Of a DNA stretch of 64,000 bases, positions 1 to 64,000 are shown in pieces (within the stretch, counting starts at the first letter, position 1; the number at the start of each line of letters is the position of its first letter). The notes under the pieces are model-generated. The model made no database searches. It saw nothing but the letters and a program-made list of their open reading frames with translations, and was not told the DNA's origin. This DNA comes from Rosistilla oblonga (GTDB taxonomy: Bacteria > Planctomycetota > Planctomycetia > Pirellulales > Pirellulaceae), in contig NZ_CP036292.1 of NCBI RefSeq assembly GCF_007751715.1, forward strand, positions 6,021,339 to 6,085,338. The letters run 5' to 3'. Both the position numbers and the translations under genes were made by a program.

Positions 1-3000
1 ACGCTAGCCGACTTCTTCGCCCTGCGGTACGGTTCATCGGCAGCTTACCAATCGACTCAATTTCAAGCCGACATCGCGACCGCAACTCCACACATCGGAG
101 CCAATCAAGGCGATCCCACGCCGGTTGGCACCGAAGACATATTGATCGCGGGAACCGACCAGAACGACTTTTTGTTGGTCACGTTCGATGGCGGCGGATC
201 GGGAACGTTTGTATTGACAACCGGTATCGGCACGGCCATTGAAACCACGCTTGGCCCCGTCGTCTTCAGCGACATCACCTCGCTGACCTTCAACAGCTAC
301 GGCGGTGACGACGTCTTGAAGATCGTTCAACCCGACGGCGGCAGCATTGACGTCAGCGGTGGGATCTTCTTTAACGCGGGTTCGCAAACGCTCGACGGCG
401 ACGCTCTGATTCTCGAATCCGGACCGGCACAGACGACGATCGACAGCGTGCACTACTTCTTCGCAGACGAAGGAATCGCAGGGCATGTCGGTTCGATCGC
501 GATCACCGACGCCAGCCACAACGGCGGACTCGGTGGTACGACCACGATCCACTACGACGGGCTGGAACCGATCTACGACAGTCTGAACGTCGACTATCGC
601 AGCTTCACTTTCAACTCCACTGCAGCCATCGAAACGATCACGTTGTCCAGCCCCGGCGATTCGGCAGATCCGATGCTGCCGCCGCTAGACAATAAGATCG
701 GTTCCGAATTCGGTGGCGTTCCGCTCAGCGAAGTTGTCCATTTCAACAACCCCAACGTCTCGATGACGATCAACGGTGGCGACGGCGACCAAACGATCAA
801 CATCGATTCGCTGGATGCCGATTACCGCGCAGCGCTAACGATCAACGGCGACGATGGCGCCGCGGACGTCGTCAACTTCAATAGCTCGCTGGGCGCGTTG
901 TTGCTGGGATCGGGAAGCGTCACTGGCACCCTAACGGTTACCGCCGAAACAATCGCCATCCACGACGGTGTCAGCATCGACACCAGCGGTGGCGACACCG
1001 ATGGCGATGTCGCATTCGACGCTATCGCGGGCATCACGATGCACGACACGTCGACGCTCGCCGTGGGAACTGCTGATGTTCGCATGAGCGCCCAAGGAGA
1101 CATTGCGATCAGCCGAATCGTGTCGGCGGAAACCGCCGCGATCACCACAACCGACGGGCGGATCGTCGACAATCGCAGCTCCGACGAAGCCGCCAACATT
1201 ACAGCGACATCGACCGCGCTGCGATCCGCAACGGGAATCGGCTCGGGAACCGCTGCCGACGACGCGGATCTCGATCTCGATGTTTCCAACCTCGCCGCTG
1301 TTACCAACGCGGGCGATATTCATCTTCAAAATGCCAAAGAGCTAACCGTCACGACAGTCGACGGATTGTCGGGGATTGCGATTATCGATCCCTTGAACAA
1401 CAACGCGTCAGGAACCATCACAATCCGCACCGCTGGGGCATTTCAAGTCGCGGTGGGCAATGGAATCCTCAACAGCGATGGCGGCGATATCACTCTGGCC
1501 GCCGAAGGAAATACGGTCGACAGCGACCTCTCTATCGCTGCCGCGGTTACCGCGTCGGGCGGTTCGGGAAACATTCACCTGCTGGCTGGCGATTCGATCG
1601 CGGTGGCGGCCGTTGCGGTTACAGCGACTCAGGCCGGCGCGATCCTGTTGAGTTCGGGGACCGATTTCAATAACGGCAGCCCGCAGGTCGGCAGCGTTGC
1701 GGGACAGATCGCATTGACCAACGCCGCCCGCGTACAGTCCGATGCCGGACACATCTCTCTGCTCTCCGCCGATTCGATCGGTTTGGGAATCGACGTCCAG
1801 GTGCAGACATCCGGCTCGGGAACGATCGATCTCTATTCGACCGGCGGCGCGATCGCGATGGATACGACCGCGATTCTGCAATCGACCGATGGCGACATTC
1901 GAGTTTCCGCTCACGGCGACTTCACGATCGGCGATATCGTTGCCTCGGCTGCCACTGTTTCACTGACCAGCGCCACAGGATCGATCCTCGACGCCGACGC
2001 CAACGACTCGGATCTCGATGTCGTCGCGCAACGTCTGCGATTCGATGCCGCTGTCGGCTTCGGCGAACTGGGCGTATCCTCCAATGCCATCGAAACAAGT
2101 GTCGACGTCGTCAGCGGCCGATCCACCAGCGGCGGGATCCATCTGGTCGAGAGCGATGGAGTGACGGTGGGCGATGTCGACGCGACCGTCTACCGCGTTT
2201 CGGCAACGACAGTCCCCACCGCAATCGTCGATGGCTCGGAAAGCGACCTGGTGACAATTGGCGGAAACGGCAGCATCATCCTGCGCTCGCTCGCCGGCGA
2301 TATCACGCTGACAGATGGGACCGCCGCGGCAGACGGCAATGCTGTCGTTGCCGATGGCAGTGGTAACGTCTTGATTGCAGCCGAAGGCATCGACGCCGAT
2401 ATCGTCGTCGACGCGGACGTTCGTTCGACCTCAGGCAATCTCAGCTTGATCGCCGCCAGCGACCTAAAGCTGAACGCAGATGTCGATGTTCAAACGGGAA
2501 CCGATGGCACCATCGACGTCGAAGCTTCGGCGGGATTACTGACGATGGACGCAACCGCGACGCTGCAGTCGGTTGCGGGCGACATTCGAGGAGTGGCAAA
2601 CAACGACCTTACGATCGGCGACATCTTCGCCACCGATGCCAACGTTTCACTGACCGCTCGCACCGGATCGATCCTCGACGCCGATCCCAATGACGCCGAC
2701 GTCGACGTCACAGCACAAGGCCTTCGCCTGAACGCGGCTGGCGGAATCGGTATTTTGGGCGTCGGCAGCAACGCAATCGAAACAAGCGTCGACGTCGTCA
2801 CAGCTCGCTCGGCCGCTGGCGGTATCAACTTGTTGGAATCCAACGGAATCACCGTCGGCGACGTCGCGACCAGCGTGAACCGCGTCACCTCCGACGCGTC
2901 CCTCGTCGACCTCATCGACACAGCACAAAGCGACCTGGTAACGACATCCGATGATGGCAGCATCGTCTTGCGGGCTCTCGCCGGCGACATACTGTTGACC

Positions 3001-6000
3001 GATGGCACCGCAACAGCTGACGGCAACGCAGTCGTCGCCAATGGAAGCGGCAATGTCTTAATTGCAGCGGAAGGACTGGTAGCCGATATCGTTGTCGACG
3101 CAGACATTCGTTCGACTGCAGGCAACCTCAGTTTGATCGCCGCCGGCGACCTGCAGCTGAACGCAGATGTCGATGTTCAAACGGGAACCGATGGCACCAT
3201 CGACGTCGAAGCTTCGGCGGGATTGCTGACGATGGATGCGACCGCAACGTTGCAGTCGGTCGCTGGCGATATTCGCGGACTCGCGAACAACGACTTGACG
3301 ATCGGCGACATCTTCGCCACCAATGCCAACGTTTCGCTGACCGCTCGCAACGGATCGATCCTCGACGCGGATCCCAATGACGCCGACATCGACGTCACCG
3401 CAGAAGGCCTTCGCCTGAACGCGGGTGAAGGAATCGGAACTTTGGGCGTCAGCAGCAACGCGATCGAAACAAGCGTCGACGTCGTCACGGCTCGCGCGGC
3501 CGCTGGCGGAATCAACTTATTGGAATCCAACGGAGTCACCGTCGGCGATGTCGCTAGCACCGTCAACCGCGTCATCGCCGACGCGTCCGCCGTAGAACTC
3601 ATCGACACAGCACAAAGCGACCTGGTGACGACATCCGATGATGGCAGCATCGTCCTGCGGTCGCTCGCCGGCGATATCACGCTGACTGATGGTACCGCCG
3701 CAGCAGACGGCGATGCGGTCGTCGCCGATGGTGTGGGCAACGTCTTACTGCAGACGATTGCAACGACTGCAGACATCATCATCGACGGTGATGTCCGCAG
3801 CCAGAGCGGGCACATTTCGGTTGCCGCTGCGGACGACATCCTTCAAAACGCAGATCTCGTAACAGCAGGTACAGGGACGCTTTCCTTGGTTGCATCCAAT
3901 GCCAACAACGATGGCGTGGGCAGCGATGGGATCGTAATGCAGGCAGCCACGGAAACAATCTCCGGCGGCGGGAACATTCGTCTGCAAGCCGCCGGTGAAA
4001 GCGATCTGATGTTGGGGACAATCGACGCTGGCACAGGTGATGTTTCATTGATCGCCGATCGCAACGTGCTCAGCAACAACGGTGCGGAGGACAACGTCCG
4101 TGGCGATGTGTTGCGGATCGTGGCCGATGCCAACAACGACGCGGCGGGAATGATTGGCACCGCCGATCCTGGGAACGCTGCCAACGCAAACGATCATGCG
4201 ATTCGGACGACAGTTGCGACGCTGGCGGCTGTCAGTGCAGAAGGGATCTACGTCCTTGAATCCGATGCGTTGTCGATCGACCAAATTCCGGAGATCGCGG
4301 TCCAACACGTGGGCGTCGACGCAAGCACCACAACGACAACCGACACACAGCTGTCGGATCTCGAAACGACAATCAACGGATCGATCAAAGTAGTAACGCT
4401 GGCGGGAACGCTTACGATCCGACAAGGAGATGCCAACGACAGTGGCATCCGCGCCGCGAGCGGCGGTGACATCCTGCTGGAAGCTCGCGGCGATGCTTCG
4501 GATCTGGTGCTCGACGCTGACGTTGCGAGCGACGATGGGAACCTGAGCCTGCTTGCAGCGGATGACATCGCAATTGCCGCTGATATTTCGGCTGGCGGCA
4601 CCGGTACGATCTGGATGCAGGCCGGGGGCTCGACAGCCGAATCTCCTGCGATCGATGGCATTCAGATGGCCGCGGGATCGTCGATCACAAGCGGCGGAGA
4701 CATTTCGATCGAAGCGTTGGGGGATGGCGACCTCGTGCTTCAAACGATCGACGCCGGGACCAACGCGGTGCGATTAGCCGCTGCGGGAAATATCGTCGAT
4801 GGCAATGGAGCCTCCGTGAACGTGACCGCTGGTTCGTTGATCTTGATCGCCGATCTCGATGGCAACAACACCGGCAGCATCGGATCGCCCGATCCTACGA
4901 GTCTGCCGAACGACAATTTGAAAGCGATCGATATCGATGTCGACACCGTAGCGGCACGCAGCGGCGACGGAATCTATCTGCGTCGGGAAGCTGGCAATCT
5001 TGTTATCGATGCGGTCACAGTCGATGTGAATCGCGTGAACTTCAATTCGACAACCACTCAAATCTCTCAGACCTTATCGGATCTGGAAACTACCGATTCC
5101 GGTTCGATCAAAGTTGTCGCGTCCGATGGCGACCTGACGGTCAACGATGGTGATAGCGACGGCACCGCAGTCAGTGCAGCAGCGGGGGGCGACGTCCTGT
5201 TGGAAGCACGTGGTTCGGGGAACCTGGCCATCAATGGATCGGTCTTCAGCGGCAACGGCCAGATCGGCTTGCAAGCTCAAGAATCGATCGCCCTTGCCGA
5301 CGCGGTCGTCGTGCAAACCGGTGGCGACGGGACGATTGTGATCGACGCCAGCCTCTCCGCTGGCAGCACCGGCGAATTCGCAATGGGTGCCGACGCACGA
5401 GTCCAGACGGCGGATGGCGATATCCGCATCTTGGCGGATCAAAACGTTTCGGTCGGTCGGATCCAGACGCTTGCCAACGTCAGCTTGACCAGCAACTTCG
5501 CCTCGATCCTCGACGTCGATCCCGACGACGCAACGACCGATGTCACAGCCGCCGGCTTGCGAATGAACGCCTTTGACGGCGTCGGCGTCTTAGGAGCCGC
5601 GGCCAATGGACTGGAAACCGAAGTTGCCACGCTGAGTGCTCGTGCGGGAAGCGGTGGGGTTCACGTGGTCGAAGCCGACGGTCTGCGTGTCGACGACGTC
5701 GCGGTCGAGGTTCAGCGGCCCGAGTTCCGGTCGACGCAAACGACGGTCAACGACCTCGCGCAGAGCGACCTCCGCACGACCGATGGCGGCAGCATCGTGT
5801 TGCGGTCGCTCGCCGGAGAGATCACTCTGAACGAAGGGACAGCGTATGCGGGGGACGGCGCGCTCCAAGCCGATGGCATTGGGAACGTTCTGATCGCGGC
5901 TGAAGGCCTCGGTTCGCAGATCAACGCCAACGCAAATATTGTCAGCGGCGTTGGCAATATCAGTCTGATCGCCGCCGATTCGATTGCCATCAACACAGGC

Positions 6001-9000
6001 GTGAACGTTATGACAACCGGCCCCGGCACGATCGATCTCGAAGCGTCGACCGGGGCGTTGACGATGGCTGCCGACTCCACTCTGAAAACCACCGCAGGCG
6101 ATATCCGCGCCGCGTCGGGAGCCGATTTGACGATCGGTGATATCGTTGCATCCGCCGCGGACGTTTCGCTGATCAGCACCGGCGGATCGATTCTCGATGC
6201 CGACCCGGACGATGCCGATGTCGATGTGACGGCAAACCGCTTGCGTATGTCAGCGGCCATTGGAGTTGGCACCGCTGCCAATGCGATCGAGACCGACGTC
6301 GATACACTCAGCGGCCGCGCGACCTCCGGCGGGATCCAGTTGCTCGAAACCGATAGCGTCGCGATCGACGATGTGGAGGTGACGGTCCAACGGATCGCTA
6401 CCGACGCAACCTCGACGAATCTGACCGATGCGTTGCAGAGCGATCTGCGCACGACGGGCGGCAGCGGTTCGATCGCGTTGCAAACGCTCGATGGCAGTAT
6501 CACGCTCAACGAAGGAACCGCAGCGACCGGCGACGGCGCGATCTCCGCCGATGGATCGGGCAACGTTCAAATCAACGCAAGCGGCGTCGACAGCGACCTG
6601 ATCGCTGGCGCCGACATCGCCAGTGGCAGCGGGGCAATCGTGATCGATGCGGCCCGCGACATTCTGCTGAACGCCGACGTCGACGTGACGACAACTGGTG
6701 CTGGAACGATCGACCTGACAGCGACCTCGGGCAACCTGACGATGGGCCCAACCGCGACGCTGCAATCGGTGGCGGGAGACATCACCGGCACGGCGGAGCA
6801 AGACGTCACGATCGGCGACATCACATCGACGATGGCCAATGTGATTTTGACTTCGCAGACATCACAAATCATCGACGCCGATCCGGCGGGGGATTCCGAC
6901 CAAGACATCGCCGCAGTCGAAGCGATCTTAACGGCTCCACTGGGTATCGGCGATGGAAACGCGATCGAAACATCGGTGAATATTCTCGATGCAGAAGCGG
7001 CCACATCGGGAGCGATCGAGATCGCGGAATCCGATGTGATCGAGTTGCGTCAGGTTATCACCGCAGACGGACAAATCGCGGTCACCGCCGGGGGAACGAT
7101 CACGGCAACCGATGTGCAGTCGACCAACACAAGCTCCTCCGATGCAGCACTTGGCGAGGCCGGCAGTCGCGACATCGCTTTGGTCGCCAACGGTGCTGCG
7201 AGCAGCATTTTGGTGACGAAGATTACCGCAGCGGCCGGTGCCGATGTGCACCTGACCGCCGACAATGACATCCTGGATACCGATATCGGTGATGGAAATT
7301 TGATCTTCGCTGACGACCTGCATTTGATCGCGGGGAATCAGACCGACGATGGCGACAACTCGGTGCAACTGACAACGACGATCAACGATCTGCAAGCCGA
7401 AGTGAGTGGCAGCGGCCGCGGCGATCTGGAGGTCAACGAGACCGATGCATTAAACTTGGTCACCAGCGATGAAGCGACCGATGCCGATGTATTGCGAACC
7501 AGCAACGGCGAGATTCGCGTGAGCGCCGGCGGATCGATCGTGATATCAGATCCCGACCTCAGCAACGACGGCGGCGACCGGACTGCCGATCCCGAAATCG
7601 TCGCCGGTGGTGACAACGGACGGATCGTCTTGCAGACCAACGGTGACCTGACGATCGACGAAGGAGTTCAGATCCACGCGTCGCAATCGACGGCCGGCGC
7701 GGTCAGGATCAGCGCTGTGGGAGAGATCCTTCTCGGCGATCAGATCGAAATCAACACCGGCGCCAGCACCGGCGTCGCTCGCGTTTTTGCACCGCGTCCC
7801 GAGGCGGGCGTAACCGACACGGCGTTCTACGATTACGATACGGTCTCGACAACGATTCTCGCATCGGAACCGGGAGGCTTCGGCGGCGACCTGACGATTG
7901 ATGTGGGAACCGACGGAGAACGTGGACTGGCGATCGAAATCGATTGGGGCGCCGAAGGTAATCGGTTTCAAGTCGTCGACGGTATCGATGGCGACTCGTT
8001 AACAACGGTCCATCACACGTACACCGAAGCCGAAATCTTAACTTCCACGCTCAACGGCCGACCTTCCTCGACGAGTCCGTTAGAAGTTCGCTTCGCGGTT
8101 CGTCAACACGAATCGATCGTGTTGGAAGGGGCATCGATTGAGCAGGGAATTTCGGGAAACCAGACTGTCGCTGGTGGACTGATCTCATCGACCGACAACC
8201 CTGACACAACGCCGCTGCTGGAAAATGGCGAGGGGCAGTTCATCGTCCCCAACCTCTCGATCCCAACGCGTCTGTTCTTCCCGTCGCCGGAGTATCCAGA
8301 ACTGGTGCGTCGCGTCAGCGAATCCTACACCCAGCCATCGACGCTACTGACAACCACAACGAATTCCACCGAAACGGTGACCGTCACGACAACGACGGCC
8401 CGCGACGAGTACTTTCAAATTCGTGTGATCTCGCCCGATCCGAACGTTGAATCGGAGGTCCCGCCGGAACGCCTGCCCGACGACATCCTCTCGGGCGACA
8501 AACTGCAGACGCTGTTCGCGAATCTGCCCGATGGTACTTACGAGATCGAATACGTGTTGGGTGAAGGGAACGCGCGGTCGATTCTGCGAGTCGAGATTCG
8601 CCAAGGCAAGCCGATCATTCCGGGAGAAGATCTAGAAGGCGGCCTGTTGAGGTTGAAGGAACTGGATTTAGATGCGATAGAAGCCGCACCACAGCCGGGC
8701 CCGGCCGCCCCCAACGATTTGGAATCGACTCAAACGATTCCAACAACCGACGCCGCCAAGACTTCCGTTGCGTTTGCCAACGAGCCAGAAATTCACGACA
8801 CCAGCATTCAGCTCGATAACCAGCTGCCTTCCGCCGAGTGGCCAGCAACGTCGGTCGAGAGGATCGACGATGGGCAGAACGTTGGCGAGGAAAGCTCCGA
8901 TGAAGGACTGACAATCGCAGCGGGGAGCGCATTGTCGACATGGATGGTCAAAAATCGACGTCGCCCTGCCGGTGGCGAATATTCACTGACGCGTCGCATC

Positions 9001-9021
9001 GTGCGTCGATTTGCCAAATAA
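1..9021 (+). CDS. Giant repetitive surface/adhesin-type protein, N-terminus outside window
   Basis: The reading frame is open from the first base, reading TLADFFALRYGSSAAYQ and onward without a stop, so the apparent TTG start at 142 is not the real start and the gene is cut by the window edge. At least 3006 residues are visible. The protein is Asp/Gly/Ala/Thr-rich with almost no Lys or Cys and is built from beta-type repeats marked by SILDADPNDADVDVTA, GNVLIAAEG, SIVLRSLAGDITLTDGTA and SAAGGINLLESNG. Six copies of the SILDADP box lie 226-229 residues apart or at multiples of that. The last 200 residues are different: a non-repetitive domain, a Pro/acidic stretch and a basic tail with a weak hydrophobic segment (STWMVKNRRR). 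No catalytic motif is seen. By analogy with giant planctomycetal proteins it is probably exported and forms a beta-helical adhesin or envelope fibre; that is inference. A kinase gene follows 45 bp later. Confidence 0.85.
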   Translation, partial: TLADFFALRYGSSAAYQSTQFQADIATATPHIGANQGDPTPVGTEDILIAGTDQNDFLLVTFDGGGSGTFVLTTGIGTAIETTLGPVVFSDITSLTFNSYGGDDVLKIVQPDGGSIDVSGGIFFNAGSQTLDGDALILESGPAQTTIDSVHYFFADEGIAGHVGSIAITDASHNGGLGGTTTIHYDGLEPIYDSLNVDYRSFTFNSTAAIETITLSSPGDSADPMLPPLDNKIGSEFGGVPLSEVVHFNNPNVSMTINGGDGDQTINIDSLDADYRAALTINGDDGAADVVNFNSSLGALLLGSGSVTGTLTVTAETIAIHDGVSIDTSGGDTDGDVAFDAIAGITMHDTSTLAVGTADVRMSAQGDIAISRIVSAETAAITTTDGRIVDNRSSDEAANITATSTALRSATGIGSGTAADDADLDLDVSNLAAVTNAGDIHLQNAKELTVTTVDGLSGIAIIDPLNNNASGTITIRTAGAFQVAVGNGILNSDGGDITLAAEGNTVDSDLSIAAAVTASGGSGNIHLLAGDSIAVAAVAVTATQAGAILLSSGTDFNNGSPQVGSVAGQIALTNAARVQSDAGHISLLSADSIGLGIDVQVQTSGSGTIDLYSTGGAIAMDTTAILQSTDGDIRVSAHGDFTIGDIVASAATVSLTSATGSILDADANDSDLDVVAQRLRFDAAVGFGELGVSSNAIETSVDVVSGRSTSGGIHLVESDGVTVGDVDATVYRVSATTVPTAIVDGSESDLVTIGGNGSIILRSLAGDITLTDGTAAADGNAVVADGSGNVLIAAEGIDADIVVDADVRSTSGNLSLIAASDLKLNADVDVQTGTDGTIDVEASAGLLTMDATATLQSVAGDIRGVANNDLTIGDIFATDANVSLTARTGSILDADPNDADVDVTAQGLRLNAAGGIGILGVGSNAIETSVDVVTARSAAGGINLLESNGITVGDVATSVNRVTSDASLVDLIDTAQSDLVTTSDDGSIVLRALAGDILLTDGTATADGNAVVANGSGNVLIAAEGLVADIVVDADIRSTAGNLSLIAAGDLQLNADVDVQTGTDGTIDVEASAGLLTMDATATLQSVAGDIRGLANNDLTIGDIFATNANVSLTARNGSILDADPNDADIDVTAEGLRLNAGEGIGTLGVSSNAIETSVDVVTARAAAGGINLLESNGVTVGDVASTVNRVIADASAVELIDTAQSDLVTTSDDGSIVLRSLAGDITLTDGTAAADGDAVVADGVGNVLLQTIATTADIIIDGDVRSQSGHISVAAADDILQNADLVTAGTGTLSLVASNANNDGVGSDGIVMQAATETISGGGNIRLQAAGESDLMLGTIDAGTGDVSLIADRNVLSNNGAEDNVRGDVLRIVADANNDAAGMIGTADPGNAANANDHAIRTTVATLAAVSAEGIYVLESDALSIDQIPEIAVQHVGVDASTTTTTDTQLSDLETTINGSIKVVTLAGTLTIRQGDANDSGIRAASGGDILLEARGDASDLVLDADVASDDGNLSLLAADDIAIAADISAGGTGTIWMQAGGSTAESPAIDGIQMAAGSSITSGGDISIEALGDGDLVLQTIDAGTNAVRLAAAGNIVDGNGASVNVTAGSLILIADLDGNNTGSIGSPDPTSLPNDNLKAIDIDVDTVAARSGDGIYLRREAGNLVIDAVTVDVNRVNFNSTTTQISQTLSDLETTDSGSIKVVASDGDLTVNDGDSDGTAVSAAAGGDVLLEARGSGNLAINGSVFSGNGQIGLQAQESIALADAVVVQTGGDGTIVIDASLSAGSTGEFAMGADARVQTADGDIRILADQNVSVGRIQTLANVSLTSNFASILDVDPDDATTDVTAAGLRMNAFDGVGVLGAAANGLETEVATLSARAGSGGVHVVEADGLRVDDVAVEVQRPEFRSTQTTVNDLAQSDLRTTDGGSIVLRSLAGEITLNEGTAYAGDGALQADGIGNVLIAAEGLGSQINANANIVSGVGNISLIAADSIAINTGVNVMTTGPGTIDLEASTGALTMAADSTLKTTAGDIRAASGADLTIGDIVASAADVSLISTGGSILDADPDDADVDVTANRLRMSAAIGVGTAANAIETDVDTLSGRATSGGIQLLETDSVAIDDVEVTVQRIATDATSTNLTDALQSDLRTTGGSGSIALQTLDGSITLNEGTAATGDGAISADGSGNVQINASGVDSDLIAGADIASGSGAIVIDAARDILLNADVDVTTTGAGTIDLTATSGNLTMGPTATLQSVAGDITGTAEQDVTIGDITSTMANVILTSQTSQIIDADPAGDSDQDIAAVEAILTAPLGIGDGNAIETSVNILDAEAATSGAIEIAESDVIELRQVITADGQIAVTAGGTITATDVQSTNTSSSDAALGEAGSRDIALVANGAASSILVTKITAAAGADVHLTADNDILDTDIGDGNLIFADDLHLIAGNQTDDGDNSVQLTTTINDLQAEVSGSGRGDLEVNETDALNLVTSDEATDADVLRTSNGEIRVSAGGSIVISDPDLSNDGGDRTADPEIVAGGDNGRIVLQTNGDLTIDEGVQIHASQSTAGAVRISAVGEILLGDQIEINTGASTGVARVFAPRPEAGVTDTAFYDYDTVSTTILASEPGGFGGDLTIDVGTDGERGLAIEIDWGAEGNRFQVVDGIDGDSLTTVHHTYTEAEILTSTLNGRPSSTSPLEVRFAVRQHESIVLEGASIEQGISGNQTVAGGLISSTDNPDTTPLLENGEGQFIVPNLSIPTRLFFPSPEYPELVRRVSESYTQPSTLLTTTTNSTETVTVTTTTARDEYFQIRVISPDPNVESEVPPERLPDDILSGDKLQTLFANLPDGTYEIEYVLGEGNARSILRVEIRQGKPIIPGEDLEGGLLRLKELDLDAIEAAPQPGPAAPNDLESTQTIPTTDAAKTSVAFANEPEIHDTSIQLDNQLPSAEWPATSVERIDDGQNVGEESSDEGLTIAAGSALSTWMVKNRRRPAGGEYSLTRRIVRRFAK
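1900..3760 (+). repeat. Intragenic tandem repeat, 687-bp period
   Basis: The codons for the SILDAD box start at 1981, 2668 and 3355, exactly 687 nt (229 codons) apart. A 69-nt run at 2469-2537 is identical to 3156-3224, also 687 nt apart. Decayed copies of the same box lie at 5503, 6187 and 6865 (spacing 684 and 678), so the whole middle of the gene comes from one unit, with the 1900-3760 block being the most recent amplification. Confidence 0.9.
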
Positions 9022-9066
9022 AATCGCTCTCAGAGAGCAGACAGTAATTGTTCGGACAGTTTCACG

Positions 9067-12000
9067 ATGACTAACCACGATCGCCCACAGAAAAACGAAC
9101 GCACCGTGTCGGACGAATTGGACAAGACGATCCAATTCTTCGACGAGGAAGCGGAGCAGCCCGATGCGCAGGAAGATGCGCAGCGGAAGACCGATCCGGA
9201 GCTTCCAAACGTTGGTGATCAGACTGTCGAATTTGATGGGCCCACCGGTTTCGACGCCGACGAATCACCGCTCAGCAAAGCGTTTGGCCCGACTGGAACG
9301 ATCGTCGAAGAAGACCACTTCCTCGATCCGCAGCAGACGTTCCTCGCCAACGATCAAACTGTCGATTTAAACGAAATCGAAGCGGACGATTCCCCCACGC
9401 TCGATGCCGACGAACTGCAGGCGTTGCAAGAGGGTGGAGCGGCGTTCAACGCGCACGGCAAAACGGTTAACGAAGGTCTCGGCAAAACGTTTGAAACGCC
9501 GACGGTCGATCTCGGCAACCCTGAAGGGATCGGCGAGTTCCCAACGATGGAACTCGAAAGCGGTGTGAGTTCCGATTCCTCGCAGTCGATCGATCCCGAT
9601 TCGGTACTCGACGGCAACAACATCACGCAGACGATCGACGCGCGATCGCTGAACGAAAACGATCGCAAGATCTGGGGGCTCAGCAGCGACCTGAGCGTCG
9701 AGATCGAAAGCCGGGCCCAGCCGGCGACGCCTTACGGCCCCGTCGATCGCGACGATATCACCGAAAGCAAAGTGTTGGTTCCCGGTCGCCAATTGGCCGG
9801 AATCGGTGCCGACTTGAGTCTCGGGTCGGATTACGAACTGATCGAGGTCTTGGGCGAAGGCGGCATGGGAACCGTCTACCTGGCTCGCCAGACTTCGCTC
9901 GATCGCTTGGTGGCGCTCAAGATGGTCCGTCCGATGGACGAAACCCGAGCTAGCCAACTCCGCAAAACCGGCCGCTTGGATAAAGCGGAAAACAACCGGC
10001 GAAATCAGTTTTTATCCGAAGCGATCGTCACCGGCGACCTCGACCATCCCAACATCGTGCCGATCCACGACCTCGCCTTGGCCGACGACAAGGCTTTGTT
10101 CTATGCGATGAAGAAGGTCGACGGGATCCCGTGGTCCAAAGCGATCATGGACAAATCGCAAGACGAGAATCTCGAGATCTTGCTGAAAGTCTGCGATGCG
10201 ATCGGGTTCGCGCATGCCCGCGGCGTCGTCCATCGCGACATCAAGCCCGAAAACGTGATGCTTGGCGAGTTTGGGGTCGTGATGCTGATGGACTGGGGAC
10301 TGGCGATCCCAACCTCCAAGTGCAAAAAGAAATCCTCGATTCAAAAAGCCGCCAGCTTGGGCGGATCGCCAGCCTACATGGCTCCCGAAATGGCAGCCGG
10401 CCCGATCGAGAGCATCGGACCGGCCAGCGACATCTATTTGTTAGGCGCTGTGCTGTTCGAGATCATCACGGGCCGACCGCCACACATCGGCAACAACTTG
10501 ACCCAGTGTCTCAAAGCTGCGGTCACCAACCAGATCGTCGAAGTCTCCAGCCGGCACGATGGCGAACTGATGCAGATCGCTCGCACCGCGATGGCGACTA
10601 AACCGTCGCGACGCTACGCCAGCGCCGCCGATCTGCAGAAAGCGATTCGCCAGTACCGTTCGCATGCCGAGAGCATCATGATGACGGTGCGAGCGGATAC
10701 CGATCTGCTGCAGGCGGAAGAATCGAACGAATACACCGATTTCGCGCGGGCCACGTTTGGATTCGAAGAGGCGTTGACGCTTTGGCCGGGCAACGAGATC
10801 GCCGAACTGGGGCTCGACAAAGCTCGTGTCGCTTACGCCACCACCGCCTTGGAAAAAGAGGACTTCGAGCTTGGGCTGTCGCTGTTGGACGATCAGCACG
10901 AGAACCATCGTCCGCTGATCGAGAAGCTTCAACACGGACAACACGACCGCGATTCGCGGCGCGGTCGACTGCGCCTCGCCAAACAAGTCGCCGTCGGCCT
11001 GGTCGCTTTTATCCTGCTGGGCGGCAGCGGCGCACTCTATAAGATCAGCACCGAAAAGAACCGCGCGGTCGACGCCGAACGCCAAGCTCGCACAAACGCT
11101 CGGCTCGCGGAAGCCAAGCGAGCCGAAGCGCTCGAGAACATGGAACTGGCGCGACGCAGCCAGGTCGAAGCGGAGTACCAGAAGGGAATCGCCCAAGAAG
11201 AGGCGGATGAAGCCGATCGGCAGCGGGCGATCGCCACGCAAAAAGCGCTCGAAGCGGAGAGCAATTTCCAATTGGCCGCGGCCAACGAACGCAAAGCGGT
11301 CAAAAATGCGGAAGAGGCGGCTCGCCAAGAACAGATCGCTTTGCAGCAACGTTCGATCGCGATGAAAAATGCCGAAGAAGCGATCCGCCAACGCGAGAAC
11401 GCTGTCTACGAAGCTTATGTCGCGCAAATCGGTTTGGCCAAAGCGAGGATCGATCAAAACGAATTCGATGACGCCCGCCGGATCCTGCTGGAATTGAAAG
11501 CGCAAACGACCGACGATGAACCGCCCGGATGGGAATGGCAATGGCTATGGCAGCAAGCCAATCAAGCTCAAGACGACAAACCGTTGGCCGCCGCCGGCCG
11601 CAATCTGGCGATCAACCCCACCGCGACTCAAGCGATCGTGACGCTCGACGATGGCACGACACAACGCATCGAGATCGACGACGCCGGGGAGATCACGACA
11701 GCTGACGTCGGGCAATTGCCCAAGCTGGGTTCGGTCGAGGTGACGGCGATCTCTCCCGATCAACAGTCGATCGCAACGGCGGGTGCCGACGGGATCGTGC
11801 GGTTGTACGATGCCAAGACGCTCGAGTTGCGGAGCGTGTTACGTGGTCATAGCGACGAGATCACATCGCTTGGTTTTGTCGACGAGCAGCGTTTGATCAG
11901 CGGCAGCCGCGATCGGACGCTTCGATTGTGGGATCTGAACCAACAGCGAGAACTGGCCCAGTGTTGGCACATCGCCGCTGTCAACGACCTGTCGCTGTCG

Positions 12001-14652
12001 GTCGCCGACGGACGGGTCCGCGTTCTGGCGGTAGTCGCCGATGAACGATCCGGCCGCGCCGTGGTCTGGGACCTCGTGGCGGGACAGTTTCAACGCGTCG
12101 GCGATTTCCTGGAACACGACGCGCCACTGATGGCCGTCGCCCTTTCCGCCGATGGACTCCGCGCCGCCTCGGGAGACCGCAGCGGGCGCGTGCTCGTTTG
12201 GGAAACCAACGCGATTCACCCCGTCGATTATGCTTCGCGGATCACGATGGCAGTCAATGCGATCTCGGGAACCGACGCACCGACAAAACCGGCTGCCGAA
12301 TCGGAACTGCGATCGCGGCAAGCTCCGTCGTTTACAGAACTTATCGATTTGCAAAACGATGATACGCTTAAGCTGACGCCCGCCGATTCGCAGACGTCCC
12401 CCGCGGCGGCGCACACCGATGCCATCGAATCGATCGAGTTCAACGACGATGGGACGCAACTGCTGACGACCTCCGACGACTACACGATCAAGCTCTGGGA
12501 TGTCGCATCAAATCGCTTGACCAAGACGCTTCGCGGGCACGGCGGCTGGGTTCGCGACGCGGTCTTCTTTCCAGGAAACGATGGCCGGATCTTGTCGATA
12601 GGAAACGATGCGGCGGTCCGCGTCTGGCAACCGGCGACTCTACATGAGACCGTTGCGTTCCAGTCGACCGAATCGGACACGCCGTCGCTGCAGACGCGTC
12701 CGCACGACGATGAGATCTGGTCGGCGTCGTTTAACGCCGACGGAACGAAGATCGTCACGGCCAGCCGAGATCACACAGCTCGCATTTTGGAGATCGATCC
12801 GAAGACGCTGGGCTTCAAAAACACTGTCGACTTGGTCGACGAGGACGGACGCCTGCAAGAGGGTTCGCCGTTTGTTGCCCTTTCGCTGGCGGTCGATCCC
12901 AGCCACAACCGGTTGTTTGTCGGCAGCGCCGATTCCACCGTACGCGTCTGGGACATGGGAAGCGGCAGCCAAATTTCGAGTGCTGCGGGAACCGGGCTCA
13001 ACACAACGCTTGCCGTCTCATCCAACGGCAGCTTGTTAGTCACTGGCAGCAGCGACGAAGAAGCGCGGTTCCTGGTTTGGGAAATCGACGCGCAGGGGAT
13101 GATCGCGGAACAGCCGAAGTTCCGACTGAAACAACATCAAACCACCGTCACCGCGATCGCGATCTCTCCCGATAACCGATTGATCTTCACCGGCGATCGC
13201 AACGGGTTGGGCCTGCTTTGGGATAGTGCGACGGGCAAAACCGTCGGGGCTGCGTTGAATCAACACCTTGGATTCCGGATCAATGCGGCACAGTTCACGC
13301 CCGACAGCCAGCAGCTGTTGATTGCCGCCGACGACCAAAAGGTCTCGCGGGTCGATTTGGATACGCTGCAATTGTTGGATGTCCTTCCGCATCCAGGTTT
13401 TGTCACTCGGCTGAGCATCGCCCCCGATGGTCGCAGCGCCGCGACGTTGGCGGAATCGTCGCTCGAAGGGACGCTCACCAGCACCGTCACGCTGTGGGAC
13501 CTCAGCAATGGAAAGGACCGCGTGATCGATCGCGCTGTCCGCCGCGGCGAAGCGACTGAGGGCGACGCTGCTAAAAACCAACGCATCGTGAGCGTTCGAT
13601 TTGGCGATTCGGAAACGCTTGTCACGTCGCATGATCAAACCTCCGGCGACTTTGTCAAAATCTGGAGACTCGGCGACGCCAAGGCCGCCGTTGGCCAAGT
13701 CTTGCAGATGCCGAAGAAACTGGCGACGTTAGCCGATGCGGTCCCGATGGGATCCGACCGTCTGCTCTCGCTGGCCGGCGACGCCGCCTTCCTATGGGAC
13801 CTAAAAAGCCTGAATCACATTCGCAGCTATCGATCGCATGGGGGCGTGACCGAAGCCGATTTCTCGTTCGACGGAAAGTATGTCGTCACGGGAAGTCGAT
13901 CGATCCGAATCTGGGACGTCGCCTCGGGGCGGTCGCTGCAGAAGATGGAGGTCCCGCACGATGGAGCAGTCCGCACCGTACAATTTTCGCCCATCGAATC
14001 CGACTACACATTTGCCAGCGGCGGCGAGGATGGTGTCTGCCGTCTGTGGCGTTGGGATCCGCAGCAGCAAGCGATCACGTTGATCAAAGAATTGCAGGTC
14101 GCGGGAACCGAGAAAGCGACGATTCATCAAGTCCGGTTTTCCCCCGACGGGAAATATTTGTTGAGCGTTGGCGACGATGCGGTCGCTCGCGTCTGGAGCG
14201 TCGACCAAGATCAACCGCCACGCCTGTTCAAAGACAAGGAATCCGATGCACCTTTCTTGTGCGGAGCGTTCTCCGACGATGGGGAATGGATCGCCGTAGG
14301 GTCTGAAGACCGGCAGGCGCGCGTCTGGCAATTGACCGACGACGGCGAGGGGGCCGACACACCGCGAAGCGTCTTGCAGGGACACGCCGATCAGATCGAA
14401 GCGATCGGATTTTTGGGGAGCGATCCGCGACAGCGTCGCATCATGACCGCCAGCCGCGATAAATCGGCGCGGCTGTGGGACCCGCGACTGTCCGATCGGT
14501 CTGGCAAGGGACGCGAGATCCTCGCGCTCCGCAAGCACTCCTTGGGGCTGACTGCCGTCGACGCCACGCGCGATGGCAGCCTGATGATGACCGCCAGCCG
14601 AGATGGCACGATCATCTTGTGGCCTGCCGGCTATGCGACGCCAACAATGTAG
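9067..14652 (+). CDS. Membrane-anchored Ser/Thr protein kinase with WD40 propeller
   Basis: An 1861-residue Hanks-type kinase. Residues 1-250 are acidic and disordered. The kinase domain covers about 256-540: glycine loop GEGGMG at 263, ATP-binding Lys285 in VALKMV, catalytic HRDIKPEN at 389 with Asp391, and activation segment GGSPAYMAPE. The metal-binding motif is DWG (Asp409) instead of DFG, a form I recall from other planctomycetal kinases. One transmembrane segment lies at about 640-659, followed by a long charged coiled coil (about 667-800) and then WD40 repeats from about 890 to the C-terminus with many (L/V)WD ends. The kinase should be cytoplasmic and the coiled coil and WD40 part on the other side of the membrane, where they could bind ligands or partners. 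It starts 45 bp after the giant repeat gene, so co-transcription is plausible. No clear Shine-Dalgarno sequence is seen. The 3' end overlaps the convergent methyltransferase gene by 22 bp. Confidence 0.93.
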   Translation: MTNHDRPQKNERTVSDELDKTIQFFDEEAEQPDAQEDAQRKTDPELPNVGDQTVEFDGPTGFDADESPLSKAFGPTGTIVEEDHFLDPQQTFLANDQTVDLNEIEADDSPTLDADELQALQEGGAAFNAHGKTVNEGLGKTFETPTVDLGNPEGIGEFPTMELESGVSSDSSQSIDPDSVLDGNNITQTIDARSLNENDRKIWGLSSDLSVEIESRAQPATPYGPVDRDDITESKVLVPGRQLAGIGADLSLGSDYELIEVLGEGGMGTVYLARQTSLDRLVALKMVRPMDETRASQLRKTGRLDKAENNRRNQFLSEAIVTGDLDHPNIVPIHDLALADDKALFYAMKKVDGIPWSKAIMDKSQDENLEILLKVCDAIGFAHARGVVHRDIKPENVMLGEFGVVMLMDWGLAIPTSKCKKKSSIQKAASLGGSPAYMAPEMAAGPIESIGPASDIYLLGAVLFEIITGRPPHIGNNLTQCLKAAVTNQIVEVSSRHDGELMQIARTAMATKPSRRYASAADLQKAIRQYRSHAESIMMTVRADTDLLQAEESNEYTDFARATFGFEEALTLWPGNEIAELGLDKARVAYATTALEKEDFELGLSLLDDQHENHRPLIEKLQHGQHDRDSRRGRLRLAKQVAVGLVAFILLGGSGALYKISTEKNRAVDAERQARTNARLAEAKRAEALENMELARRSQVEAEYQKGIAQEEADEADRQRAIATQKALEAESNFQLAAANERKAVKNAEEAARQEQIALQQRSIAMKNAEEAIRQRENAVYEAYVAQIGLAKARIDQNEFDDARRILLELKAQTTDDEPPGWEWQWLWQQANQAQDDKPLAAAGRNLAINPTATQAIVTLDDGTTQRIEIDDAGEITTADVGQLPKLGSVEVTAISPDQQSIATAGADGIVRLYDAKTLELRSVLRGHSDEITSLGFVDEQRLISGSRDRTLRLWDLNQQRELAQCWHIAAVNDLSLSVADGRVRVLAVVADERSGRAVVWDLVAGQFQRVGDFLEHDAPLMAVALSADGLRAASGDRSGRVLVWETNAIHPVDYASRITMAVNAISGTDAPTKPAAESELRSRQAPSFTELIDLQNDDTLKLTPADSQTSPAAAHTDAIESIEFNDDGTQLLTTSDDYTIKLWDVASNRLTKTLRGHGGWVRDAVFFPGNDGRILSIGNDAAVRVWQPATLHETVAFQSTESDTPSLQTRPHDDEIWSASFNADGTKIVTASRDHTARILEIDPKTLGFKNTVDLVDEDGRLQEGSPFVALSLAVDPSHNRLFVGSADSTVRVWDMGSGSQISSAAGTGLNTTLAVSSNGSLLVTGSSDEEARFLVWEIDAQGMIAEQPKFRLKQHQTTVTAIAISPDNRLIFTGDRNGLGLLWDSATGKTVGAALNQHLGFRINAAQFTPDSQQLLIAADDQKVSRVDLDTLQLLDVLPHPGFVTRLSIAPDGRSAATLAESSLEGTLTSTVTLWDLSNGKDRVIDRAVRRGEATEGDAAKNQRIVSVRFGDSETLVTSHDQTSGDFVKIWRLGDAKAAVGQVLQMPKKLATLADAVPMGSDRLLSLAGDAAFLWDLKSLNHIRSYRSHGGVTEADFSFDGKYVVTGSRSIRIWDVASGRSLQKMEVPHDGAVRTVQFSPIESDYTFASGGEDGVCRLWRWDPQQQAITLIKELQVAGTEKATIHQVRFSPDGKYLLSVGDDAVARVWSVDQDQPPRLFKDKESDAPFLCGAFSDDGEWIAVGSEDRQARVWQLTDDGEGADTPRSVLQGHADQIEAIGFLGSDPRQRRIMTASRDKSARLWDPRLSDRSGKGREILALRKHSLGLTAVDATRDGSLMMTASRDGTIILWPAGYATPTM

Positions 14653-15491
14653 CTGATCCAGCTGGGGTGACTCGGCGCGTTGATGCCGCGTCGCCACTCA
14701 CCGGCATCTTTGCCGGCGTCCTCTTCCTGTTCCCAATAGACGTGACTCTCGCGGAAGCCCGCCTCGGCCAACAGTTCGCGGACCTCGGGGATCGTCCAGA
14801 AACGCCAGTGATACTCAAAGGCGTTTTTCATTTTGCTGCCATCGGCAAACTTGAAATCGATGCGGAAGTGAGCGTCCGCGTTGACCGGGTTGAAGCTGAC
14901 TTGTTGCCAATGGTATTCGAAGCCGTGCTTCCCCTTTTTGATCGTCCGCTTGTCGACGTTCTGTTCCTCGTAACACGCTCCGCCTCCCATCATATCGATC
15001 ACCATGATCCCTTCGCTGTTCAAGTTCGCTCGCGCGGCCTTGAAGTATTCGAGCACTTCGGGACGAGTCTTGAAGATCCAGAACGAAAAGTTCTGCGCCG
15101 CCAAGACGTCGACCGTGGGAACGCTGGGAATTCGAACGTCTTCCTGCAGCAGCGTCACGCGTGACTGTTGCTTTTCGGTCAGCTTGGACAGGTTGTGATC
15201 GCGGCCCCACTGCAGCGTCTGATCGCACAGATCGACACCGATCGCCGTCCGCCGCTTGTTCGAATCGACCCAATCGCAACAGACGGCAAAGGTGCCGCAA
15301 AAGTCCTCGCGAAGCGTATAGGGTTTGCGTCGAAAGGCGTCGCGAAACGCTTGCTCAAAAAACTCAACCTCATGGCTGGGTGATTGCACCGACTTCTGAT
15401 AGCAGAGGAACTTGTCGGCGGTTTCGGCCATCGTCAGCGACTTGGCTTTGCGAGCTGTTTTTGGGGCGGCCTTGGTTTTCGTCTTGGTCAT
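14631..15491 (-). CDS. Class I SAM-dependent methyltransferase
   Basis: A 286-residue protein. Its first 20 residues are very basic and rich in Lys, Thr and Ala, then a methyltransferase-like fold begins: LREDFCGTF (about 57-65) resembles motif I, IGVDLCDQTLQWGRDH follows as the acidic-loop strand, and VDVLAAQNFSFW and GIMVIDMMGGGACYEE fit motifs IV to VI. The C-terminal half (FEYHWQQVSF, FRIDFKFADG) looks like a substrate-binding insert. The substrate cannot be read from the sequence. The gene is convergent with the kinase-WD40 gene and their 3' ends overlap by 22 bp. ATG start, with no obvious Shine-Dalgarno sequence upstream. Family assignment is good; the specific function is unknown. Confidence 0.82.
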   Translation of the reverse strand: MTKTKTKAAPKTARKAKSLTMAETADKFLCYQKSVQSPSHEVEFFEQAFRDAFRRKPYTLREDFCGTFAVCCDWVDSNKRRTAIGVDLCDQTLQWGRDHNLSKLTEKQQSRVTLLQEDVRIPSVPTVDVLAAQNFSFWIFKTRPEVLEYFKAARANLNSEGIMVIDMMGGGACYEEQNVDKRTIKKGKHGFEYHWQQVSFNPVNADAHFRIDFKFADGSKMKNAFEYHWRFWTIPEVRELLAEAGFRESHVYWEQEEDAGKDAGEWRRGINAPSHPSWISYIVGVA

Positions 15492-15759
15492 CGTTTTGCT
15501 GGGGTGATCGGTAACGCAGTGGCTCGGAAACCGGCGACGGCATCGCGGCTGCCCTATTGAACCGCTTGCGCAGTCGGCTGACTAGGTGTTGTCTGCAATC
15601 CGACGCAGCAACACTTTGGAGTTTGTCGATGCAAAATCGGCGACCGTTCCCGTTTGCCGAATCGACGTTCGACTTGATTCTCGCGTTGACGGGGGATTAT
15701 CCTATGAGATCGTTGCCTTCCTAGAGTTTGCTTCCTACCAAAACCGAAAGACGATCCCC

Positions 15760-17082
15760 ATGCGTTCCGCTTCTATCGCTCGATTCCTTGGATGCGCAGG
15801 ACTGATCCTGTGCGGAAGCTTTGCCACAGCGGAAAACTGGCCTCAGTTCCGTGGTCCGCATTTTAATGGCTCGTCGACCGAGACGAATCTGCCGACCGAG
15901 TTTTCGCGCACCGAAAACGTCCGCTGGTCAGCCGACCTGCCCGGACCAAGCGCTGCGACGCCCGCGATCTGGGGCGATCATATCTTCGTCTCCAGCACCT
16001 CGCCCGGAAACGATGAACTGCTGGCACTCTGCTTCGATCGCAAGACGGGCAAGCAGTTGTGGAAACATGAGATCGCCAAGGGAACACGGCAGGACACGCG
16101 AAGCACCTTTGCGGCACCATCGCCGGTGACCGACGGGAAGGTAGCGATCTTCTTCTTCGGCAACGGCGAATTGGTCGCTTACGACTTCGACGGCAAACAG
16201 CAATGGAAGCGCAACCTTCAAAGCGAATACGGATCGTTTGCGTTCCAGTGGACCTTCTCGACAAGCCCGCTGATCTATCAGAACCGCTTGATCATGCAAG
16301 TCCTGCAACGCGACACCCCCGTCAACGGACGCGGCTTGGCCGACAAGGTGAACGAATCGTATCTGATGGCGATCGATCCGCAGACCGGCGAAAACATCTG
16401 GCGGATCATTCGCCCGAGCAAGGCACAGGCGGAATCGCGTGAAGCCTTTACGACTCCGATCCCCTATCAGCACGACGGGCGAGAAGAGCTGTTGGTGATC
16501 GGCGGCGACGCGATCACCGGCCACGATCCGGCGACCGGGAAAGAACTGTGGCGTTGGGGGACTTGGAATCCGCAACGCATCGGGCACTGGCGTCACGTTC
16601 CCTCTCCCGTGGTTGGCGATGAAACGATCCTGATCTGTGCTCCAAAGAAAGACCCGATCTACGCGGTTGCCGCCGGCGGCAAAGGCTTGTTGGACGACTC
16701 GTCGATCCGCTGGATCAGCACCGACGATCGCAATTTGACGTCCGACGTTCCCACCCCTGCGTTTTACGATGGCGACTTCTTTGTCCTCAGCGACCTGCGG
16801 AAGATGCTGATGCGAGTCGAACCAAAGACCGGGAAGGTCAAATGGGAAGTTAAAACGCCTGGACTGAAGAAGTACGAAGCTTCGCCGACCGTTGCCGATG
16901 GCAAGATCTACGTGGTCAACTTTGCTGGCGACGTGGTCATCTTCGATGCCGAGACGGGCGAGATCATCAACAACGTTTCGATGGATGATCCGAGCGAAAA
17001 CAACGTCCGGTCGAGCGTTGTCGTCTCTGGCGGCAACCTGTTCATCCGCGTGAACCACAAGCTGTATTGCATCGGCAAATAG
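15760..17082 (+). CDS. Secreted PQQ-type beta-propeller repeat protein
   Basis: A 440-residue exported protein. The frame is open further upstream (to 15586), but the ATG at 15760 gives a clean signal peptide, MRSASIARFLGCAGLILC with cleavage near ATA-EN, directly before ENWPQFRGPHFNGSS, the usual N-terminus of this planctomycetal family. Propeller blades are marked by GKQLWKHEI, GENIWRIIRP, GKELWRWGTW and GKVKWEVKTPG, the W-docking type repeats also seen in BamB and PQQ-dependent dehydrogenases. The Asp/Glu set needed for PQQ and calcium was not confirmed, so it may be a structural or binding propeller and not an enzyme. The gene is single, with a perfect hairpin 25 bp after its stop. Two relatives lie in this window, at 23047-24357 and 58409-59734. 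Confidence 0.85.
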   Translation: MRSASIARFLGCAGLILCGSFATAENWPQFRGPHFNGSSTETNLPTEFSRTENVRWSADLPGPSAATPAIWGDHIFVSSTSPGNDELLALCFDRKTGKQLWKHEIAKGTRQDTRSTFAAPSPVTDGKVAIFFFGNGELVAYDFDGKQQWKRNLQSEYGSFAFQWTFSTSPLIYQNRLIMQVLQRDTPVNGRGLADKVNESYLMAIDPQTGENIWRIIRPSKAQAESREAFTTPIPYQHDGREELLVIGGDAITGHDPATGKELWRWGTWNPQRIGHWRHVPSPVVGDETILICAPKKDPIYAVAAGGKGLLDDSSIRWISTDDRNLTSDVPTPAFYDGDFFVLSDLRKMLMRVEPKTGKVKWEVKTPGLKKYEASPTVADGKIYVVNFAGDVVIFDAETGEIINNVSMDDPSENNVRSSVVVSGGNLFIRVNHKLYCIGK

Positions 17083-17106
17083 TCCGAGCACTGGCAAACG
17101 CACAGC

Positions 17107-17141
17107 ACGGCTTGAGCGATGATCCATTCCGCTCAAGCCGT
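17107..17141 (+). terminator. Hairpin, candidate terminator
   Basis: Perfect 12-bp inverted repeat: ACGGCTTGAGCG at 17107-17118 pairs with 17130-17141 around an 11-nt loop. It lies 25 bp after the stop of the beta-propeller gene. No T-run follows, so it may be a terminator of the non-canonical kind or an mRNA-stabilising hairpin. Confidence 0.55.
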
Positions 17142-17398
17142 CGCGGGCCCGCAAGGTCCACCAATTTCTAGCCGCATTTGCTGCGGCATCGCTCCTCGCC
17201 GTAGCGAACTGATTCTCTAAACCAGTAAACCAGTTCGCGTTTCTTGCGAGTTGGAAAACGCCCCCGCACTGATATTGCCTTGGCAAGCGGTCAGCCACTA
17301 TAGAGAGTGGTGAATTCGATTGCGCAACGCGAAGTGGGTCCGACGACCGGTTTCGGCTCTCGAAATATCTCAGCACAACGCAGGCAGGGAGGCCTGAC
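17142..17398. other. Rest of the 316-bp intergenic region 17083-17398
   Basis: This stretch holds two further inverted repeats: GCCGCA-TTTGC-TGCGGC at 17171-17187, and GCGAACTG at 17204-17211 paired with CAGTTCGC at 17231-17238. No ORF with coding character is seen. The promoter of the downstream EEP gene should lie in the right part, but no clear -35/-10 pair could be picked out. Confidence 0.5.
17386..17392 (+). promoter_or_regulatory. Ribosome binding site fixing a GTG start
   Basis: AGGGAGG at 17386-17392, 6 nt before GTG at 17399. It decides the start of the EEP-family gene. Confidence 0.75.
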
Positions 17399-18613
17399 GT
17401 GGCACGCAGAAAGTCGCGCAAGAGCTCTCGATTGACAACGGTCATTTGGACGTTGGTCGCCACCGTTTCCAGCGGCGGGATCGGCGGCTATTTGAAGTCG
17501 GATCTCCCCGTCGTTGGACCGCTCGTGCAGCGGTTCATCAGTGATGAGGAGGAAAAACTTGCTGGCGCGTTCCCAGCTCCCAGCGCGAACGGCTACCCGG
17601 CGGCGACTGCAACAAACAATCCCGGCTACGCCCAAGGATATCCTCCGCCGGGAATCGACCCTCGAGCGATTCCAACCTCCGCAAATCCAGCACGCCGATA
17701 CCCGCCAGCCAATCCGCAGTCGGGGACGAATTACGTGCAGCCCACATCGGCGGCGATGCGACCTGCCCCGGTGCAGCAGGCTGCCTCGCGGAAGCCGACC
17801 GACCGACTGCTGATCGCGACCTTTAACATCCAGGTTTTCGGGGCCAGCAAGCTTGGCAAGCCGGAGGTCGTCGAGGTTTTGGCGGCGGTCGTTCGCCAGT
17901 TTGATATCGTCGCAATTCAAGAAGTCCGCGCCAAAGCGGACAACATCCTGCCCGACTTTGTCAGTGCGATCAACGCCGATGGCAGCCGATACAGCTTTTT
18001 GATCGGTCCTCGCTTGGGACGGTCCAACAGCAAAGAACAATACGCCTACATCTTTGATACCAACCGCATCGAGCACGACCCTCAAGCCGTCGGCACGATG
18101 CAAGATCCCAACGACCTGCTGCACCGAGAACCTTTTGTTGCACGGTTCCGCGCCCGCACGGCGTCGCCGCAGCATGCGTTTACGTTTTGGTTAGTCGATA
18201 CGCACACCGACCCCGACGAAGTTCCCGAAGAGGTCGCTGCCTTGGCCGATGTGTTTCGCGTGATGCAAACGGCGCGAGCCGATGAAGACGACGTGATCTT
18301 GCTGGGAGATCTAAATGCCAGCGAGAAGCAACTCGGTCCACTGGGACAGATTCCGGGTATCACTTGGGTCGTTCGCAATGCGATGACCAACACGCGACAG
18401 AACAAAGCGTACGACAACATCCTTTTCCATGCCCAAGCGACGCAGGAGTTTACCGGGCGATGGGGCGTGTTCGATCTCGAACGCGCCTTTGGTTTGTCGC
18501 GTGAACAGGCACTGGATGTCTCCGACCATCTGCCAGTGTGGGCGGAGTTTCAAATCTGGGAAGCCCCCCACCAAGCTCGCGTCGCCGAAGCGGCTCCGGC
18601 GATGCAACGCTAG
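17399..18613 (+). CDS. Membrane-anchored endonuclease/exonuclease/phosphatase (EEP) family protein
   Basis: A 404-residue protein starting at GTG 17399 behind a strong AGGGAGG. Residues 1-12 are basic, followed by one hydrophobic segment (about 14-32) and a Pro/Ala/Tyr-rich flexible linker to about residue 135. The rest is a DNase I-like fold: LLIATFNIQVFG (Asn in the first metal-binding strand), IVAIQEVR (metal-binding Glu), FWLVDTHTDPDE (His/Asp), VILLGDLNASEKQLG (Asp/Asn pair) and the closing VSDHLPVWAEF (Asp-His). All catalytic boxes of the family are present, so it should be active on a phosphodiester: DNA, RNA or a phospholipid/phosphoinositide-like substrate. The long linker places the domain away from the membrane, probably on the outside. 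Substrate unknown. It stands alone. Confidence 0.87.
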   Translation: MARRKSRKSSRLTTVIWTLVATVSSGGIGGYLKSDLPVVGPLVQRFISDEEEKLAGAFPAPSANGYPAATATNNPGYAQGYPPPGIDPRAIPTSANPARRYPPANPQSGTNYVQPTSAAMRPAPVQQAASRKPTDRLLIATFNIQVFGASKLGKPEVVEVLAAVVRQFDIVAIQEVRAKADNILPDFVSAINADGSRYSFLIGPRLGRSNSKEQYAYIFDTNRIEHDPQAVGTMQDPNDLLHREPFVARFRARTASPQHAFTFWLVDTHTDPDEVPEEVAALADVFRVMQTARADEDDVILLGDLNASEKQLGPLGQIPGITWVVRNAMTNTRQNKAYDNILFHAQATQEFTGRWGVFDLERAFGLSREQALDVSDHLPVWAEFQIWEAPHQARVAEAAPAMQR

Positions 18614-18669
18614 ACTCCGTAAGCTGAGCTAGCAATCGCGTTCTCCATTTCTCGCCAGACACACCGGCC

Positions 18670-18687
18670 TATACTATATTTAAATAG
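18670..18687. promoter_or_regulatory. AT-rich TACTATA/TAAATAG motif upstream of the Rpn-like gene
   Basis: The only strongly AT-rich patch in the gap 18614-18723: TATACT at 18670-18675 could be a -10 box, and TACTATA (18672-18678) is followed two bases later by TAAATAG (18681-18687). The same two heptamers occur on the other strand at 44523-44545 with a 9-nt spacer. Possible promoter or operator; no matching -35 was found. Confidence 0.35.
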
Positions 18688-18723
18688 GTCTCACTGCAGT
18701 CTGTCGTTTTGATGGAGCTTGCT

Positions 18724-19617
18724 ATGCCGCTGGGCATCCGTCCGCTCGTCGATTTCGCCTTCAAGAAGATTTTCGGGAGTCCCGAGAACACTTCGGCGTT
18801 GATCGGTCTGCTGAATGCAGTGTTGAAGCTGCAGTCGCCGATTCGGGAAGTCACGATCCTGAATCCGTTCAGCCACCAAGAGTTTGAAGACGCCAAGCAG
18901 ATCGTGCTGGATGTCCGCGCTCGCGATCAGAGCGACCGCTGGTTGAACATCGAGATGCAGGTTTCCATCGCAAGCGGTCTGCTGAAACGCTTGACTTATT
19001 ACGCCTGTTCGATGTACGTCGATCAATTGCAATCCGGCGACAATTATTCAAATCTGAACCCAGCGATCTCGATCTGTTTGCTGAACAAGAACCTGTTTAC
19101 CGATTCGCCTCAGCCACACCATCGGTTTCAGATGCTCGATCGCTCCAGCGGTCGCCAGCTGACCGATGCGATCGAAGTACACACTGTCGAACTTCTGAAG
19201 TACAATTTAGAGGAAGCTTCGATAGCGACGGCGAGCCGCATCGAGCAATGGGTTTTCTTTTTGCTGAGGGCTCACGAGTTCGACGAAAAACGTTTGCGTG
19301 AACTGTTACCAGCGATCGAGTTCCAGCAGGCAATCGCAACCGTGGCAACTATCTCTGAAAAGACCGAGGACCGATCGATGTACGATCAACGTGAAAAAGC
19401 GCTCCGCGATCACGAATGGCGACTAGCCGCCGCGCGTGAGGAAGGCGAGAAAATCGGCGAAGCTCGCGGCGTGGTTTTGGGCAGGATTCAGATATTGCAG
19501 AGCATTCTGTCGATGACGGTTTCCAGCGAAGCAGCGTTGCGCGACGCAACGACCGAACAATTGATCGAGATCGAAGCCGACCTACAGCGAATCGCCCGCG
19601 CACGCGGCCAAGCTTAA
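18724..19617 (+). CDS. Rpn-family PD-(D/E)XK nuclease / putative transposase
   Basis: A 297-residue protein of the Rpn/YhgA-like family (PDDEXK_2). The N-terminus PLGIRPLVDFAFKKIFG is the family hallmark. Catalytic-core residues fit DVRARDQSDRWLNIEMQ, where E-x-Q replaces the usual E-x-K as in many family members. LTYYACSMYVDQLQSGDNY and the C-terminal coiled coil (about 225-297, EEGEKIGEARGVVLGRIQ) are also typical. TTG 18709 and ATG 18712 are in frame, but GGAG lies 6 nt before ATG 18724, where the conserved sequence begins, so I chose 18724. Family members in E. coli promote RecA-independent recombination; here the role is inferred. The gene is isolated, has an AT-rich upstream patch and is convergent with the GntP gene 33 bp away, which fits an accessory, possibly acquired gene. 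Confidence 0.88.
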   Translation: MPLGIRPLVDFAFKKIFGSPENTSALIGLLNAVLKLQSPIREVTILNPFSHQEFEDAKQIVLDVRARDQSDRWLNIEMQVSIASGLLKRLTYYACSMYVDQLQSGDNYSNLNPAISICLLNKNLFTDSPQPHHRFQMLDRSSGRQLTDAIEVHTVELLKYNLEEASIATASRIEQWVFFLLRAHEFDEKRLRELLPAIEFQQAIATVATISEKTEDRSMYDQREKALRDHEWRLAAAREEGEKIGEARGVVLGRIQILQSILSMTVSSEAALRDATTEQLIEIEADLQRIARARGQA

Positions 19618-19650
19618 GCCTACCCGCGGGGCCCGTTGCGTTTCTAACCG

Positions 19651-21234
19651 CTACGGCATGATTCGCGAAAGGACCAGCGTCGCCGCCATGCCGACGATTC
19701 CCAGGACCGCTAACAACGGAGTCCAGGTTTTCAGGGCTTCCCCTTCGGTCAAGCCGCCCATCTTGGCAAAGATCCAAAAACCGCTGTCGTTCATCCAAGA
19801 TCCGACCAGCGAACCCGCACCGATCGCGGTTGCGATATAAACGGTACCATAAGGCAGTTCGGTGCCGTCGATGATCCCCGCCATCATCCCCGAGACGATG
19901 ATCATCGCCGCGGTGCTGGAACCTTGAGCGATCTTCAGCAGCGACGCCAAACCGAAGCCCAGGAACAGCATCACCGTGCCCGGGCTCGTGTCGCCGAAGG
20001 TGCTTTCGGCGATCTGTCGAATCGAATCGCCAACACCTCCCTGCTTCAACATCGCCCCAAACGCAGAGCCTGCCGCCGTGATCAAGATGATCACGCCGCC
20101 GCTCATCAACGACAGCTCCACCATCTTGGCAACATCCTGCCTGCTGGGCGTCCGCTGCCGGATATAAACTCCCATCGCGATGATCGTAGAAATCAGCAGC
20201 GCGAAGGCTGGATTACCAACCACGTTGGTCACACGACTTGCGTTAGTGAAGAACCCGGGCGCTCCGTACTCGGCCAAGGTTTCGGCTTTGACCTGCTTCA
20301 GAACCTCATCCTTCGATACATTCTTTCCGGCCAGTTCGGCTTCCGCCTGGATCGCTGCGACCTGAGCATCCAAGGTAGTCCCTTGAGCCACAGCTTCGAC
20401 CTCGGCTTTGGTGAGCAATTCTCGCGATGAAAGGGTGCTGGCAACGGTATGCAGCGCGATCATCACCACCGGCAACAGCACGGGCAACAGCGACGCGAAC
20501 AAGCTTGGCAATTGGTCGTCGGCCAGCGGCTCGGGCTCTTCATGACCAGCGACCTCTCGCATCGGGATATCGAACATCCGGTCCAACAGCCCCGCGACCA
20601 AGATGCCTGCAATCGCTGCGGGCAAGGCAACCATCGCCCCGATCAAAATCATCGTCCCCATATCGATGCCCAGATTCGCAGCCATCGTCAACGGACCGGG
20701 AGTCGGCGGGACCAACGTATGCGTGATCGCTCCGCCAGCACTGATCGCCAAAATGCACTTCAGATAGGCTCCGCCAGTTCGTCGATAAAACGACCGCGCC
20801 AGTGGCACCAGCAGATAGAAAACCGTATCGAAGAAGACCGGTATCGCCAGCACATACCCGCTGCCCATCAACGCCCACGGGGCTCGCTTTTCCCCAAGCA
20901 TCGACATGAACGCGCGAACAATTCTGTCCGCCGCACCGCTGTCCATCATGCAGGTGCCGATCACCGCCGCCAACGCGATCACGATCGCGATGTTGCCACA
21001 CGTTTCACCAAAGGCAGCAGTCACCCGCGACATCGCATCGCCAGCCAATCGATATCCGACGCTCTGCGATGTCGAATCACCCGCCCCGGTGGGCTGCGGC
21101 ACCGGTTCCAGCGTCAACAAACTGACACTGATCGCAGCGATCAACAACGCGATAAACGCATTGACGCGCAGCCACATGATCAAACCAATGACCAGCGCAA
21201 TGCCGACCGCCATCACAATCAACGGATGAATCAT
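19651..21234 (-). CDS. GntP-family gluconate/organic-acid:H+ symporter
   Basis: A 527-residue polytopic inner-membrane protein. The sequence matches the GntP family throughout: MIHPLIVMAVGIALVIGLIM at the N-terminus, GTCMMDSGAADRIVRAF, PVFFDTVFYLLVPLARS and THTLVPPTPGPLTMAA (the conserved family loop), then SSTAAMIIVSGMMAG and GSLVGSWMNDSGFW near the C-terminus. Usual family length is about 440-460; the excess is one charged Ala/Glu/Lys-rich loop at about residues 265-335. It should import gluconate or a related sugar acid with protons; the exact substrate is not readable. No sugar-acid kinase or dehydratase gene is adjacent. ATG start with only a weak GAG upstream. Confidence 0.9.
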   Translation of the reverse strand: MIHPLIVMAVGIALVIGLIMWLRVNAFIALLIAAISVSLLTLEPVPQPTGAGDSTSQSVGYRLAGDAMSRVTAAFGETCGNIAIVIALAAVIGTCMMDSGAADRIVRAFMSMLGEKRAPWALMGSGYVLAIPVFFDTVFYLLVPLARSFYRRTGGAYLKCILAISAGGAITHTLVPPTPGPLTMAANLGIDMGTMILIGAMVALPAAIAGILVAGLLDRMFDIPMREVAGHEEPEPLADDQLPSLFASLLPVLLPVVMIALHTVASTLSSRELLTKAEVEAVAQGTTLDAQVAAIQAEAELAGKNVSKDEVLKQVKAETLAEYGAPGFFTNASRVTNVVGNPAFALLISTIIAMGVYIRQRTPSRQDVAKMVELSLMSGGVIILITAAGSAFGAMLKQGGVGDSIRQIAESTFGDTSPGTVMLFLGFGLASLLKIAQGSSTAAMIIVSGMMAGIIDGTELPYGTVYIATAIGAGSLVGSWMNDSGFWIFAKMGGLTEGEALKTWTPLLAVLGIVGMAATLVLSRIMP

Positions 21235-21340
21235 ATCTCAAAATCTTGCGGATATAGTGCTTATGGAAAAGCAAGAGAATGGCACAAGCCGGCCGCAGAT
21301 TCAAGCGTTAACGCTACCTTTCGAGGCACAAAGACCAACT

Positions 21341-22642
21341 TTACGGCGAAGCGGTGACCGTCGCGGGGTCAGCCGTTTTCAGCGGTCGTCGGTATAGATA
21401 AATCAACAGCCCGATCGACCCCACGAAAACGAAGATGCTGACCCACTGCGAGATCGTCAGCCCCGTTCCAAACTGGCCCGGTTCATCCGACCGGATCGAT
21501 TCGAGCCCAAAGCGGACGACGGCATACCCGGCGAAACCGATCCCCATCAACGCCCCTTCGCGTCGAATCCAAGGTGAGATCACCATCAACATCACCGCCA
21601 TCGCCAGCCCAAGCACACTGCTGTACAGCTGAGCCGGAGCGACGCTGTTCGCACGCTGCGGCAATTGGTCAGCCTTCCATCGATAGGTTTTGCCATCGAC
21701 AAACATCGCGATCCCAAGGCCGCTTGTATCGTCGATTGGCAGTGTCAGATCGGTATCCTCGGGAGCGGGGCGCTCCAATTGAATCCGCACCTCACCGCCC
21801 GGTTGCACTCCCGCTTCCGCAGCCAGCGACGCCGGCACAACTTCGACGATCTTCCCGAGCCGCGCGGAATCCGACTTGTCGCTATCTCCCCAATCGACGA
21901 CCAGCCCCAACAGATCGCCCGAGCGCGCCTGATCCTCGTAGACAGGACTCCCCTTGGGGAACTGCATCGAATAAGCACTTGGTTCGCAGCGCCCGCCATA
22001 ACAACACCCATTCATGACACATCCCATGCGGCCGAAAAACAGACCGATGAAGACGCACGGAATGATGATGTCGGCCATCCGAAAGAACGGCAGACTATGG
22101 CGACGACAAAACAGGACCAGCCCAACAAACCCGCCGATCAAGGAACCGTAAACCACGATCCCACCGCGAGTGAAATCGACGATCGATCGCAACATCTGCA
22201 GCATGCTCTCGTGCTCGAACCGGTCGCGATACTCGATGACATAAAACGCACGTGCTCCCAAGATCCCCAGCACAAACAACCACGGCGCGGCCGCCATGAT
22301 CGTCTCGGATCCCAAACCGTATTTGCGAGCGCGAACGATCGCCAAACCTACCGCTGCACTAACGCCCAACAGCATCATCACCCCATATCCGCGGATCGCC
22401 ATCCCCATCGGTTCGCCCGCCTGGTTGCGGATCTCGACATTGGGAAAGACCACCGCGACGACAACCGCCGCGATCGCGCACATCCCCAACGTGCTGAACA
22501 GTTCCGAACGACGGTTCGGATCGCGGCTGGAAAAGATGGTGATTGCGATCGCATACAACACGATCGCTCCCAACAACCAGCCAAAGCCAAACAGTGGAAT
22601 GCCAGCAAATTCGTGAGGGATGAAAAAGAGCGTGCGGTACAT
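21341..22642 (-). CDS. lgt: Prolipoprotein diacylglyceryl transferase with extra loop
   Basis: Transfers diacylglycerol from phosphatidylglycerol to the lipobox cysteine of prolipoproteins in the inner membrane. Family motifs are clear: FTRGGIVVYGSLIGG, FFGRMGCVMNGCCYGGRCE (counterpart of the GRIGNFINGE signature, with several Cys) and RFGLESIRSDEPGQFGTGLTISQ near the C-terminus. I start at ATG 22642 (MYRTLFFIPHEFAG) because the upstream frame up to 22717 has no coding character. The product has 433 residues, against about 290 in E. coli Lgt. The excess comes from an additional N-terminal membrane region and an about 90-residue hydrophilic insert (about 230-340) after the signature, which contains a PDZ-like stretch (VEVVPASLAAEAGVQPGGEV). 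A lipoprotein with a lipobox, a possible client, is encoded at 58409. Confidence 0.92.
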   Translation of the reverse strand: MYRTLFFIPHEFAGIPLFGFGWLLGAIVLYAIAITIFSSRDPNRRSELFSTLGMCAIAAVVVAVVFPNVEIRNQAGEPMGMAIRGYGVMMLLGVSAAVGLAIVRARKYGLGSETIMAAAPWLFVLGILGARAFYVIEYRDRFEHESMLQMLRSIVDFTRGGIVVYGSLIGGFVGLVLFCRRHSLPFFRMADIIIPCVFIGLFFGRMGCVMNGCCYGGRCEPSAYSMQFPKGSPVYEDQARSGDLLGLVVDWGDSDKSDSARLGKIVEVVPASLAAEAGVQPGGEVRIQLERPAPEDTDLTLPIDDTSGLGIAMFVDGKTYRWKADQLPQRANSVAPAQLYSSVLGLAMAVMLMVISPWIRREGALMGIGFAGYAVVRFGLESIRSDEPGQFGTGLTISQWVSIFVFVGSIGLLIYLYRRPLKTADPATVTASP

Positions 22643-23046
22643 ATAAATGAAAGCAAAAGCTAAGGGAATCGTCCCGCCACAGGACGGTTGCCCGAGAGGC
22701 GGCAGGGGGAGTAACACGCCCCTCCAGTGGAGCGGCGGCAGGCGTTTGATCCTGCTGACAATACCATCAAGGGTCGCCGTTGTGCGAGATGCGTTTCCGG
22801 GACTTCCTCATAATTATAGATAGCAGAAACGCAAAACGGCCTGTCGATTTAATCAGCCGTTTGGGCGTTAGCCCCGGTTCAAGCACCGCTAAACCGGTGC
22901 CAACGCCCAAACGGCTAATTCAAGGAAACTCGTTGTGATTAAACCGACAGGCCGAAAAGAACGTCTGCCGAAGGCCCGTCGCAAACGTCTCGAACAAACT
23001 CCGTGAGCCCGACGCTTCGCGGACGATATCGACGGCACGCCCGCTT
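22643..23046. other. 404-bp intergenic region between lgt and a beta-propeller gene
   Basis: No ORF with coding character. It holds an AT-rich stretch at 22809-22820 (CATAATTATAGA) and the nested palindrome at 22837-22954. Both flanking genes are on the minus strand, so it contains the end of the beta-propeller transcript and the promoter of lgt. Confidence 0.6.
22837..22954. repeat. Nested long inverted repeat
   Basis: Two concentric hairpins. The inner arms are 25 bp (22855-22879 with 22892-22916, 23 of 25 pairs) around a 12-nt loop. The outer arms are 17 bp (22837-22853 with 22938-22954, 16 of 17 pairs). The inner arm begins AGCCGTTTGGGCGTTAGC. It looks like an intergenic palindromic element (REP- or MITE-like) and may also terminate the upstream minus-strand transcript. 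Confidence 0.75.
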
Positions 23047-24357
23047 TTATTTCTGATCGGCCCCTGCGGCAGTCAGATCGACAGCAAGCAACTTGCTCTG
23101 CTCGCCATCGCTCATCCGGCAGACCAACTTGCCGCCCGACAGTGCCGGCAAGGCACGGTAGGTTCCCGGCGGCAGTTCCATCTTCCCGAGCGATTGGAAC
23201 TTCGACCGATCCGCAGCAAACAACTCCAGCGTCCCGTCGGTCCGCTGCGCGATCAACCGATCGCCAACGCCGATCAAATGCGCCACGCCATAATCCTCCT
23301 CGGACCACTGGACCTTGCCGGTCGCCAGTTCGATGCACCGCAGCGTCGCCGCCCCCATATCCTCGCGTCCATGGATTCCGTAGACGTAGCCGTCGCGGAC
23401 GATTCCCGAATTGTATTGGCTGCTGAGAATATCATCGCCGCTCCACACGATCTCCGGCGGCCGCTTCGACAGATCGACCAATTCCGCTCCGATCCGATAA
23501 CTGGCACTCAACAGCAACCGTTCCCCCACCCGCGTTGGCGTCGCACCGATCACGTTCAGACCGCGCTGACCAAACGGAATCTCAAAAACGATCTCGCCAT
23601 CGGCCGCGTTCAGCACCACGGTTTGGAAACGCATCGGCACGATCACTGTCGTTGCGTCGAAAGCGATCGGCGAGGCGTAGTCGGCTGTCAGATCGGTTGC
23701 CGCCCAAACGGTTTTGCCCGATTTGCGATCCAAGCCCACAATACCATGGCCTTCATCGCCACCAACCGCCACGACAACCGTATCACCGCTGACGATCGGC
23801 GTGCTGCCGGCGCCAAAGTAGCCATCTTCGGCGGCATAGTCATGTCGCAGCGTTCGCGACCAGATCGGCTTGCCATCGGACGCGGCGACAGCGTGCAGGT
23901 CTCCCGCGGCACCGTAAACATAAACCGTTCCGCGATCGACCACCGGCACGCATCGCGGGCCGCGGTCGTTGTTAAATCCACCGCCGTAGGTTGCCGGAAA
24001 CTCCGCCTGCCACAGTCGCTGGCCGTCGCTCAATCGGCAACAATCGAGTCGCTCTTGGTCATCGACTCGGTGCCACAAAAAAACCTTCCCATCGACAACC
24101 GCCACTCCGGAATATCCCGATCCACACGGAATCTGCCAGGCGACCCGAGGCGTCTGTTGCCACAATCCCTCCCCCGCATCGCTGGCGATCCCATTGCGCT
24201 CGGGACCAAGAATCTGCGGCCAATCGCCGGCGCGAAGCGACGGTGTGAAGGCGAGGACCAAGACGATAGCCATCCACGCCGAGGCCGGCCAAGTTTTCAG
24301 ACCTTGCGGCGACCGAGGCCCGGCGGCTTCGATCGAAAGGGATTGTTGAATGCACAT
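23047..24357 (-). CDS. Secreted PQQ-type beta-propeller repeat protein
   Basis: A 436-residue propeller protein. The frame extends upstream to 24546, but that part overlaps the divergent gene, so I start at ATG 24357 (MCIQQSLSIEAAG). A hydrophobic export segment MAIVLVLAFTPSLRA follows at about residues 29-43, with cleavage before GDWPQILGPERNGIA. An alternative start at the Met of that segment (24273) would give a classic short signal peptide. Blades are marked by GQRLWQAEFP, GKPIWSRTLR, GKTVWAATDL, PEIVWSGDD and GKVQWSEEDYG. Cofactor residues were not confirmed. Probably periplasmic; partner unknown. Same family as 15760-17082 and 58409-59734. Confidence 0.83.
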   Translation of the reverse strand: MCIQQSLSIEAAGPRSPQGLKTWPASAWMAIVLVLAFTPSLRAGDWPQILGPERNGIASDAGEGLWQQTPRVAWQIPCGSGYSGVAVVDGKVFLWHRVDDQERLDCCRLSDGQRLWQAEFPATYGGGFNNDRGPRCVPVVDRGTVYVYGAAGDLHAVAASDGKPIWSRTLRHDYAAEDGYFGAGSTPIVSGDTVVVAVGGDEGHGIVGLDRKSGKTVWAATDLTADYASPIAFDATTVIVPMRFQTVVLNAADGEIVFEIPFGQRGLNVIGATPTRVGERLLLSASYRIGAELVDLSKRPPEIVWSGDDILSSQYNSGIVRDGYVYGIHGREDMGAATLRCIELATGKVQWSEEDYGVAHLIGVGDRLIAQRTDGTLELFAADRSKFQSLGKMELPPGTYRALPALSGGKLVCRMSDGEQSKLLAVDLTAAGADQK

Positions 24358-24486
24358 TTTGTGTCGAGGGGTTCGAGACGGTGGGGAAAGTATTGATATG
24401 ATACAGCAGACCGAACCATTCGAGGCGGCCAGCGACCGATGTTCCGCCCTGCCGCACTCCCTATCCATCACCCCGACGACACACCG

Positions 24487-25530
24487 ATGATCCGCAGGCC
24501 TCGCCTTCTTAATAAAAAACGTGGCAGCCGACGTTCGGGATGGCAAATCTGGGGAACCGTTGGCGAAACGCTCTTTTTTGCCGCCCTATTCCTGCTGGGA
24601 TCCTTTGGGTTTGGACTGATCATCGCGATCGTCACCTTCGCCACCGACCAAGCTCCCGTCACGCCCGGCTTCGGATTTTGGACCCTCCTGATCGCCTCGA
24701 TCTCGCTGATTTTTCTAGGAACCAGCGGCGTGACCTATCGAATTTTGGGCGTGGGAGCCAGCCATGAGCGCCGCAGCGCGCTAGCCAAACGCGCCGCAGA
24801 AATCGAACTGGTGCCGCGTGGCAAACTGAGCAAAAACGACCTCCCCAACGTCCCTCAGCTGAAGCGAATTACCGAAAGTCCCGGCACGCAGCTCGCGTTT
24901 CGCTTGCCGACGATCGCGTCGCCGATCTGGAATCTCGCCGCGTCCGCCGCGTTGGCCTTCATGTGGACCGGATGTGCGCTGTCGTTGCTGGGAGTATCGA
25001 TCGTGTCGATCGTCGAAGGCCAGCCGCGGGTGCTGCTGACCATACTGATCGTGCCGATCAGTGCGGCGGGGATCTGGACCTTCCGCCGCTTCATCATCCA
25101 ACTGAAAAAGTCGGCTGGGATCGGGCTGTCGATCGTCGAGATCAGCAACCATCCGCTACAACCCGGACAGACCTGCGAAGTCTACGTGGCGCAGTACGGT
25201 CGTGCTGCCCTCAAATCTTTCCAGGCTAAGCTAGTCTGTGAGGAGCTATCCACATTCCGCCAAGGAACCGACGTCCGGACTGAAAAACATGCTGTTTTTG
25301 AAGAAATAGTGCTTGCTATCAGCGGAATAACCATTGACCCCAACCAGCCTTGGGAGCGAAAATTTACGTTAGCAGTTCCACCAAGTGCGATGCATTCGTT
25401 TCAAAGCCCGCACAATTCAATTAGTTGGTGGATTGTAATCCACGGAGAGGGTTCCCCTTGGCCATCGTACTTCCGAAGATTCCCGGTCGTAGTGCTACCA
25501 CACGGCGCAACAACCGCAACCAACCTATGA
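24487..25530 (+). CDS. Membrane protein with C-terminal arrestin-like domain (cassette 1)
   Basis: A 347-residue protein from ATG 24487 (MIRRPRLL; the frame is open from ATG 24439). A basic N-terminus is followed by two TM segments (about 27-80), a cytoplasmic stretch of about 70 residues, two more TM segments (about 152-205) and a beta-rich domain (about 213-347). That domain opens GLSIVEISNHPLQPGQTCEVYV, which has the same P-G-[QED]-x-[LC] turn as the next gene (YSPGDLLECNW) and as the protein at 32201-33586 (YQPGETLQATLRV); this is why I call it arrestin-like. The stop overlaps the next start (ATGA). Base composition is odd: 25261-25440 is 45% GC by my count, against 67-70% in the 5' half. 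Function unknown. Confidence 0.7.
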   Translation: MIRRPRLLNKKRGSRRSGWQIWGTVGETLFFAALFLLGSFGFGLIIAIVTFATDQAPVTPGFGFWTLLIASISLIFLGTSGVTYRILGVGASHERRSALAKRAAEIELVPRGKLSKNDLPNVPQLKRITESPGTQLAFRLPTIASPIWNLAASAALAFMWTGCALSLLGVSIVSIVEGQPRVLLTILIVPISAAGIWTFRRFIIQLKKSAGIGLSIVEISNHPLQPGQTCEVYVAQYGRAALKSFQAKLVCEELSTFRQGTDVRTEKHAVFEEIVLAISGITIDPNQPWERKFTLAVPPSAMHSFQSPHNSISWWIVIHGEGSPWPSYFRRFPVVVLPHGATTATNL

Positions 25531-25904
25531 TCAGCATCCAGCTGGATCGCGAGGAAGGTGTTTACTCACCTGGCGATCTGCTCGAATGCAACTGGCGAAT
25601 CGGTCGGATTGGTCTCGATGGCATTCAGAGCGTCGAAGCGTCCGTGTTATGGTACACCGAAGGCAAGGGTGACGAAGACTTTTCCGTCCACCACTTTGTC
25701 CGCGTCTCGGGCGAACAATTGCGTAAACTGGGCGACAGCTACCAACACTCGCTGGTCACCGCTTTGCCGATGAGCCCGCTGACCTACGACGGGCAACTGC
25801 TGCGAATCCGTTGGTGCGTCCGACTGCGAATCTTCCTTCCCAATGAAAACGATACGGTTTGGCAACAGCCGTTTTTCCTTGGTTATGCCGACAGCGACGC
25901 CTAG
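25527..25904 (+). CDS. Small arrestin-like (Spo0M/arrestin-fold) protein (cassette 1)
   Basis: A 125-residue soluble protein, MISIQLDREEGVYSPGDLLE onward, made almost only of predicted beta strands: ASVLWYTEGKGDEDFSVHHF, LVTALPMSPLTYDGQLLRIRW and CVRLRIFLPNENDTVW. The order (opening strand, Y-x-P-G-D turn, EASVLWYTEG strand, then an LPMSPLTYxG motif before a strand leading to the end) is that of the N-terminal half of an arrestin or Spo0M fold. SWPPTYHG in the 32201 protein is the counterpart of SPLTYDG. ATG 25527 overlaps the stop of the upstream gene (ATGA), giving translational coupling. Its own 3' end overlaps the ATPase gene by 20 bp. Probably a scaffold or adaptor; inference. Confidence 0.68.
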   Translation: MISIQLDREEGVYSPGDLLECNWRIGRIGLDGIQSVEASVLWYTEGKGDEDFSVHHFVRVSGEQLRKLGDSYQHSLVTALPMSPLTYDGQLLRIRWCVRLRIFLPNENDTVWQQPFFLGYADSDA

Positions 25905-26535
25905 TCCGCACGATCGGCAAGCCGCTTGGCGTCAGCCGACCAATCCGTTTGCCACCCGCTGCGTACGCCCCGCCGCGCTTCGCTTTCGCTTCGATCAAAC
26001 CAGCGTCGACCTCGAATCGCTCGCCGAAAAACTGCGTTCTCAATCAGCCGTCGGATCGGTGATCGTCGGCCCTCACGGCTCGGGCAAATCGACTCTTGTA
26101 GCCCATCTGAGCAGCAAACTTGAGAACGATTTCAGCTCGATCCAAACCAAGACCCTTCGCATCGGCGATCCGACGCGCGGCTTCATCCGCTGGGCGATTC
26201 GCCAGCCGGCCGGATCGCTGCTGATCGTCGACGGGCTGGAACAATTGGACAGCTTCCGCCGCCGGGCGTTACTGTTCGTCTGCCGCATCCGCCGCATTCG
26301 TTGCCTGGCGACCGCACACGCCCCGCTTCCCGGGTTTTGCGAATTGCATCGGACCGCCGCCACGATCGACTTGGCCAAACAACTGGCCAGCGAACTACTG
26401 AGCCAAGATAAGCTCCGAATCGCTGCGGCCCACGATTTCATCGACCAAATCTGGGATGATCTCGACGGCAACCTCCGCGAGCTGTGGTTCGCCATGTATG
26501 ATTGGTATCAAGCCGAGGCGCTCGCGTCTCGCTAG
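25885..26535 (+). CDS. Small P-loop ATPase (cassette 1)
   Basis: A 216-residue protein from ATG 25885, overlapping the upstream gene by 20 bp. An N-terminal NPFATRCVRP box (about 18-27) precedes Walker A GPHGSGKST (about 66-74) and Walker B SLLIVDGLEQLDSFRRRA (about 110-127). A sensor-like strand RCLATAHAPLPGF follows. The protein ends in an acidic, aromatic helix (GNLRELWFAMYDWYQAE). The same order of elements occurs in the ATPase at 31596-32201, also next to arrestin-like proteins. It resembles AAA/STAND-type NTPases (AAA-16/22-like) reduced to the core. It may power or switch assembly of the arrestin-like membrane proteins; no direct evidence. Confidence 0.72.
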   Translation: MPTATPSPHDRQAAWRQPTNPFATRCVRPAALRFRFDQTSVDLESLAEKLRSQSAVGSVIVGPHGSGKSTLVAHLSSKLENDFSSIQTKTLRIGDPTRGFIRWAIRQPAGSLLIVDGLEQLDSFRRRALLFVCRIRRIRCLATAHAPLPGFCELHRTAATIDLAKQLASELLSQDKLRIAAAHDFIDQIWDDLDGNLRELWFAMYDWYQAEALASR

Positions 26536-26546
26536 CCAGCGGCGCA

Positions 26547-27245
26547 ATGCCTACTGTTGCCGCGCGACCTTTCGTGCACAGACCCCTCGAGTTTTCTCGC
26601 CCCGCGAATAGTACAGTAATGCCTATTGTTATGCCCGTCGTCGTCAGCCAAGCCGCTGGCGCAAACCAAGCTCATCGCGATTTGGAAGAGAAGCTCGTCA
26701 CGCGGCTGATGCTCGACGAAGCAGCCGACGTGCGGCTGATCGGACCAATGCAGCAGCTGCAAGGCAATTCGACCGACCAAATCATGCTCGAACGCATAAC
26801 CAGCGATTTCATCCTACTCGGCTGGCACGCACCCGAGGAGAGCTTGCGAAATTTGCAGGCGCTCGGCATCGCCGCCCGTCGCGCCGCCCATGCCGGCGAC
26901 CGGAACCCGCCTTTGAGATCCTGCCGCGGCGTCTACTTTATCGACCTCACGAAACTGAAGTCGATCGACGATGCGATCCTGCAGATCAAAGCCTGCTCGG
27001 CGAACCGAGCGAACAAAACGATCCAGATTGGCCTGTCGGCACCCAGCCCCAAAAAGACGGCTCCTCCGGTGACACCCTCTTCGCCACCGCCGACATCCCA
27101 GCCCGCTTCGCCTGCTGCGGAGAGTCCATCCACAGCCGAGCGCTATGTCGCTCTGGGGCGGAACGATCACCGCGACGAACCTCACGACGCGGTGGACGAT
27201 GCGATGGAATCGCTGATCGATGAACTCGATCAGATGGATCTATGA
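26547..27245 (+). CDS. Unknown protein closing cassette 1
   Basis: A protein of up to 232 residues. ATG 26547 lies 11 bp after the ATPase stop; ATG 26619 (MPIVMPVVVSQ) is a good alternative because conserved-looking sequence begins there and the stretch between has weak coding character. Neither has a clear Shine-Dalgarno sequence. From 26619 there is an alpha/beta domain of about 130 residues (VVVSQAAG strand, then a helix, ITSDFILLGWHAPEESL, GVYFIDLTKLKSIDDA), a Pro/Ser/Thr linker (about 140-175) and a very acidic tail ending DELDQMDL. I do not recognise the family. The layout (domain, disordered linker, acidic peptide tail) suggests an interaction partner for other cassette proteins. Confidence 0.55.
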   Translation: MPTVAARPFVHRPLEFSRPANSTVMPIVMPVVVSQAAGANQAHRDLEEKLVTRLMLDEAADVRLIGPMQQLQGNSTDQIMLERITSDFILLGWHAPEESLRNLQALGIAARRAAHAGDRNPPLRSCRGVYFIDLTKLKSIDDAILQIKACSANRANKTIQIGLSAPSPKKTAPPVTPSSPPPTSQPASPAAESPSTAERYVALGRNDHRDEPHDAVDDAMESLIDELDQMDL

Positions 27246-27266
27246 TCGTTTGATTTGCGGTGCATC

Positions 27267-28958
27267 TCAAGCAACGCGGCGGACATGAATCCGCGCGTCC
27301 AACGCGACGGCGCCGTGTGGCGAGACGAGCAAAGGGTTCATCGTCAGGTGTCGAATTTCCGGGCAATCGGTAAGCATCTGCGCCGTCCGCAACATCACGT
27401 CGACAAGCGAATCGACATCGATCGCCGCGCGATTGCGAACGCCTTGCATCAACGGCCAGATCTTTAACGAGCGAATCATCCCGCGGGCGACCGGAGTGTT
27501 CCACGGCGGCAGCTCAAAGACCGTATCGCGCAACGCTTCGCCAGCGATCCCGCCGGTCGCCAACATCAACATCGGTCCCAACACTGGGTCGCGGAAGCCG
27601 CCGACAATCAATTCAAACGCATCGCGTGAATCGATCATCGGCTGGACCGTTACGCCCGGCACGATCGCATCGGGAGCGTGTTGCCGCGCCGAACGCATCA
27701 ATCCGCAAAACGCAGCCCGGACTTCCGATGCGTCATGCAGATGCAACGCCACGCCACCGACATCGGTCTTGTGTGCGATCTGCTGCGAGACGATCTTCAA
27801 CACCACCGGATAACGCAACACTTCGGCACAAGCGACCGCTTCATCGATACTCCCCGCCCGCAGCGATTCAGCGACCGGAATGCCGTAAGCGCTCAGCACC
27901 CGCTTCGATGCATCTTCGGCCATCGTTTCGATCGAATCCCGGACTGCGTCGGATAGCGTTTGTTGCACGATCAGCGGACTGCAATCGCTACGCAGCTGAT
28001 AACTGCGGGCCGGTTGATCCAAATACTCGCGGTGGCCTCGCTGTTGCAATAGATAATCGAGTGCCACGATCGCTTGTTGCGGCGATCGAAAGCTTGCGAT
28101 GCCCGCAGCTTGCAACAACGGCTCAACCGCCGTCGCCCCAGCCTCTCCCATCACCACCGCCAACACCAGCTTCGTCGAATCGCGGCAACGATCGATCCAA
28201 AGCGTCGCCGCTTCGCCAAGATCAGTTGACGCCGGCGGGCTCCAGATCACAAGCACCACATCCGCGTTGCCGTCTTCCAAGACGCAACCGACGGCATCGG
28301 CAAACCGTTGCGAGGCGGAACAGCCAGTGCCATCGAACGGGCTTGCGATCTCGCCGTGCTCGGGCAGCAAACGCTTTAGCGATTCGATGGTGCACGGCTC
28401 CAATTCCGCCACCACGCTGCGGCGATCTTGCATCGCTTCGACAGCAACCCGCCCGATCCCGCTGGCATTGGCAATGATCGCAACGCGAGCCCCTGACACG
28501 CGTGGCTTTCGCGATAGAAAGGCAGCGGCATCAACAACATCGTCCGGCGCCGCAACTCGTACCATGCCGCACTTGCGGAAGAGAGCGTCATCCATGCGGT
28601 CGCGATCCAACCAGCCGCCTTCACGCAGAATGTTGCGTGCCGACGATTCAAAGGTTCTCGGCGTGTAGATCACGATCGGCTTGCGACCACAACATTCACC
28701 GGCCGCTTCGATCAAAGCCTCGACATCGTCGATCGAATCGACACAGATCCCAATCGCATCGGTCTCTGGATCGGCTGCGATGCGGAGGAGAAAATCGGCA
28801 AGCGTCGCCCCCAACACTTTGTCGACCGACACGACGTGCGACAGACCGACCGATCGCTGCCTGGCCCGATCGACCAAGCCATCGCACAAAACAGCGGACT
28901 CCGAGATCAACGCGATCTGTTTCGCGACCGGCACTCTCTCTGCACAACGAATACTCAT
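27267..28958 (-). CDS. NDP-forming acyl/acetyl-CoA synthetase-like protein lacking the CoA-binding domain
   Basis: A 563-residue protein. Residues about 10-320 match the succinyl-CoA ligase-like flavodoxin domains of ADP-forming acetyl-CoA synthetases (IALISESAVLCDGLVDRA, VSGARVAIIANASGIGRVA, FDGTGCSASQRFADAV). Residues about 345-563 are the ATP-grasp part (KRVLSAYGIPVAES, YPVVLKIVSQQIAHKTDVGGV, LMLATGGIAGE, HLTMNPLLVS). Full-length relatives (acetyl-CoA synthetase, Pat-type enzymes) begin with a Rossmann CoA-binding domain of about 140 residues, which is absent here; the start is fixed by GGAGG 8 nt before ATG 28958. The catalytic His region of the flavodoxin part also looks changed (IANASG where family members usually have TNAGG). 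It may need a separate CoA-binding subunit, or may have a regulatory role. Convergent with cassette 1, 21 bp apart. Confidence 0.8.
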   Translation of the reverse strand: MSIRCAERVPVAKQIALISESAVLCDGLVDRARQRSVGLSHVVSVDKVLGATLADFLLRIAADPETDAIGICVDSIDDVEALIEAAGECCGRKPIVIYTPRTFESSARNILREGGWLDRDRMDDALFRKCGMVRVAAPDDVVDAAAFLSRKPRVSGARVAIIANASGIGRVAVEAMQDRRSVVAELEPCTIESLKRLLPEHGEIASPFDGTGCSASQRFADAVGCVLEDGNADVVLVIWSPPASTDLGEAATLWIDRCRDSTKLVLAVVMGEAGATAVEPLLQAAGIASFRSPQQAIVALDYLLQQRGHREYLDQPARSYQLRSDCSPLIVQQTLSDAVRDSIETMAEDASKRVLSAYGIPVAESLRAGSIDEAVACAEVLRYPVVLKIVSQQIAHKTDVGGVALHLHDASEVRAAFCGLMRSARQHAPDAIVPGVTVQPMIDSRDAFELIVGGFRDPVLGPMLMLATGGIAGEALRDTVFELPPWNTPVARGMIRSLKIWPLMQGVRNRAAIDVDSLVDVMLRTAQMLTDCPEIRHLTMNPLLVSPHGAVALDARIHVRRVA

Positions 28959-28966
28959 CCGAGCGT

Positions 28967-28971
28967 CCTCC
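28967..28971 (-). promoter_or_regulatory. Ribosome binding site fixing the short acyl-CoA synthetase start
   Basis: GGAGG on the minus strand (28967-28971), 8 nt before ATG 28958. It supports a genuine start without the CoA-binding domain. Confidence 0.7.
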
Positions 28972-29176
28972 GTAAAGTTGGGCCGACGGTTGATTCGCGG
29001 TTCGCATCGGACAAACGCCAGATGCGACCAAAGCACACATCAGTATAGGCGAATCAGGGGGCGAGCGTTCCTTGCCGACGAAACAGCAAACGCCGCGTCC
29101 GATGAAACTTTCGTGAATCCTCGCCCGCCGCCAGATAGCTTTCGCAGCGGCGAATGTTGCGAGAGCTCCGCTGGGT

Positions 29177-30547
29177 TTAGCTGCCTCGATAGTTGCGGAG
29201 CACGCTGGCCAGATGATGCGACAGCAAAACCGCGATCGCTCCCGGAATCAGGACCGTCACCGCATCGACGAAACGCCCCAGCGGAGCGGATGTGAGGACG
29301 ACCGGAATCATCCCCAACACACTGTAAAGCAAAGCGAAAGCGAGCGTTAAGACGTTCGCTCGCGTAACCTCTTCAGGTACCAGGATTGCGGAAACGCAGC
29401 GATCAGCGTCTCGCCGACAGAGCGGCAGCAGAATCAACGCGACAATCCCCACCAACAAACAGACGAAAAATGGTGGGTGCAAACCGATGTGAGCCAGAGC
29501 GATGCGCACCGTCTGGCGCACCGCTTTGGCGATCCAGATCGCATAAGCGATCGGTTTCCGAAGAATGATTTCTCGATTCAAGCTCGAGATCTCGGCGTGC
29601 TGCAGCAATACATCGTCACCAAAATCGCGGCTCGCCGTCGGGACGACCACTTCGTAGATCATCGCATTCCAGCGATCCTCCATCGTTTGATACCCCATCC
29701 CTTCGGACAACGCGGGATGTGCCGCATACCAATCGATGCGAGAAGCAAGAACATGTTGCGCGAACGCCTGCTGATCCGCTGGCAACTGCTGGACGATCTC
29801 CTGATCCATGAACTGGACCGTGACGCCAGCGAGGTTCTGGCTGCCAAACGCGACCACGCCAAACTGGCCGACGACGACTAATCGGATCAGCGAATAGATG
29901 ACCACGGGGCCCAGGCTAGCAAAAAACAAGACACAACACCGACGCATCGTTGGCATCCAAGCGAGCCCCGCGTCCCGCCAGATCAACGCCGCCGCGACTG
30001 GCAGAAATCCAACGAGAAACAGGTACGCCGGCCGGCAAAGAATCGTGACGATCGACATCAGACTGATCGCAAGCAGCAGCCACGGCGATCGCGTGTTGCA
30101 ATACATCAGCAGCAGACTGCAGGTGATCAGGCTCATCGAGACCGCCAGCGAATCGGTCGAGATCAGGTTGACGTTGAACCATAAGGTGATGCTCAACAGA
30201 GACGCTGCCGCCATCAGAAACGTCTGCCAGCGTGGGATCCCGATTTTGGAGAACCCAAGGGCCAACATCGCACAAGCGATCAGATGCACCAGCAACTGAA
30301 AGTGAGGAAGCAACGACATCGCCCCCGTCAACTCAAACAGCTCAAGAATCGCGGGATAGACCGGCGTGCGAATGCTCTTCAATGCAGCCGCAAACGAATC
30401 AAAAGGGAACTCGAGATAACTCGGCGAGTCGGGAACCTGCTGCGGGTGCAATCGACCGGTGACCTGCAACGCCACGACCAAACATCCCGCCAGCGCGATC
30501 CAGATCCCTACCAGCCAATTGCGTGACGAAAAATCGGGTTTGCTCAC
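29177..30547 (-). CDS. Polytopic membrane protein, probable GT39-like glycosyltransferase
   Basis: A 456-residue inner-membrane protein with about ten hydrophobic segments. The first extracytoplasmic loop has the arrangement DSPSYLEFPFD...IRTPVYPAILELF, similar to the D-x-x-Y and R-x-P-x-Y-P elements of lipid-linked-sugar glycosyltransferases (PMT_2/GT39-like). Later elements are WFNVNLISTDSLAVSMSLI (a second acidic site) and a large loop (about 245-335) between the middle and C-terminal TM groups. Substrate unknown; it would transfer a sugar from a polyprenyl carrier on the outer side of the membrane if the assignment holds. Monocistronic and divergent from surE. Confidence 0.65.
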   Translation of the reverse strand: MSKPDFSSRNWLVGIWIALAGCLVVALQVTGRLHPQQVPDSPSYLEFPFDSFAAALKSIRTPVYPAILELFELTGAMSLLPHFQLLVHLIACAMLALGFSKIGIPRWQTFLMAAASLLSITLWFNVNLISTDSLAVSMSLITCSLLLMYCNTRSPWLLLAISLMSIVTILCRPAYLFLVGFLPVAAALIWRDAGLAWMPTMRRCCVLFFASLGPVVIYSLIRLVVVGQFGVVAFGSQNLAGVTVQFMDQEIVQQLPADQQAFAQHVLASRIDWYAAHPALSEGMGYQTMEDRWNAMIYEVVVPTASRDFGDDVLLQHAEISSLNREIILRKPIAYAIWIAKAVRQTVRIALAHIGLHPPFFVCLLVGIVALILLPLCRRDADRCVSAILVPEEVTRANVLTLAFALLYSVLGMIPVVLTSAPLGRFVDAVTVLIPGAIAVLLSHHLASVLRNYRGS

Positions 30548-30837
30548 GGCGAGGCACCTTGGGGCGATGAAATGTCGGACGCCGCCAACCGACGGGTCGC
30601 AAAAGGCCCGGAGCCAAGGTAGTTTTGGATCGGCGAGCGTCCTCGCAGCCAGCGGCCGCGAATCGCATTAAAGGTTACCGATTGCCCAAGAAACTGACAA
30701 GCAAAGCAGTCGAGCGCGGGGGAGAACGGAAGCGTCGGCGAAGAAAACATGACGACGCAGCTCGCTCGCGGCGCCCTGTTCAAAATCGAGAACATTGATG
30801 CTACGTTGCTCTGCATAACACAAGGAGCTGATCAACG

Positions 30838-31590
30838 ATGCGTATTATGTTAACAAACGATGATGGAATCTTCGCGCCGGGGCTGGAGGCGATGGAACGA
30901 GAGTTCACGCCGCTGGGCGATGTCCAAACCTGCGCGCCGACGACCGAGCAAAGCGGCGTCGGGCATTCGATCACCTACCTGACTCCGCTGACCTATAAAG
31001 AAGTCTTCCGCGAAAACGATCGAATGGCATTTGCTGTCGACGGATCGCCGGCGGATTGCGTCAAGCTGGGCATTTCCGAACTCTGCGAACATCGCCCCGA
31101 CGTGGTGATCAGCGGCATCAACAGCGGGCTCAACGCTGGCATCAACGTCCTCTATTCGGGAACGGTTGCCGCCGCGATCGAAGCTGCCTTTTTTGGCGTC
31201 ACCAGCTTCGCCGTTTCGCTCGAATACGATCCCCACGCCGACTATCGCCGCGCCGCCGAGATCGCCCGCGAGATCGTGATGAAGATCGTCGCCCGCGACG
31301 AAGCCAAAGCGGGTTTGTTCAACATCAACATCCCCACCGCAGCGACGCGGCAACCGGCGGAAGTGCGTGTCGTCCCGATGGGCATCGGGCATTACGGCAG
31401 CCAGTACATCAAACGCCAGGATCCCAACAACCGAGACTACTACTGGGCCACGGTCGATCCGCCTCCCGCACCGACCGATCACAACACCGACCTCAACGCG
31501 TTGGCGGAAGGCTTCGTTACGGTCTCGCCGCTAAAATTCGATCTGACGCGTCAAGAACTGCTGTCGCCGATGAAGACATGGGAACTGTAG
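30838..31590 (+). CDS. surE: 5'/3'-nucleotidase SurE
   Basis: A 250-residue metal-dependent nucleoside monophosphate phosphatase. The N-terminus MRIMLTNDDGIFAPGLEAM carries the metal-binding Asp pair. CAPTTEQSGVGHSIT (usually AP..qSG.g.s.t), FAVDGSPADCVKLG, DVVISGINSGLNAGINVLYSGTVAAA (metal-binding Asn) and the C-terminal VSPLKFDLT are all in place at usual spacing and length. AAGGAG precedes ATG 30838 by 9-10 nt. It acts in the cytoplasm in nucleotide salvage and stationary-phase survival. It is followed by the cassette 2 ATPase after only 5 bp, so the cassette may be transcribed from the surE promoter. Confidence 0.96.
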   Translation: MRIMLTNDDGIFAPGLEAMEREFTPLGDVQTCAPTTEQSGVGHSITYLTPLTYKEVFRENDRMAFAVDGSPADCVKLGISELCEHRPDVVISGINSGLNAGINVLYSGTVAAAIEAAFFGVTSFAVSLEYDPHADYRRAAEIAREIVMKIVARDEAKAGLFNINIPTAATRQPAEVRVVPMGIGHYGSQYIKRQDPNNRDYYWATVDPPPAPTDHNTDLNALAEGFVTVSPLKFDLTRQELLSPMKTWEL

Positions 31591-31595
31591 ATCGG

Positions 31596-32201
31596 ATGGA
31601 TTGGCAACCCTTTGCGGCGATGAACCTGCTCCGCAATCCGTTTGGTGAACTGACGCGTGAAGACCGCGTGCGAGCCGCCGTGGTCGATGTCGCCGATTGC
31701 ATCGATCGTCTGCAGCAACCGCAAACGGCTTTGCAGTTCATAGCCGACTGTGGTCGCGGCAAGACGACGCATCTGTTGTCGATCGCGGCTCAGGCCCCCG
31801 CCGCGGCATACGTCTATCTGCCCGAAGACGAACGTTGCCCGCCGATCCCGCACGGCCAACCGCTGCTGATCGACGAAGCGCAGCGATTGCCTTGGCTTGT
31901 GCGACGGCGAGCCTTCGCTCGCGGCGGCGCGTTGGTGCTGGGAACGCATGTCGATTTAAACGGCCCACTACGGCGTGCAGGATACAGCGTCTGGACGTAT
32001 CATGTGGGGCAAGATCTCACGGCAGAACGACTAGCCCAAATGCTCAACCGACGAATTCAGCTGGCCCAACTTCGCAGCGGACCGATTCCGCAAATCAGCG
32101 AAACCGAGGCAGCCGATTGGATGGCACGCCATGGCAGCGATATCCGCGCGATCGAATTCGATTTATACGAACGCTTTCAACAGCAGATTGGAGTCGGCTG
32201 A
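31596..32201 (+). CDS. Small P-loop ATPase (cassette 2)
   Basis: A 201-residue protein whose frame is open far upstream inside surE; ATG 31596 is 5 bp after the surE stop and begins MDWQPFAAMNLLRNPFGEL. Elements in order are an NPF box (about 14-16), Walker A-like ADCGRGKTTHLL (about 52-63), Walker B QPLLIDEAQRLPWLVRRRAF (about 87-106), a strand GALVLGTHVDL and a C-terminal helix GSDIRAIEFDLYERFQQ. The Walker A is short (C-G-R-G-K-T-T, without the first Gly). The order matches the cassette 1 ATPase (25885-26535). The stop overlaps the next start (TGATG). It is probably a membrane-associated partner of the arrestin-like protein; inference. Confidence 0.75.
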   Translation: MDWQPFAAMNLLRNPFGELTREDRVRAAVVDVADCIDRLQQPQTALQFIADCGRGKTTHLLSIAAQAPAAAYVYLPEDERCPPIPHGQPLLIDEAQRLPWLVRRRAFARGGALVLGTHVDLNGPLRRAGYSVWTYHVGQDLTAERLAQMLNRRIQLAQLRSGPIPQISETEAADWMARHGSDIRAIEFDLYERFQQQIGVG

Positions 32202-33586
32202 TGGCAAAATGCAGCTTGGCAATCGAACTCGACGAACCCGACCGCCTCTACACATCAAACGACCGCATCCGCGGCACCGTCGTCGTTCGCGCCGATGACG
32301 ATGTCCAATGCAAAGCACTCAAGGTTCGCAGCGGCTGGGCGACCCACGGCCGCGGCAACATCGATTCGAACGATTTACATTCCGAAGTGCTGTTCCAAGG
32401 GCAATGGCGCAGCGGCGAAGAACATCGCTACCGCTTCGACCTGCCCGTCTCGTCATGGCCCCCAACGTATCACGGCACGTTCCTGAACGTCGATCACTAC
32501 ATCCATGCGACCGCGGATATCCCCTGGGCATTCGACCCGAAAGAATCGCAACCGTATCGGGTCGTCAGCTCCAACGCACCCGGCGCCGGCGTGGTGGAAA
32601 AAGATGCCGCGAACAACGCGATCGTCGGCGGGATCTTGAAGTTCTTTTTCATCGGCCTCGCGTTGTTCATGCTGCTCAACCCGATGCTCTGGATCCTAGC
32701 GTTTCCCATTGGGATCGGCGGCGGGGTCTGGTGGTTCCTGAAATCCTACCTCCCCAAGAAACTGCTGGGCGACGTCGAATACACATTAAACCAGGATAGC
32801 TACCAACCAGGCGAAACGCTCCAGGCAACGCTTCGCGTTCATCCCAAAAAGGATATCCCGATCAATTCAGTGATCTGGACCGTGACAGGCGTCGAGGCCT
32901 GCGTCTCGGGCTCGGGAAGCAACCGACGAACGCATCGCCACGAACTGTTCCACGGTGGAAAGCTGGTCGACGAGCTTCGCACCCTGCCCGGGAACAAGGA
33001 AACCCTAATCCCTTTGGAACTTCAACTGCCCGACAAACCTTGTTTTACGATGAACCTAGGTTCGAATCAGATCGCCTGGAAAACGACGATTTGTATCGAC
33101 ATCCCGCGCTGGCCCGACTGGAACGATTCGCGTGCCATTCAGCTCGCACCGTCGAAAGAACTCGTCCAGGCAGTCACCGTCGAAACGATCGACAGCGGCG
33201 GAGACATCTCGACACAGCCGACTGCGGCGGCTGGCGAAGAACCCGACGTGACCTTCGCGGCAACGCTAGAGATGATTCAATCGGTGATCGACGACGACAA
33301 ACAAGTCGACCGAATCGTCGATGCCGTTCGCGACTTGCCGATGCAGTTGAATCTGATTCCGCAGCGCCGCGAACTCTACAGCAGCAGCAGCAAGGATCAC
33401 GCCTACGCCGATGGACACGTCGTGATTGGGCAAACGATCGACCCCGTGATGCCGGTCACGATGTTCATTCCGCGTTCCTTGGCCGATGAGTTCGACCAAG
33501 CGACCGATCGTCCGTGGAGCGGGGAGGGGAGTATCGTCGGATACGACCATCGCCAAAACCGCTTGCAATTACGTATCGAACCCTAA
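32201..33586 (+). CDS. Arrestin-like / TM hairpin / arrestin-like membrane protein (cassette 2)
   Basis: A 461-residue protein starting at ATG 32201, sharing one base with the upstream stop. Residues 1-130 form an arrestin-like beta-sandwich (SLAIELDEPDRLYTSNDRIRG, then a SSWPPTYHGTFLNVDHYIHA motif typical of arrestin N-domains). A two-segment hydrophobic hairpin lies at about 144-184 (ILKFFFIGLALFMLLNPM, LAFPIGIGGGVWWF). A second arrestin-like domain covers about 192-310 (YTLNQDSYQPGETLQATLRV, VIWTVTGVEACVSGSG). A C-terminal alpha/beta part of about 130 residues has no recognised family. Locus 1 has the same pieces split over two genes. Arrestin folds in bacteria (Spo0M) are mostly soluble, so the membrane insertion is unusual. 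Role unknown; a scaffold is likely. Confidence 0.72.
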   Translation: MAKCSLAIELDEPDRLYTSNDRIRGTVVVRADDDVQCKALKVRSGWATHGRGNIDSNDLHSEVLFQGQWRSGEEHRYRFDLPVSSWPPTYHGTFLNVDHYIHATADIPWAFDPKESQPYRVVSSNAPGAGVVEKDAANNAIVGGILKFFFIGLALFMLLNPMLWILAFPIGIGGGVWWFLKSYLPKKLLGDVEYTLNQDSYQPGETLQATLRVHPKKDIPINSVIWTVTGVEACVSGSGSNRRTHRHELFHGGKLVDELRTLPGNKETLIPLELQLPDKPCFTMNLGSNQIAWKTTICIDIPRWPDWNDSRAIQLAPSKELVQAVTVETIDSGGDISTQPTAAAGEEPDVTFAATLEMIQSVIDDDKQVDRIVDAVRDLPMQLNLIPQRRELYSSSSKDHAYADGHVVIGQTIDPVMPVTMFIPRSLADEFDQATDRPWSGEGSIVGYDHRQNRLQLRIEP

Positions 33587-33651
33587 CGGCGCGATGCGTC
33601 CAATCGCCGCTCGCCGGCGTCGACTTTCCGATTGATTTGACAGGTGCCTCG

Positions 33652-35112
33652 ATGGCTCGAAACGAAAAAAGCCGCTGGGGCGGCATTGTGATTGGTCCCG
33701 TCATAATGCTCGCTGCCATGGCGGCACTCTGGTGCAACGAGACCCGATACGACTACTACAAAGCAGCCGCGAAGACGACCGAAGTTGCAGCTCCCGCCGA
33801 TGCCGAACCGGGATCCAACTTCTCGCTCACCGGATCGATGGATCCAGGATTAACGTACTCTGGAAAATACGTCGATTCGTTCACCGGCTACCTGACCGTC
33901 GCGCGCAGCGCCGAAGTCTATTGCTGGGACCGCGATAAAGACGATGACCGCGTCCGCTGGTCGAAAAAATGGATGAGTAGCGTCGAGAACAATTCGCGAA
34001 ACAGCGGCATCCATCAGCAGTGTTCGTCGACTTCGCTGACCCCGCCGGAATATCGAGTCGGTGAGTTGCCGGTCGACGGCCAGTTGATCGAATTCGTCGA
34101 CCCCCATAATACTATTTCCCCCCACAGCCTCACCCTTTCCCAAGCCGGCACCCAGCTGCATCTGAAACCGCAAGGCGAATACTTCTACTTGTCCAAGAAT
34201 CATTCGGACAACCTGGGTGATGAACGCGTTCGCTACACGGGAATCCCGGTCCCCGCGGTCGCAACCTATTTCGGCCAGTCCGCATCGGGACGGGGCGTCG
34301 CCGACCAATCGCACCGACGCACGGGCTTTATCAATCAGATCATCCAAGACTCGGGCAACCTCCACTACATCGTGGCCGGGGATCGAAAAACTGCTTTGGC
34401 GTCGATGAAGTCCCATATCCAACGGCTGAAATGGATCGTCCGCGCGATCGGCACCGCAGCAGTCGTAATCGGAACGCTGATCCTCGGTTCGACATTTGTC
34501 GGGTTCCTGTTCCACATTCCAGTGATCGGTCCAATCGCCGAAATGGGAGTGTTCCTGGTCGCCCTGCTGATCGGTCTGCCGCTGGCACTACTTACGATCC
34601 TGAGCGGTTACCTTGCATCTCACCCTTTCATCTTGGCAGCGATCCTGACCGGAATCGTGGCGATCATCTATTGGATTCGCAAACGCGGCCAAGACTCACA
34701 ACAAATCCTCAAGCAGGACCTGGACCAGCAATACGGGCACCAGCTTAGTTACGAAGAGTTGAAAGATCTGGAGTTCTTGGAACTGGCGCAGCTGGCATTT
34801 TCAGACGCTAACCTCGACACCGGCGAAGCCAAAGTGTTGTCGCAGTGGGCTCGCAAACACGGCTGGGATAAAACGAAATGCGATGCGATGATCCAACGTG
34901 CCAAGGAGAATCGAGGGACCGAAGCGGCCGCGGAATCGAACGACGATCACTTGCAAAACCTGATTCGCTTGGCGATGGCCGACGGCTCGCTCTCCAACTA
35001 TGAAGTCCGCACGATTCGCAAGGTCAGCAAACAGATCGGTTACGACGACAAAACGATTCGCGAAATGATCGACCGCGTCCGACGCGGGATCGCTACACCA
35101 ACACCTGCCTGA
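33652..35112 (+). CDS. TMEM43-family protein with C-terminal TerB-like domains
   Basis: A 486-residue protein. ATG 33652 gives MARNEKSRWGGIVIGPVIMLAAMAALWCNETR, an N-terminal TM anchor (the frame is open from 33514). The large lumenal/periplasmic part (about 35-255) carries the TMEM43 signature: GYLTVARSAEVYCWDRDKDD, then W-x-x-K-W, NSRNSGIHQ, PEYRVGELPVD and LHYIVAGDRKTAL. Three or four TM helices follow (about 265-345), as in human TMEM43/LUMA. The last 130 residues are two small helical units (FLELAQLAFSDANLDTGEA, NLIRLAMADGSLSNYEV) with the D-G-x-L-x-x-x-E pattern of TerB-like domains. TMEM43 proteins interact with other membrane proteins and cholesterol-rich membranes in animals; TerB domains are adaptors in bacterial stress systems. 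The cassette context suggests a membrane stress or scaffold complex. Confidence 0.8.
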   Translation: MARNEKSRWGGIVIGPVIMLAAMAALWCNETRYDYYKAAAKTTEVAAPADAEPGSNFSLTGSMDPGLTYSGKYVDSFTGYLTVARSAEVYCWDRDKDDDRVRWSKKWMSSVENNSRNSGIHQQCSSTSLTPPEYRVGELPVDGQLIEFVDPHNTISPHSLTLSQAGTQLHLKPQGEYFYLSKNHSDNLGDERVRYTGIPVPAVATYFGQSASGRGVADQSHRRTGFINQIIQDSGNLHYIVAGDRKTALASMKSHIQRLKWIVRAIGTAAVVIGTLILGSTFVGFLFHIPVIGPIAEMGVFLVALLIGLPLALLTILSGYLASHPFILAAILTGIVAIIYWIRKRGQDSQQILKQDLDQQYGHQLSYEELKDLEFLELAQLAFSDANLDTGEAKVLSQWARKHGWDKTKCDAMIQRAKENRGTEAAAESNDDHLQNLIRLAMADGSLSNYEVRTIRKVSKQIGYDDKTIREMIDRVRRGIATPTPA

Positions 35113-35124
35113 AAGTAAACTCGC

Positions 35125-35673
35125 TTGTTGAATTCAAAACATCTCTATTTGATCGGTTATCGCGGCTCGGGCAAATCGTCGGTCGCACGTCTCCTGGCCG
35201 CTCGAATCGGTTGCACCTGGATCGATTCGGACGACGAGATCGAACGCCGCGCGGGAGTCTCGATCGCCGAGATCTTTGCAGCCCACGGCGAACCGGGGTT
35301 CCGCGACCGAGAGACCGCAGCGATCGAAGCGCTCAGCAAGACGCCGCCGCAAGTGATCGCACTCGGAGGCGGAGCGATCCTGCGACCGGAGAACCGCGAC
35401 ATGATCGCCCAGACCGGCCAAGCGATCTGGCTCGACGCCCGCCCCGAAGTGCTGGTCGAGCGGATCGAAGCGGATGCCACCAGCGCCAGCCGCCGGCCCA
35501 GCTTGACCGAGCATCCGATGCTGCAAGAGGTGCGTCAGTTGATGGCGTCGCGCGAGCCGCTGTATCGCGAAGTCGGCAATCTGCGGATCGACGTCAGCGA
35601 CCAAACGCCCGACAAGATCGTCGAACAAATAACCAAGTTCCTCTCCGACCAAGCCGACAACTTGCTGGAGTAG
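35125..35673 (+). CDS. aroK: Shikimate kinase
   Basis: A 182-residue kinase that phosphorylates shikimate at the 3-hydroxyl in the aromatic amino acid pathway. Motifs: Walker A LIGYRGSGKSSVARLLA (about 8-24), DSDDEIERRAG (shikimate/Mg binding, Asp pair), GEPGFRDRETAAI (Arg that binds shikimate), ALGGGAILRPENR (Walker B-type Gly-Gly-Gly) and RRPSLTE (LID Arg). No ATG exists near the conserved N-terminus; two adjacent TTG codons (35125, 35128) are the only candidates, so it uses TTG. It follows the TMEM43-TerB gene by 12 bp, so it may share that transcript. The last codons and the stop (NLLE, TAG) lie inside a repeat element (35664-35721), so the C-terminus was probably reshaped by it. Confidence 0.95.
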   Translation: MLNSKHLYLIGYRGSGKSSVARLLAARIGCTWIDSDDEIERRAGVSIAEIFAAHGEPGFRDRETAAIEALSKTPPQVIALGGGAILRPENRDMIAQTGQAIWLDARPEVLVERIEADATSASRRPSLTEHPMLQEVRQLMASREPLYREVGNLRIDVSDQTPDKIVEQITKFLSDQADNLLE

Positions 35674-35721
35674 AGGCTTTAGCCGACAACGCGCTGGAGT
35701 GAAGGCTTTAGCCGACCGCGC
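35664..35721 (+). repeat. Tandem 29-bp repeat, dispersed family
   Basis: Two copies starting at 35664 and 35693: GCTGGAGTAGAGGCTTTAGC then GCTGGAGTGAAGGCTTTAGC, each followed by CGAC. The first copy contains the stop codon of the shikimate kinase gene. The same core (GCTGGAGTnGAGGCTTnAGC) forms both arms of the hairpin at 59748-59816, so this is a dispersed intergenic element. Confidence 0.8.
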
Positions 35722-35794
35722 GCATCCCTCCGTTGCACGCCCCCAACGCGCGGGGCGGCGCCCACGCGGTTAAACGATCAGCCTCCAACGGCGA

Positions 35795-37519
35795 TCAACT
35801 CAGATAGATCCCGATCGCTACCGCAGCCAGCGCCGTGACAAACAGATCGCCGCGTGTAAAACGTCCGCTGCCGCCGTGCCATCTCAGAAAGCGAAGCATC
35901 GCTCCGGTCGGGCAACCGTAATGGCAGTAAGCCATCGGAACAAAAGCTGACACGACAAGCCCGACCACCGCGACACTCAGCGTCGCCCAGCCGGCGATCC
36001 GGATCACAAACGCATCAAACGGCTCGATCCCGACCAGGCTGATCGGCAGATGCTTCATCGCCACCACCACGACAAAGACCAACAGGAGCGCGGGGAGCAG
36101 ACGCAGCGAGCGGTCGATCCATCGCGGAAACTTCGCTCGCAACGGAACGCGGCGCAGCCAATCTTGAGCCGCTCCGAAGGGACACAGATGCGTGCAATAG
36201 ACCTGCCTTCCGGTGAAGATCGGACAGGCCAATGCCGCCGCGGTCAGCAGCACCAAGCCGGGCGCGACCTGCCAAGCGACGCCGTTCTGCGTCCAGCCGA
36301 CCAGCAAAGCTTGCGAGACCATGTCGGCGTTGATGAATCCCAAATAGACAATCAGCACGACTTGAAATCCGATCCGCAACCAACGCTTGCCTCGCAGATG
36401 CGTCAGCGCCAGCAAAAGAGCCAGCAGGACGACGATCGCAGTGCCGTAATCGCGCGGCGAAAAATCGTACCAACGCGGCGGTTCGGCCACCACGATCGGT
36501 TGTTCCGCCTGCACTTCCTCCGCCGTGTGGATCAACGCTTCGGCGACCTGAGTGCTCGTTTTGGTCGCTCCCGAAACCCCTTCGATCCCCGCGTCGACAA
36601 CATCCAGCTCCGCGATATCGGCTAGCGAAAACCCTTTGAAGATGTTGAAGAAGTACTCGTCTTCTTTGACATACCGCACGTACGGTTCGTTGTCAAAACT
36701 GTGTCGGATCGCCGCCCCGACGATCCGGTGCTCGGGATCCAACGCAACCAAGGTATCGGTCGGGCCCTGGTATCCGATCATGTTATCGGCATGAGGCGAA
36801 GTCCTCAGAACTTTGCCCACCTCAGCCCCTTGAGCGTCTTGCACGATTTGCAAACTCGGTTTCTGCGGATCGTCGGTCAAACCGGTCGCCTCGGGGAAAA
36901 ACGCTTTTGCTTCCTCGACGGTGATCGCCTCGGGAAACCGCGAAGACGGATTGGCGCCTCCCAACCGCCGCGCGATCCCGTCGATGATCGCCAGGCTGGT
37001 CAACGTCGCGCCGGAGACCGCGTCGACCTGCGGATGGCTGGCCGCTTGCCAATTCAGCCCGTTCAGACTGGTCATAAACCTTTCGTTCTCGACCACGTCG
37101 CGCGTATGCTCGCGAGTGTCGCCGCTGTGCAAAACCGACATCCCGAGAATTCGTTTGTCCGGCCCAAAGGCGAGCAACGTGTTGGTCGGGCCCGAAAATC
37201 CGATCACCCTGTCGGCTTCGGGAAACGTCTGGACGACAAAGCCCAACTCTTTTTCGTCGGCATCCAACACCGTCTGGCCGCCATGATCGGGATCCCACGG
37301 CCCCAGCGATTTGGCATCGGGGAACAATCCCGTCACCTGATCGACGACCAACGCCTGCACTCGATCGCCTCGCTGTTGCGCGACATACCAACGATGCTGA
37401 TGATGGATCGCCGCGATAATCACCAGGAACAAGATCACGCGGTAGGAATGCAGGGCGAGGGTTTGAAATCGTCCCGGACGCTCTCGCCGCGGGCGTTCAA
37501 CAATCGGTAGTTCGGTCAT
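35795..37519 (-). CDS. NosR-like membrane protein with two FMN-binding domains
   Basis: A 574-residue protein; ATG 37519 (MTELPIVERPRRERPG) is chosen because a basic stretch then leads into the first TM (about 28-46). Two extracytoplasmic FMN-binding domains follow (about 65-195 and 200-330), each with the flavinylation motif: SGATLTS and SGATKTST, where the second Thr would carry FMN by a phosphoester bond. The C-terminal half has about six TM segments with two cytoplasmic cysteine clusters, CTHLCPFGAAQDW and CHYGCPTGA (C-x3-CP), as in NosR/NapH-type electron-transfer proteins. The later 8-Cys ferredoxin domain of true NosR is not seen, and no nos genes are adjacent, so it more likely serves a general flavin-based extracytoplasmic electron transfer. 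An ApbE flavin transferase would be needed from elsewhere in the genome. Confidence 0.85.
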   Translation of the reverse strand: MTELPIVERPRRERPGRFQTLALHSYRVILFLVIIAAIHHQHRWYVAQQRGDRVQALVVDQVTGLFPDAKSLGPWDPDHGGQTVLDADEKELGFVVQTFPEADRVIGFSGPTNTLLAFGPDKRILGMSVLHSGDTREHTRDVVENERFMTSLNGLNWQAASHPQVDAVSGATLTSLAIIDGIARRLGGANPSSRFPEAITVEEAKAFFPEATGLTDDPQKPSLQIVQDAQGAEVGKVLRTSPHADNMIGYQGPTDTLVALDPEHRIVGAAIRHSFDNEPYVRYVKEDEYFFNIFKGFSLADIAELDVVDAGIEGVSGATKTSTQVAEALIHTAEEVQAEQPIVVAEPPRWYDFSPRDYGTAIVVLLALLLALTHLRGKRWLRIGFQVVLIVYLGFINADMVSQALLVGWTQNGVAWQVAPGLVLLTAAALACPIFTGRQVYCTHLCPFGAAQDWLRRVPLRAKFPRWIDRSLRLLPALLLVFVVVVAMKHLPISLVGIEPFDAFVIRIAGWATLSVAVVGLVVSAFVPMAYCHYGCPTGAMLRFLRWHGGSGRFTRGDLFVTALAAVAIGIYLS

Positions 37520-37768
37520 GCGTAATCGAAGCTCGTCGCCGGGAATTGCTTGTTTGGAGGAATGCCATACGGCATAATGGCGGGCAAATGAAGGCCAACA
37601 CGAGGCCGCTGCGGGCCCGCAGTCTACCATAAATCGCTTGGGAGACTTGAGGCGTGATACCGCCACTCACACGGCCCGCACCTTCCGTCCCCGTTCCTCG
37701 CTAAAAATCCAGCCAGGCACAGCGTCCCTTTGCGACGCTTCCTTTCCCCAATCGATAAACCTTCCATC

Positions 37769-40700
37769 ATGCAGCACTATCGCACCTCGATCGCCTTGCT
37801 TTGTTGGATCGCTTGCGCGCGGTCCGTTTTCGCGGAAACATCGATCATCGAATCGCAGCGTCAATTGCCGATCGCCTACCAGGCGGACGTCGTTGTCGTG
37901 GGCGGAACGACCGGAGCCGTCTCGGCCGCGATCGCCGCTGCCGAACAAGGAGCGTCGGTCTTCCTCGCCGCACCGCGACCCTATCTCGGCGAAGACGTCA
38001 CCGGAACGCTGCGATTGTGGTTGGAACCGGGCGAAGAACCCGAGTTGCCGCTGGAACACAAGCTGTTCGATGTGGCTCCAAGACCGAGCCTGTGGGCTGG
38101 CCGCTTGCCGTTTAAATATGAAGCCGACATCGCCGCCGATCGCGCCCACGCCGAGACCAAACCAGCATCGCGGTTGACCGACGGCCGGATGGGCAACGCC
38201 GTCAACGATTCGATTCAGTTCAACGACACGGTCACGATCGTCGCCGAACTCGAAGGGCTCAAGCGAGTCAAGGAACTCCATCTGCTGGCCTATCAACGCA
38301 CCGGCGTCTTCGAAGTCGCTCAGATGCAGGTCTGGACCTCTCCCAACGGCAAACTGTGGCGAGACCTCGGCGTCGTCGCCAACAACCAGCTCGATGGCGG
38401 CGTCAACGAAAACAATGGCGTCGACCTCGCCTTGCCGATCAAACAGCCCTGCCGTTTCATCAAAGTCACGGTGCAAAAGACGGAGCAGTCCGAGCGGATG
38501 CTGTTGGGCGAATTGGTGATCCTGGAAGATCAACCCGAGACCAAACAAACGACCAAACGACAAGCTCCCACACCGATGCAAGTGAAGTATGCGTTGGACC
38601 AAGCCTTGATCGATGCGGGCGTCAAATTCCTGTACGGTTCCCCCGTGACCGACGTCTTGCGCGACGAGCAGGGACAACTGGCGGGGATCGTGATGGCCAA
38701 CCGGGCTGGCCGCCAAGCCGTCAAAGCGCCGGTGATCATCGACGCCACGATGCGAGGCACCACCGCTCGGATCGCCGGCGCCAAGTGTCTTCCCTACCCC
38801 AGCGGTCGACAGACGTTTCAACGCGTCGTCGTCGGCGGCGAGCTTGAGCCACAGCCTGGCATGACACTGACCTCTCCCGGCGTCGAATTTGGCACGCGCG
38901 ATGGACTGCATGAATTACAGGTCGTGACGATGGAAGTCGACATGCCCGATGGCAGCTTCGGCTCCTTCGCCGCTGCCGAACAACAGCTCCGCGACGCAAC
39001 CTTCTCGGCCCAGCTGGTCGATGAATCCGACTTCGCCTTCCAAATTCCACCCGATCCGATCGTCTCGGCCATCGCGGTTGAGGATGCTTCGTTCGATCCT
39101 GCCACGCTCGACTTGAAAGCGTGTCAGCCCGACGGCTTGGATCGCATCTATGTTCTCGGCGGCGCCGCCGGTGTCTCGCGGTCTGCGGCTCACGATTTGA
39201 TGCGGCCGCTGAATCTGATCCGTTTGGGACAACGCGTCGGTCAAGCTGCCTACGCAGCGGCGAAAGCCAAACCAACAAGCGGCGAGATCGTTGTCGCCAG
39301 CAGCATCGACGCGGACGCGAGCCGATTGGTCGACGTGCGTGAATTCCTGCAAGGTGCACGACCAACCGATGAAGATCTACCAACGGTCAACTCTCCCGAG
39401 CGCAGTCTGCCCATCCTGGGAACCTACGACGTCGTGGTCGTTGGCGGCGGCACCGGCGGAGCGCCCGCTGGCATCGGCGCGGGCCGGCGCGGTTCGAAAA
39501 CACTGGTTATCGAATATCAAGATCACCTGGGAGGCGTGGGAACGCTGGGCCTGATCAGCAGTTATTACCACGGATATCGCAAGGGATTTACAGCCGAAGT
39601 CGATAAGGGAGTCGCCGCGTTGGGCGGACCGAAGCGGCATGGCGGCTGGAATCCCGTGACCAAACGAGAGTACTGGCGTCGCGAAGTCCGCGCCGCCGGG
39701 TGCGACATCTGGTTCTCGACCCTTGGCGTCGGCACGCTGGTGAGCGGCGAATTTGTCAAAGGCGTTGTCGTCGCAACGCCAACCGGCCGCGGCGTCGTGC
39801 TGGCCAAAACGGTCGTCGATTCGACGGGCAACGCCGATGTCGCCGCAGCGGCTGGCGCCGAAACGATCACGACGTCGTCGGATCATGTAGCGATGCAGGG
39901 AACCGGCCTGTCGCCGCGAGCCCTCGGAACCGGTTACACCAACACCGACTACTCGTTCTCGGACGATTCCGATCCTGTCGACCAATGGCGAATGATCGTC
40001 TCGGCGCGACGCAAGTTTAAAAACAGCTACGACATCTCGCCGTTTATCGATTCGCGCGAACGACGGCGGATCGCGGGCGAAGTCTTCATCACGCCCCTGG
40101 ATCTGATGAACCAGCGGAAGTATTCCGATACGATCGCGATGCACCAGAGCAACTTCGACACGCACGGCTACACCGTCCATCCCGTCTTCTTGATCAACTT
40201 CCCCGACAAGAAACAGATGACCGTGCCGGTCCCGTACCGAGCGCTGTTGCCAAAAGATCTCGATGGCATCTTGGTTACCGGATTGGGGATCAGTGCCCAC
40301 CGCGACGCGATGCCGATCCTGCGAATGCAACCCTGCGTGCAGAACCAAGGTTATGCAGCCGGCATCGCGGCTTCGATGGCGGCGGAAGAAAACTCATCGA
40401 CCCGTTCGATCGACCTCAGCGCATTGCAAAAGCACCTTGTCGAAATCGGCTCGCTGGAATCGGAGGTCTTGAGCCACCAGGATTCGCAGCCCGCCGCCGC
40501 GGACGTGCTCGCTGCCGCCGTCGAATCGGTCGTCCACGATTATCGTGGCCTCTCGGTGATCCTGGATCAAAGCGAAGCCGCCCTGCCGCAGCTGCGAACC
40601 GCCTTTGCGGCCGCCGACAACGACGAGCACAAGGTGGTTTATGCGAACCTGCTGGGAATGCTCGGCGATCCGACCGGCAGCGACGTGCTGGCCGATCTGA

Positions 40701-41167
40701 TTCGGAAATCGGAGTGGGACGAAGGCTGGAACTTCCGCGGCATGGGGCAATACGGCGGCAGCATCTCGCGACTCGATTCGCACATCATCGCGTTGGGGAA
40801 ATCGGGAGACGACGACGCGCTGGCGACGATCCTGGAAAAGGTGAACCAGTTGGATGCGTCGAAAGAGTTCTCGCATCACCGCGCCGTCGCGATGGCGTTG
40901 GAGACGATCGGCGATCCGAAAGCGGCTGAGCCACTGGCCCAGCTGTTGCGAAAACCCGGCATGATGGGGCACGCGATCACCGACATCAACGCAACGGCCA
41001 GCACTTCGGGGAATGAAACCCGCAGCCAACCGCTCCGCGAAATCATCCTCGCCCGAGCGTTGTACCGCTGTGGCGATCATGAAGGGCTTGGCCAACAGAT
41101 CCTCAACACGTACAAAAAGGATCTGCGGGGCCTGTTTGCCAAGCATGCCACCGCCGTGCTTCAATAG
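37769..41167 (+). CDS. Secreted tandem FAD-dependent oxidoreductase with discoidin-like and HEAT-like parts
   Basis: A 1132-residue protein. ATG 37769 begins a signal peptide, MQHYRTSIALLCWIACARSVFA, cleaved before ETSIIES. A first FAD/NAD(P)-binding fold starts at about 32 (ADVVVVGGTTGAVSAAIAAAEQG). It is interrupted at about 125-255 by an F5/8-type C (discoidin-like) insert (TKPASRLTDGRMGNAV, RTGVFEVAQMQVWTSPNG, CRFIKVTVQKTE), then continues (IVMANRAGRQAVKAPVIIDATM). A second complete FAD domain starts at about 550 (YDVVVVGGGTGGAPAGIGAGRRG, DHLGGVGTLG). The last 200 residues are helical with HEAT-like repeats (LAAAVESVVHDYRGLSV, ALETIGDPKAAEPLAQLLR). Planctomycetes have many such FAD-dependent oxidoreductases of unknown substrate; a sugar or aromatic substrate is possible. 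It lies 36 bp before hisI. Confidence 0.82.
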   Translation: MQHYRTSIALLCWIACARSVFAETSIIESQRQLPIAYQADVVVVGGTTGAVSAAIAAAEQGASVFLAAPRPYLGEDVTGTLRLWLEPGEEPELPLEHKLFDVAPRPSLWAGRLPFKYEADIAADRAHAETKPASRLTDGRMGNAVNDSIQFNDTVTIVAELEGLKRVKELHLLAYQRTGVFEVAQMQVWTSPNGKLWRDLGVVANNQLDGGVNENNGVDLALPIKQPCRFIKVTVQKTEQSERMLLGELVILEDQPETKQTTKRQAPTPMQVKYALDQALIDAGVKFLYGSPVTDVLRDEQGQLAGIVMANRAGRQAVKAPVIIDATMRGTTARIAGAKCLPYPSGRQTFQRVVVGGELEPQPGMTLTSPGVEFGTRDGLHELQVVTMEVDMPDGSFGSFAAAEQQLRDATFSAQLVDESDFAFQIPPDPIVSAIAVEDASFDPATLDLKACQPDGLDRIYVLGGAAGVSRSAAHDLMRPLNLIRLGQRVGQAAYAAAKAKPTSGEIVVASSIDADASRLVDVREFLQGARPTDEDLPTVNSPERSLPILGTYDVVVVGGGTGGAPAGIGAGRRGSKTLVIEYQDHLGGVGTLGLISSYYHGYRKGFTAEVDKGVAALGGPKRHGGWNPVTKREYWRREVRAAGCDIWFSTLGVGTLVSGEFVKGVVVATPTGRGVVLAKTVVDSTGNADVAAAAGAETITTSSDHVAMQGTGLSPRALGTGYTNTDYSFSDDSDPVDQWRMIVSARRKFKNSYDISPFIDSRERRRIAGEVFITPLDLMNQRKYSDTIAMHQSNFDTHGYTVHPVFLINFPDKKQMTVPVPYRALLPKDLDGILVTGLGISAHRDAMPILRMQPCVQNQGYAAGIAASMAAEENSSTRSIDLSALQKHLVEIGSLESEVLSHQDSQPAAADVLAAAVESVVHDYRGLSVILDQSEAALPQLRTAFAAADNDEHKVVYANLLGMLGDPTGSDVLADLIRKSEWDEGWNFRGMGQYGGSISRLDSHIIALGKSGDDDALATILEKVNQLDASKEFSHHRAVAMALETIGDPKAAEPLAQLLRKPGMMGHAITDINATASTSGNETRSQPLREIILARALYRCGDHEGLGQQILNTYKKDLRGLFAKHATAVLQ

Positions 41168-41203
41168 AATGACTTGCTTGCGATCCCTGCTCGAGGAACT
41201 CCA

Positions 41204-41617
41204 ATGACCGACGCCCCCGCCATTCCTGACTTCTCGCGCGGCGTCGATGGCCTGCTGCCAGCAATCGCTCAGGATGCTGACAACGGCCGCGTCTTGATGC
41301 TCGCCTGGATGAATCCCCAGGCGTGGGAAGAGACATTGGAGACGGGGCAAGCGACCTACTGGAGTCGCAGCCGCGGCCAGTTGTGGCGCAAAGGAGAGAC
41401 CAGCGGTCATCGTCAACGCGTGACCGAGATCCGCGTCGACTGCGATGCCGATACGATTCTGTTGAGCGTCGAGCAGACGGGAGCCGCCTGCCACGATGGC
41501 TTTGCCAGCTGTTTCTATCGCGCGATTCAAACCGATGGCACGGCGAAGGTCGCCGATTCACGCTTGGTGGACCCCAACGATGTTTACGGAAAAGGCAGCG
41601 ACGCACCCTCCGCGTGA
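41204..41617 (+). CDS. hisI: Phosphoribosyl-AMP cyclohydrolase
   Basis: A 137-residue enzyme of histidine biosynthesis that opens the adenine ring of phosphoribosyl-AMP. The match is complete: [26 protein letters not shown], the [23 protein letters not shown] block, the Mg-binding DCDADTILL triple Asp, and the zinc Cys residues in [21 protein letters not shown] lies 7-8 nt before ATG 41204. It is a stand-alone HisI without the HisE pyrophosphohydrolase domain. No other his gene is adjacent. Its 3' end overlaps the next membrane protein gene by 38 bp. Confidence 0.96.
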
Positions 41618-42056
41618 TCGCACCAGCAACGACAACCCCGCCGCGCGACGCGTTCGGTTTGTCCTCGCCGTGGCGGCGATCGGTTTGTTGAACCTCAGCT
41701 TCACGGCAATGGTCGCGTTCAATGGCGATGCGTCGGCGACAAAGGCCAGCCTGCTGTTCCTGGGATATCTCGCCCTGCAAGCGATTCTGATCATCCAGCT
41801 GGCGAAATTGCTGTATCGCCAACACGGAGTCCGCCAGTTGCGATTTGGCGTTTCCGCCCTGATGATCCTGACAGCGATCTGCGCCCTGCCGATGGGCGTC
41901 GTGCGGATCGCGATGACCGGCGGCTCGGCAGCTCGCGCCGACTGGGCGTTCTACTACGGTTTGACCTTGGTTTTCGCTCTCTTTCCGCTGCTGGTGGTCT
42001 GCGAAGCGGGATGGGTTTGGCGCGCGGCAGTTCGCAAACGACGGCAAAGTCGTTAA
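41580..42056 (+). CDS. Small membrane protein of unknown function
   Basis: A 158-residue protein with a hydrophilic N-terminus (about 20 residues) and four hydrophobic segments ([80 protein letters not shown]) and a basic C-terminus RKRRQSR. The frame is open upstream inside hisI; ATG 41580 overlaps hisI by 38 bp in another frame, and no better start without overlap exists before the first TM. I do not recognise the family. The overlap with hisI implies co-transcription but no functional link is evident. Confidence 0.6.
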
Positions 42057-42196
42057 GCTGTTCGTCGTCCGAACGCGATTCCCAACCGCCAGCAAAAGCC
42101 CCCGCGATGGGCGTCGCTGGCCCACGGAAACGTTCCGACGAACTTCCCACCTATTTAGCCAACCCCAAAAACTTCCCGACGATCTAGGAATCAACG

Positions 42197-42661
42197 ATGA
42201 GTGCCGAAGCGAATTTGGAAAAACTGAACCTGGAACTTCCCCCAGCTCCCAAACCAGCTGGCGTCTACAAGCCTTGCGTCATCGTGGGCAACATGGCCTA
42301 CCTGTCGGGACACGGTCCTCTGAAACCCGATGGCAACCTGATCGTCGGCCGACTGGGCGAAGACATGGATCTCGAAGCCGGTTATGCCGCAGCGCGTCAA
42401 GTCGGCCTGACTCTGCTCGCATCGATCAAAGCCAACTTGGGCAGCCTGGATCGCGTGAAGCGCGTGGTCAAAGCTCTGGCGTTGGTTCGTTGCACCGATG
42501 CGTTCGACCAACAACCGGCTGTCGTCAACGGTTTCAGCGAACTGTTCCGCGAAGTCTTTGGCGAAGAGTTTGGCGTGGGCGCTCGCAGCGCGATGGGAAC
42601 CAACGCGTTGCCCGGCGGCATCGCGGTTGAAATCGAAGTGATCCTCGAAATCGAAGCCTAA
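42197..42661 (+). CDS. RidA/YjgF-YER057c-UK114 family protein
   Basis: A 154-residue protein of the RidA superfamily, which hydrolyses reactive enamine/imine intermediates made by PLP enzymes. Matching elements are YKPCVIVGNMAYLSGHGPLKPDG, GYAAARQVGLTLLASIKANLG, DRVKRVVKALALVRC, PAVVNGFSELFREVFG, GARSAMGTNALPGGIAVEIEVIL. The canonical RidA Arg105 sits in an R-x-x-V-x-V-x-x-LP context; here the corresponding segment reads ARSAMGTNALPGG, so the catalytic Arg is probably conserved. It is longer than E. coli RidA (128), as in the YoaB/UK114-like subgroup. Starts at ATG 42197 behind AGGAA. hemC follows 11 bp later. Confidence 0.88.
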   Translation: MSAEANLEKLNLELPPAPKPAGVYKPCVIVGNMAYLSGHGPLKPDGNLIVGRLGEDMDLEAGYAAARQVGLTLLASIKANLGSLDRVKRVVKALALVRCTDAFDQQPAVVNGFSELFREVFGEEFGVGARSAMGTNALPGGIAVEIEVILEIEA

Positions 42662-42672
42662 GGCGATATTTG

Positions 42673-43602
42673 ATGACATCCGAAACTCCGCGCACCATCC
42701 GATTAGCAACTCGACAAAGTCCACTCGCTTTGTGGCAGGCGAATTGGGTCTCCGATCGCCTGACCGAAGCCGGACATCAGGTCGAGTTGATTCTATTGAC
42801 GACGCGGGGTGATGTCGATCAACGCCCGATCGACGGCGCATCGGCTGTCGGAATGTTCACAAAAGGAATCCAACGGTCGGTGTTGGCGGAAGAATCCGAT
42901 GTGGCGATTCACAGTTTGAAAGATCTTCCGACCGCGCCGACGCCCGGATTGACTCTGATCGCCACGCCGCCGCGGGCTCCGGTTCGCGACTGCTTGATCA
43001 GCCGTGGCGACAAGAAACTGGACGAACTGGCAGCGGGAGCGATCGTCGGCACGGGCAGCCGCCGCCGCGAAGCCCAGCTGCGCCACCTGCGTCCCGACCT
43101 CGAAGTCCGTTCGATCCGCGGCAATGTGGAAACGCGACTCGAGAAGCTCGATTCGGGCGAATACGACGCGATCATCTTGGCCGAAGCTGGCTTGCAGCGG
43201 CTGGAGATGCACACGCGGATCACCGAAGCGTTGCCGCCAGAAAAGATGCTGCCGGCACCTGGGCAGGGTTCTCTGGGAATCGAAATCCGCACCGACGACG
43301 GATTCTGCTGCACCGCTCTGTCGGCTCTGAACGACCCCGACACCCACGCCTCGGTCACCGCCGAACGGACGCTGATGCTGACGCTCGAAGGTGGCTGCCT
43401 GGCACCGATCGGGACCTACGGCCGAATCGTCTCGGGGCAACTGCATCTAGACGCCGTCGTCGTCTCGCGCGATGGCAAGCAGCGACTCTACACCCACGGC
43501 GTCGCGCCACCCGAAGAAGCGATGACGCTCGCGCGGCAACTGGCCGAGGAACTGCTGCAACAAGGCGCCGCGGCAATCATCCAAGAGCAACGCGACGAAT
43601 AG
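42673..43602 (+). CDS. hemC: Hydroxymethylbilane synthase (porphobilinogen deaminase)
   Basis: A 309-residue enzyme polymerising four porphobilinogen units to hydroxymethylbilane in tetrapyrrole synthesis. Motifs: IRLATRQSPLALWQA, GMFTKGIQRSVL, DVAIHSLKDLPT (catalytic Asp region), GTGSRRREAQLRHLRPDL and SIRGNVETRLEKLDSGEYD (cofactor and substrate Arg), LPAPGQGSLGIE, and LEGGCLAPIGTYG with the Cys that holds the dipyrromethane cofactor. The start is ATG 42673; an in-frame TTG at 42670 directly precedes it. Co-oriented with the RidA gene 11 bp upstream. Length and motifs are normal. Confidence 0.97.
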   Translation: MTSETPRTIRLATRQSPLALWQANWVSDRLTEAGHQVELILLTTRGDVDQRPIDGASAVGMFTKGIQRSVLAEESDVAIHSLKDLPTAPTPGLTLIATPPRAPVRDCLISRGDKKLDELAAGAIVGTGSRRREAQLRHLRPDLEVRSIRGNVETRLEKLDSGEYDAIILAEAGLQRLEMHTRITEALPPEKMLPAPGQGSLGIEIRTDDGFCCTALSALNDPDTHASVTAERTLMLTLEGGCLAPIGTYGRIVSGQLHLDAVVVSRDGKQRLYTHGVAPPEEAMTLARQLAEELLQQGAAAIIQEQRDE

Positions 43603-43804
43603 CCGTCTTCGATTCTTCGCGAGTTCGGCTTCGTTTCAACGCCTGCAGCAATGCGGTGGAAAAGCTATCGCGGTGTAAGTGATGGCGAGCTGCGCCTGGT
43701 AGAATTTGTCCAACGCGCCAGCTGATGGTTCTTCGCTTGGTCGTTTGCCAGGTGCAAGTCGCTTGCGACCGTCGAGTCTCCGACAGTGCCAGAAACGAGG
43801 TACC

Positions 43805-44446
43805 ATGATTCGCCCAACATCCCAGCGTCGACTCCGGATCATTGGGCTGATCGTCACCGCGGCGGCGATTCCGTTGTCGTTTGTCGCCGCACCTTATCCC
43901 AACGAACTCGTGCTACAGCATATCCCGACAGCGGTTGGAATCGGGCTGCTGACGGTTGCCGTCGTCCGTTATCACCCGTCGCGAAGTTCGTACATCTGCT
44001 GCCTGACGTTCCTTTGGCTGCATATCATCGGGGCTCGATGGATCTACTCGTTTGTCCCATACGACGATGCAGTGAAGATGTTTACCGGGCATACGATCTC
44101 GGAGACATTCGGCTGGCAACGCAACCACTACGACCGCCTGGTCCACTTCGCTTCGGGTGCACTTGGGATGGCCCCCATCTCACATCTTCTTCAGTCGTGG
44201 TGTCGCATCGCACCCGCGGCAGCAGCGATCCTGGCGATGGCGTGCGTCCTTGCCATCGGAGCCGCCTATGAGATTCTCGAGTGGCAGATCGCGATGCTCT
44301 TCTCACCCGAGATGGCCGAATCGTACAACGGGCAACAGGGAGACATTTGGGATGCACAAAAAGACTTGGCCCTGGCGTGGCTCGGTGCCGTCGTCGTGAT
44401 TCCAATGATCTATCGCTGGAATCCAACTTCACAAGATCTGCGGTAA
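43805..44446 (+). CDS. DUF2238 (YjdF-like) membrane protein
   Basis: A 213-residue inner-membrane protein with about six hydrophobic segments. ATG 43805 is preceded by GAGGT; the frame is open upstream to 43706 without coding character. Family hallmarks are HIIGARWIYSFVPYDD, the W-Q-R-N-H-Y-D-R-L-V-H-F stretch, and GAAYEILEWQIAMLF with an NGQQGDIWDAQKDLALAWLGA loop near the C-terminus. These acidic and His residues are conserved in DUF2238 and suggest a metal or substrate site in the membrane; function is not known. It is separated from hemC by 202 bp and is likely monocistronic. Confidence 0.88.
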   Translation: MIRPTSQRRLRIIGLIVTAAAIPLSFVAAPYPNELVLQHIPTAVGIGLLTVAVVRYHPSRSSYICCLTFLWLHIIGARWIYSFVPYDDAVKMFTGHTISETFGWQRNHYDRLVHFASGALGMAPISHLLQSWCRIAPAAAAILAMACVLAIGAAYEILEWQIAMLFSPEMAESYNGQQGDIWDAQKDLALAWLGAVVVIPMIYRWNPTSQDLR

Positions 44447-45054
44447 CTCGCGATGCAACGATCGCCCTGAAGCATGCCCACCACATAGCCCGGTGCCGTA
44501 ACCACCTTCTCAAACGATCGATCTATTTAAGATCGGTCTATAGTAAGATCGGATGCGTCGACTAGCGAGCAGGCAGCAAACCGGCACGCGACCTTTCTCT
44601 TCGACAGTGCCATACGCTTTCACATTGGGCCTCTCTCTCAACAGCCGAGCATACAAAGGCATTCAAAGCGAAGACGCAAGCAATCGCGAACAGAACCTTG
44701 AACACTTATTCGTTGAAAGAGGCCCCCCGCAGCGACAATTCTCAGTAACCTCATTTGCTTCGCGAGCTCCCCGCTTGCTTCGTATTCGCACCGCTAAGCG
44801 ATTCTCTCGAGTCTTGAACGAGCCCCTTTGCCGCCCGTCCTGCCTGTCCGGAGACAACCATCGGAAGGGAACCGAGTTTCGCTTGGCAATTACCACCGCA
44901 AGTCGCCCCTCTTTTGGATCGCGTCACAATCGATCTTGTCCGATTTACTCGACCACGATTGTTTGAAACGACCGTGGCGACGGATTATGCTGAACCGATC
45001 GGGCGGATGCCCCGAAAGTCAACTTTTCATAATGACCTGGAGTCAGCCCACGCC
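44447..45054. other. 608-bp region without a convincing gene
   Basis: A frame of 137 codons (44553-44966) has no start signal, no recognisable product and an arginine/serine-rich composition, so I do not call it. Two 60-base blocks I counted (44641 and 44701) are 47-50% GC, well below the coding surroundings. A TAAGATCGG direct repeat occurs at 44528-44536 and 44544-44552. The promoter of the acidic HTH protein should lie here. Confidence 0.5.
44523..44552 (-). promoter_or_regulatory. TACTATA/TAAATAG motif with direct repeat, candidate operator
   Basis: On the minus strand TACTATA and TAAATAG are separated by 9 nt; the same heptamers occur at 18672-18687 on the plus strand. TATAGT at 44539-44544 resembles a -10 box for plus-strand transcription. 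TAAGATCGG repeats with a 16-nt period (44528 and 44544). Confidence 0.3.
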
Positions 45055-46671
45055 ATGGCCAACCAATTCGTCCCGCTCGAAGAAGCTGCACAACTACTTG
45101 GAATTTCAACCGAGCAGCTTGTGACGATGCGCTCCGACGGCGAGGTTCGTGCGTTTAAGGATGGCTCGAGCTGGAAATTTCCTCAGTCGGAGATCGACCG
45201 GTTGCTAGCCGAACAGCAGGACGACGGCGACTCCACACAACTGTTTGGCGGCGGCATGCCAGACGAACCTCTATCCGACGCGGAACTGAGCCTCGACAGC
45301 GGCCTGTCGGGGACCAGTGATCAAGAACCGGCGGGGGAGAGCGAAATCCAAGAGCTTGGATCGTCGGCAGGCAGCGATGAAGACTTGCTTTTGGCTAACG
45401 ATGCTTCCAACGACACCAATGCCGCTGCGGCCGAACAGATCGCGGCGGAAGATGCTGCAGCCTCCAGCGACGAATCGATTCAACTGAGCAGCGGTTCGGC
45501 GAGCGAGCTGGACGAGTTAAGCATTGCCGATTCGGGAGACGACCTGATCGGCGGTCCTGAAGGAGACAGCGATGTCGATTTGAGCTTAGACCTGGGACTT
45601 GCCGAAGACGATCCGTCGGACGCGATGAACATCGACCTCTCGCTTTCCGAAAAAGCACTCAGCGATCCCAGCGACATCGATCTCTCGCTTTCCGAAAAAG
45701 CGCTCAGCGATCCCAGCGACATCGATCTCTCGCTTTCCGAAAAAGCACTCAGCGATCCCAGTGACATCGACCTCTCGCTACCCGACCCCGCAACCGGCGG
45801 TAGCGACCAGGAACTCTCCGGAGCCGACATCAGCGATCTTGGCAGCGGCTTGAACCTCGCCGAAGGGTCGGACCTGTTGGGCGGATCCGGTCCGGGATCG
45901 TCAGGTTCAGGATCGGAATCGGTCTTGAGCGACGACGATGATGACGACGATCTGGTGATCAGCGATGACGATGAATTGGTGCTCGACAGCGCCGGCAGCG
46001 ACATCTCGGTCGTAGGTGGCAGCGGCATCAACCTGATGACGCCATCGGACAGCGGACTGTCGCTGGAGAGCGAACCGCTGGACCTCGCCGGCTCCAGCAT
46101 CTCGGCGATCGATCTATCGAGCGAACTGTCGGATCCCGCATCCGGGTCGGGCTCCGGACGTGGCCCTGGTAGCAGCGGGTCGCTGGTCGATTTCAAAGCC
46201 GACGAAGAATTCCAACTCTCCCCAGGCGGGATCGGTCTGGAAGCCGATGACGATAGTGCGTCGCAAGTTATCGAGATCGAAGACTCCCAGTCGTTCGGCG
46301 ACGCGATGGAGCTTGGTGGAGCGGAGATGCTCTCGGGCGAAGGCGAAGCAGCCGGCTGGGATCAAGCCGACGGAAGCCTGGGCGAAGACGTCCAGGACAT
46401 CGAAGCAGCGGAAGTCGACGAGGTCTCGATCGACGAAAACGCGGTCGTCCCCGGCGACGCCTCCGTCGCAGCAAACGCTGGCGCCGCAGCTTATGAAGTC
46501 CCCTTCTCGATTTGGAACGTGATGTCGCTGGCTGGTATCCTGATGATGCTCTTAGCCGGCGGAGTCATCTCAGCCGACTTGATGCGGAACCTGTGGACCG
46601 ACAGCGTCCAATCTGCCGACGTCAGTTCGCTGACCTCGGCGATTCTCAAAGCGATGGGAATGGATGCCTAA
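45055..46671 (+). CDS. Membrane-anchored acidic protein with excisionase-type HTH
   Basis: A 538-residue protein; ATG 45055 is chosen since a canonical small HTH begins there (MANQFVPLEEAAQLLGISTEQLVTMRSDGEVRAFKDGSSWKFPQSEIDRLLAEQ, given here only as its 5' to 3' boxes: VPLEEAAQLLGIS helix, AFKDGSSWKF wing). This is the MerR/excisionase-type fold found in DNA-binding proteins. Residues about 60-470 are a long disordered Asp/Ser/Gly/Leu-rich acidic stretch with a 15-residue tandem repeat. A single TM segment (about 489-508, MSLAGILMMLLAGGVISADL) lies near the C-terminus. The HTH would stay in the cytoplasm and be tethered to the membrane by a flexible acidic arm. Partner and target unknown. 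The frame continues upstream to 44914 but without coding character. Confidence 0.8.
   Translation: MANQFVPLEEAAQLLGISTEQLVTMRSDGEVRAFKDGSSWKFPQSEIDRLLAEQQDDGDSTQLFGGGMPDEPLSDAELSLDSGLSGTSDQEPAGESEIQELGSSAGSDEDLLLANDASNDTNAAAAEQIAAEDAAASSDESIQLSSGSASELDELSIADSGDDLIGGPEGDSDVDLSLDLGLAEDDPSDAMNIDLSLSEKALSDPSDIDLSLSEKALSDPSDIDLSLSEKALSDPSDIDLSLPDPATGGSDQELSGADISDLGSGLNLAEGSDLLGGSGPGSSGSGSESVLSDDDDDDDLVISDDDELVLDSAGSDISVVGGSGINLMTPSDSGLSLESEPLDLAGSSISAIDLSSELSDPASGSGSGRGPGSSGSLVDFKADEEFQLSPGGIGLEADDDSASQVIEIEDSQSFGDAMELGGAEMLSGEGEAAGWDQADGSLGEDVQDIEAAEVDEVSIDENAVVPGDASVAANAGAAAYEVPFSIWNVMSLAGILMMLLAGGVISADLMRNLWTDSVQSADVSSLTSAILKAMGMDA
45631..45780 (+). repeat. 45-bp tandem repeat inside the acidic HTH protein gene
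   Basis: Units start at 45631, 45676 and 45721 with a truncated fourth at 45766. Each codes IDLSLSEKALSDPSD. Nearly identical at the DNA level, so prone to slippage and copy-number change. Confidence 0.93.
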
Positions 46672-46736
46672 CCGCTAACGGCGGTGCTGCAATTCGCAGC
46701 TTTGCACTGCCAGCCTCGCCTCCAATTTCTTGACTT

Positions 46737-46799
46737 GCAACCGGCCGAGTGATACGCTGGTCCGGTTGCTTGAGCCCCCGTTAACCGCGGGGTTAAGCG
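46737..46799. repeat. Intergenic inverted repeats
   Basis: GCAACCGG at 46737-46744 pairs with CCGGTTGC at 46762-46769, and TTAACC-GCGG-GGTTAA at 46781-46796 forms a second hairpin. They lie in the gap 46672-46960 between two plus-strand genes and may act as terminator of the acidic HTH gene. No gene is seen in this gap. Confidence 0.5.
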
Positions 46800-46960
46800 A
46801 GTTTCCTCGCCGTTTGCTCAACGTCGCCCCCTGCCTGCATGGGCTCCTGCCCCACGCTACCTCACCGGCAACTCACGCGGTGATGGATCGGCCATCGTTC
46901 GTCGGGTCTTTTAAAGGGTCCGGTTGATTGTGTTGCTGAATTTCTTGGAGGAGATGCCCG

Positions 46961-49900
46961 ATGCTCGTCGCCCCCCCGCTGCGCCGGATGATTCGACGCA
47001 TGGTTCTGACGCTGGCAACCTTTGGTTTATTGAGTCCTCTGCTGGCGGAGCAACCGCCGCAAACGCCGATCGCTCAACCCAGCTTCGTTCGCGATATCGA
47101 ACCGATCTTGCGGACGCAGTGCCAAGGCTGTCATCAACCGGCCAAACCGCAAGGCGATTACGAGATGACAGCTTTCGATGCGCTGCTCGCTGGCGGCGAG
47201 TCGGGCTCCGCGGCGATCGTTCCCGGCAAACCGGAAGAGAGCTCCCTGATTGAACTGATCACGCCGGCCGACGGTGTCGCCGAAATGCCTCGTGGTGGCA
47301 AGCCGTTGCACGAGGTCGAGATCGAAAAGATCCGCAACTGGATCGCCGCAGGTGCGGTCAACGATTCCCCTCCCGCTTCCGGCCCCATCTACTCCGCCGA
47401 CAATCCACCCGTCTACAGCAAACCGCCCGTCGTCCCATCGATCGACTTCTCCCCCGATGGCAGCCTGTTGGCGATCGCTGGGTTTCATGAAGTCTTGTTA
47501 TTGGAAACCGCCGACTTCACTCAAGTCGGCCGGCTGATCGGACTCAGCGAACGGATCGAATCGGTCCGCTTCTCTCCCGACGGAACGCGATTGGCTGTCG
47601 CCGGCGGCCTGCCATCGCGGTTGGGAGAGATCCAGGTTTGGGACGTCGAAAAAAGGACGCTTCTGCTGTCGCGTCCCGCCACGTTCGACACAGTCTACGG
47701 CGTCAGCTGGTCTCCCGATGGCAAGCTGATCGCGTTTGGCGGTGCCGATACGATCGTCCGTGCGATCGATGCCCAAACGGGCGAACAGCAACTGTTCCAA
47801 GGGGCCCACGACGATTGGGTCCGTGCGACAGCGTTCAGCAACGATGGCAAACATTTGGTCTCCGTCGGTCGCGACATGACCTGTAAATTGATCGAGGTCG
47901 AAACGGAGCGGTTTGTCGACAACATCACGTCGATCACGCCCGGTGCGCTCAGCGGTGGAGTCAACAGCGTGGTGATGCACCCTTCGCGCGATGAGATCTT
48001 CGTTGGCGGAGCGGATGGAATTGCCAAGGTCTACCGGATCTTCCGGCAGACCGCGCGGAAGATCGGCGATGATGCCAACCTGCTGAAAAAGTTGCCCGCG
48101 ATGAAAGGGCGGATCTTCAGCGTCGATATCAGTGCCGATGGAACATTGTTAGCCGCCGCAGCGACTCTCGATGGCCACAGCGAGGTGCGGATCTTCAAGT
48201 ACGTTCCCGAAGCCAAGTTCCCCGCCGCCATCAAAGCGATCCAAGCCAAACGCATCACGCAACGTTCCGCGGAAGAAAAGAAGAAGCTGGAAGACTACGT
48301 TTCGTCGTCGATCGATCAAGTTGCGCAAGTCGAGATCCCGGAAACGGCAGTCTACGCGATCGACTTCTCCGCGCAGGGGCTATTGGCCGTCGCGGGAGCC
48401 GACGGACTGATCCGGTTGCTGAATCCCGAAGATGGCTCGATCGCCAAAACCTTCGCGGCGGTCCCCCTTTCCGAAGCGGCATCGCCCGCAGCGATCGCCG
48501 CTGGCAGCCCGATGGCTTGGGCTGAATCGCGCAGCAAAAAACTGCCTGCCGGAAAGCCGGAATCAATCCCCGCCGACGCCAAGCTAACGGGGCTGGTGGC
48601 GTCGCCCGAGAAGATCCAGCTGACCGGCCCTTTCGCCTACGTGCAATTGATGGTGCAAGCCGAACTGGCCAACGGGGAACGTGTCGATGTCACGCGGATC
48701 GCCGACATGACGTTGACCGATCCCTTGGCGACGCTTTCCCCCGGCGGTCTGCTGCGTGGAAGTGCGGCGGGGGAAGCGGAGTTGATCGTGCGGTTGCAGG
48801 ATCAAGAGCTGAGAATTCCCGTGGCGGTTGCCGATTTGGACTCCGCCGCGCCGATCGATTTCGTTCGTGATGTCGGTCCCGTGATGTCGCGACTTGGTTG
48901 CAATCAGGGAACGTGTCACGGAGCTCAGGATGGCAAGAACGGCTTCAAGTTGTCGCTGCGTGGTTACGACCCGCTGTTCGATATCCGTGCGTTGACCGAC
49001 GACCTAGCCGCGCGACGCGTGAACATCGCTTCGCCCGAGAGTAGTTTGATGCTGATGAAGACGCTGGGCTTGGCGCCGCACGAAGGCGGCGTCTTGGTCA
49101 ACGAAGGGGAACCGTATCACGAGATCATGCGACGGTGGATCGCTGAAGGGGCGCGGTTGAATCTCGAATCGGCGCGCGTCGCGAAGATCGACATCCTGCC
49201 GCAAAACCCCGTCGTACAACAGATCGGTTCGCGGCAACAGATTCGTGTCGTGGCGACCTACACCGACGGGGCGACTCGCGATGTCACGCAAGAAGCGTTT
49301 ATCGAAAGCAGCAATACCGAAGTCGCCACGCGCGACATCACCGGTCTGATGACAGCGGTTCGACGGGGCGAAGCGGCAATCCTGGCTCGCTTCGAAGGAG
49401 CGTATGCCGCGACGACGTTGACCGTGATGGGAAATCGCGACGACTTCGTCTGGGAACAGCCCGAAACGTGGGGCCGCATCGATGAACTGGTCGCTGAAAA
49501 ATGGCAGCGAATGAAAATCCAACCCTCGGGGCTCTGCAGCGATGAAGAGTTTGTCCGCCGCATACACTTGGACCTGACCGGGCTGCCACCAACCGCTGAT
49601 CAAGTGCTGGCTTTCACCGGATCGGAGCTGCCGTCGCGGGAGAAGCGTCAACAATTGGTCGATCAATTGATCGGCAACGATGACTTCGTCGAGTATTGGT
49701 CGAACAAATGGGCCGACCTGTTGCAGGTCAATCGCAAGTTCTTGGGGGCCGAAGGGGCGAAGCTGTTCCGCGATTGGATCCAGCAGCGTGTCCGCGACAA
49801 CATGCCGTACGATCAATTCGTTCGCGAGATCGTCGCTTCCAGCGGTTCCAACAAGGAGAACCCCGCAGCATCGTATTACAAGATTCTGCGGACTCCCGAA

Positions 49901-52090
49901 GACACGATGGAGAACACGACGCACCTCTTCTTGGGCGTTCGGTTCAACTGCAACAAGTGCCACGATCATCCCTTTGAACGCTGGACCCAGGACCAGTACT
50001 ACCAGACGAGCGCCTACTTCGCACGCTTTGCGTTGAAAGCGGATCCGGCGGCGGGCAAAGCCAAAATCGGCGGAACCGCGGTCGAAGGTGCCAAGCCGTT
50101 GTACGAGGTCGTCTATGAGAAAGAGGATGGGGAGATCAAGCACGAGCGAACCGGAGCGATCGCACCGCCGGTCTTCCCGTATGCGTGCGAACATCCGATG
50201 CCCGAAACGGCAAACCGCCGCGAACAACTGGCCGCCTGGATCACCGCTCCCGACAACCAGTACTTCGCCCGCAGTTACGTCAATCGGATCTGGGGCTATC
50301 TGACCGGCGTCGGAATCATCGAACCGATCGACGACATCCGAGCTGGCAATCCGCCGACCAATCCCGAACTGCTCGACTTCTTGACCGAAGGGTTTGTCGT
50401 CAGCGGTTTTGATACCCGGCATCTGATGCGGTTGATCGCCAACAGCCGGACCTATCAATTGAGCGTGGAAACGAACAAGTGGAACGAAGACGATGCGCTG
50501 AACTACTCCCACGCGACGGCGAAGCGTTTGCCGGCGGAGGTGCTGTACGACGCGGTCCATCGCGTGACCGGGGCCGAATCGCACATCCCTGGCGTTCCGG
50601 CAGGCACCCGCGCTGCGGCGATTCCCGATTCGGGGATCAAGTTGACCGACGGCTTCCTGGCAAACTTTGGGCGTCCTTCGCGGGAGAGTTCCTGCGAGTG
50701 CGAACGCTCCAGCGATCTGCAGCTAGGGCCGGTGATGGCTTTGGTTAGTGGACCGACGGTCGGCGCCGCGATCTCCGACCCTAAAAACGCGTTGGCCTCG
50801 ATCGCTCAACAAAACGAAACGCCACAAGCTTTGGTCGACGCGATCTTCCTTCGCGTTCTCAACCGACACGCCAAGCCGGGCGAAGTCGAAGCGTTTGAAA
50901 CGATCTTGAGCGAGATCGGTGCCGACCACGAAACGTTAGCCAAAACACTCGCCGAGCGTGAAGCCTGGTGGCAGGAAGAGCGAGCCAAGTTGGAACAAAA
51001 GCGGTTGGATCAACTCGCATCGGTCGAAATAGAACGCTCCGATCGGATCGCCGCGATGAAAACGGAACGCGATCAATTGGAAGCGGCTCGCAACGAACGG
51101 ATCGCCGCGGCGACGGCGACACAAAAAGCTTACGTCGACAAATTGGATGATCATGCGGCCGCCTGGGCTCAGCAACATGGGGATGCCACGTCGGAATGGT
51201 TCCTGTTGGAACCAAGCGGCCTGTCGGCTTCCAACGGAGCGACTCTAGCTCGCCAAGAAGACCGCTCGATCGTCGCCAGCGGCAAGGCGGAAAAAGGGAA
51301 ATACGTGATCACGGTGAAGACCAAATTGCAGGGGATCACCGGATTCCGGCTCGAAGCGCTGCCGCAAGCTGGCGTCGCCGGAGGCGGACCGGGGTTGCCC
51401 GGCAATGGCAACTTTGTCGTCACCGAATTCAGTGTCCAAGCAGCCGCTGCGGATAAACCGAAAAAGCTAGCGAAGCTGAAGTTGAAGGATGCCAAAGCCG
51501 ACTTCACGCAATCCGGCTTCGATCCCGCTCAAGCGATCGACGGTAACGCGGGGGATCAGAAAGGCTGGGCCATCTCGCCCGCCGGTGGCACCGTTCACTG
51601 GGCGACCTTCGCAACCGAAGCTCCCGTCGGGCATCCGCAAGGAACGATCCTCACGTTCACGTTGGATCAAGTTCACAACGCGGCGGATCATCGCTTGGCA
51701 AGGTTCCGTTTGAGTGCGACGACCGATGCCCAAGTGCAGCTGGGATTGCCCGAACCGCTGTTGGCGATCCAGTCGGTCGCGTCGGAGCAACGCTCCGACG
51801 AACAAAAGAAACGATTGCGAGACTACTTTGCCAAGATCGACGCGAAACTGGGTGAACTGAACAAGGCGATCGCGGCGGCCAAGGCTCCCGTTCCCGCCGA
51901 TCCGGTCGTCGTGTCATTGGACAAACGGATCGCTGCTTTGAAACAGCCGACGCCGGACGATCCAAAGATGCTACAGCTGCGGCTCGATCTGCAACAGAGT
52001 CAAGAACAGTTGGCGAACGAGCGTTTGACGGCGACCGAAGATCTGACCTGGGCGCTGATCAACAGTCCGGCGTTTTTATTCAATCGGTAA
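46961..52090 (+). CDS. Giant secreted cytochrome-type protein: CxxCH + WD40 + Ig-like + DUF1549/DUF1553
   Basis: A 1709-residue planctomycetal protein. GGAGGAG precedes ATG 46961. A signal peptide (RRMVLTLATFGLLSPLLA) is followed by a planctomycete-type cytochrome domain with CQGCH at 54-58 (c-type haem site). WD40-like repeats span about 145-500 (VPSIDFSPDGSLLAIAG, YGVSWSPDGKLIAFGG). An Ig-like segment (about 545-625) precedes a second cysteine site CNQGTCH (647-653, spacing CX4CH) and another Ig-like segment. DUF1549 covers about 850-1060, with CNKCH at 997-1001. DUF1553 starts at about 1085 (RREQLAAWITAPDNQYFARSYVNRIWG). It is split by an insert of about 370 residues (coiled coil plus a beta domain) before its closing motif TWALINSPAFLFN. 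It probably sits in the periplasm or envelope as a redox or sugar-degradation partner; function is not established. Confidence 0.88.
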   Translation: MLVAPPLRRMIRRMVLTLATFGLLSPLLAEQPPQTPIAQPSFVRDIEPILRTQCQGCHQPAKPQGDYEMTAFDALLAGGESGSAAIVPGKPEESSLIELITPADGVAEMPRGGKPLHEVEIEKIRNWIAAGAVNDSPPASGPIYSADNPPVYSKPPVVPSIDFSPDGSLLAIAGFHEVLLLETADFTQVGRLIGLSERIESVRFSPDGTRLAVAGGLPSRLGEIQVWDVEKRTLLLSRPATFDTVYGVSWSPDGKLIAFGGADTIVRAIDAQTGEQQLFQGAHDDWVRATAFSNDGKHLVSVGRDMTCKLIEVETERFVDNITSITPGALSGGVNSVVMHPSRDEIFVGGADGIAKVYRIFRQTARKIGDDANLLKKLPAMKGRIFSVDISADGTLLAAAATLDGHSEVRIFKYVPEAKFPAAIKAIQAKRITQRSAEEKKKLEDYVSSSIDQVAQVEIPETAVYAIDFSAQGLLAVAGADGLIRLLNPEDGSIAKTFAAVPLSEAASPAAIAAGSPMAWAESRSKKLPAGKPESIPADAKLTGLVASPEKIQLTGPFAYVQLMVQAELANGERVDVTRIADMTLTDPLATLSPGGLLRGSAAGEAELIVRLQDQELRIPVAVADLDSAAPIDFVRDVGPVMSRLGCNQGTCHGAQDGKNGFKLSLRGYDPLFDIRALTDDLAARRVNIASPESSLMLMKTLGLAPHEGGVLVNEGEPYHEIMRRWIAEGARLNLESARVAKIDILPQNPVVQQIGSRQQIRVVATYTDGATRDVTQEAFIESSNTEVATRDITGLMTAVRRGEAAILARFEGAYAATTLTVMGNRDDFVWEQPETWGRIDELVAEKWQRMKIQPSGLCSDEEFVRRIHLDLTGLPPTADQVLAFTGSELPSREKRQQLVDQLIGNDDFVEYWSNKWADLLQVNRKFLGAEGAKLFRDWIQQRVRDNMPYDQFVREIVASSGSNKENPAASYYKILRTPEDTMENTTHLFLGVRFNCNKCHDHPFERWTQDQYYQTSAYFARFALKADPAAGKAKIGGTAVEGAKPLYEVVYEKEDGEIKHERTGAIAPPVFPYACEHPMPETANRREQLAAWITAPDNQYFARSYVNRIWGYLTGVGIIEPIDDIRAGNPPTNPELLDFLTEGFVVSGFDTRHLMRLIANSRTYQLSVETNKWNEDDALNYSHATAKRLPAEVLYDAVHRVTGAESHIPGVPAGTRAAAIPDSGIKLTDGFLANFGRPSRESSCECERSSDLQLGPVMALVSGPTVGAAISDPKNALASIAQQNETPQALVDAIFLRVLNRHAKPGEVEAFETILSEIGADHETLAKTLAEREAWWQEERAKLEQKRLDQLASVEIERSDRIAAMKTERDQLEAARNERIAAATATQKAYVDKLDDHAAAWAQQHGDATSEWFLLEPSGLSASNGATLARQEDRSIVASGKAEKGKYVITVKTKLQGITGFRLEALPQAGVAGGGPGLPGNGNFVVTEFSVQAAAADKPKKLAKLKLKDAKADFTQSGFDPAQAIDGNAGDQKGWAISPAGGTVHWATFATEAPVGHPQGTILTFTLDQVHNAADHRLARFRLSATTDAQVQLGLPEPLLAIQSVASEQRSDEQKKRLRDYFAKIDAKLGELNKAIAAAKAPVPADPVVVSLDKRIAALKQPTPDDPKMLQLRLDLQQSQEQLANERLTATEDLTWALINSPAFLFNR

Positions 52091-52160
52091 GCGGCGACCG
52101 ACGTTATAATGTCGGCTTCGCATCGTCACCAACGCCGTTCAACGCTCGAGGCTTCCGGCC

Positions 52161-53015
52161 ATGTCCCACATCTCACGTTTACTGATCATCGCATTGTTTA
52201 CTCAGGTCGCGGTTGCGACGACCTGGGGGCAAAACCAATTGATCAGTGTCGAAGGGCAATTCGTCGGCGTGCGCGGCCAATTGATGCAGGTCAAAGGAAG
52301 CGACGCTCAAATGTACCTGGTCCTGCTGCCGAAGGAGCCGAACAAGATCCAGTACAGCGGAACCGCGGCAGCCGGTTGGCTCCGGCCAGGCGTCTTCGTT
52401 CGATTCAGCGGGATGTTTGACGACCGAGGTGTTGGTCAGGAACCGATCTTGGAAATGGAAGCCTTCACGCCCAACCCGCGACGCCCACCGCGCCCCGATC
52501 AACTGGCCGACGTCACGCCGGGAATCTATCCCGCCGAAGCCGGTGGCGGTGGTGGTGCTGCTGCGTTGTTCGGCGGCGAAGCGAAGGTGCAACCCAAGCA
52601 GGTTGGCCCCAGCAAATATCGAATCGTCGGCCGTGTCGCGGGGCTCGGCCGAAAAGGCGAACTCGGCGTGATGACCGGTCCGCGTCAGATCGTTCAGGTG
52701 CAATTGACCGAAGAGACGCGGATCAAGCTGGAAATGGAGGGCGCTCAATTTGCGATGCCCGGCGATCGCGTCGTCGTCGAAGGCTATGCCAATCCGCCAA
52801 CGCTGACCAACGTGACGGCCAACTCGGTGCAGATCGAAGCCGCCGAACTGCTGGGCCAAGTCGCAGCGAAACCGGTTCGCAAAACGGCCAAACAGCGACG
52901 CGAAGAAGCGGCCGCGAAAAAGGCCGAAGCGGAGAAGCCGGCCGCTGAAATGGAAGCTGGCGAAAACGAAGCGGCCCCCGCGGAAGCGCCTGCCGAAGTG
53001 GACGACGCAGAATAA
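52161..53015 (+). CDS. Secreted protein of unknown function
   Basis: A 284-residue protein with a signal peptide (MSHISRLLIIALFTQVAVATTWG, cleavage near TWG-QN). The mature part is beta-rich: two similar blocks, ISVEGQFVGVRGQLMQVKG with YLVLLPKEPNKIQYSGTA, and YRIVGRVAGLGRKGELGV with IVQVQLTEETRIKLEM, suggest two OB- or beta-barrel-like units. A Gly-rich linker (GGGGGAAALFGG) separates them. The last 45 residues are Lys/Ala/Glu-rich low complexity. I do not recognise the family. It follows the giant cytochrome-type gene by 70 bp on the same strand and may be co-transcribed. Confidence 0.65.
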   Translation: MSHISRLLIIALFTQVAVATTWGQNQLISVEGQFVGVRGQLMQVKGSDAQMYLVLLPKEPNKIQYSGTAAAGWLRPGVFVRFSGMFDDRGVGQEPILEMEAFTPNPRRPPRPDQLADVTPGIYPAEAGGGGGAAALFGGEAKVQPKQVGPSKYRIVGRVAGLGRKGELGVMTGPRQIVQVQLTEETRIKLEMEGAQFAMPGDRVVVEGYANPPTLTNVTANSVQIEAAELLGQVAAKPVRKTAKQRREEAAAKKAEAEKPAAEMEAGENEAAPAEAPAEVDDAE

Positions 53016-53042
53016 CGCTCCCTGTTCGGCCGCGCGAGCAAC

Positions 53043-53780
53043 TTACTGTGGTGTGGGAAACAGCTGCTTGTGCAACTGATACACTCGCCGCAGTTCAGTG
53101 ATCGGATCGGCGTGGTCGTCGACGCGGATGTCGCGGTAGCGATCGTTCAAACCGGCGTATCCCCAGCCTTCGCGAGCGATGAACAACGCCGCCGATTGCA
53201 TTCCCCGCTTCTCGCCGCCAGCTGCTTGGCCGGCTTGGAGTGCGTCGATCAATCGCGTCGCCAGTTCGCCTTGCGATTGTTCAAAGCCCGCAGCGATCGC
53301 ATCGACCACTTCTTCCGAGACCAAGATGTTTCCTTGGACTGCATAGTGTCGACCCGTTTTACCGCCAGCCCACGCCATGCAACCTTCGCCCGTAAACGTG
53401 GCCGCGTTGCCGGTGGCATCGACGATCCCGATCTGGCGTCGCCCGCGACCGGGATCGTCGTTCGTCAAGATTTCAATCGCCTCGGCAGCCGTCTTCCCCT
53501 CGGCCAACAGCGACAAACCGTCGGGGCCGTACTGAGTGTTCGAAAACGATTGCGTCGCGATCGCACCAACGCCCGCTTTAACCCACGGCACGATCGCGCC
53601 GACGGCAGGAATTTTCGACTGCACCGCCCCCCCCAACTCCTGCGTCTGTGGATCGAAGGCGACGATCGAATAAGTCGCCACCGGCGGCACGTTTTCCAAC
53701 GGCGACTGGGCCGCGACGCTTGTAATCGTCGGCGAGCAGAGAGCGATCAGACAGCAACACAGCGGGAGACAAATTCTCAC
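53043..53780 (-). CDS. DUF1028 protein (Ntn-hydrolase-like), secreted
   Basis: A 245-residue protein. GTG 53780 is set by GAGG 7 nt upstream. The N-terminus MRICLPLCCCLIALCSPTITSVAA is a signal peptide. After it, YSIVAFDPQTQELGGAVQSKIPAVGAIVPW begins the DUF1028 domain, continuing GVGAIATQSFSNTQYGPDGL, GRGRRQIGIVDATGNAATFTG, YAVQGNILVSEEVV and ALFIAREGWGYAGLNDRYRDIRV. In this Ntn-hydrolase-like fold the residue after the first strand (Ser of YSIVA) corresponds to the nucleophile position. It likely hydrolyses an amide or peptide bond; substrate unknown. Convergent with the secreted protein at 52161, 27 bp apart. Confidence 0.87.
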   Translation of the reverse strand: MRICLPLCCCLIALCSPTITSVAAQSPLENVPPVATYSIVAFDPQTQELGGAVQSKIPAVGAIVPWVKAGVGAIATQSFSNTQYGPDGLSLLAEGKTAAEAIEILTNDDPGRGRRQIGIVDATGNAATFTGEGCMAWAGGKTGRHYAVQGNILVSEEVVDAIAAGFEQSQGELATRLIDALQAGQAAGGEKRGMQSAALFIAREGWGYAGLNDRYRDIRVDDHADPITELRRVYQLHKQLFPTPQ

Positions 53781-53787
53781 AGACAGA

Positions 53788-53791
53788 CCTC
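53788..53791 (-). promoter_or_regulatory. Ribosome binding site for a GTG start
   Basis: GAGG on the minus strand, 7 nt before GTG 53780 of the DUF1028 gene. Confidence 0.6.
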
Positions 53792-53957
53792 ACTCAAAGA
53801 CCGATTTTCCAACAGCGGCTACCAGCCTACCTCAACAAAGAAAAGACCGCAGCCCGATGCCAAAACTTCGATCGCGGGCAGAATAGCTTTCTGCTGATTC
53901 ACTGGATGGACTGCAGAAGTCTTCCAACGGCAATTGGAGACGCCGCTTCAGCTTCAA

Positions 53958-55043
53958 TTACGTGGCTTCGCTTTCGATCGCGAAGACTTCGACGCGTCCA
54001 AAATCAGGAAAGCCATCGCCTTTGGGTTTGGGTTTGGAGGGCTGTCCCTGCGTTCCGACGATCACCAAGTGCTTGCCATCGGGGGTGAAAGTCGCTTCGG
54101 TGGCGCGGAACCCTAGTTTCAGAATCGCCATGCGATCGCCGGTCTGCATATCGAACAGGGCGACGTTCCAATCGCCGCCACGCAAGCGGCCTCCCATCGC
54201 AAACATCTCGCCCGATGGATGAACCGCCAAGGTTTCCATCAGTCCTTCGCCGGCGTCTCCCTCGTGCGTTTGATCGATCATCTTCGGTTCGGCAGCCTGC
54301 CAGTCCCACTTCTGCCACAACTGTTTACCATTTCCCGCCATCGGATCACGCATCGGCCCCATCCCCGCCAGCAGCAAGTGCTTGCCGTCGCGGCTGAATT
54401 GCATCGCAAAGATCCCGCCCAGATAACAATGACTCTTGATGATGCCCCAACTGGTGAAATCGGACGTCGTCCACTGGGAGACCAATTCGCCATCCGCGAT
54501 GCGATAGATGCGGACCTCGCCCATCAAATTTCCGGCAGCGACAAATTGATTGTCGGGACTGATCGCAACCGATTGGACCGATGGCACATGAGGCAGGCTG
54601 TGGACGATCTGCTTCGATGCGACATCGACCACGCGAATCGAAGGCTCCGATTCTTCCTGCGGTTCGTATTTGTAGCCGCCAGCAAGATACTGACCGGTGA
54701 CCGATGCGAGGTGCTTTCCATCGGGCGAGGCGGTCATGTCCCAGGACCAGAAGTCGTGCAGCTTGACCGAATCGGTGAGCTTCTGTTCCGCAAGATCAAA
54801 CCAGCGTGCGGTCCCGTCGTATCCGGCTGAGACGATCGTATCGCCACCGAGCGAGACGACGCTGCTGACATAATTACCGTGAGAGTAGAGCAGCTTGGGT
54901 TCGCGCGATTTATCGATCGAGGTCAGGTAGACACCATCCATACACCCCGCCACGAGTCCCACGCCGTCGGGCAACAACGCCATCGACAAGATGCCCATCG
55001 GCAGTTTGTGGCGATGCTTTTCTTTGAGTGTGATTGATTTCAT
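53958..55043 (-). CDS. WD40 repeat protein closing the DUF1549/DUF1501 operon
   Basis: A 361-residue propeller protein without signal peptide. Repeats are marked by ILSMALLPDGVGLVAGCMDG, SVVSLGGDTIVSAGYDG, SVAISPDNQFVAAGNLMGEV, AMQFSRDGKHLLLAGMG, TLAVHPSGEMFAMGGR and EATFTPDGKHLVIVG, about seven blades. Lack of an export signal suggests it stays in the cytoplasm, unlike the DUF1501 protein next to it; alternatively it is a pure interaction platform. It starts 74 bp after the DUF1501 stop on the same strand. The same neighbour set (DUF1549/DUF1553, DUF1501, WD40) is common in planctomycetes as far as I know. Confidence 0.85.
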   Translation of the reverse strand: MKSITLKEKHRHKLPMGILSMALLPDGVGLVAGCMDGVYLTSIDKSREPKLLYSHGNYVSSVVSLGGDTIVSAGYDGTARWFDLAEQKLTDSVKLHDFWSWDMTASPDGKHLASVTGQYLAGGYKYEPQEESEPSIRVVDVASKQIVHSLPHVPSVQSVAISPDNQFVAAGNLMGEVRIYRIADGELVSQWTTSDFTSWGIIKSHCYLGGIFAMQFSRDGKHLLLAGMGPMRDPMAGNGKQLWQKWDWQAAEPKMIDQTHEGDAGEGLMETLAVHPSGEMFAMGGRLRGGDWNVALFDMQTGDRMAILKLGFRATEATFTPDGKHLVIVGTQGQPSKPKPKGDGFPDFGRVEVFAIESEAT

Positions 55044-55117
55044 GATTGATTCCGTGAGCTAATCCAAGATCGCCGCGCGACATTGCGAATCGCAAATCGC
55101 CTTGCCGATGGTGTATG

Positions 55118-56437
55118 TCAAACCAACAGTTGTTCGATCGGGGCGACCCCGTCTTCAACACGTGAAAATGTCGGCAGGTCGGGAAGGTCGTACTCCTCAT
55201 GTGGATCGATCCCCAAGGCTGCGAAGATCGTGGCAAACAGTTGCCGGTTGTCGACTGCATCCTCAGCCACCTCATGCCCCAGCGGATCGGTCGCACCATG
55301 CACGACGCCGCCACGAATTCCGCCCCCCGCCATCGCCAAGCTCCATGCTTTGGGATAGTGATCGCGTCCGCGAGCTGCGTTCAACCAAGGCGACCGCCCA
55401 AACTCTCCCATCGCGATCACCAACGTATCTTCCAACATCCCTCGATCCTCCAGATCGGTCACCAATTGGTACAAGACGTTGTCCAATTCGGGGACCAGCA
55501 TCTGATGCATCTCGTGCTGGAAGACATGGTTGTCCCAAGGCATGCCGTTGGCGACCATCACAAACGTCGATCCGTTTTCGATCAAGTGCCGCGCCTGCAA
55601 CGCGTGCTGTGCAAACGCACCGGCTCCGTATCGCTGGCGATCCGCTTCGGGCAAAGAGTTTAGATCGAACAATGGCGCACAACTCATAAGTCCCTTGACC
55701 CGATCGAAGGCCGCGTTCAGCGAGCCCGCAGCTTGGCTGCGGCGATCGTTTTCGTATTTCTTGCTGAAGAAACTTCGCAGCGCCTCGCGATCCTGGTGGT
55801 CGATGTCCGAGATCGTATCGAGCTTATTCAAATTTGGAATCGAATATTCGCCGCCGGCTCGCACCGGACCATATTGTGCTCCCAACCAACCGGCCCAGTT
55901 CCCCGCCTTGAAGCCTTTGAATTCGTTCCCCTCCGGACATGGGTCCAACAGAATGAACTGCGGAACCGGACTGTCCAGATGTCCCAATTGCTCCGCCACC
56001 ACCGAACCAAGGATCGGACGAACAAACGGCTGCCGCGGCTTATCGCCTCGCGTCAGCACATCGATCCCTTGAAAGTGTTCGCCCGGTTCGGTGCTCATGC
56101 TGCGGATCACCGCCAACTTGTCCATGATCCCCGCACACTTTGGCATCAACGAACTGATCTGTACTCCGGGCAGATTGGTCGGGATCGCGCCGAAGGGACC
56201 ACTGAAAGGAGTCCCCGGCTTGGGATCCCAGGTTTCGAACTGGCTGGGCGCACCACACAGCCACAGAAGAATACACTTCTTGCCCCGGCGTTTCGTTTCA
56301 TCGGCAAGCGCGGGGACCGAGAACAGGCCGTTGAAGCTGGCGACCGACGCTGCGCTGGCCGCCATCGTCCCCTGCAGGAACAAACGACGATGCAACAAGT
56401 GCTCGGGACTACCGCAGGTTTTGTGTGTATGTTTCAT
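55118..56437 (-). CDS. DUF1501 (sulfatase-fold) protein with Tat leader
   Basis: A 439-residue protein of the DUF1501 family, related to the alkaline-phosphatase/sulfatase fold. ATG 56437 follows GAGG; the frame is open up to TTG 56452. HRRLFLQGTMAASAASVASF is a Tat-type leader (RR-x-F-L-Q), cleaved near ALA-DE. Family motifs: KKCILLWLCGAPSQFETWDPKPG, HFQGIDVLTRGDK, GFKAGNWAGWLGAQYGP, VMVANGMPWDNHV, DTLVIAMGEFGRSPWLNAARGRDHYP, GIRGGVVHGATDPLG and FATIFAALGIDP. The aspartate/histidine residues of the metal site are in place. It is 11 bp downstream of the DUF1549/DUF1553 gene, so both are co-transcribed and probably act together outside the cytoplasm, for example in degradation of sulfated polysaccharides; that role is inferred. 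Confidence 0.92.
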   Translation of the reverse strand: MKHTHKTCGSPEHLLHRRLFLQGTMAASAASVASFNGLFSVPALADETKRRGKKCILLWLCGAPSQFETWDPKPGTPFSGPFGAIPTNLPGVQISSLMPKCAGIMDKLAVIRSMSTEPGEHFQGIDVLTRGDKPRQPFVRPILGSVVAEQLGHLDSPVPQFILLDPCPEGNEFKGFKAGNWAGWLGAQYGPVRAGGEYSIPNLNKLDTISDIDHQDREALRSFFSKKYENDRRSQAAGSLNAAFDRVKGLMSCAPLFDLNSLPEADRQRYGAGAFAQHALQARHLIENGSTFVMVANGMPWDNHVFQHEMHQMLVPELDNVLYQLVTDLEDRGMLEDTLVIAMGEFGRSPWLNAARGRDHYPKAWSLAMAGGGIRGGVVHGATDPLGHEVAEDAVDNRQLFATIFAALGIDPHEEYDLPDLPTFSRVEDGVAPIEQLLV

Positions 56438-56448
56438 CGGAAGCTGCC

Positions 56449-58068
56449 TCAATGATTGAATTGAAATTCGGCGCTATTGATCATCGACCACAACACCTGT
56501 TGTAGGGCGGCGGGAAGGTCATCGTTCCTCGCCTCCAGATAGTCGACGACGGCCTCGGTTTCGTCGCTGTCGGGAGCCCGCAGAAAAACACTCTGAAACA
56601 AACGCTCGGCCCGTTGGCGATGCGATTCACTGCCGTTCAGCTCCGCCAGCAACCCCGCCTTGTCGCAACTGCTTCGCAGATAGTTATCCAGTCCGGGACC
56701 ATTGGTCAGAAACAACGTGTCGTCGACGCCAACAACGGTTTCGTCCGGCAGGACGTCGGAGATCTGTTGGCGGAACTGTTTGATCAACTCCGCGTCGTTG
56801 GTGAACTTCCCCTCAGCGATCAACTGGATCGACCGGGCGAGCTGTTCTCCGGTAAGTCGCCGCTCGAGGTACCAGGCGAAACTTGCGGGATCGTCGACTC
56901 CCATGGGTTTCCGCGAATCGAGTTGATAGGCATCGCTGAGCGCAAGGCTGCGAACCAGGCTGCGAATGTCGTAGTTGCTTTCGGCAAATTCGGTCGCCAA
57001 CCAGTCGAGCAATTCGGGATGACTGGGAGGATGCACGCTGTCCATCTCGTCAAACGGATGGACGATGCCACGTCCCAACATGATCGCCCACAATCGATTG
57101 ACCATCGACCGCGCCAGCAGCGGGTGATCGCGCAACACGTCTTCGACAAATCGCTGGCGCCGCGAAAATTTGGGGATCCGATTGGCGGGTTCCGCGCTTG
57201 TCGCAACGTACAAATCGTCGGCGTCTTCCTGCTTGGCGTCTCCCGCCGGGCGTGGCTCTTCAACCGTCGAAGCTCCGAGAAAGGTCAACAGGTTGGGAGT
57301 GCTGTCCCCTTCGAGGTTGGCGAAGTCGGAGAAACCACCGATGGCCGATTCGGCAACGCGCAGCCCTTCCTTCGTCTTGGCATTTTTGCTGCGGTTAAAA
57401 AATGCGACCAATCCCCAGTAGTGCGCCTGCTCGATTTCGTTGACGACCATGTGATCGTGACATTGGGCGCATTCGATCCGGATCCCGAAGAAGGCGGGAG
57501 CGACCGCTTCGGCAATCGCTTGATGCTGGTCGTTGCGTTCATACAGAAACCACACAGCTCCCCGCTTCGCTTTGTCTTCGGGGCGGGCCAACAGCACTTC
57601 CGCAGCGACTTCGTCCCAGGGACGGTTGTTGCGAAAGACATCCTCCAGATACTTCCGCCAGCCCGAATTAGCCCGCTGTTTGTATTTGCCTTCGTTGGTC
57701 CGCCCCATCAACAGCGCATCGAACAGATCGGCGAAGTGCTGCGGATAATCTTCGCTCGCCAACAACCGATCGACCAACGCAGCCCGCTTGTCCGTCTGGG
57801 TGTCGTTCGCAAACGCATCGGATTCTTCGATCGTGGGAACGCGACCAGCCAAGTCCAGATAGACGCGGCGGACGAACTGGCGATCATCACAACGCGCGGC
57901 AGGTTGCACGCCACGCTCTTCCCAAGCTTGGGACACGAAGTCGTTGATTTTCGCAACGGGGAACAGGTCGCCGGAGCCCTCCGAGGGTTGATCGGCACGA
58001 CTCGCGTGCATCATCAACACGCTGGACGCGAGGAACATACCTAACAAATAGCGGCAGGAAGTTAACAT
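56449..58068 (-). CDS. DUF1549/DUF1553 secreted protein
   Basis: A 539-residue protein. ATG 58068 (MLTSCRYLLGMFLASSVLMM) gives a signal peptide; the longer frame to 58215 would bury it. DUF1549 spans about 38-265 (INDFVSQAWEERGVQP, RRVYLDLAGRVPT, RLLASEDYPQHFADLFDAL) with one CAQCH site at 200-204, a possible c-type haem site. DUF1553 (about 320-539) contains RQRFVEDVLRDHPLLARSMVNRLWA, HPPSHPELLDWLATEF and the closing MINSAEFQFNH. No cytochrome C domain precedes it, in contrast to the giant relative at 46961. It is the first gene of the operon with DUF1501 (11 bp) and WD40. Confidence 0.9.
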   Translation of the reverse strand: MLTSCRYLLGMFLASSVLMMHASRADQPSEGSGDLFPVAKINDFVSQAWEERGVQPAARCDDRQFVRRVYLDLAGRVPTIEESDAFANDTQTDKRAALVDRLLASEDYPQHFADLFDALLMGRTNEGKYKQRANSGWRKYLEDVFRNNRPWDEVAAEVLLARPEDKAKRGAVWFLYERNDQHQAIAEAVAPAFFGIRIECAQCHDHMVVNEIEQAHYWGLVAFFNRSKNAKTKEGLRVAESAIGGFSDFANLEGDSTPNLLTFLGASTVEEPRPAGDAKQEDADDLYVATSAEPANRIPKFSRRQRFVEDVLRDHPLLARSMVNRLWAIMLGRGIVHPFDEMDSVHPPSHPELLDWLATEFAESNYDIRSLVRSLALSDAYQLDSRKPMGVDDPASFAWYLERRLTGEQLARSIQLIAEGKFTNDAELIKQFRQQISDVLPDETVVGVDDTLFLTNGPGLDNYLRSSCDKAGLLAELNGSESHRQRAERLFQSVFLRAPDSDETEAVVDYLEARNDDLPAALQQVLWSMINSAEFQFNH

Positions 58069-58408
58069 GCGGGAAGCTATCGGCGGGGAGGGATTTGGGA
58101 GATGACGGCTCGCCCCCCATTCTAACCAACCCAGCCCACTACGGTCCATTCCAGAACCTTTCACCAGCCGGTTTGCAGTGGTCGCTCCCCATAGCAGGCC
58201 ACGCCGGCGATTCATGAGCGGATCCGAACAAGCCTTTTATCTGCTACCGCAGCAGGTCATTCGCATTGATTGATTCCAGATCCAACACTGTTCCGCTCTC
58301 TTCGCCACCCTGCCAGCCCTCATGTTCTCGTGAGCGATGATCCTTTAGGCTGATTGAACGGCGACACACCTGCGTCAACACATACCTACACGCCCCGAGG
58401 AGCTATCG
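58069..58408. other. 340-bp divergent intergenic region
   Basis: No ORF or hairpin of note. It must contain the divergent promoters of the DUF1549/DUF1553 operon and the lipoprotein gene at 58409; no clear boxes could be picked out. Confidence 0.4.
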
Positions 58409-59734
58409 ATGCGCCGGATGCCTTTTCACATGCGACTCATGTCGATCGCCTTGCTCGCGATGGCGGGCTGTTCTCCTAAAAAGGTGCCAGTCGAAGAGAT
58501 CTCCGGCCGCGTCGATCTAGACGATACCGCCGCCGCGCCGATCGTCGTATCGGAAGCGGATTGGAACAGCTGGCGCGGCCCCAGCGGTAACGGGATCGCC
58601 GCCGATCAAGAGGTGCCGATCCGGTGGAGCGAAACCGAAAACGTGATCTGGAAGGCAAAGGTTCCAGGCCGCGGCCATGCCTCTCCCACGGTCGTTGGCG
58701 ACCAGGTTTTCTTTACTTCCGCCGACGAACGGGCGGAGACTCAGTTTGTTGTCGCGTTGGATCGATCCAGCGGCCAGCAACGTTGGCAGACGCAAGTCAA
58801 TCAAGGTGGTTTCGCACGCGAGGTCCATGCCAAGGGGACGCAAGCCAACAGCACGCTGGCGTGTGATGGGGAACATGTATTTGCAGCGTTCTTGCACCAC
58901 GATGCGATCCACGTGACCGCACTTTCCATCGACGGCGAGAGCGCGTGGCAGACGACGGTCGGCGCCTTCAACTCAAAATTCGGATACGCACCGTCGCCAT
59001 TGATCTACAAGACCTCGGTGATCATCGCCGCCGATAACCGCGGCGGAGGCTACATCGCGGCGTTGGATCGATCGACGGGCGAACCGATCTGGCGGAAACG
59101 CCGCGGCGCCGTCTCGACCTACTCTTCGCCGATCGTTGGTCATGTCGATGGCAAGGATCAATTGCTGATCACCGGCGGCGATGCCGTGACCAGCTACGAC
59201 CCGGCCACCGGCGAAGAAAACTGGTTGGTCCCCGGAACCAGCGAAGCGACTTGCGGCACGGTGGTCTGGGACGCAAATCATGTCTACGCCAGCGGCGGCT
59301 ATCCCGATGCGCACACGCTGTGCATCCACGTCGATGGAGATGCGACCGAAGTCTGGAGCAACCGAACCAAGCTTTACGAACCTTCGATGCTGGTCAGCGA
59401 TGGCTTCTTGTACGCCGTCAGCGATCAAGGGATCGGGTTTTGCTGGGACGCTGAAACGGGAGCTCAGATGTGGAAGAAGCGACTGGGAGGCAATTTCAGC
59501 AGCGCCCTTGTGCTCGCCGGCGACAAATTGTTTGCCACCGCCGACGACGGAACCTGCACCGTTTTTGCAGCCGACAATTCGGACTATATCGAACTCGCCA
59601 GGAATCGACTGGGCACCGACGCCTACGCAACACCCACGATCTGCGGCGGTCGGATCTACTTCCGCGTCGGCCAAGGCGACGGTCCCCAGCGACAAGAAAT
59701 GCTCTACTGCATCGGCGAGCCCCACGAAAATTGA
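58409..59734 (+). CDS. PQQ-type beta-propeller lipoprotein
   Basis: A 441-residue protein. AGGAG precedes ATG 58409. The N-terminus MRRMPFHMRLMSIALLAMAGC contains a lipobox (AMAGC, lipidated Cys21), so it is anchored to a membrane after processing by Lgt. The mature part begins with WNSWRGPSGNGIA, then propeller blades GQQRWQTQVN, GESAWQTTVG, GEPIWRKRRG, GEENWLVPGT, ATEVWSNRTK and GAQMWKKRLG. Seven or eight blades fit the length. Similar to the propellers at 15760 and 23047, but anchored. Cofactor residues were not confirmed. Function unknown. Confidence 0.85.
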   Translation: MRRMPFHMRLMSIALLAMAGCSPKKVPVEEISGRVDLDDTAAAPIVVSEADWNSWRGPSGNGIAADQEVPIRWSETENVIWKAKVPGRGHASPTVVGDQVFFTSADERAETQFVVALDRSSGQQRWQTQVNQGGFAREVHAKGTQANSTLACDGEHVFAAFLHHDAIHVTALSIDGESAWQTTVGAFNSKFGYAPSPLIYKTSVIIAADNRGGGYIAALDRSTGEPIWRKRRGAVSTYSSPIVGHVDGKDQLLITGGDAVTSYDPATGEENWLVPGTSEATCGTVVWDANHVYASGGYPDAHTLCIHVDGDATEVWSNRTKLYEPSMLVSDGFLYAVSDQGIGFCWDAETGAQMWKKRLGGNFSSALVLAGDKLFATADDGTCTVFAADNSDYIELARNRLGTDAYATPTICGGRIYFRVGQGDGPQRQEMLYCIGEPHEN

Positions 59735-59747
59735 ATGCGTCCGCCGC

Positions 59748-59816
59748 GCTGGAGTCGAGGCTTCAGCCGAATTGAATGCGGACTCACACGGTTTCGGCTG
59801 AAGCCTCAGCTCCAGC
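59748..59816. repeat. Hairpin of the dispersed GCTGGAG element family
   Basis: Arms 59748-59771 and 59793-59816 pair at 22 of 24 positions around a 21-nt loop. Each arm has the GCTGGAGTnGAGGCTTnAGC core also found as a tandem repeat at 35664-35721. It sits between two plus-strand genes and may terminate the lipoprotein transcript. Confidence 0.8.
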
Positions 59817-59874
59817 CGGTGTAGAATGGGAGCCAGTTTGAAAATCCCGCCTCTCTCCTTTCGGAGCCCACCTG

Positions 59875-61035
59875 ATGAAGTTCGCCTCGTTCTGGAATCG
59901 TACCGCCTGCTGCGCCTTACTCTCGCTCCCCTGCCACTGGGCTGCTGCACAACAATCAAACACAGACACCCCGAAGTCGGAGCCACCGGTTGCGGAGGAG
60001 GCCACGGAAACGTCGCCGACTCGATTGCCACAGACCGAGATCTTGGCCTACCGCGCGGCCGATGGAGCGATTCAAACCGCTCAGTCGCCCGCCGATTGGG
60101 AAGCTCGCCGACGCGAGGTGCTTGCCGGGATGGAAGCGATCATGGGGGCGATGCCAGGCGAAGAGAAGCGGGTGCCGTTGGACGTCCGCATCGATTCGGA
60201 AGAGGATTGCGGTAGCTATGTTCGCCGTTTGATCACGTATCAATCCGAACCGGGCAGTCGCGTGCCGGCTTACCTTTCGATTCCCAAGACGCTGCTGGCC
60301 GACGACGCCAAGCCAGCCGCCGCGGTTCTCTGTTTGCATCCGACCGACAATTCGGTTGGGCACAAAGTTGTGGTGGGCCTGGGTGGCAAAGCGAATCGAC
60401 AATACGCCGCCGAATTGGCCGAGCGCGGCTTCGTCACGTTGGCTCCCAGCTATCCGTTGCTGGCCAATTATCAACCCGATCTCGAAGCGTTGGGGTGGAC
60501 CAGTGGGACGCTGAAGGCGATTTGGGACAACATGCGTGGGATCGATCTGCTGCAGTCGCTGCCCTACGTTCGCAAGGAATCGATTGGTGCGATCGGCCAT
60601 TCGCTGGGAGGCCACAACGCGGTCTACACCGCTGTTTTTGATCCTCGCATCGGGGCGATCGTCTCCAGCTGTGGACTCGATTCTTTTCTCGACTACTACG
60701 GCAGCGTGCCGTCCGTCTGGCAGTTGGGAAGCGGATGGACTTCGACGCGTTACATGCCGCGGCTGGCTGAATATCGTGGCCGACTGGAAGAGATCCCGTT
60801 CGATTTTCATGAGCTGATCGCCGCCTTGGCTCCACGTCCGATGCTGATCGTCGCTCCGCTGCACGACAGTAATTTCCAGCACGACAGCGTCGACCGAGTC
60901 GCCGCCACGGCAAAGAAGGTTTATCAACTGCACGACGCCGCGGATCGCTTGCAGGTCGAACACCCCGATTGCGACCACGACTTCCCCGAAGCGATGCGAT
61001 TGAAAGCGTACAAGTTGTTCACCGATACGCTTTGA
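59875..61035 (+). CDS. Secreted alpha/beta hydrolase
   Basis: A 386-residue exported enzyme with signal peptide MKFASFWNRTACCALLSLPCHWAAA. The nucleophile elbow is GHSLGGH (about 243-249), preceded by AAAVLCLHPTDNSVGHKVVVG for the oxyanion-side strand. The acid is likely Asp in MLIVAPLHDSNF, and the His is in EHPDCDHDFPE near the C-terminus. Thus a complete Ser-Asp-His triad. The first 110 residues (after the leader) form an additional N-terminal region with a D-x-x-IDSEEDCGSYVRR strand, typical of acetyl xylan esterase/dienelactone hydrolase-like planctomycetal proteins. It probably removes acyl groups from a carbohydrate or other ester; substrate unknown. It is convergent with the AcuI-like gene, 12 bp apart. 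Confidence 0.88.
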   Translation: MKFASFWNRTACCALLSLPCHWAAAQQSNTDTPKSEPPVAEEATETSPTRLPQTEILAYRAADGAIQTAQSPADWEARRREVLAGMEAIMGAMPGEEKRVPLDVRIDSEEDCGSYVRRLITYQSEPGSRVPAYLSIPKTLLADDAKPAAAVLCLHPTDNSVGHKVVVGLGGKANRQYAAELAERGFVTLAPSYPLLANYQPDLEALGWTSGTLKAIWDNMRGIDLLQSLPYVRKESIGAIGHSLGGHNAVYTAVFDPRIGAIVSSCGLDSFLDYYGSVPSVWQLGSGWTSTRYMPRLAEYRGRLEEIPFDFHELIAALAPRPMLIVAPLHDSNFQHDSVDRVAATAKKVYQLHDAADRLQVEHPDCDHDFPEAMRLKAYKLFTDTL

Positions 61036-61047
61036 GTATCGCCGATG

Positions 61048-62049
61048 TCACATCGGGACGATCGATCGTCCCGAATGTTTTCCAGCCAGCATGCTGTCGA
61101 CAGCAGCTGGCAGGTCGTCGAGCGAGATCTCGTTGGCCAGATCTTCCAGTCCGGCCGGCTTCCAATCGCTGGCCAACCGGTTCCAGATTTCCAATCGCTG
61201 AGGCATCGGACACATCGCCGAATCGATTCCCGCCAGCGTGATCCCTCGCAACAGGAAGGGATAAACCGTGGTCTGTAGCTCATGTCCGCCAGCCAATCCG
61301 CAGGCGGCGATGCAGCCGCGGTAGGCAGTTGTTCGCAACAGCGTTTCGAGGGTCGGTCCGCCGACGGTATCGACGCCGCCGGCATAGCGAGCACTCAACA
61401 GCGGACGTTTCGATTCGTCGATGAAGTCGTTGCGATCGATCACTTCCGCAGCGCCCCATCGTTTCAGTCGAGAGTGCTGGTCGGGTTTCCCGGAGACCGC
61501 GACGACGTCGTAGCCCAACCGCGACAAGATCTGGATCGCGATACTGGCAACGCCTCCGCTGGCTCCGGTCACGACAACCTTTCCCGAATCGGGTTCCACA
61601 CCGTGATGCTGCAGCGATTGCACGCACTGGGCTGCGGTAAATCCAGCGGTCCCCAAGATGATCGCTTCGCGCGGCGTGAGCCCTTGCGGCAGCGGGACGA
61701 TCCACGATGCAGGTACACGAATCTGTTGTGACCAGCCGCCGTGACGACTTGTCCCCAATTCGTGGCCTGTGACGATCACGGTTTGACCGGTGGCAAATTG
61801 CGGATCGTCGCTGTCGATCACTTCGCCAATGACATCGATCCCGGGAACGTGCGGGAAATGGCGGACGATGCCAGGATGGCCCGTCGCCGCCAACGCGTCT
61901 TTGTAGTTGAGCGATGTCCAACGGACGGCGACGCGAACGCTCGGCGATTCAACGCTTGGCAAGTCGGCGACCGAGCGGTCGATGATCGATTGCTGGACGT
62001 CTCCCGCAGCGTCTTTTTCAACCCAGAAGCAACGGTAGGTGTCGGCCAC
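61048..62049 (-). CDS. YhdH/AcuI-type quinone oxidoreductase (MDR family)
   Basis: A 333-residue NADPH-dependent medium-chain reductase of the YhdH/YhfP/AcuI subgroup, which reduces acryloyl-CoA and other enoyl groups. Motifs: RWTSLNYKDALAATGHPGIVRHFPHVPGIDVIG, TGHELGTSRHGGWSQ, GTAGFTAAQCVQSL, VVVTGASGGVASIAIQIL (nucleotide-binding Gly motif) and GVDTVGGPTLETLL. Zinc ligands are absent, as in this subgroup. GTG 62049 is set by GGAGG at 62057-62061. No dimethylsulfoniopropionate or acryloyl genes are adjacent, so the physiological substrate is open. Single gene. Confidence 0.92.
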   Translation of the reverse strand: MADTYRCFWVEKDAAGDVQQSIIDRSVADLPSVESPSVRVAVRWTSLNYKDALAATGHPGIVRHFPHVPGIDVIGEVIDSDDPQFATGQTVIVTGHELGTSRHGGWSQQIRVPASWIVPLPQGLTPREAIILGTAGFTAAQCVQSLQHHGVEPDSGKVVVTGASGGVASIAIQILSRLGYDVVAVSGKPDQHSRLKRWGAAEVIDRNDFIDESKRPLLSARYAGGVDTVGGPTLETLLRTTAYRGCIAACGLAGGHELQTTVYPFLLRGITLAGIDSAMCPMPQRLEIWNRLASDWKPAGLEDLANEISLDDLPAAVDSMLAGKHSGRSIVPM

Positions 62050-62056
62050 GGGAATT

Positions 62057-62061
62057 CCTCC
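62057..62061 (-). promoter_or_regulatory. Ribosome binding site for a GTG start
   Basis: GGAGG on the minus strand, 7 nt before GTG 62049 of the AcuI-like gene. Confidence 0.7.
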
Positions 62062-62181
62062 GAGAGTCGAGGCGGTTTGAGAGGTGGTACCAAAATAAAA
62101 GGCGAGCCAGCAGAGTGGCTCGCCTTGTTGGATTTTAGCATTTTAGATCGAGCCGACGAAGTGGCTCCACCTAGTGACACG

Positions 62182-63579
62182 CTAGCTCAAGTATTCTTGT
62201 TTCTTGACGATTCCTGGCAGCGGGATGGGGTAGCGGCCATCGTCGCCCGCTTGCAATGGCGCCGGCGAATCGAGCGTTAGCTTGTCGATGCCGGGGGCGA
62301 ATTCATGTTTGTGAGCCATCATCTGGTCAAGCGTGATCTCCTGACCGGTGTGCGCCGCCATGCGTCCCATCGAAGTCACGATGCTCGCCATCGCACCACG
62401 ATCGACTTCGTTGTATTCGCTGTCTTCGCGAATCGCGGCGATCAGATCGTCCCATTCCAATTGATAAGGATTTGGTTCGGGCTGACCAAATTCCCAAGCC
62501 AAGTTGGCTTTATCAGCGACCTGCCCGCGATAGATCCGCGACTTGGCCGGCGTGTGCGAGGCTGTCGAGATCACCGCCATGCCTTTGGAACCATGGGCGT
62601 AACTGGCGAACTCGCTACGGCAGCCCGGCATCGTCCGTCCGCCGATATACATCTTCGTTCCGTCGGCGAAGGTGTATTCCATCGCGTAGCTGTCGAAGTT
62701 CTGATCGACATCGTCGCCGCGATAGTGGCGGCCGCCCGAAGCGTGAACCTTGACGGGCCAATCGTTCTTCATCCAACAGGTTTCATCGATGTTGTGGATC
62801 AAGAAATCGCTGACCGCACCGCCGGAGAGCCATAAGAAGCCGTGGAAGTTGGCGATCTGATACATCAGTTCGCTGGTCCCCTCGGGCTTCGGCCCACACG
62901 CCGCGGTCCCCGTGGGTCCCGCCATGCGGTAAGCCCGCAACATGTTGATCTCACCGATCTCGCCACCCTGAATCCGTTCGAACAGTTCCTGCCGCGCCTT
63001 GCAGTGACGGCACATCAATCCGACGGCGACCTTCAGATTCTTTTCCTTCGCCTTCTTGTTCAGCTCCATGATACGCACCGTCGTCGGGCCATCGACGGTG
63101 ACCGGTTTTTCCATGAAGACGTTCAGCCCCTTTTCGATGGCATAGCTGAAGTGAACCCAGCGGAATGCTGGCGGCGTTGCCAGGATCACGACGTCGCCCG
63201 GACGCAGCACATCCATCGCTTTTTTGTAAGCATCGAAGTCGACGAACTGCCGCTCTTCGGGCACGTCGACTTTGCCTTCTTGATCCTTAAACGCGTTGGA
63301 GAGGTTCTTCTGGCTGCGTTCCAGATTCTTGGGGAAGACATCGGCCATCGCTACCAATTTGATCGGACCGTTATCGACCGACAACGCGTTGACGGCCGCT
63401 CCCGTTCCCCGGCCGCCACAACCTACAAGGGCCACCTGAATCGTGTTGTCTTCAGCCGCGTGGACCTGCGGCGCCGTGGTGGCTGCGAAGGTGGCCGCTG
63501 CAGCAACCGTTCCCGTCGCTTTGATGAAACCGCGGCGGGAATCTTGGCTCTCGGGCGTCTTGGACTGGTTCGACATCAT
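62182..63579 (-). CDS. Gfo/Idh/MocA-family oxidoreductase with Tat leader
   Basis: A 465-residue oxidoreductase. Two ATG codons stand side by side (63579, 63576); the frame is open further to 63681 without coding character. Residues about 14-42 are a Tat leader (SRRGFIKATGTVAAAATFAA). The NAD(P)-binding fold starts IQVALVGCGGRGTGAAVNAL; GDVVILATPPAFRWVHFSYA and GLNVFMEKPVTVDGPT give the family EKP motif (catalytic Lys). The C-terminal domain contains GGAVSDFLIHNIDETCW with the conserved His. Planctomycetes encode many exported members thought to act on sugars or sugar derivatives; the substrate here is unknown. It lies 43 bp downstream of the sulfatase-modifying-type gene at the window edge. 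Confidence 0.93.
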   Translation of the reverse strand: MMSNQSKTPESQDSRRGFIKATGTVAAAATFAATTAPQVHAAEDNTIQVALVGCGGRGTGAAVNALSVDNGPIKLVAMADVFPKNLERSQKNLSNAFKDQEGKVDVPEERQFVDFDAYKKAMDVLRPGDVVILATPPAFRWVHFSYAIEKGLNVFMEKPVTVDGPTTVRIMELNKKAKEKNLKVAVGLMCRHCKARQELFERIQGGEIGEINMLRAYRMAGPTGTAACGPKPEGTSELMYQIANFHGFLWLSGGAVSDFLIHNIDETCWMKNDWPVKVHASGGRHYRGDDVDQNFDSYAMEYTFADGTKMYIGGRTMPGCRSEFASYAHGSKGMAVISTASHTPAKSRIYRGQVADKANLAWEFGQPEPNPYQLEWDDLIAAIREDSEYNEVDRGAMASIVTSMGRMAAHTGQEITLDQMMAHKHEFAPGIDKLTLDSPAPLQAGDDGRYPIPLPGIVKKQEYLS

Positions 63580-63622
63580 GGACTCATTTGGGCTTGGGAT
63601 TGAGAGACGGGAATGAAAACGG

Positions 63623-64000
63623 TTATTCGCCTTCGGCGGGATCGAGCTGTTCGGGTTGCGTGTTCTCCCACAACTCGGCACGCTCCTTTTCGGAAGGGAC
63701 CGTCAAAGGGCGAACGATGCGAAATCCGACGCTCAACGCATCGGTATGATACCAGATACTTTGGGGCAATTGGGGATCCTGCTCCTTCCACTCCTCGCTA
63801 CTGGCGATCCTAGCCCCGCTGCGCAGAAGTTCGGGATCGTTATCCCAGCCGCCGCCACGGACGACGCGGGGGAACAAAACCTTGGGAATCGCCAGCGGAT
63901 TAAGCTTGGCGGATGTCTTGTAAAAGTCGGGCAGGTACTGATCCAAGACCCACTCCGAGACATTGCCGTGCATGTCGTAGAGCCCCCACGGATTCGGGTT
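63623..64000 (-). CDS. Formylglycine-generating enzyme (SUMF1)-like protein, C-terminal part
   Basis: The frame is open to the right edge, reading [17 protein letters not shown] at the visible start, so only the last 125 residues are in the window. This is the hallmark of FGE-sulfatase domains, followed by [18 protein letters not shown] and [10 protein letters not shown]. True formylglycine-generating enzymes carry two catalytic Cys residues near the C-terminus (C-x-x-G and near R-C-A); here no Cys is present in the visible part, so it is more likely a non-oxidising member of the family with a binding or structural role. The C-terminal 30 residues are charged ([15 protein letters not shown]). 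It precedes the Gfo/Idh/MocA gene by 43 bp and may be in one operon. Confidence 0.88.

Follow-up and report, generated by a model that had tools for sequence, protein, structure and literature searches.

Predicted arrestin-like lobes recurrently paired with a small putative AAA+ ATPase in planctomycetes

What might a bacterium do with arrestin-like proteins encoded next to an ATPase of their own? In eukaryotes, proteins of the arrestin fold are cargo adaptors; the bacterial members have, to our knowledge, been little studied, and the host order of the DNA considered here is known for unusual membranes. The question is raised by two gene cassettes in the window, that is, the whole stretch of 64,000 nucleotides that was analysed, in which every feature described below lies on the + strand. 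A preliminary description had taken the two cassettes for duplicated versions of one system with no described counterpart. Literature searches for a system combining an ATPase with membrane arrestins likewise found none described, and the term "arrestin" is absent from the available parts of PMC10632474 and PMC5394234.

Read directly from the sequence, cassette 1 consists of three coupled genes, encoding a C-lobe protein (P0001), an N-lobe protein (P0002), and ATPase A (P0003). P0001 (24487..25530; 347 amino acids [aa]) was modeled with AlphaFold2 as a single chain (pLDDT 84.6). In the model, four helices taken as transmembrane (residues 20-52, 62-90, 147-176, and 182-211) precede a C-terminal lobe (residues 212-334; 25120..25488), for which Foldseek returned ARRDC3 as the best match (E value of 3.8e-9), together with Spo0M (3.7e-8), TXNIP, and Vps26. 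The lobe is therefore listed here as a predicted arrestin fold, although it goes unrecognised by Pfam, and Arrestin_C and Arrestin_N were each reached by just 1 of 54 C-lobe rows (E, 0.005 to 0.009). In its N-terminal part the protein carries a DUF3592 domain in 18 of the 54 rows; P0001 of the window gave no DUF3592 match in Pfam, and its helices 1 and 2 are joined by a short loop only.

P0002 (25527..25904; 125 aa), which overlaps P0001 by an ATGA, appears to be a soluble N-type arrestin lobe. This assignment comes solely through homology to the N lobe of P0006, the arrestin protein of cassette 2 (BLASTP E value, 2e-4), since P0002 alone matched zero Pfam families and its P0002-only profile (alignment A5) zero PDB chains. 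The independent test of P0002 is the hhalign comparison of A5 with alignment A4 (E value, 2.7e-7; probability, 93); alignment A2 includes the N lobes of the fused proteins, so neither its comparison with A4 nor its PDB matches are independent.

The third gene overlaps the end of P0002 by 20 bp and encodes ATPase A (25885..26535; 216 aa), a small protein that, judged from sequence and model, has no added domain. Its AlphaFold2 model (pLDDT 94.8) matched RFC, RuvB, and NSF in Foldseek, and a Walker A and a Walker B motif, an alpha-beta core with a helical lid, and a sensor 2 arginine point to an AAA+ protein. Conservation was scored over 60 rows. In the NPF box (25942..25950), N20 and P21 occur in 60/60 and F22 in 58/60; G65, G67, and K68 of Walker A (GPHGSGKS; 26068..26091) are found throughout; and residue 116 of the Walker B strand (26218..26235) is D in 57 rows and E in the other 3. 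A sensor-1-like T-x-H (26311..26319) has H145 in all rows and T143 in 54, and R198 (26476..26478), assigned as sensor-2-like by its position in the model, is found in all 60. The invariance of the Walker A lysine, the NPF asparagine and proline, the T-x-H histidine, and the sensor-2-like arginine suggests that nucleotide handling is under selection. An arginine-finger candidate was sought in the loop leading from sensor 1 to the following strand, where none is conserved (R156 occurs in 23/60 rows), which makes a ring motor doubtful. The Walker B sequence, DGLEQL, follows a DG-x-EQ pattern that we take to be like that of STAND/NACHT proteins, and the best Pfam matches, NACHT (2.8e-5) and AAA_16 (4.1e-5), both lie below their cut-offs (for NACHT, 24.5 versus a curated 26.7 bits).

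Cassette 2 holds ATPase B followed by a single protein that fuses an N lobe, a hydrophobic segment, and a C lobe. ATPase B (31596..32201; 201 aa) begins 5 bp past surE and has an NPF box (31635..31643), a Walker A in which the first glycine is replaced by alanine (ADCGRGKT; 31743..31766), and a classical Walker B (LLIDEAQRL). Its assignment as an AAA+ protein is a putative one, by homology to type A. Plain BLASTP between the two ATPases was not significant (E value, 0.71), but the profile of each family recovers the other, and on the strength of these profiles the two are considered diverged homologues. In both, much as had been claimed beforehand, the order of motifs is NPF box, Walker A, Walker B, arginine-rich helix, strand ending in T-x-H, and G-x-x-R helix.

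P0006 (32201..33586; 461 aa), joined to ATPase B by a TGATG overlap, was recognised by Pfam on both of its lobes. The N-type lobe (32201..32563), also supported by profile comparison, matched Arrestin_N at 9.7e-12 (45.5 bits; cut-off, 24.9), and the C-type, Spo0M-like lobe (32768..33160) matched Spo0M at 1.5e-5 (25.1 bits; cut-off, 23) over profile positions 14-139 of 213. Arrestin_N was matched by all 7 of the 7 fused-family members examined, and when this family was compared with PDB profiles, TXNIP (2.5e-7) and ARRDC3 (3.6e-7) came out best. Between the lobes lies a hydrophobic segment (32618..32761), probably membrane-embedded by inspection, which aligns with helices 3-4 of P0001; behind them is an extra C-terminal region (33203..33583) of about 125 residues, for which zero Pfam families were matched. 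An alignment of the fused protein with the split lobes (A7) was set aside, as MAFFT had placed N lobes onto the C lobe. By hhalign, the P0001 and P0006 families are related at an E value of 3.4e-18, and P0006 matches P0002 joined to the C-terminal half of P0001. That the two lobes lie on one chain in P0006 and on two chains in cassette 1 hints, in "Rosetta stone" fashion, at a meeting of the split lobes.

Much of the preliminary description was borne out by these comparisons. The coupling of the gene pairs can be read from the sequence, all three turns quoted there were found (LQPGQTCEVYV in P0001, YSPGDLLECNW in P0002, and YQPGETLQATLRV in P0006), and lobes of the arrestin/Spo0M type are backed by AlphaFold2 with Foldseek for P0001, by Pfam for P0006, and by profiles only for P0002. 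Instead of the five beta-rich domains proposed, four arrestin-like lobes were found, namely, the C-terminal part of P0001, P0002, and the N-terminal and middle parts of P0006. The cassettes had also been drawn too wide. P0004 (26547..27245; 232 aa), a protein of a family of unknown fold and with no Pfam match, follows ATPase A in only part of the relatives and would be an optional part. P0007 (33652..35112; 486 aa; Pfam TMEM43, 3.2e-16, and TerB, 2.8e-6) was sought beside other cassettes, with loci L120-L139 excluded; one search gave no match and further ones none above 40 bits, and it was rejected as a part of the system since it is not a recurrent partner.

A role in anti-phage defence was also considered and judged unlikely. 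PADLOC gave zero matches for P0001, P0002, P0004, P0005, and P0006; its 18 matches to ATPase A (best, 1.5e-4) all fall over the P-loop region, and in the neighbour P0007 the TerB part matched PDC-S48 (2.7e-6), so that no specific match fell in a core protein. NCBIfam returned nothing for P0001, P0002, P0004, and P0005, for P0003 matches of the P-loop type alone, and for P0006 BlpZ (0.075). A distribution over 128 of the 146 genomes of the order would, moreover, be unusual for a defence island.

The ATPase/arrestin pairing is strongly recurrent, beyond chance. Both the ATPase and the C lobe are present in 126 of the 146 genomes of the order, neither in 16, and one only in 4 (Fisher p, 2.6e-17, a figure that ignores the relatedness of the genomes). 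Since neither gene was found in these 16 genomes, 12 of which have a completeness of at least 90%, the system is dispensable. The gene order and the close spacing are kept for the most part among the 80 named loci, the P0002 profile starting no more than 30 nt from the P0001 stop in 64 of the 76 that could be scored. The expectation that these genes would be neighbours in other planctomycetes held. Fifteen of the 80 lack an ATPase after the arrestin pair, and in all 11 of the genomes searched the ATPase was found elsewhere; conversely, each of four phylum-level genomes with a stand-alone fetched ATPase has a C-lobe match elsewhere. In the phylum-wide search, 75 of 294 genomes passed an E value of 1e-5 and at least 29 have an ATPase match above 60 bits, a lower bound because 11 candidates per genome were scored; the remaining 46 were taken as P-loop background and left uncounted.

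How the split and fused forms arose was addressed by their distances and by a tree. The cassettes are homologous, as "duplicated versions of one system" implies, but a local duplication is judged unlikely. The two forms lie 5 kb apart in the window, and this closeness is not seen in three relatives, where the ATPase types are separated by 2.6 Mb (G121) or by more than 100 kb (G117 and G137; G113, with its short contigs, could not be used). In the tree, the ATPases beside fused arrestins form their own clade, which includes members of other families; two three-gene loci, L088 and L089, were placed on the ATPase B side. In the tally of gene orders, locus L125, in which the matches run C lobe, N lobe, ATPase despite a script label of ATPase-then-fused, was counted apart. 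Cassettes 1 and 2 look like two old paralogous forms, one split and one fused.

Several known systems share components with the cassettes. ARRDC3 is the best fold match to the P0001 C lobe and, with TXNIP, the best PDB profile for the fused family; these eukaryotic alpha-arrestins are soluble two-lobe adaptors, whereas the planctomycete form would be membrane-anchored, with its lobes either on separate chains or joined through a hydrophobic segment, and with an AAA+ gene alongside. Vps26 of retromer and VPS26C of Commander have the two-lobe arrestin fold and gave weaker fold and profile matches. The partners of Vps26 are Vps35 and Vps29, no ATPase of the A/B kind being known among them, and Vps35/Vps29-like partner genes were not noticed at the planctomycete loci. 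Clamp loaders, RuvB, and STAND NTPases resemble the ATPases in fold, Walker motifs, and sensor-1- and sensor-2-like residues; the planctomycete proteins differ in that they are about 200 residues long, lack both an extra domain and a conserved arginine-finger candidate after sensor 1, and have an arrestin neighbour in place of DNA partners. Spo0M of Bacillus subtilis (PF07070; PDB 5cl2) has a lobe of the arrestin clan, which the P0006 C lobe matches over the Pfam cut-off and the P0001 C lobe in Foldseek. P0001 and P0006 are unlike the Spo0M family proper in the four long helices before the lobe of the former and the hydrophobic segment of the latter, and the available parts of PMC5325327 and PMC2515105 mention neither membrane helices nor a dedicated ATPase partner for Spo0M.

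We tentatively propose, at a probability of about 0.4, an ATP-switched, membrane-anchored two-lobe arrestin adaptor with its own AAA+-type ATPase. What the analysis shows are the sequences, the predicted folds of the C lobe and of the ATPase, the homology between split and fused forms, the gene order, and the shared presence and absence of the genes; what we infer, as the preliminary description did its ATPase-driven scaffold, are the membrane topology, the way the lobes assemble, the contact between ATPase and arrestin, the ATP cycle, and the client. The C-lobe protein would be anchored in the inner membrane by four helices, or in the fused form probably by two, and its arrestin lobe would face the cytoplasm, where the soluble N lobe would dock onto it and rebuild a two-lobe arrestin; the fused form would have both on one chain. 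The ATPase would bind the lobes, and ATP binding and hydrolysis would open or close the composite, which could thereby grip or release its client in the way that alpha-arrestins and Vps26 of eukaryotes hold their cargo; the client would most likely be a membrane protein. In the relatives that carry it, DUF3592 may serve as the input, lying outside the membrane under the assumed topology. A more specific version, in which the ATPase loads the composite arrestin on and off clients in a membrane-protein sorting machine analogous to alpha-arrestin/retromer adaptors, seems improbable to us; if true, it would mean an ATP-gated arrestin cycle in bacteria, and planctomycete membrane traffic has long been disputed.

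An alternative is a signal transducer, in which DUF3592 and the helices sense an envelope condition, the lobes relay it, and the STAND-like ATPase triggers a downstream response with no cargo handling. The type A Walker B, the sub-cut-off NACHT and AAA_16 matches, the DUF3592-bearing C-lobe rows, and a small ATPase without an added domain agree with such a role. The window's own P0001 lacks the DUF3592 match, however, ATPase B has the classical DEAQ, and the ATPase bears no effector domain, and we regard a transducer as possible but rather doubtful.

Two further explanations are less likely. Lobes that organise the inner membrane or a division/budding site, with the ATPase remodelling this scaffold, would recall B. 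subtilis Spo0M, whose interaction partners, according to the abstract of PMC5325327, include cytoskeletal proteins involved in cell division and whose localisation varies with the life cycle; yet neither gene was found in 16 of the 146 genomes of the same order, and the ATPase exceeds 60 bits in only 29 of the 294 phylum genomes (the lower bound given above), so a shape or division scaffold is unlikely. That the ATPase does housekeeping work, as a clamp-loader-like or DNA-repair enzyme, and adjoins the arrestin pair without belonging to it is very unlikely. Clamp loaders and RuvB are indeed among the top Foldseek matches, and of 49 loci, 21 have a uvrD-like gene and 11 a DNA-polymerase-X-like gene in their flanks (both named by eye). 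Nevertheless, the ATPase is present or absent jointly with the C lobe even where the genes lie apart, the gene spacing is tight, and a second ATPase type accompanies the fused arrestin.

A conserved operon links arrestin lobes with a dedicated ATPase across most of the order. With three defined proteins, and with a fused version and losses that occur in nature, its function can be tested directly in species available in culture. One example is Rhodopirellula baltica; both the split pair of arrestins and the fused protein occur in a genome that is recorded as this species.

The window, at 6.02 to 6.09 Mb of a 7.25-Mb one-contig genome, carries two gene cassettes. In cassette 1, the C-lobe membrane protein P0001 (24487-25530) is followed by the soluble N-type lobe P0002 (25527-25904), ATPase A (P0003; 25885-26535) and the follower gene P0004 (26547-27245). 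Cassette 2 consists of ATPase B (P0005; 31596-32201), the fused arrestin P0006 (32201-33586), in which a hydrophobic segment joins an N lobe and a C lobe, and P0007 (33652-35112), a TMEM43-TerB gene 3′ of P0006. Both gene overlaps claimed in the preliminary description (20 bp and TGATG) are present in the sequence, and P0001 and P0002 are joined by an additional ATGA overlap. The window's two places were the sole matches in this genome to the ATPase profile (E 1e-10) and to the fused arrestin family profile (E 0.01).

To P0001 residues 157-341, P0006 aligned with an E value of 3.4e-18, and its N lobe matched P0002 (BLASTP E 2e-4; hhalign E 2.7e-7, probability 93). Since both parts match, P0006 is, at the level of sequence, the counterpart of P0002 combined with P0001's C-terminal half. 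The AlphaFold2 model of P0001 (54 rows; mean pLDDT 84.6) contained helices at residues 20-52, 62-90, 147-176 and 182-211, the first two linked by a short loop, with a beta domain C-terminal to them, and matched ARRDC3 (3.8e-9), Spo0M (3.7e-8), TXNIP and Vps26 in the PDB. In Pfam, P0006 matched Arrestin_N (9.7e-12) and Spo0M (1.5e-5), both above their cut-offs, and Arrestin_N and Arrestin_C were matched by 7/7 and 6/7 members of its family. These data indicated that the arrestin/Spo0M fold proposed earlier holds for the P0001 C lobe and P0006. For P0002, neither the Pfam search, which also drew no match for three N-lobe relatives, nor a P0002-only profile against PDB chains gave a hit, but homology to the P0006 N lobe argues for an arrestin-type lobe. 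DUF3592 was found in the N-terminal part of P0001 relatives (18/54 rows at E 0.01) and in all seven C-lobe proteins of a further Pfam scan (best 2.4e-14, L204); the window's P0001 had no DUF3592 match in Pfam. Judging by the basic N terminus of P0001 and its four helices, the arrestin lobes are predicted to lie on the inner side of the membrane.

The AlphaFold2 model of ATPase A (60 aligned rows; mean pLDDT 94.8) matched AAA+ clamp loaders, NSF and RuvB in a Foldseek search of the PDB, the best being 1sxj_E (E 4.0e-6, TM 0.60 by query). The kinship of the two ATPases escaped pairwise BLASTP (E 0.71, not significant) but emerged from iterated profiles, each of which recovers the other family. 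In the 60-row alignment (both ATPases plus 58 from three-gene loci), N20, P21, G65, G67, K68, H145 and R198 are invariant, and position 116 is D in 57 rows and E in 3; the Walker B motif is DG-x-EQ (STAND-like) in type A and DEAQRL in type B. A quick tree of 70 sequences placed all ten ATPases of fused-arrestin loci in one clade with one lacking a fused arrestin (SH-aLRT 96). Those of the three-gene loci L088 and L089 join the fused side (13 rows, 99, versus 57 rows opposite, 99), details being unsure because of long branches, including these two. Of the two arrangements, the three-gene one may have come first.

Among 40 loci fetched in the order Pirellulales from single-sequence matches to ATPase A, 36 had C lobe, N lobe and ATPase in this order on one strand (exceptions L046, L058, L062 and L068). 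Eight loci fetched with ATPase B gave six with ATPase then fused arrestin (L082-L087) and two with the three-gene order (L088, L089). Of 20 loci from phylum ATPase matches, 12 had the three-gene order (with a second C-lobe frame in L120), three had ATPase then fused arrestin (L128, L138, L139), one (L125) carried both lobes in a single long frame upstream of the ATPase, and four held a lone ATPase (L124, L130, L135, L136), with a P0001-family match of 61-94 bits elsewhere in the genome. Among the best 80 of 196 P0002 relatives, all from planctomycetes save two titled just "bacterium", 62 loci had all three genes in order, three were truncated at their start by a contig edge that falls within the operon, and 15 had no downstream ATPase, one of which (L170) ends about 100 bp past the N lobe. 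A family ATPase was found in all 13 genomes searched from this set (11 of those 15 and two with a full operon; best match 94-166 bits), several adjoining P0004 or a fused arrestin. In these 80 loci, the P0001 stop lay within 30 nt of the P0002 profile start in 64/76 scored, and the P0002 stop within 100 nt of the NPF box in 56/65. Two C-lobe frames upstream of the N lobe and ATPase occur as variants at L089:1108-4291 and L120.

Single-sequence searches of the order found ATPase A relatives in 124/146 genomes and ATPase B relatives in 11/146, with some places shared by the two sets. Profiles at E 1e-10 found the ATPase in 128/146 genomes and the P0001 family in as many: 126 genomes had both, 16 neither, two the ATPase only (G030, where the match is partial and lies at a contig end; G085, 62% complete) and two the C lobe only (G031, 83%; G037, 73%). 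Starts lay within 2.5 kb in 108 of the 126 and farther apart in 18, including G009 and G067 at 2.5-2.7 kb. Thus, the genes do recur as neighbours in other planctomycetes, as had been expected. For joint presence, the Fisher p was 2.6e-17, uncorrected for kinship among genomes. Completeness is 90% or higher in 12 of the 16 genomes where neither was found. Since genera g37 and g46 (family f8) each hold both states, the data suggest more than one joint loss. In the phylum draw, at least 29/294 genomes had an ATPase match above 60 bits, 5 of these in the window's own order.

The two cassettes had been taken for duplicates. They lie 5 kb apart in the window; in G117, G121 and G137, the two ATPase types are more than 100 kb apart, which argues against local duplication and for two distinct forms. 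Their closeness here may be chance.

A nucleotide site that is intact across the rows examined, arrestin lobes at the membrane and joint absence all point to ATPase and lobes as one machine. Arrestins and Vps26 serve as the model here: the lobes would take hold of a client, and the ATPase would set their state through a presumed contact. The main rival is a sensor-switch, with which the STAND-like Walker B and DUF3592 are consistent. Another rival, a scaffold as proposed in the preliminary description, draws on Spo0M, a bacterial arrestin tied to division proteins (PMC5325327). Endocytosis-like uptake in planctomycetes is disputed (PMC5394234), so the proposed machine carries no uptake claim here. 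Spo0M is recorded in Cyanobacteria, Actinobacteria, Proteobacteria, Firmicutes and Halobacteriaceae (PMC2515105), and the stem "planctomyc" is absent from that paper's main text. Titles and abstract openings of arrestin papers on Planctomycetes or Planctomycetota revealed no such system, and DUF3592 was mentioned in a single paper, on a beta-lactamase, subscription papers and preprints being outside the scope of both searches.

Several neighbouring genes were also noted. The P0004 family (also L073:5216-5941 and L062:5373-5987; no Pfam match) lies 3′ of ATPase A in 17 of the 80 loci of the best P0002 relatives, plus two incomplete; in the order draw it is confined to the window's own taxonomic family, and in L058 and L062, where ATPase and arrestin pair are separated, it stays beside the ATPase. 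A same-strand gene about 1 kb 3′ of the ATPase in 26/49 loci encodes a product rich in Y-R-P and V-P-V motifs (for example L066:4590-5786, L046:6777-7850 and L079:4621-5679), probably exported as judged by eye; these proteins form three sequence clusters, and the three named had no Pfam match. In 25/49 loci, a small stand-alone RNA polymerase alpha C-terminal domain family protein (L075:8454-8771, the one tested, Pfam 7.1e-18) is encoded, mostly 2-4 kb 5′ of the ATPase. P0007, a TMEM43 domain fused to a TerB domain immediately 3′ of cassette 2, had no equivalent beside the other cassettes scanned for it, and its TerB part matched the PADLOC candidate PDC-S48 (2.7e-6). At the window start stand two very long ORFs, 142-9021 (2959 aa) and 9067-14652 (1861 aa). 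The end of surE (30838-31596) lies 5 bp upstream of the ATPase B start, and in this genome surE and cassette 2 may therefore share a transcript.
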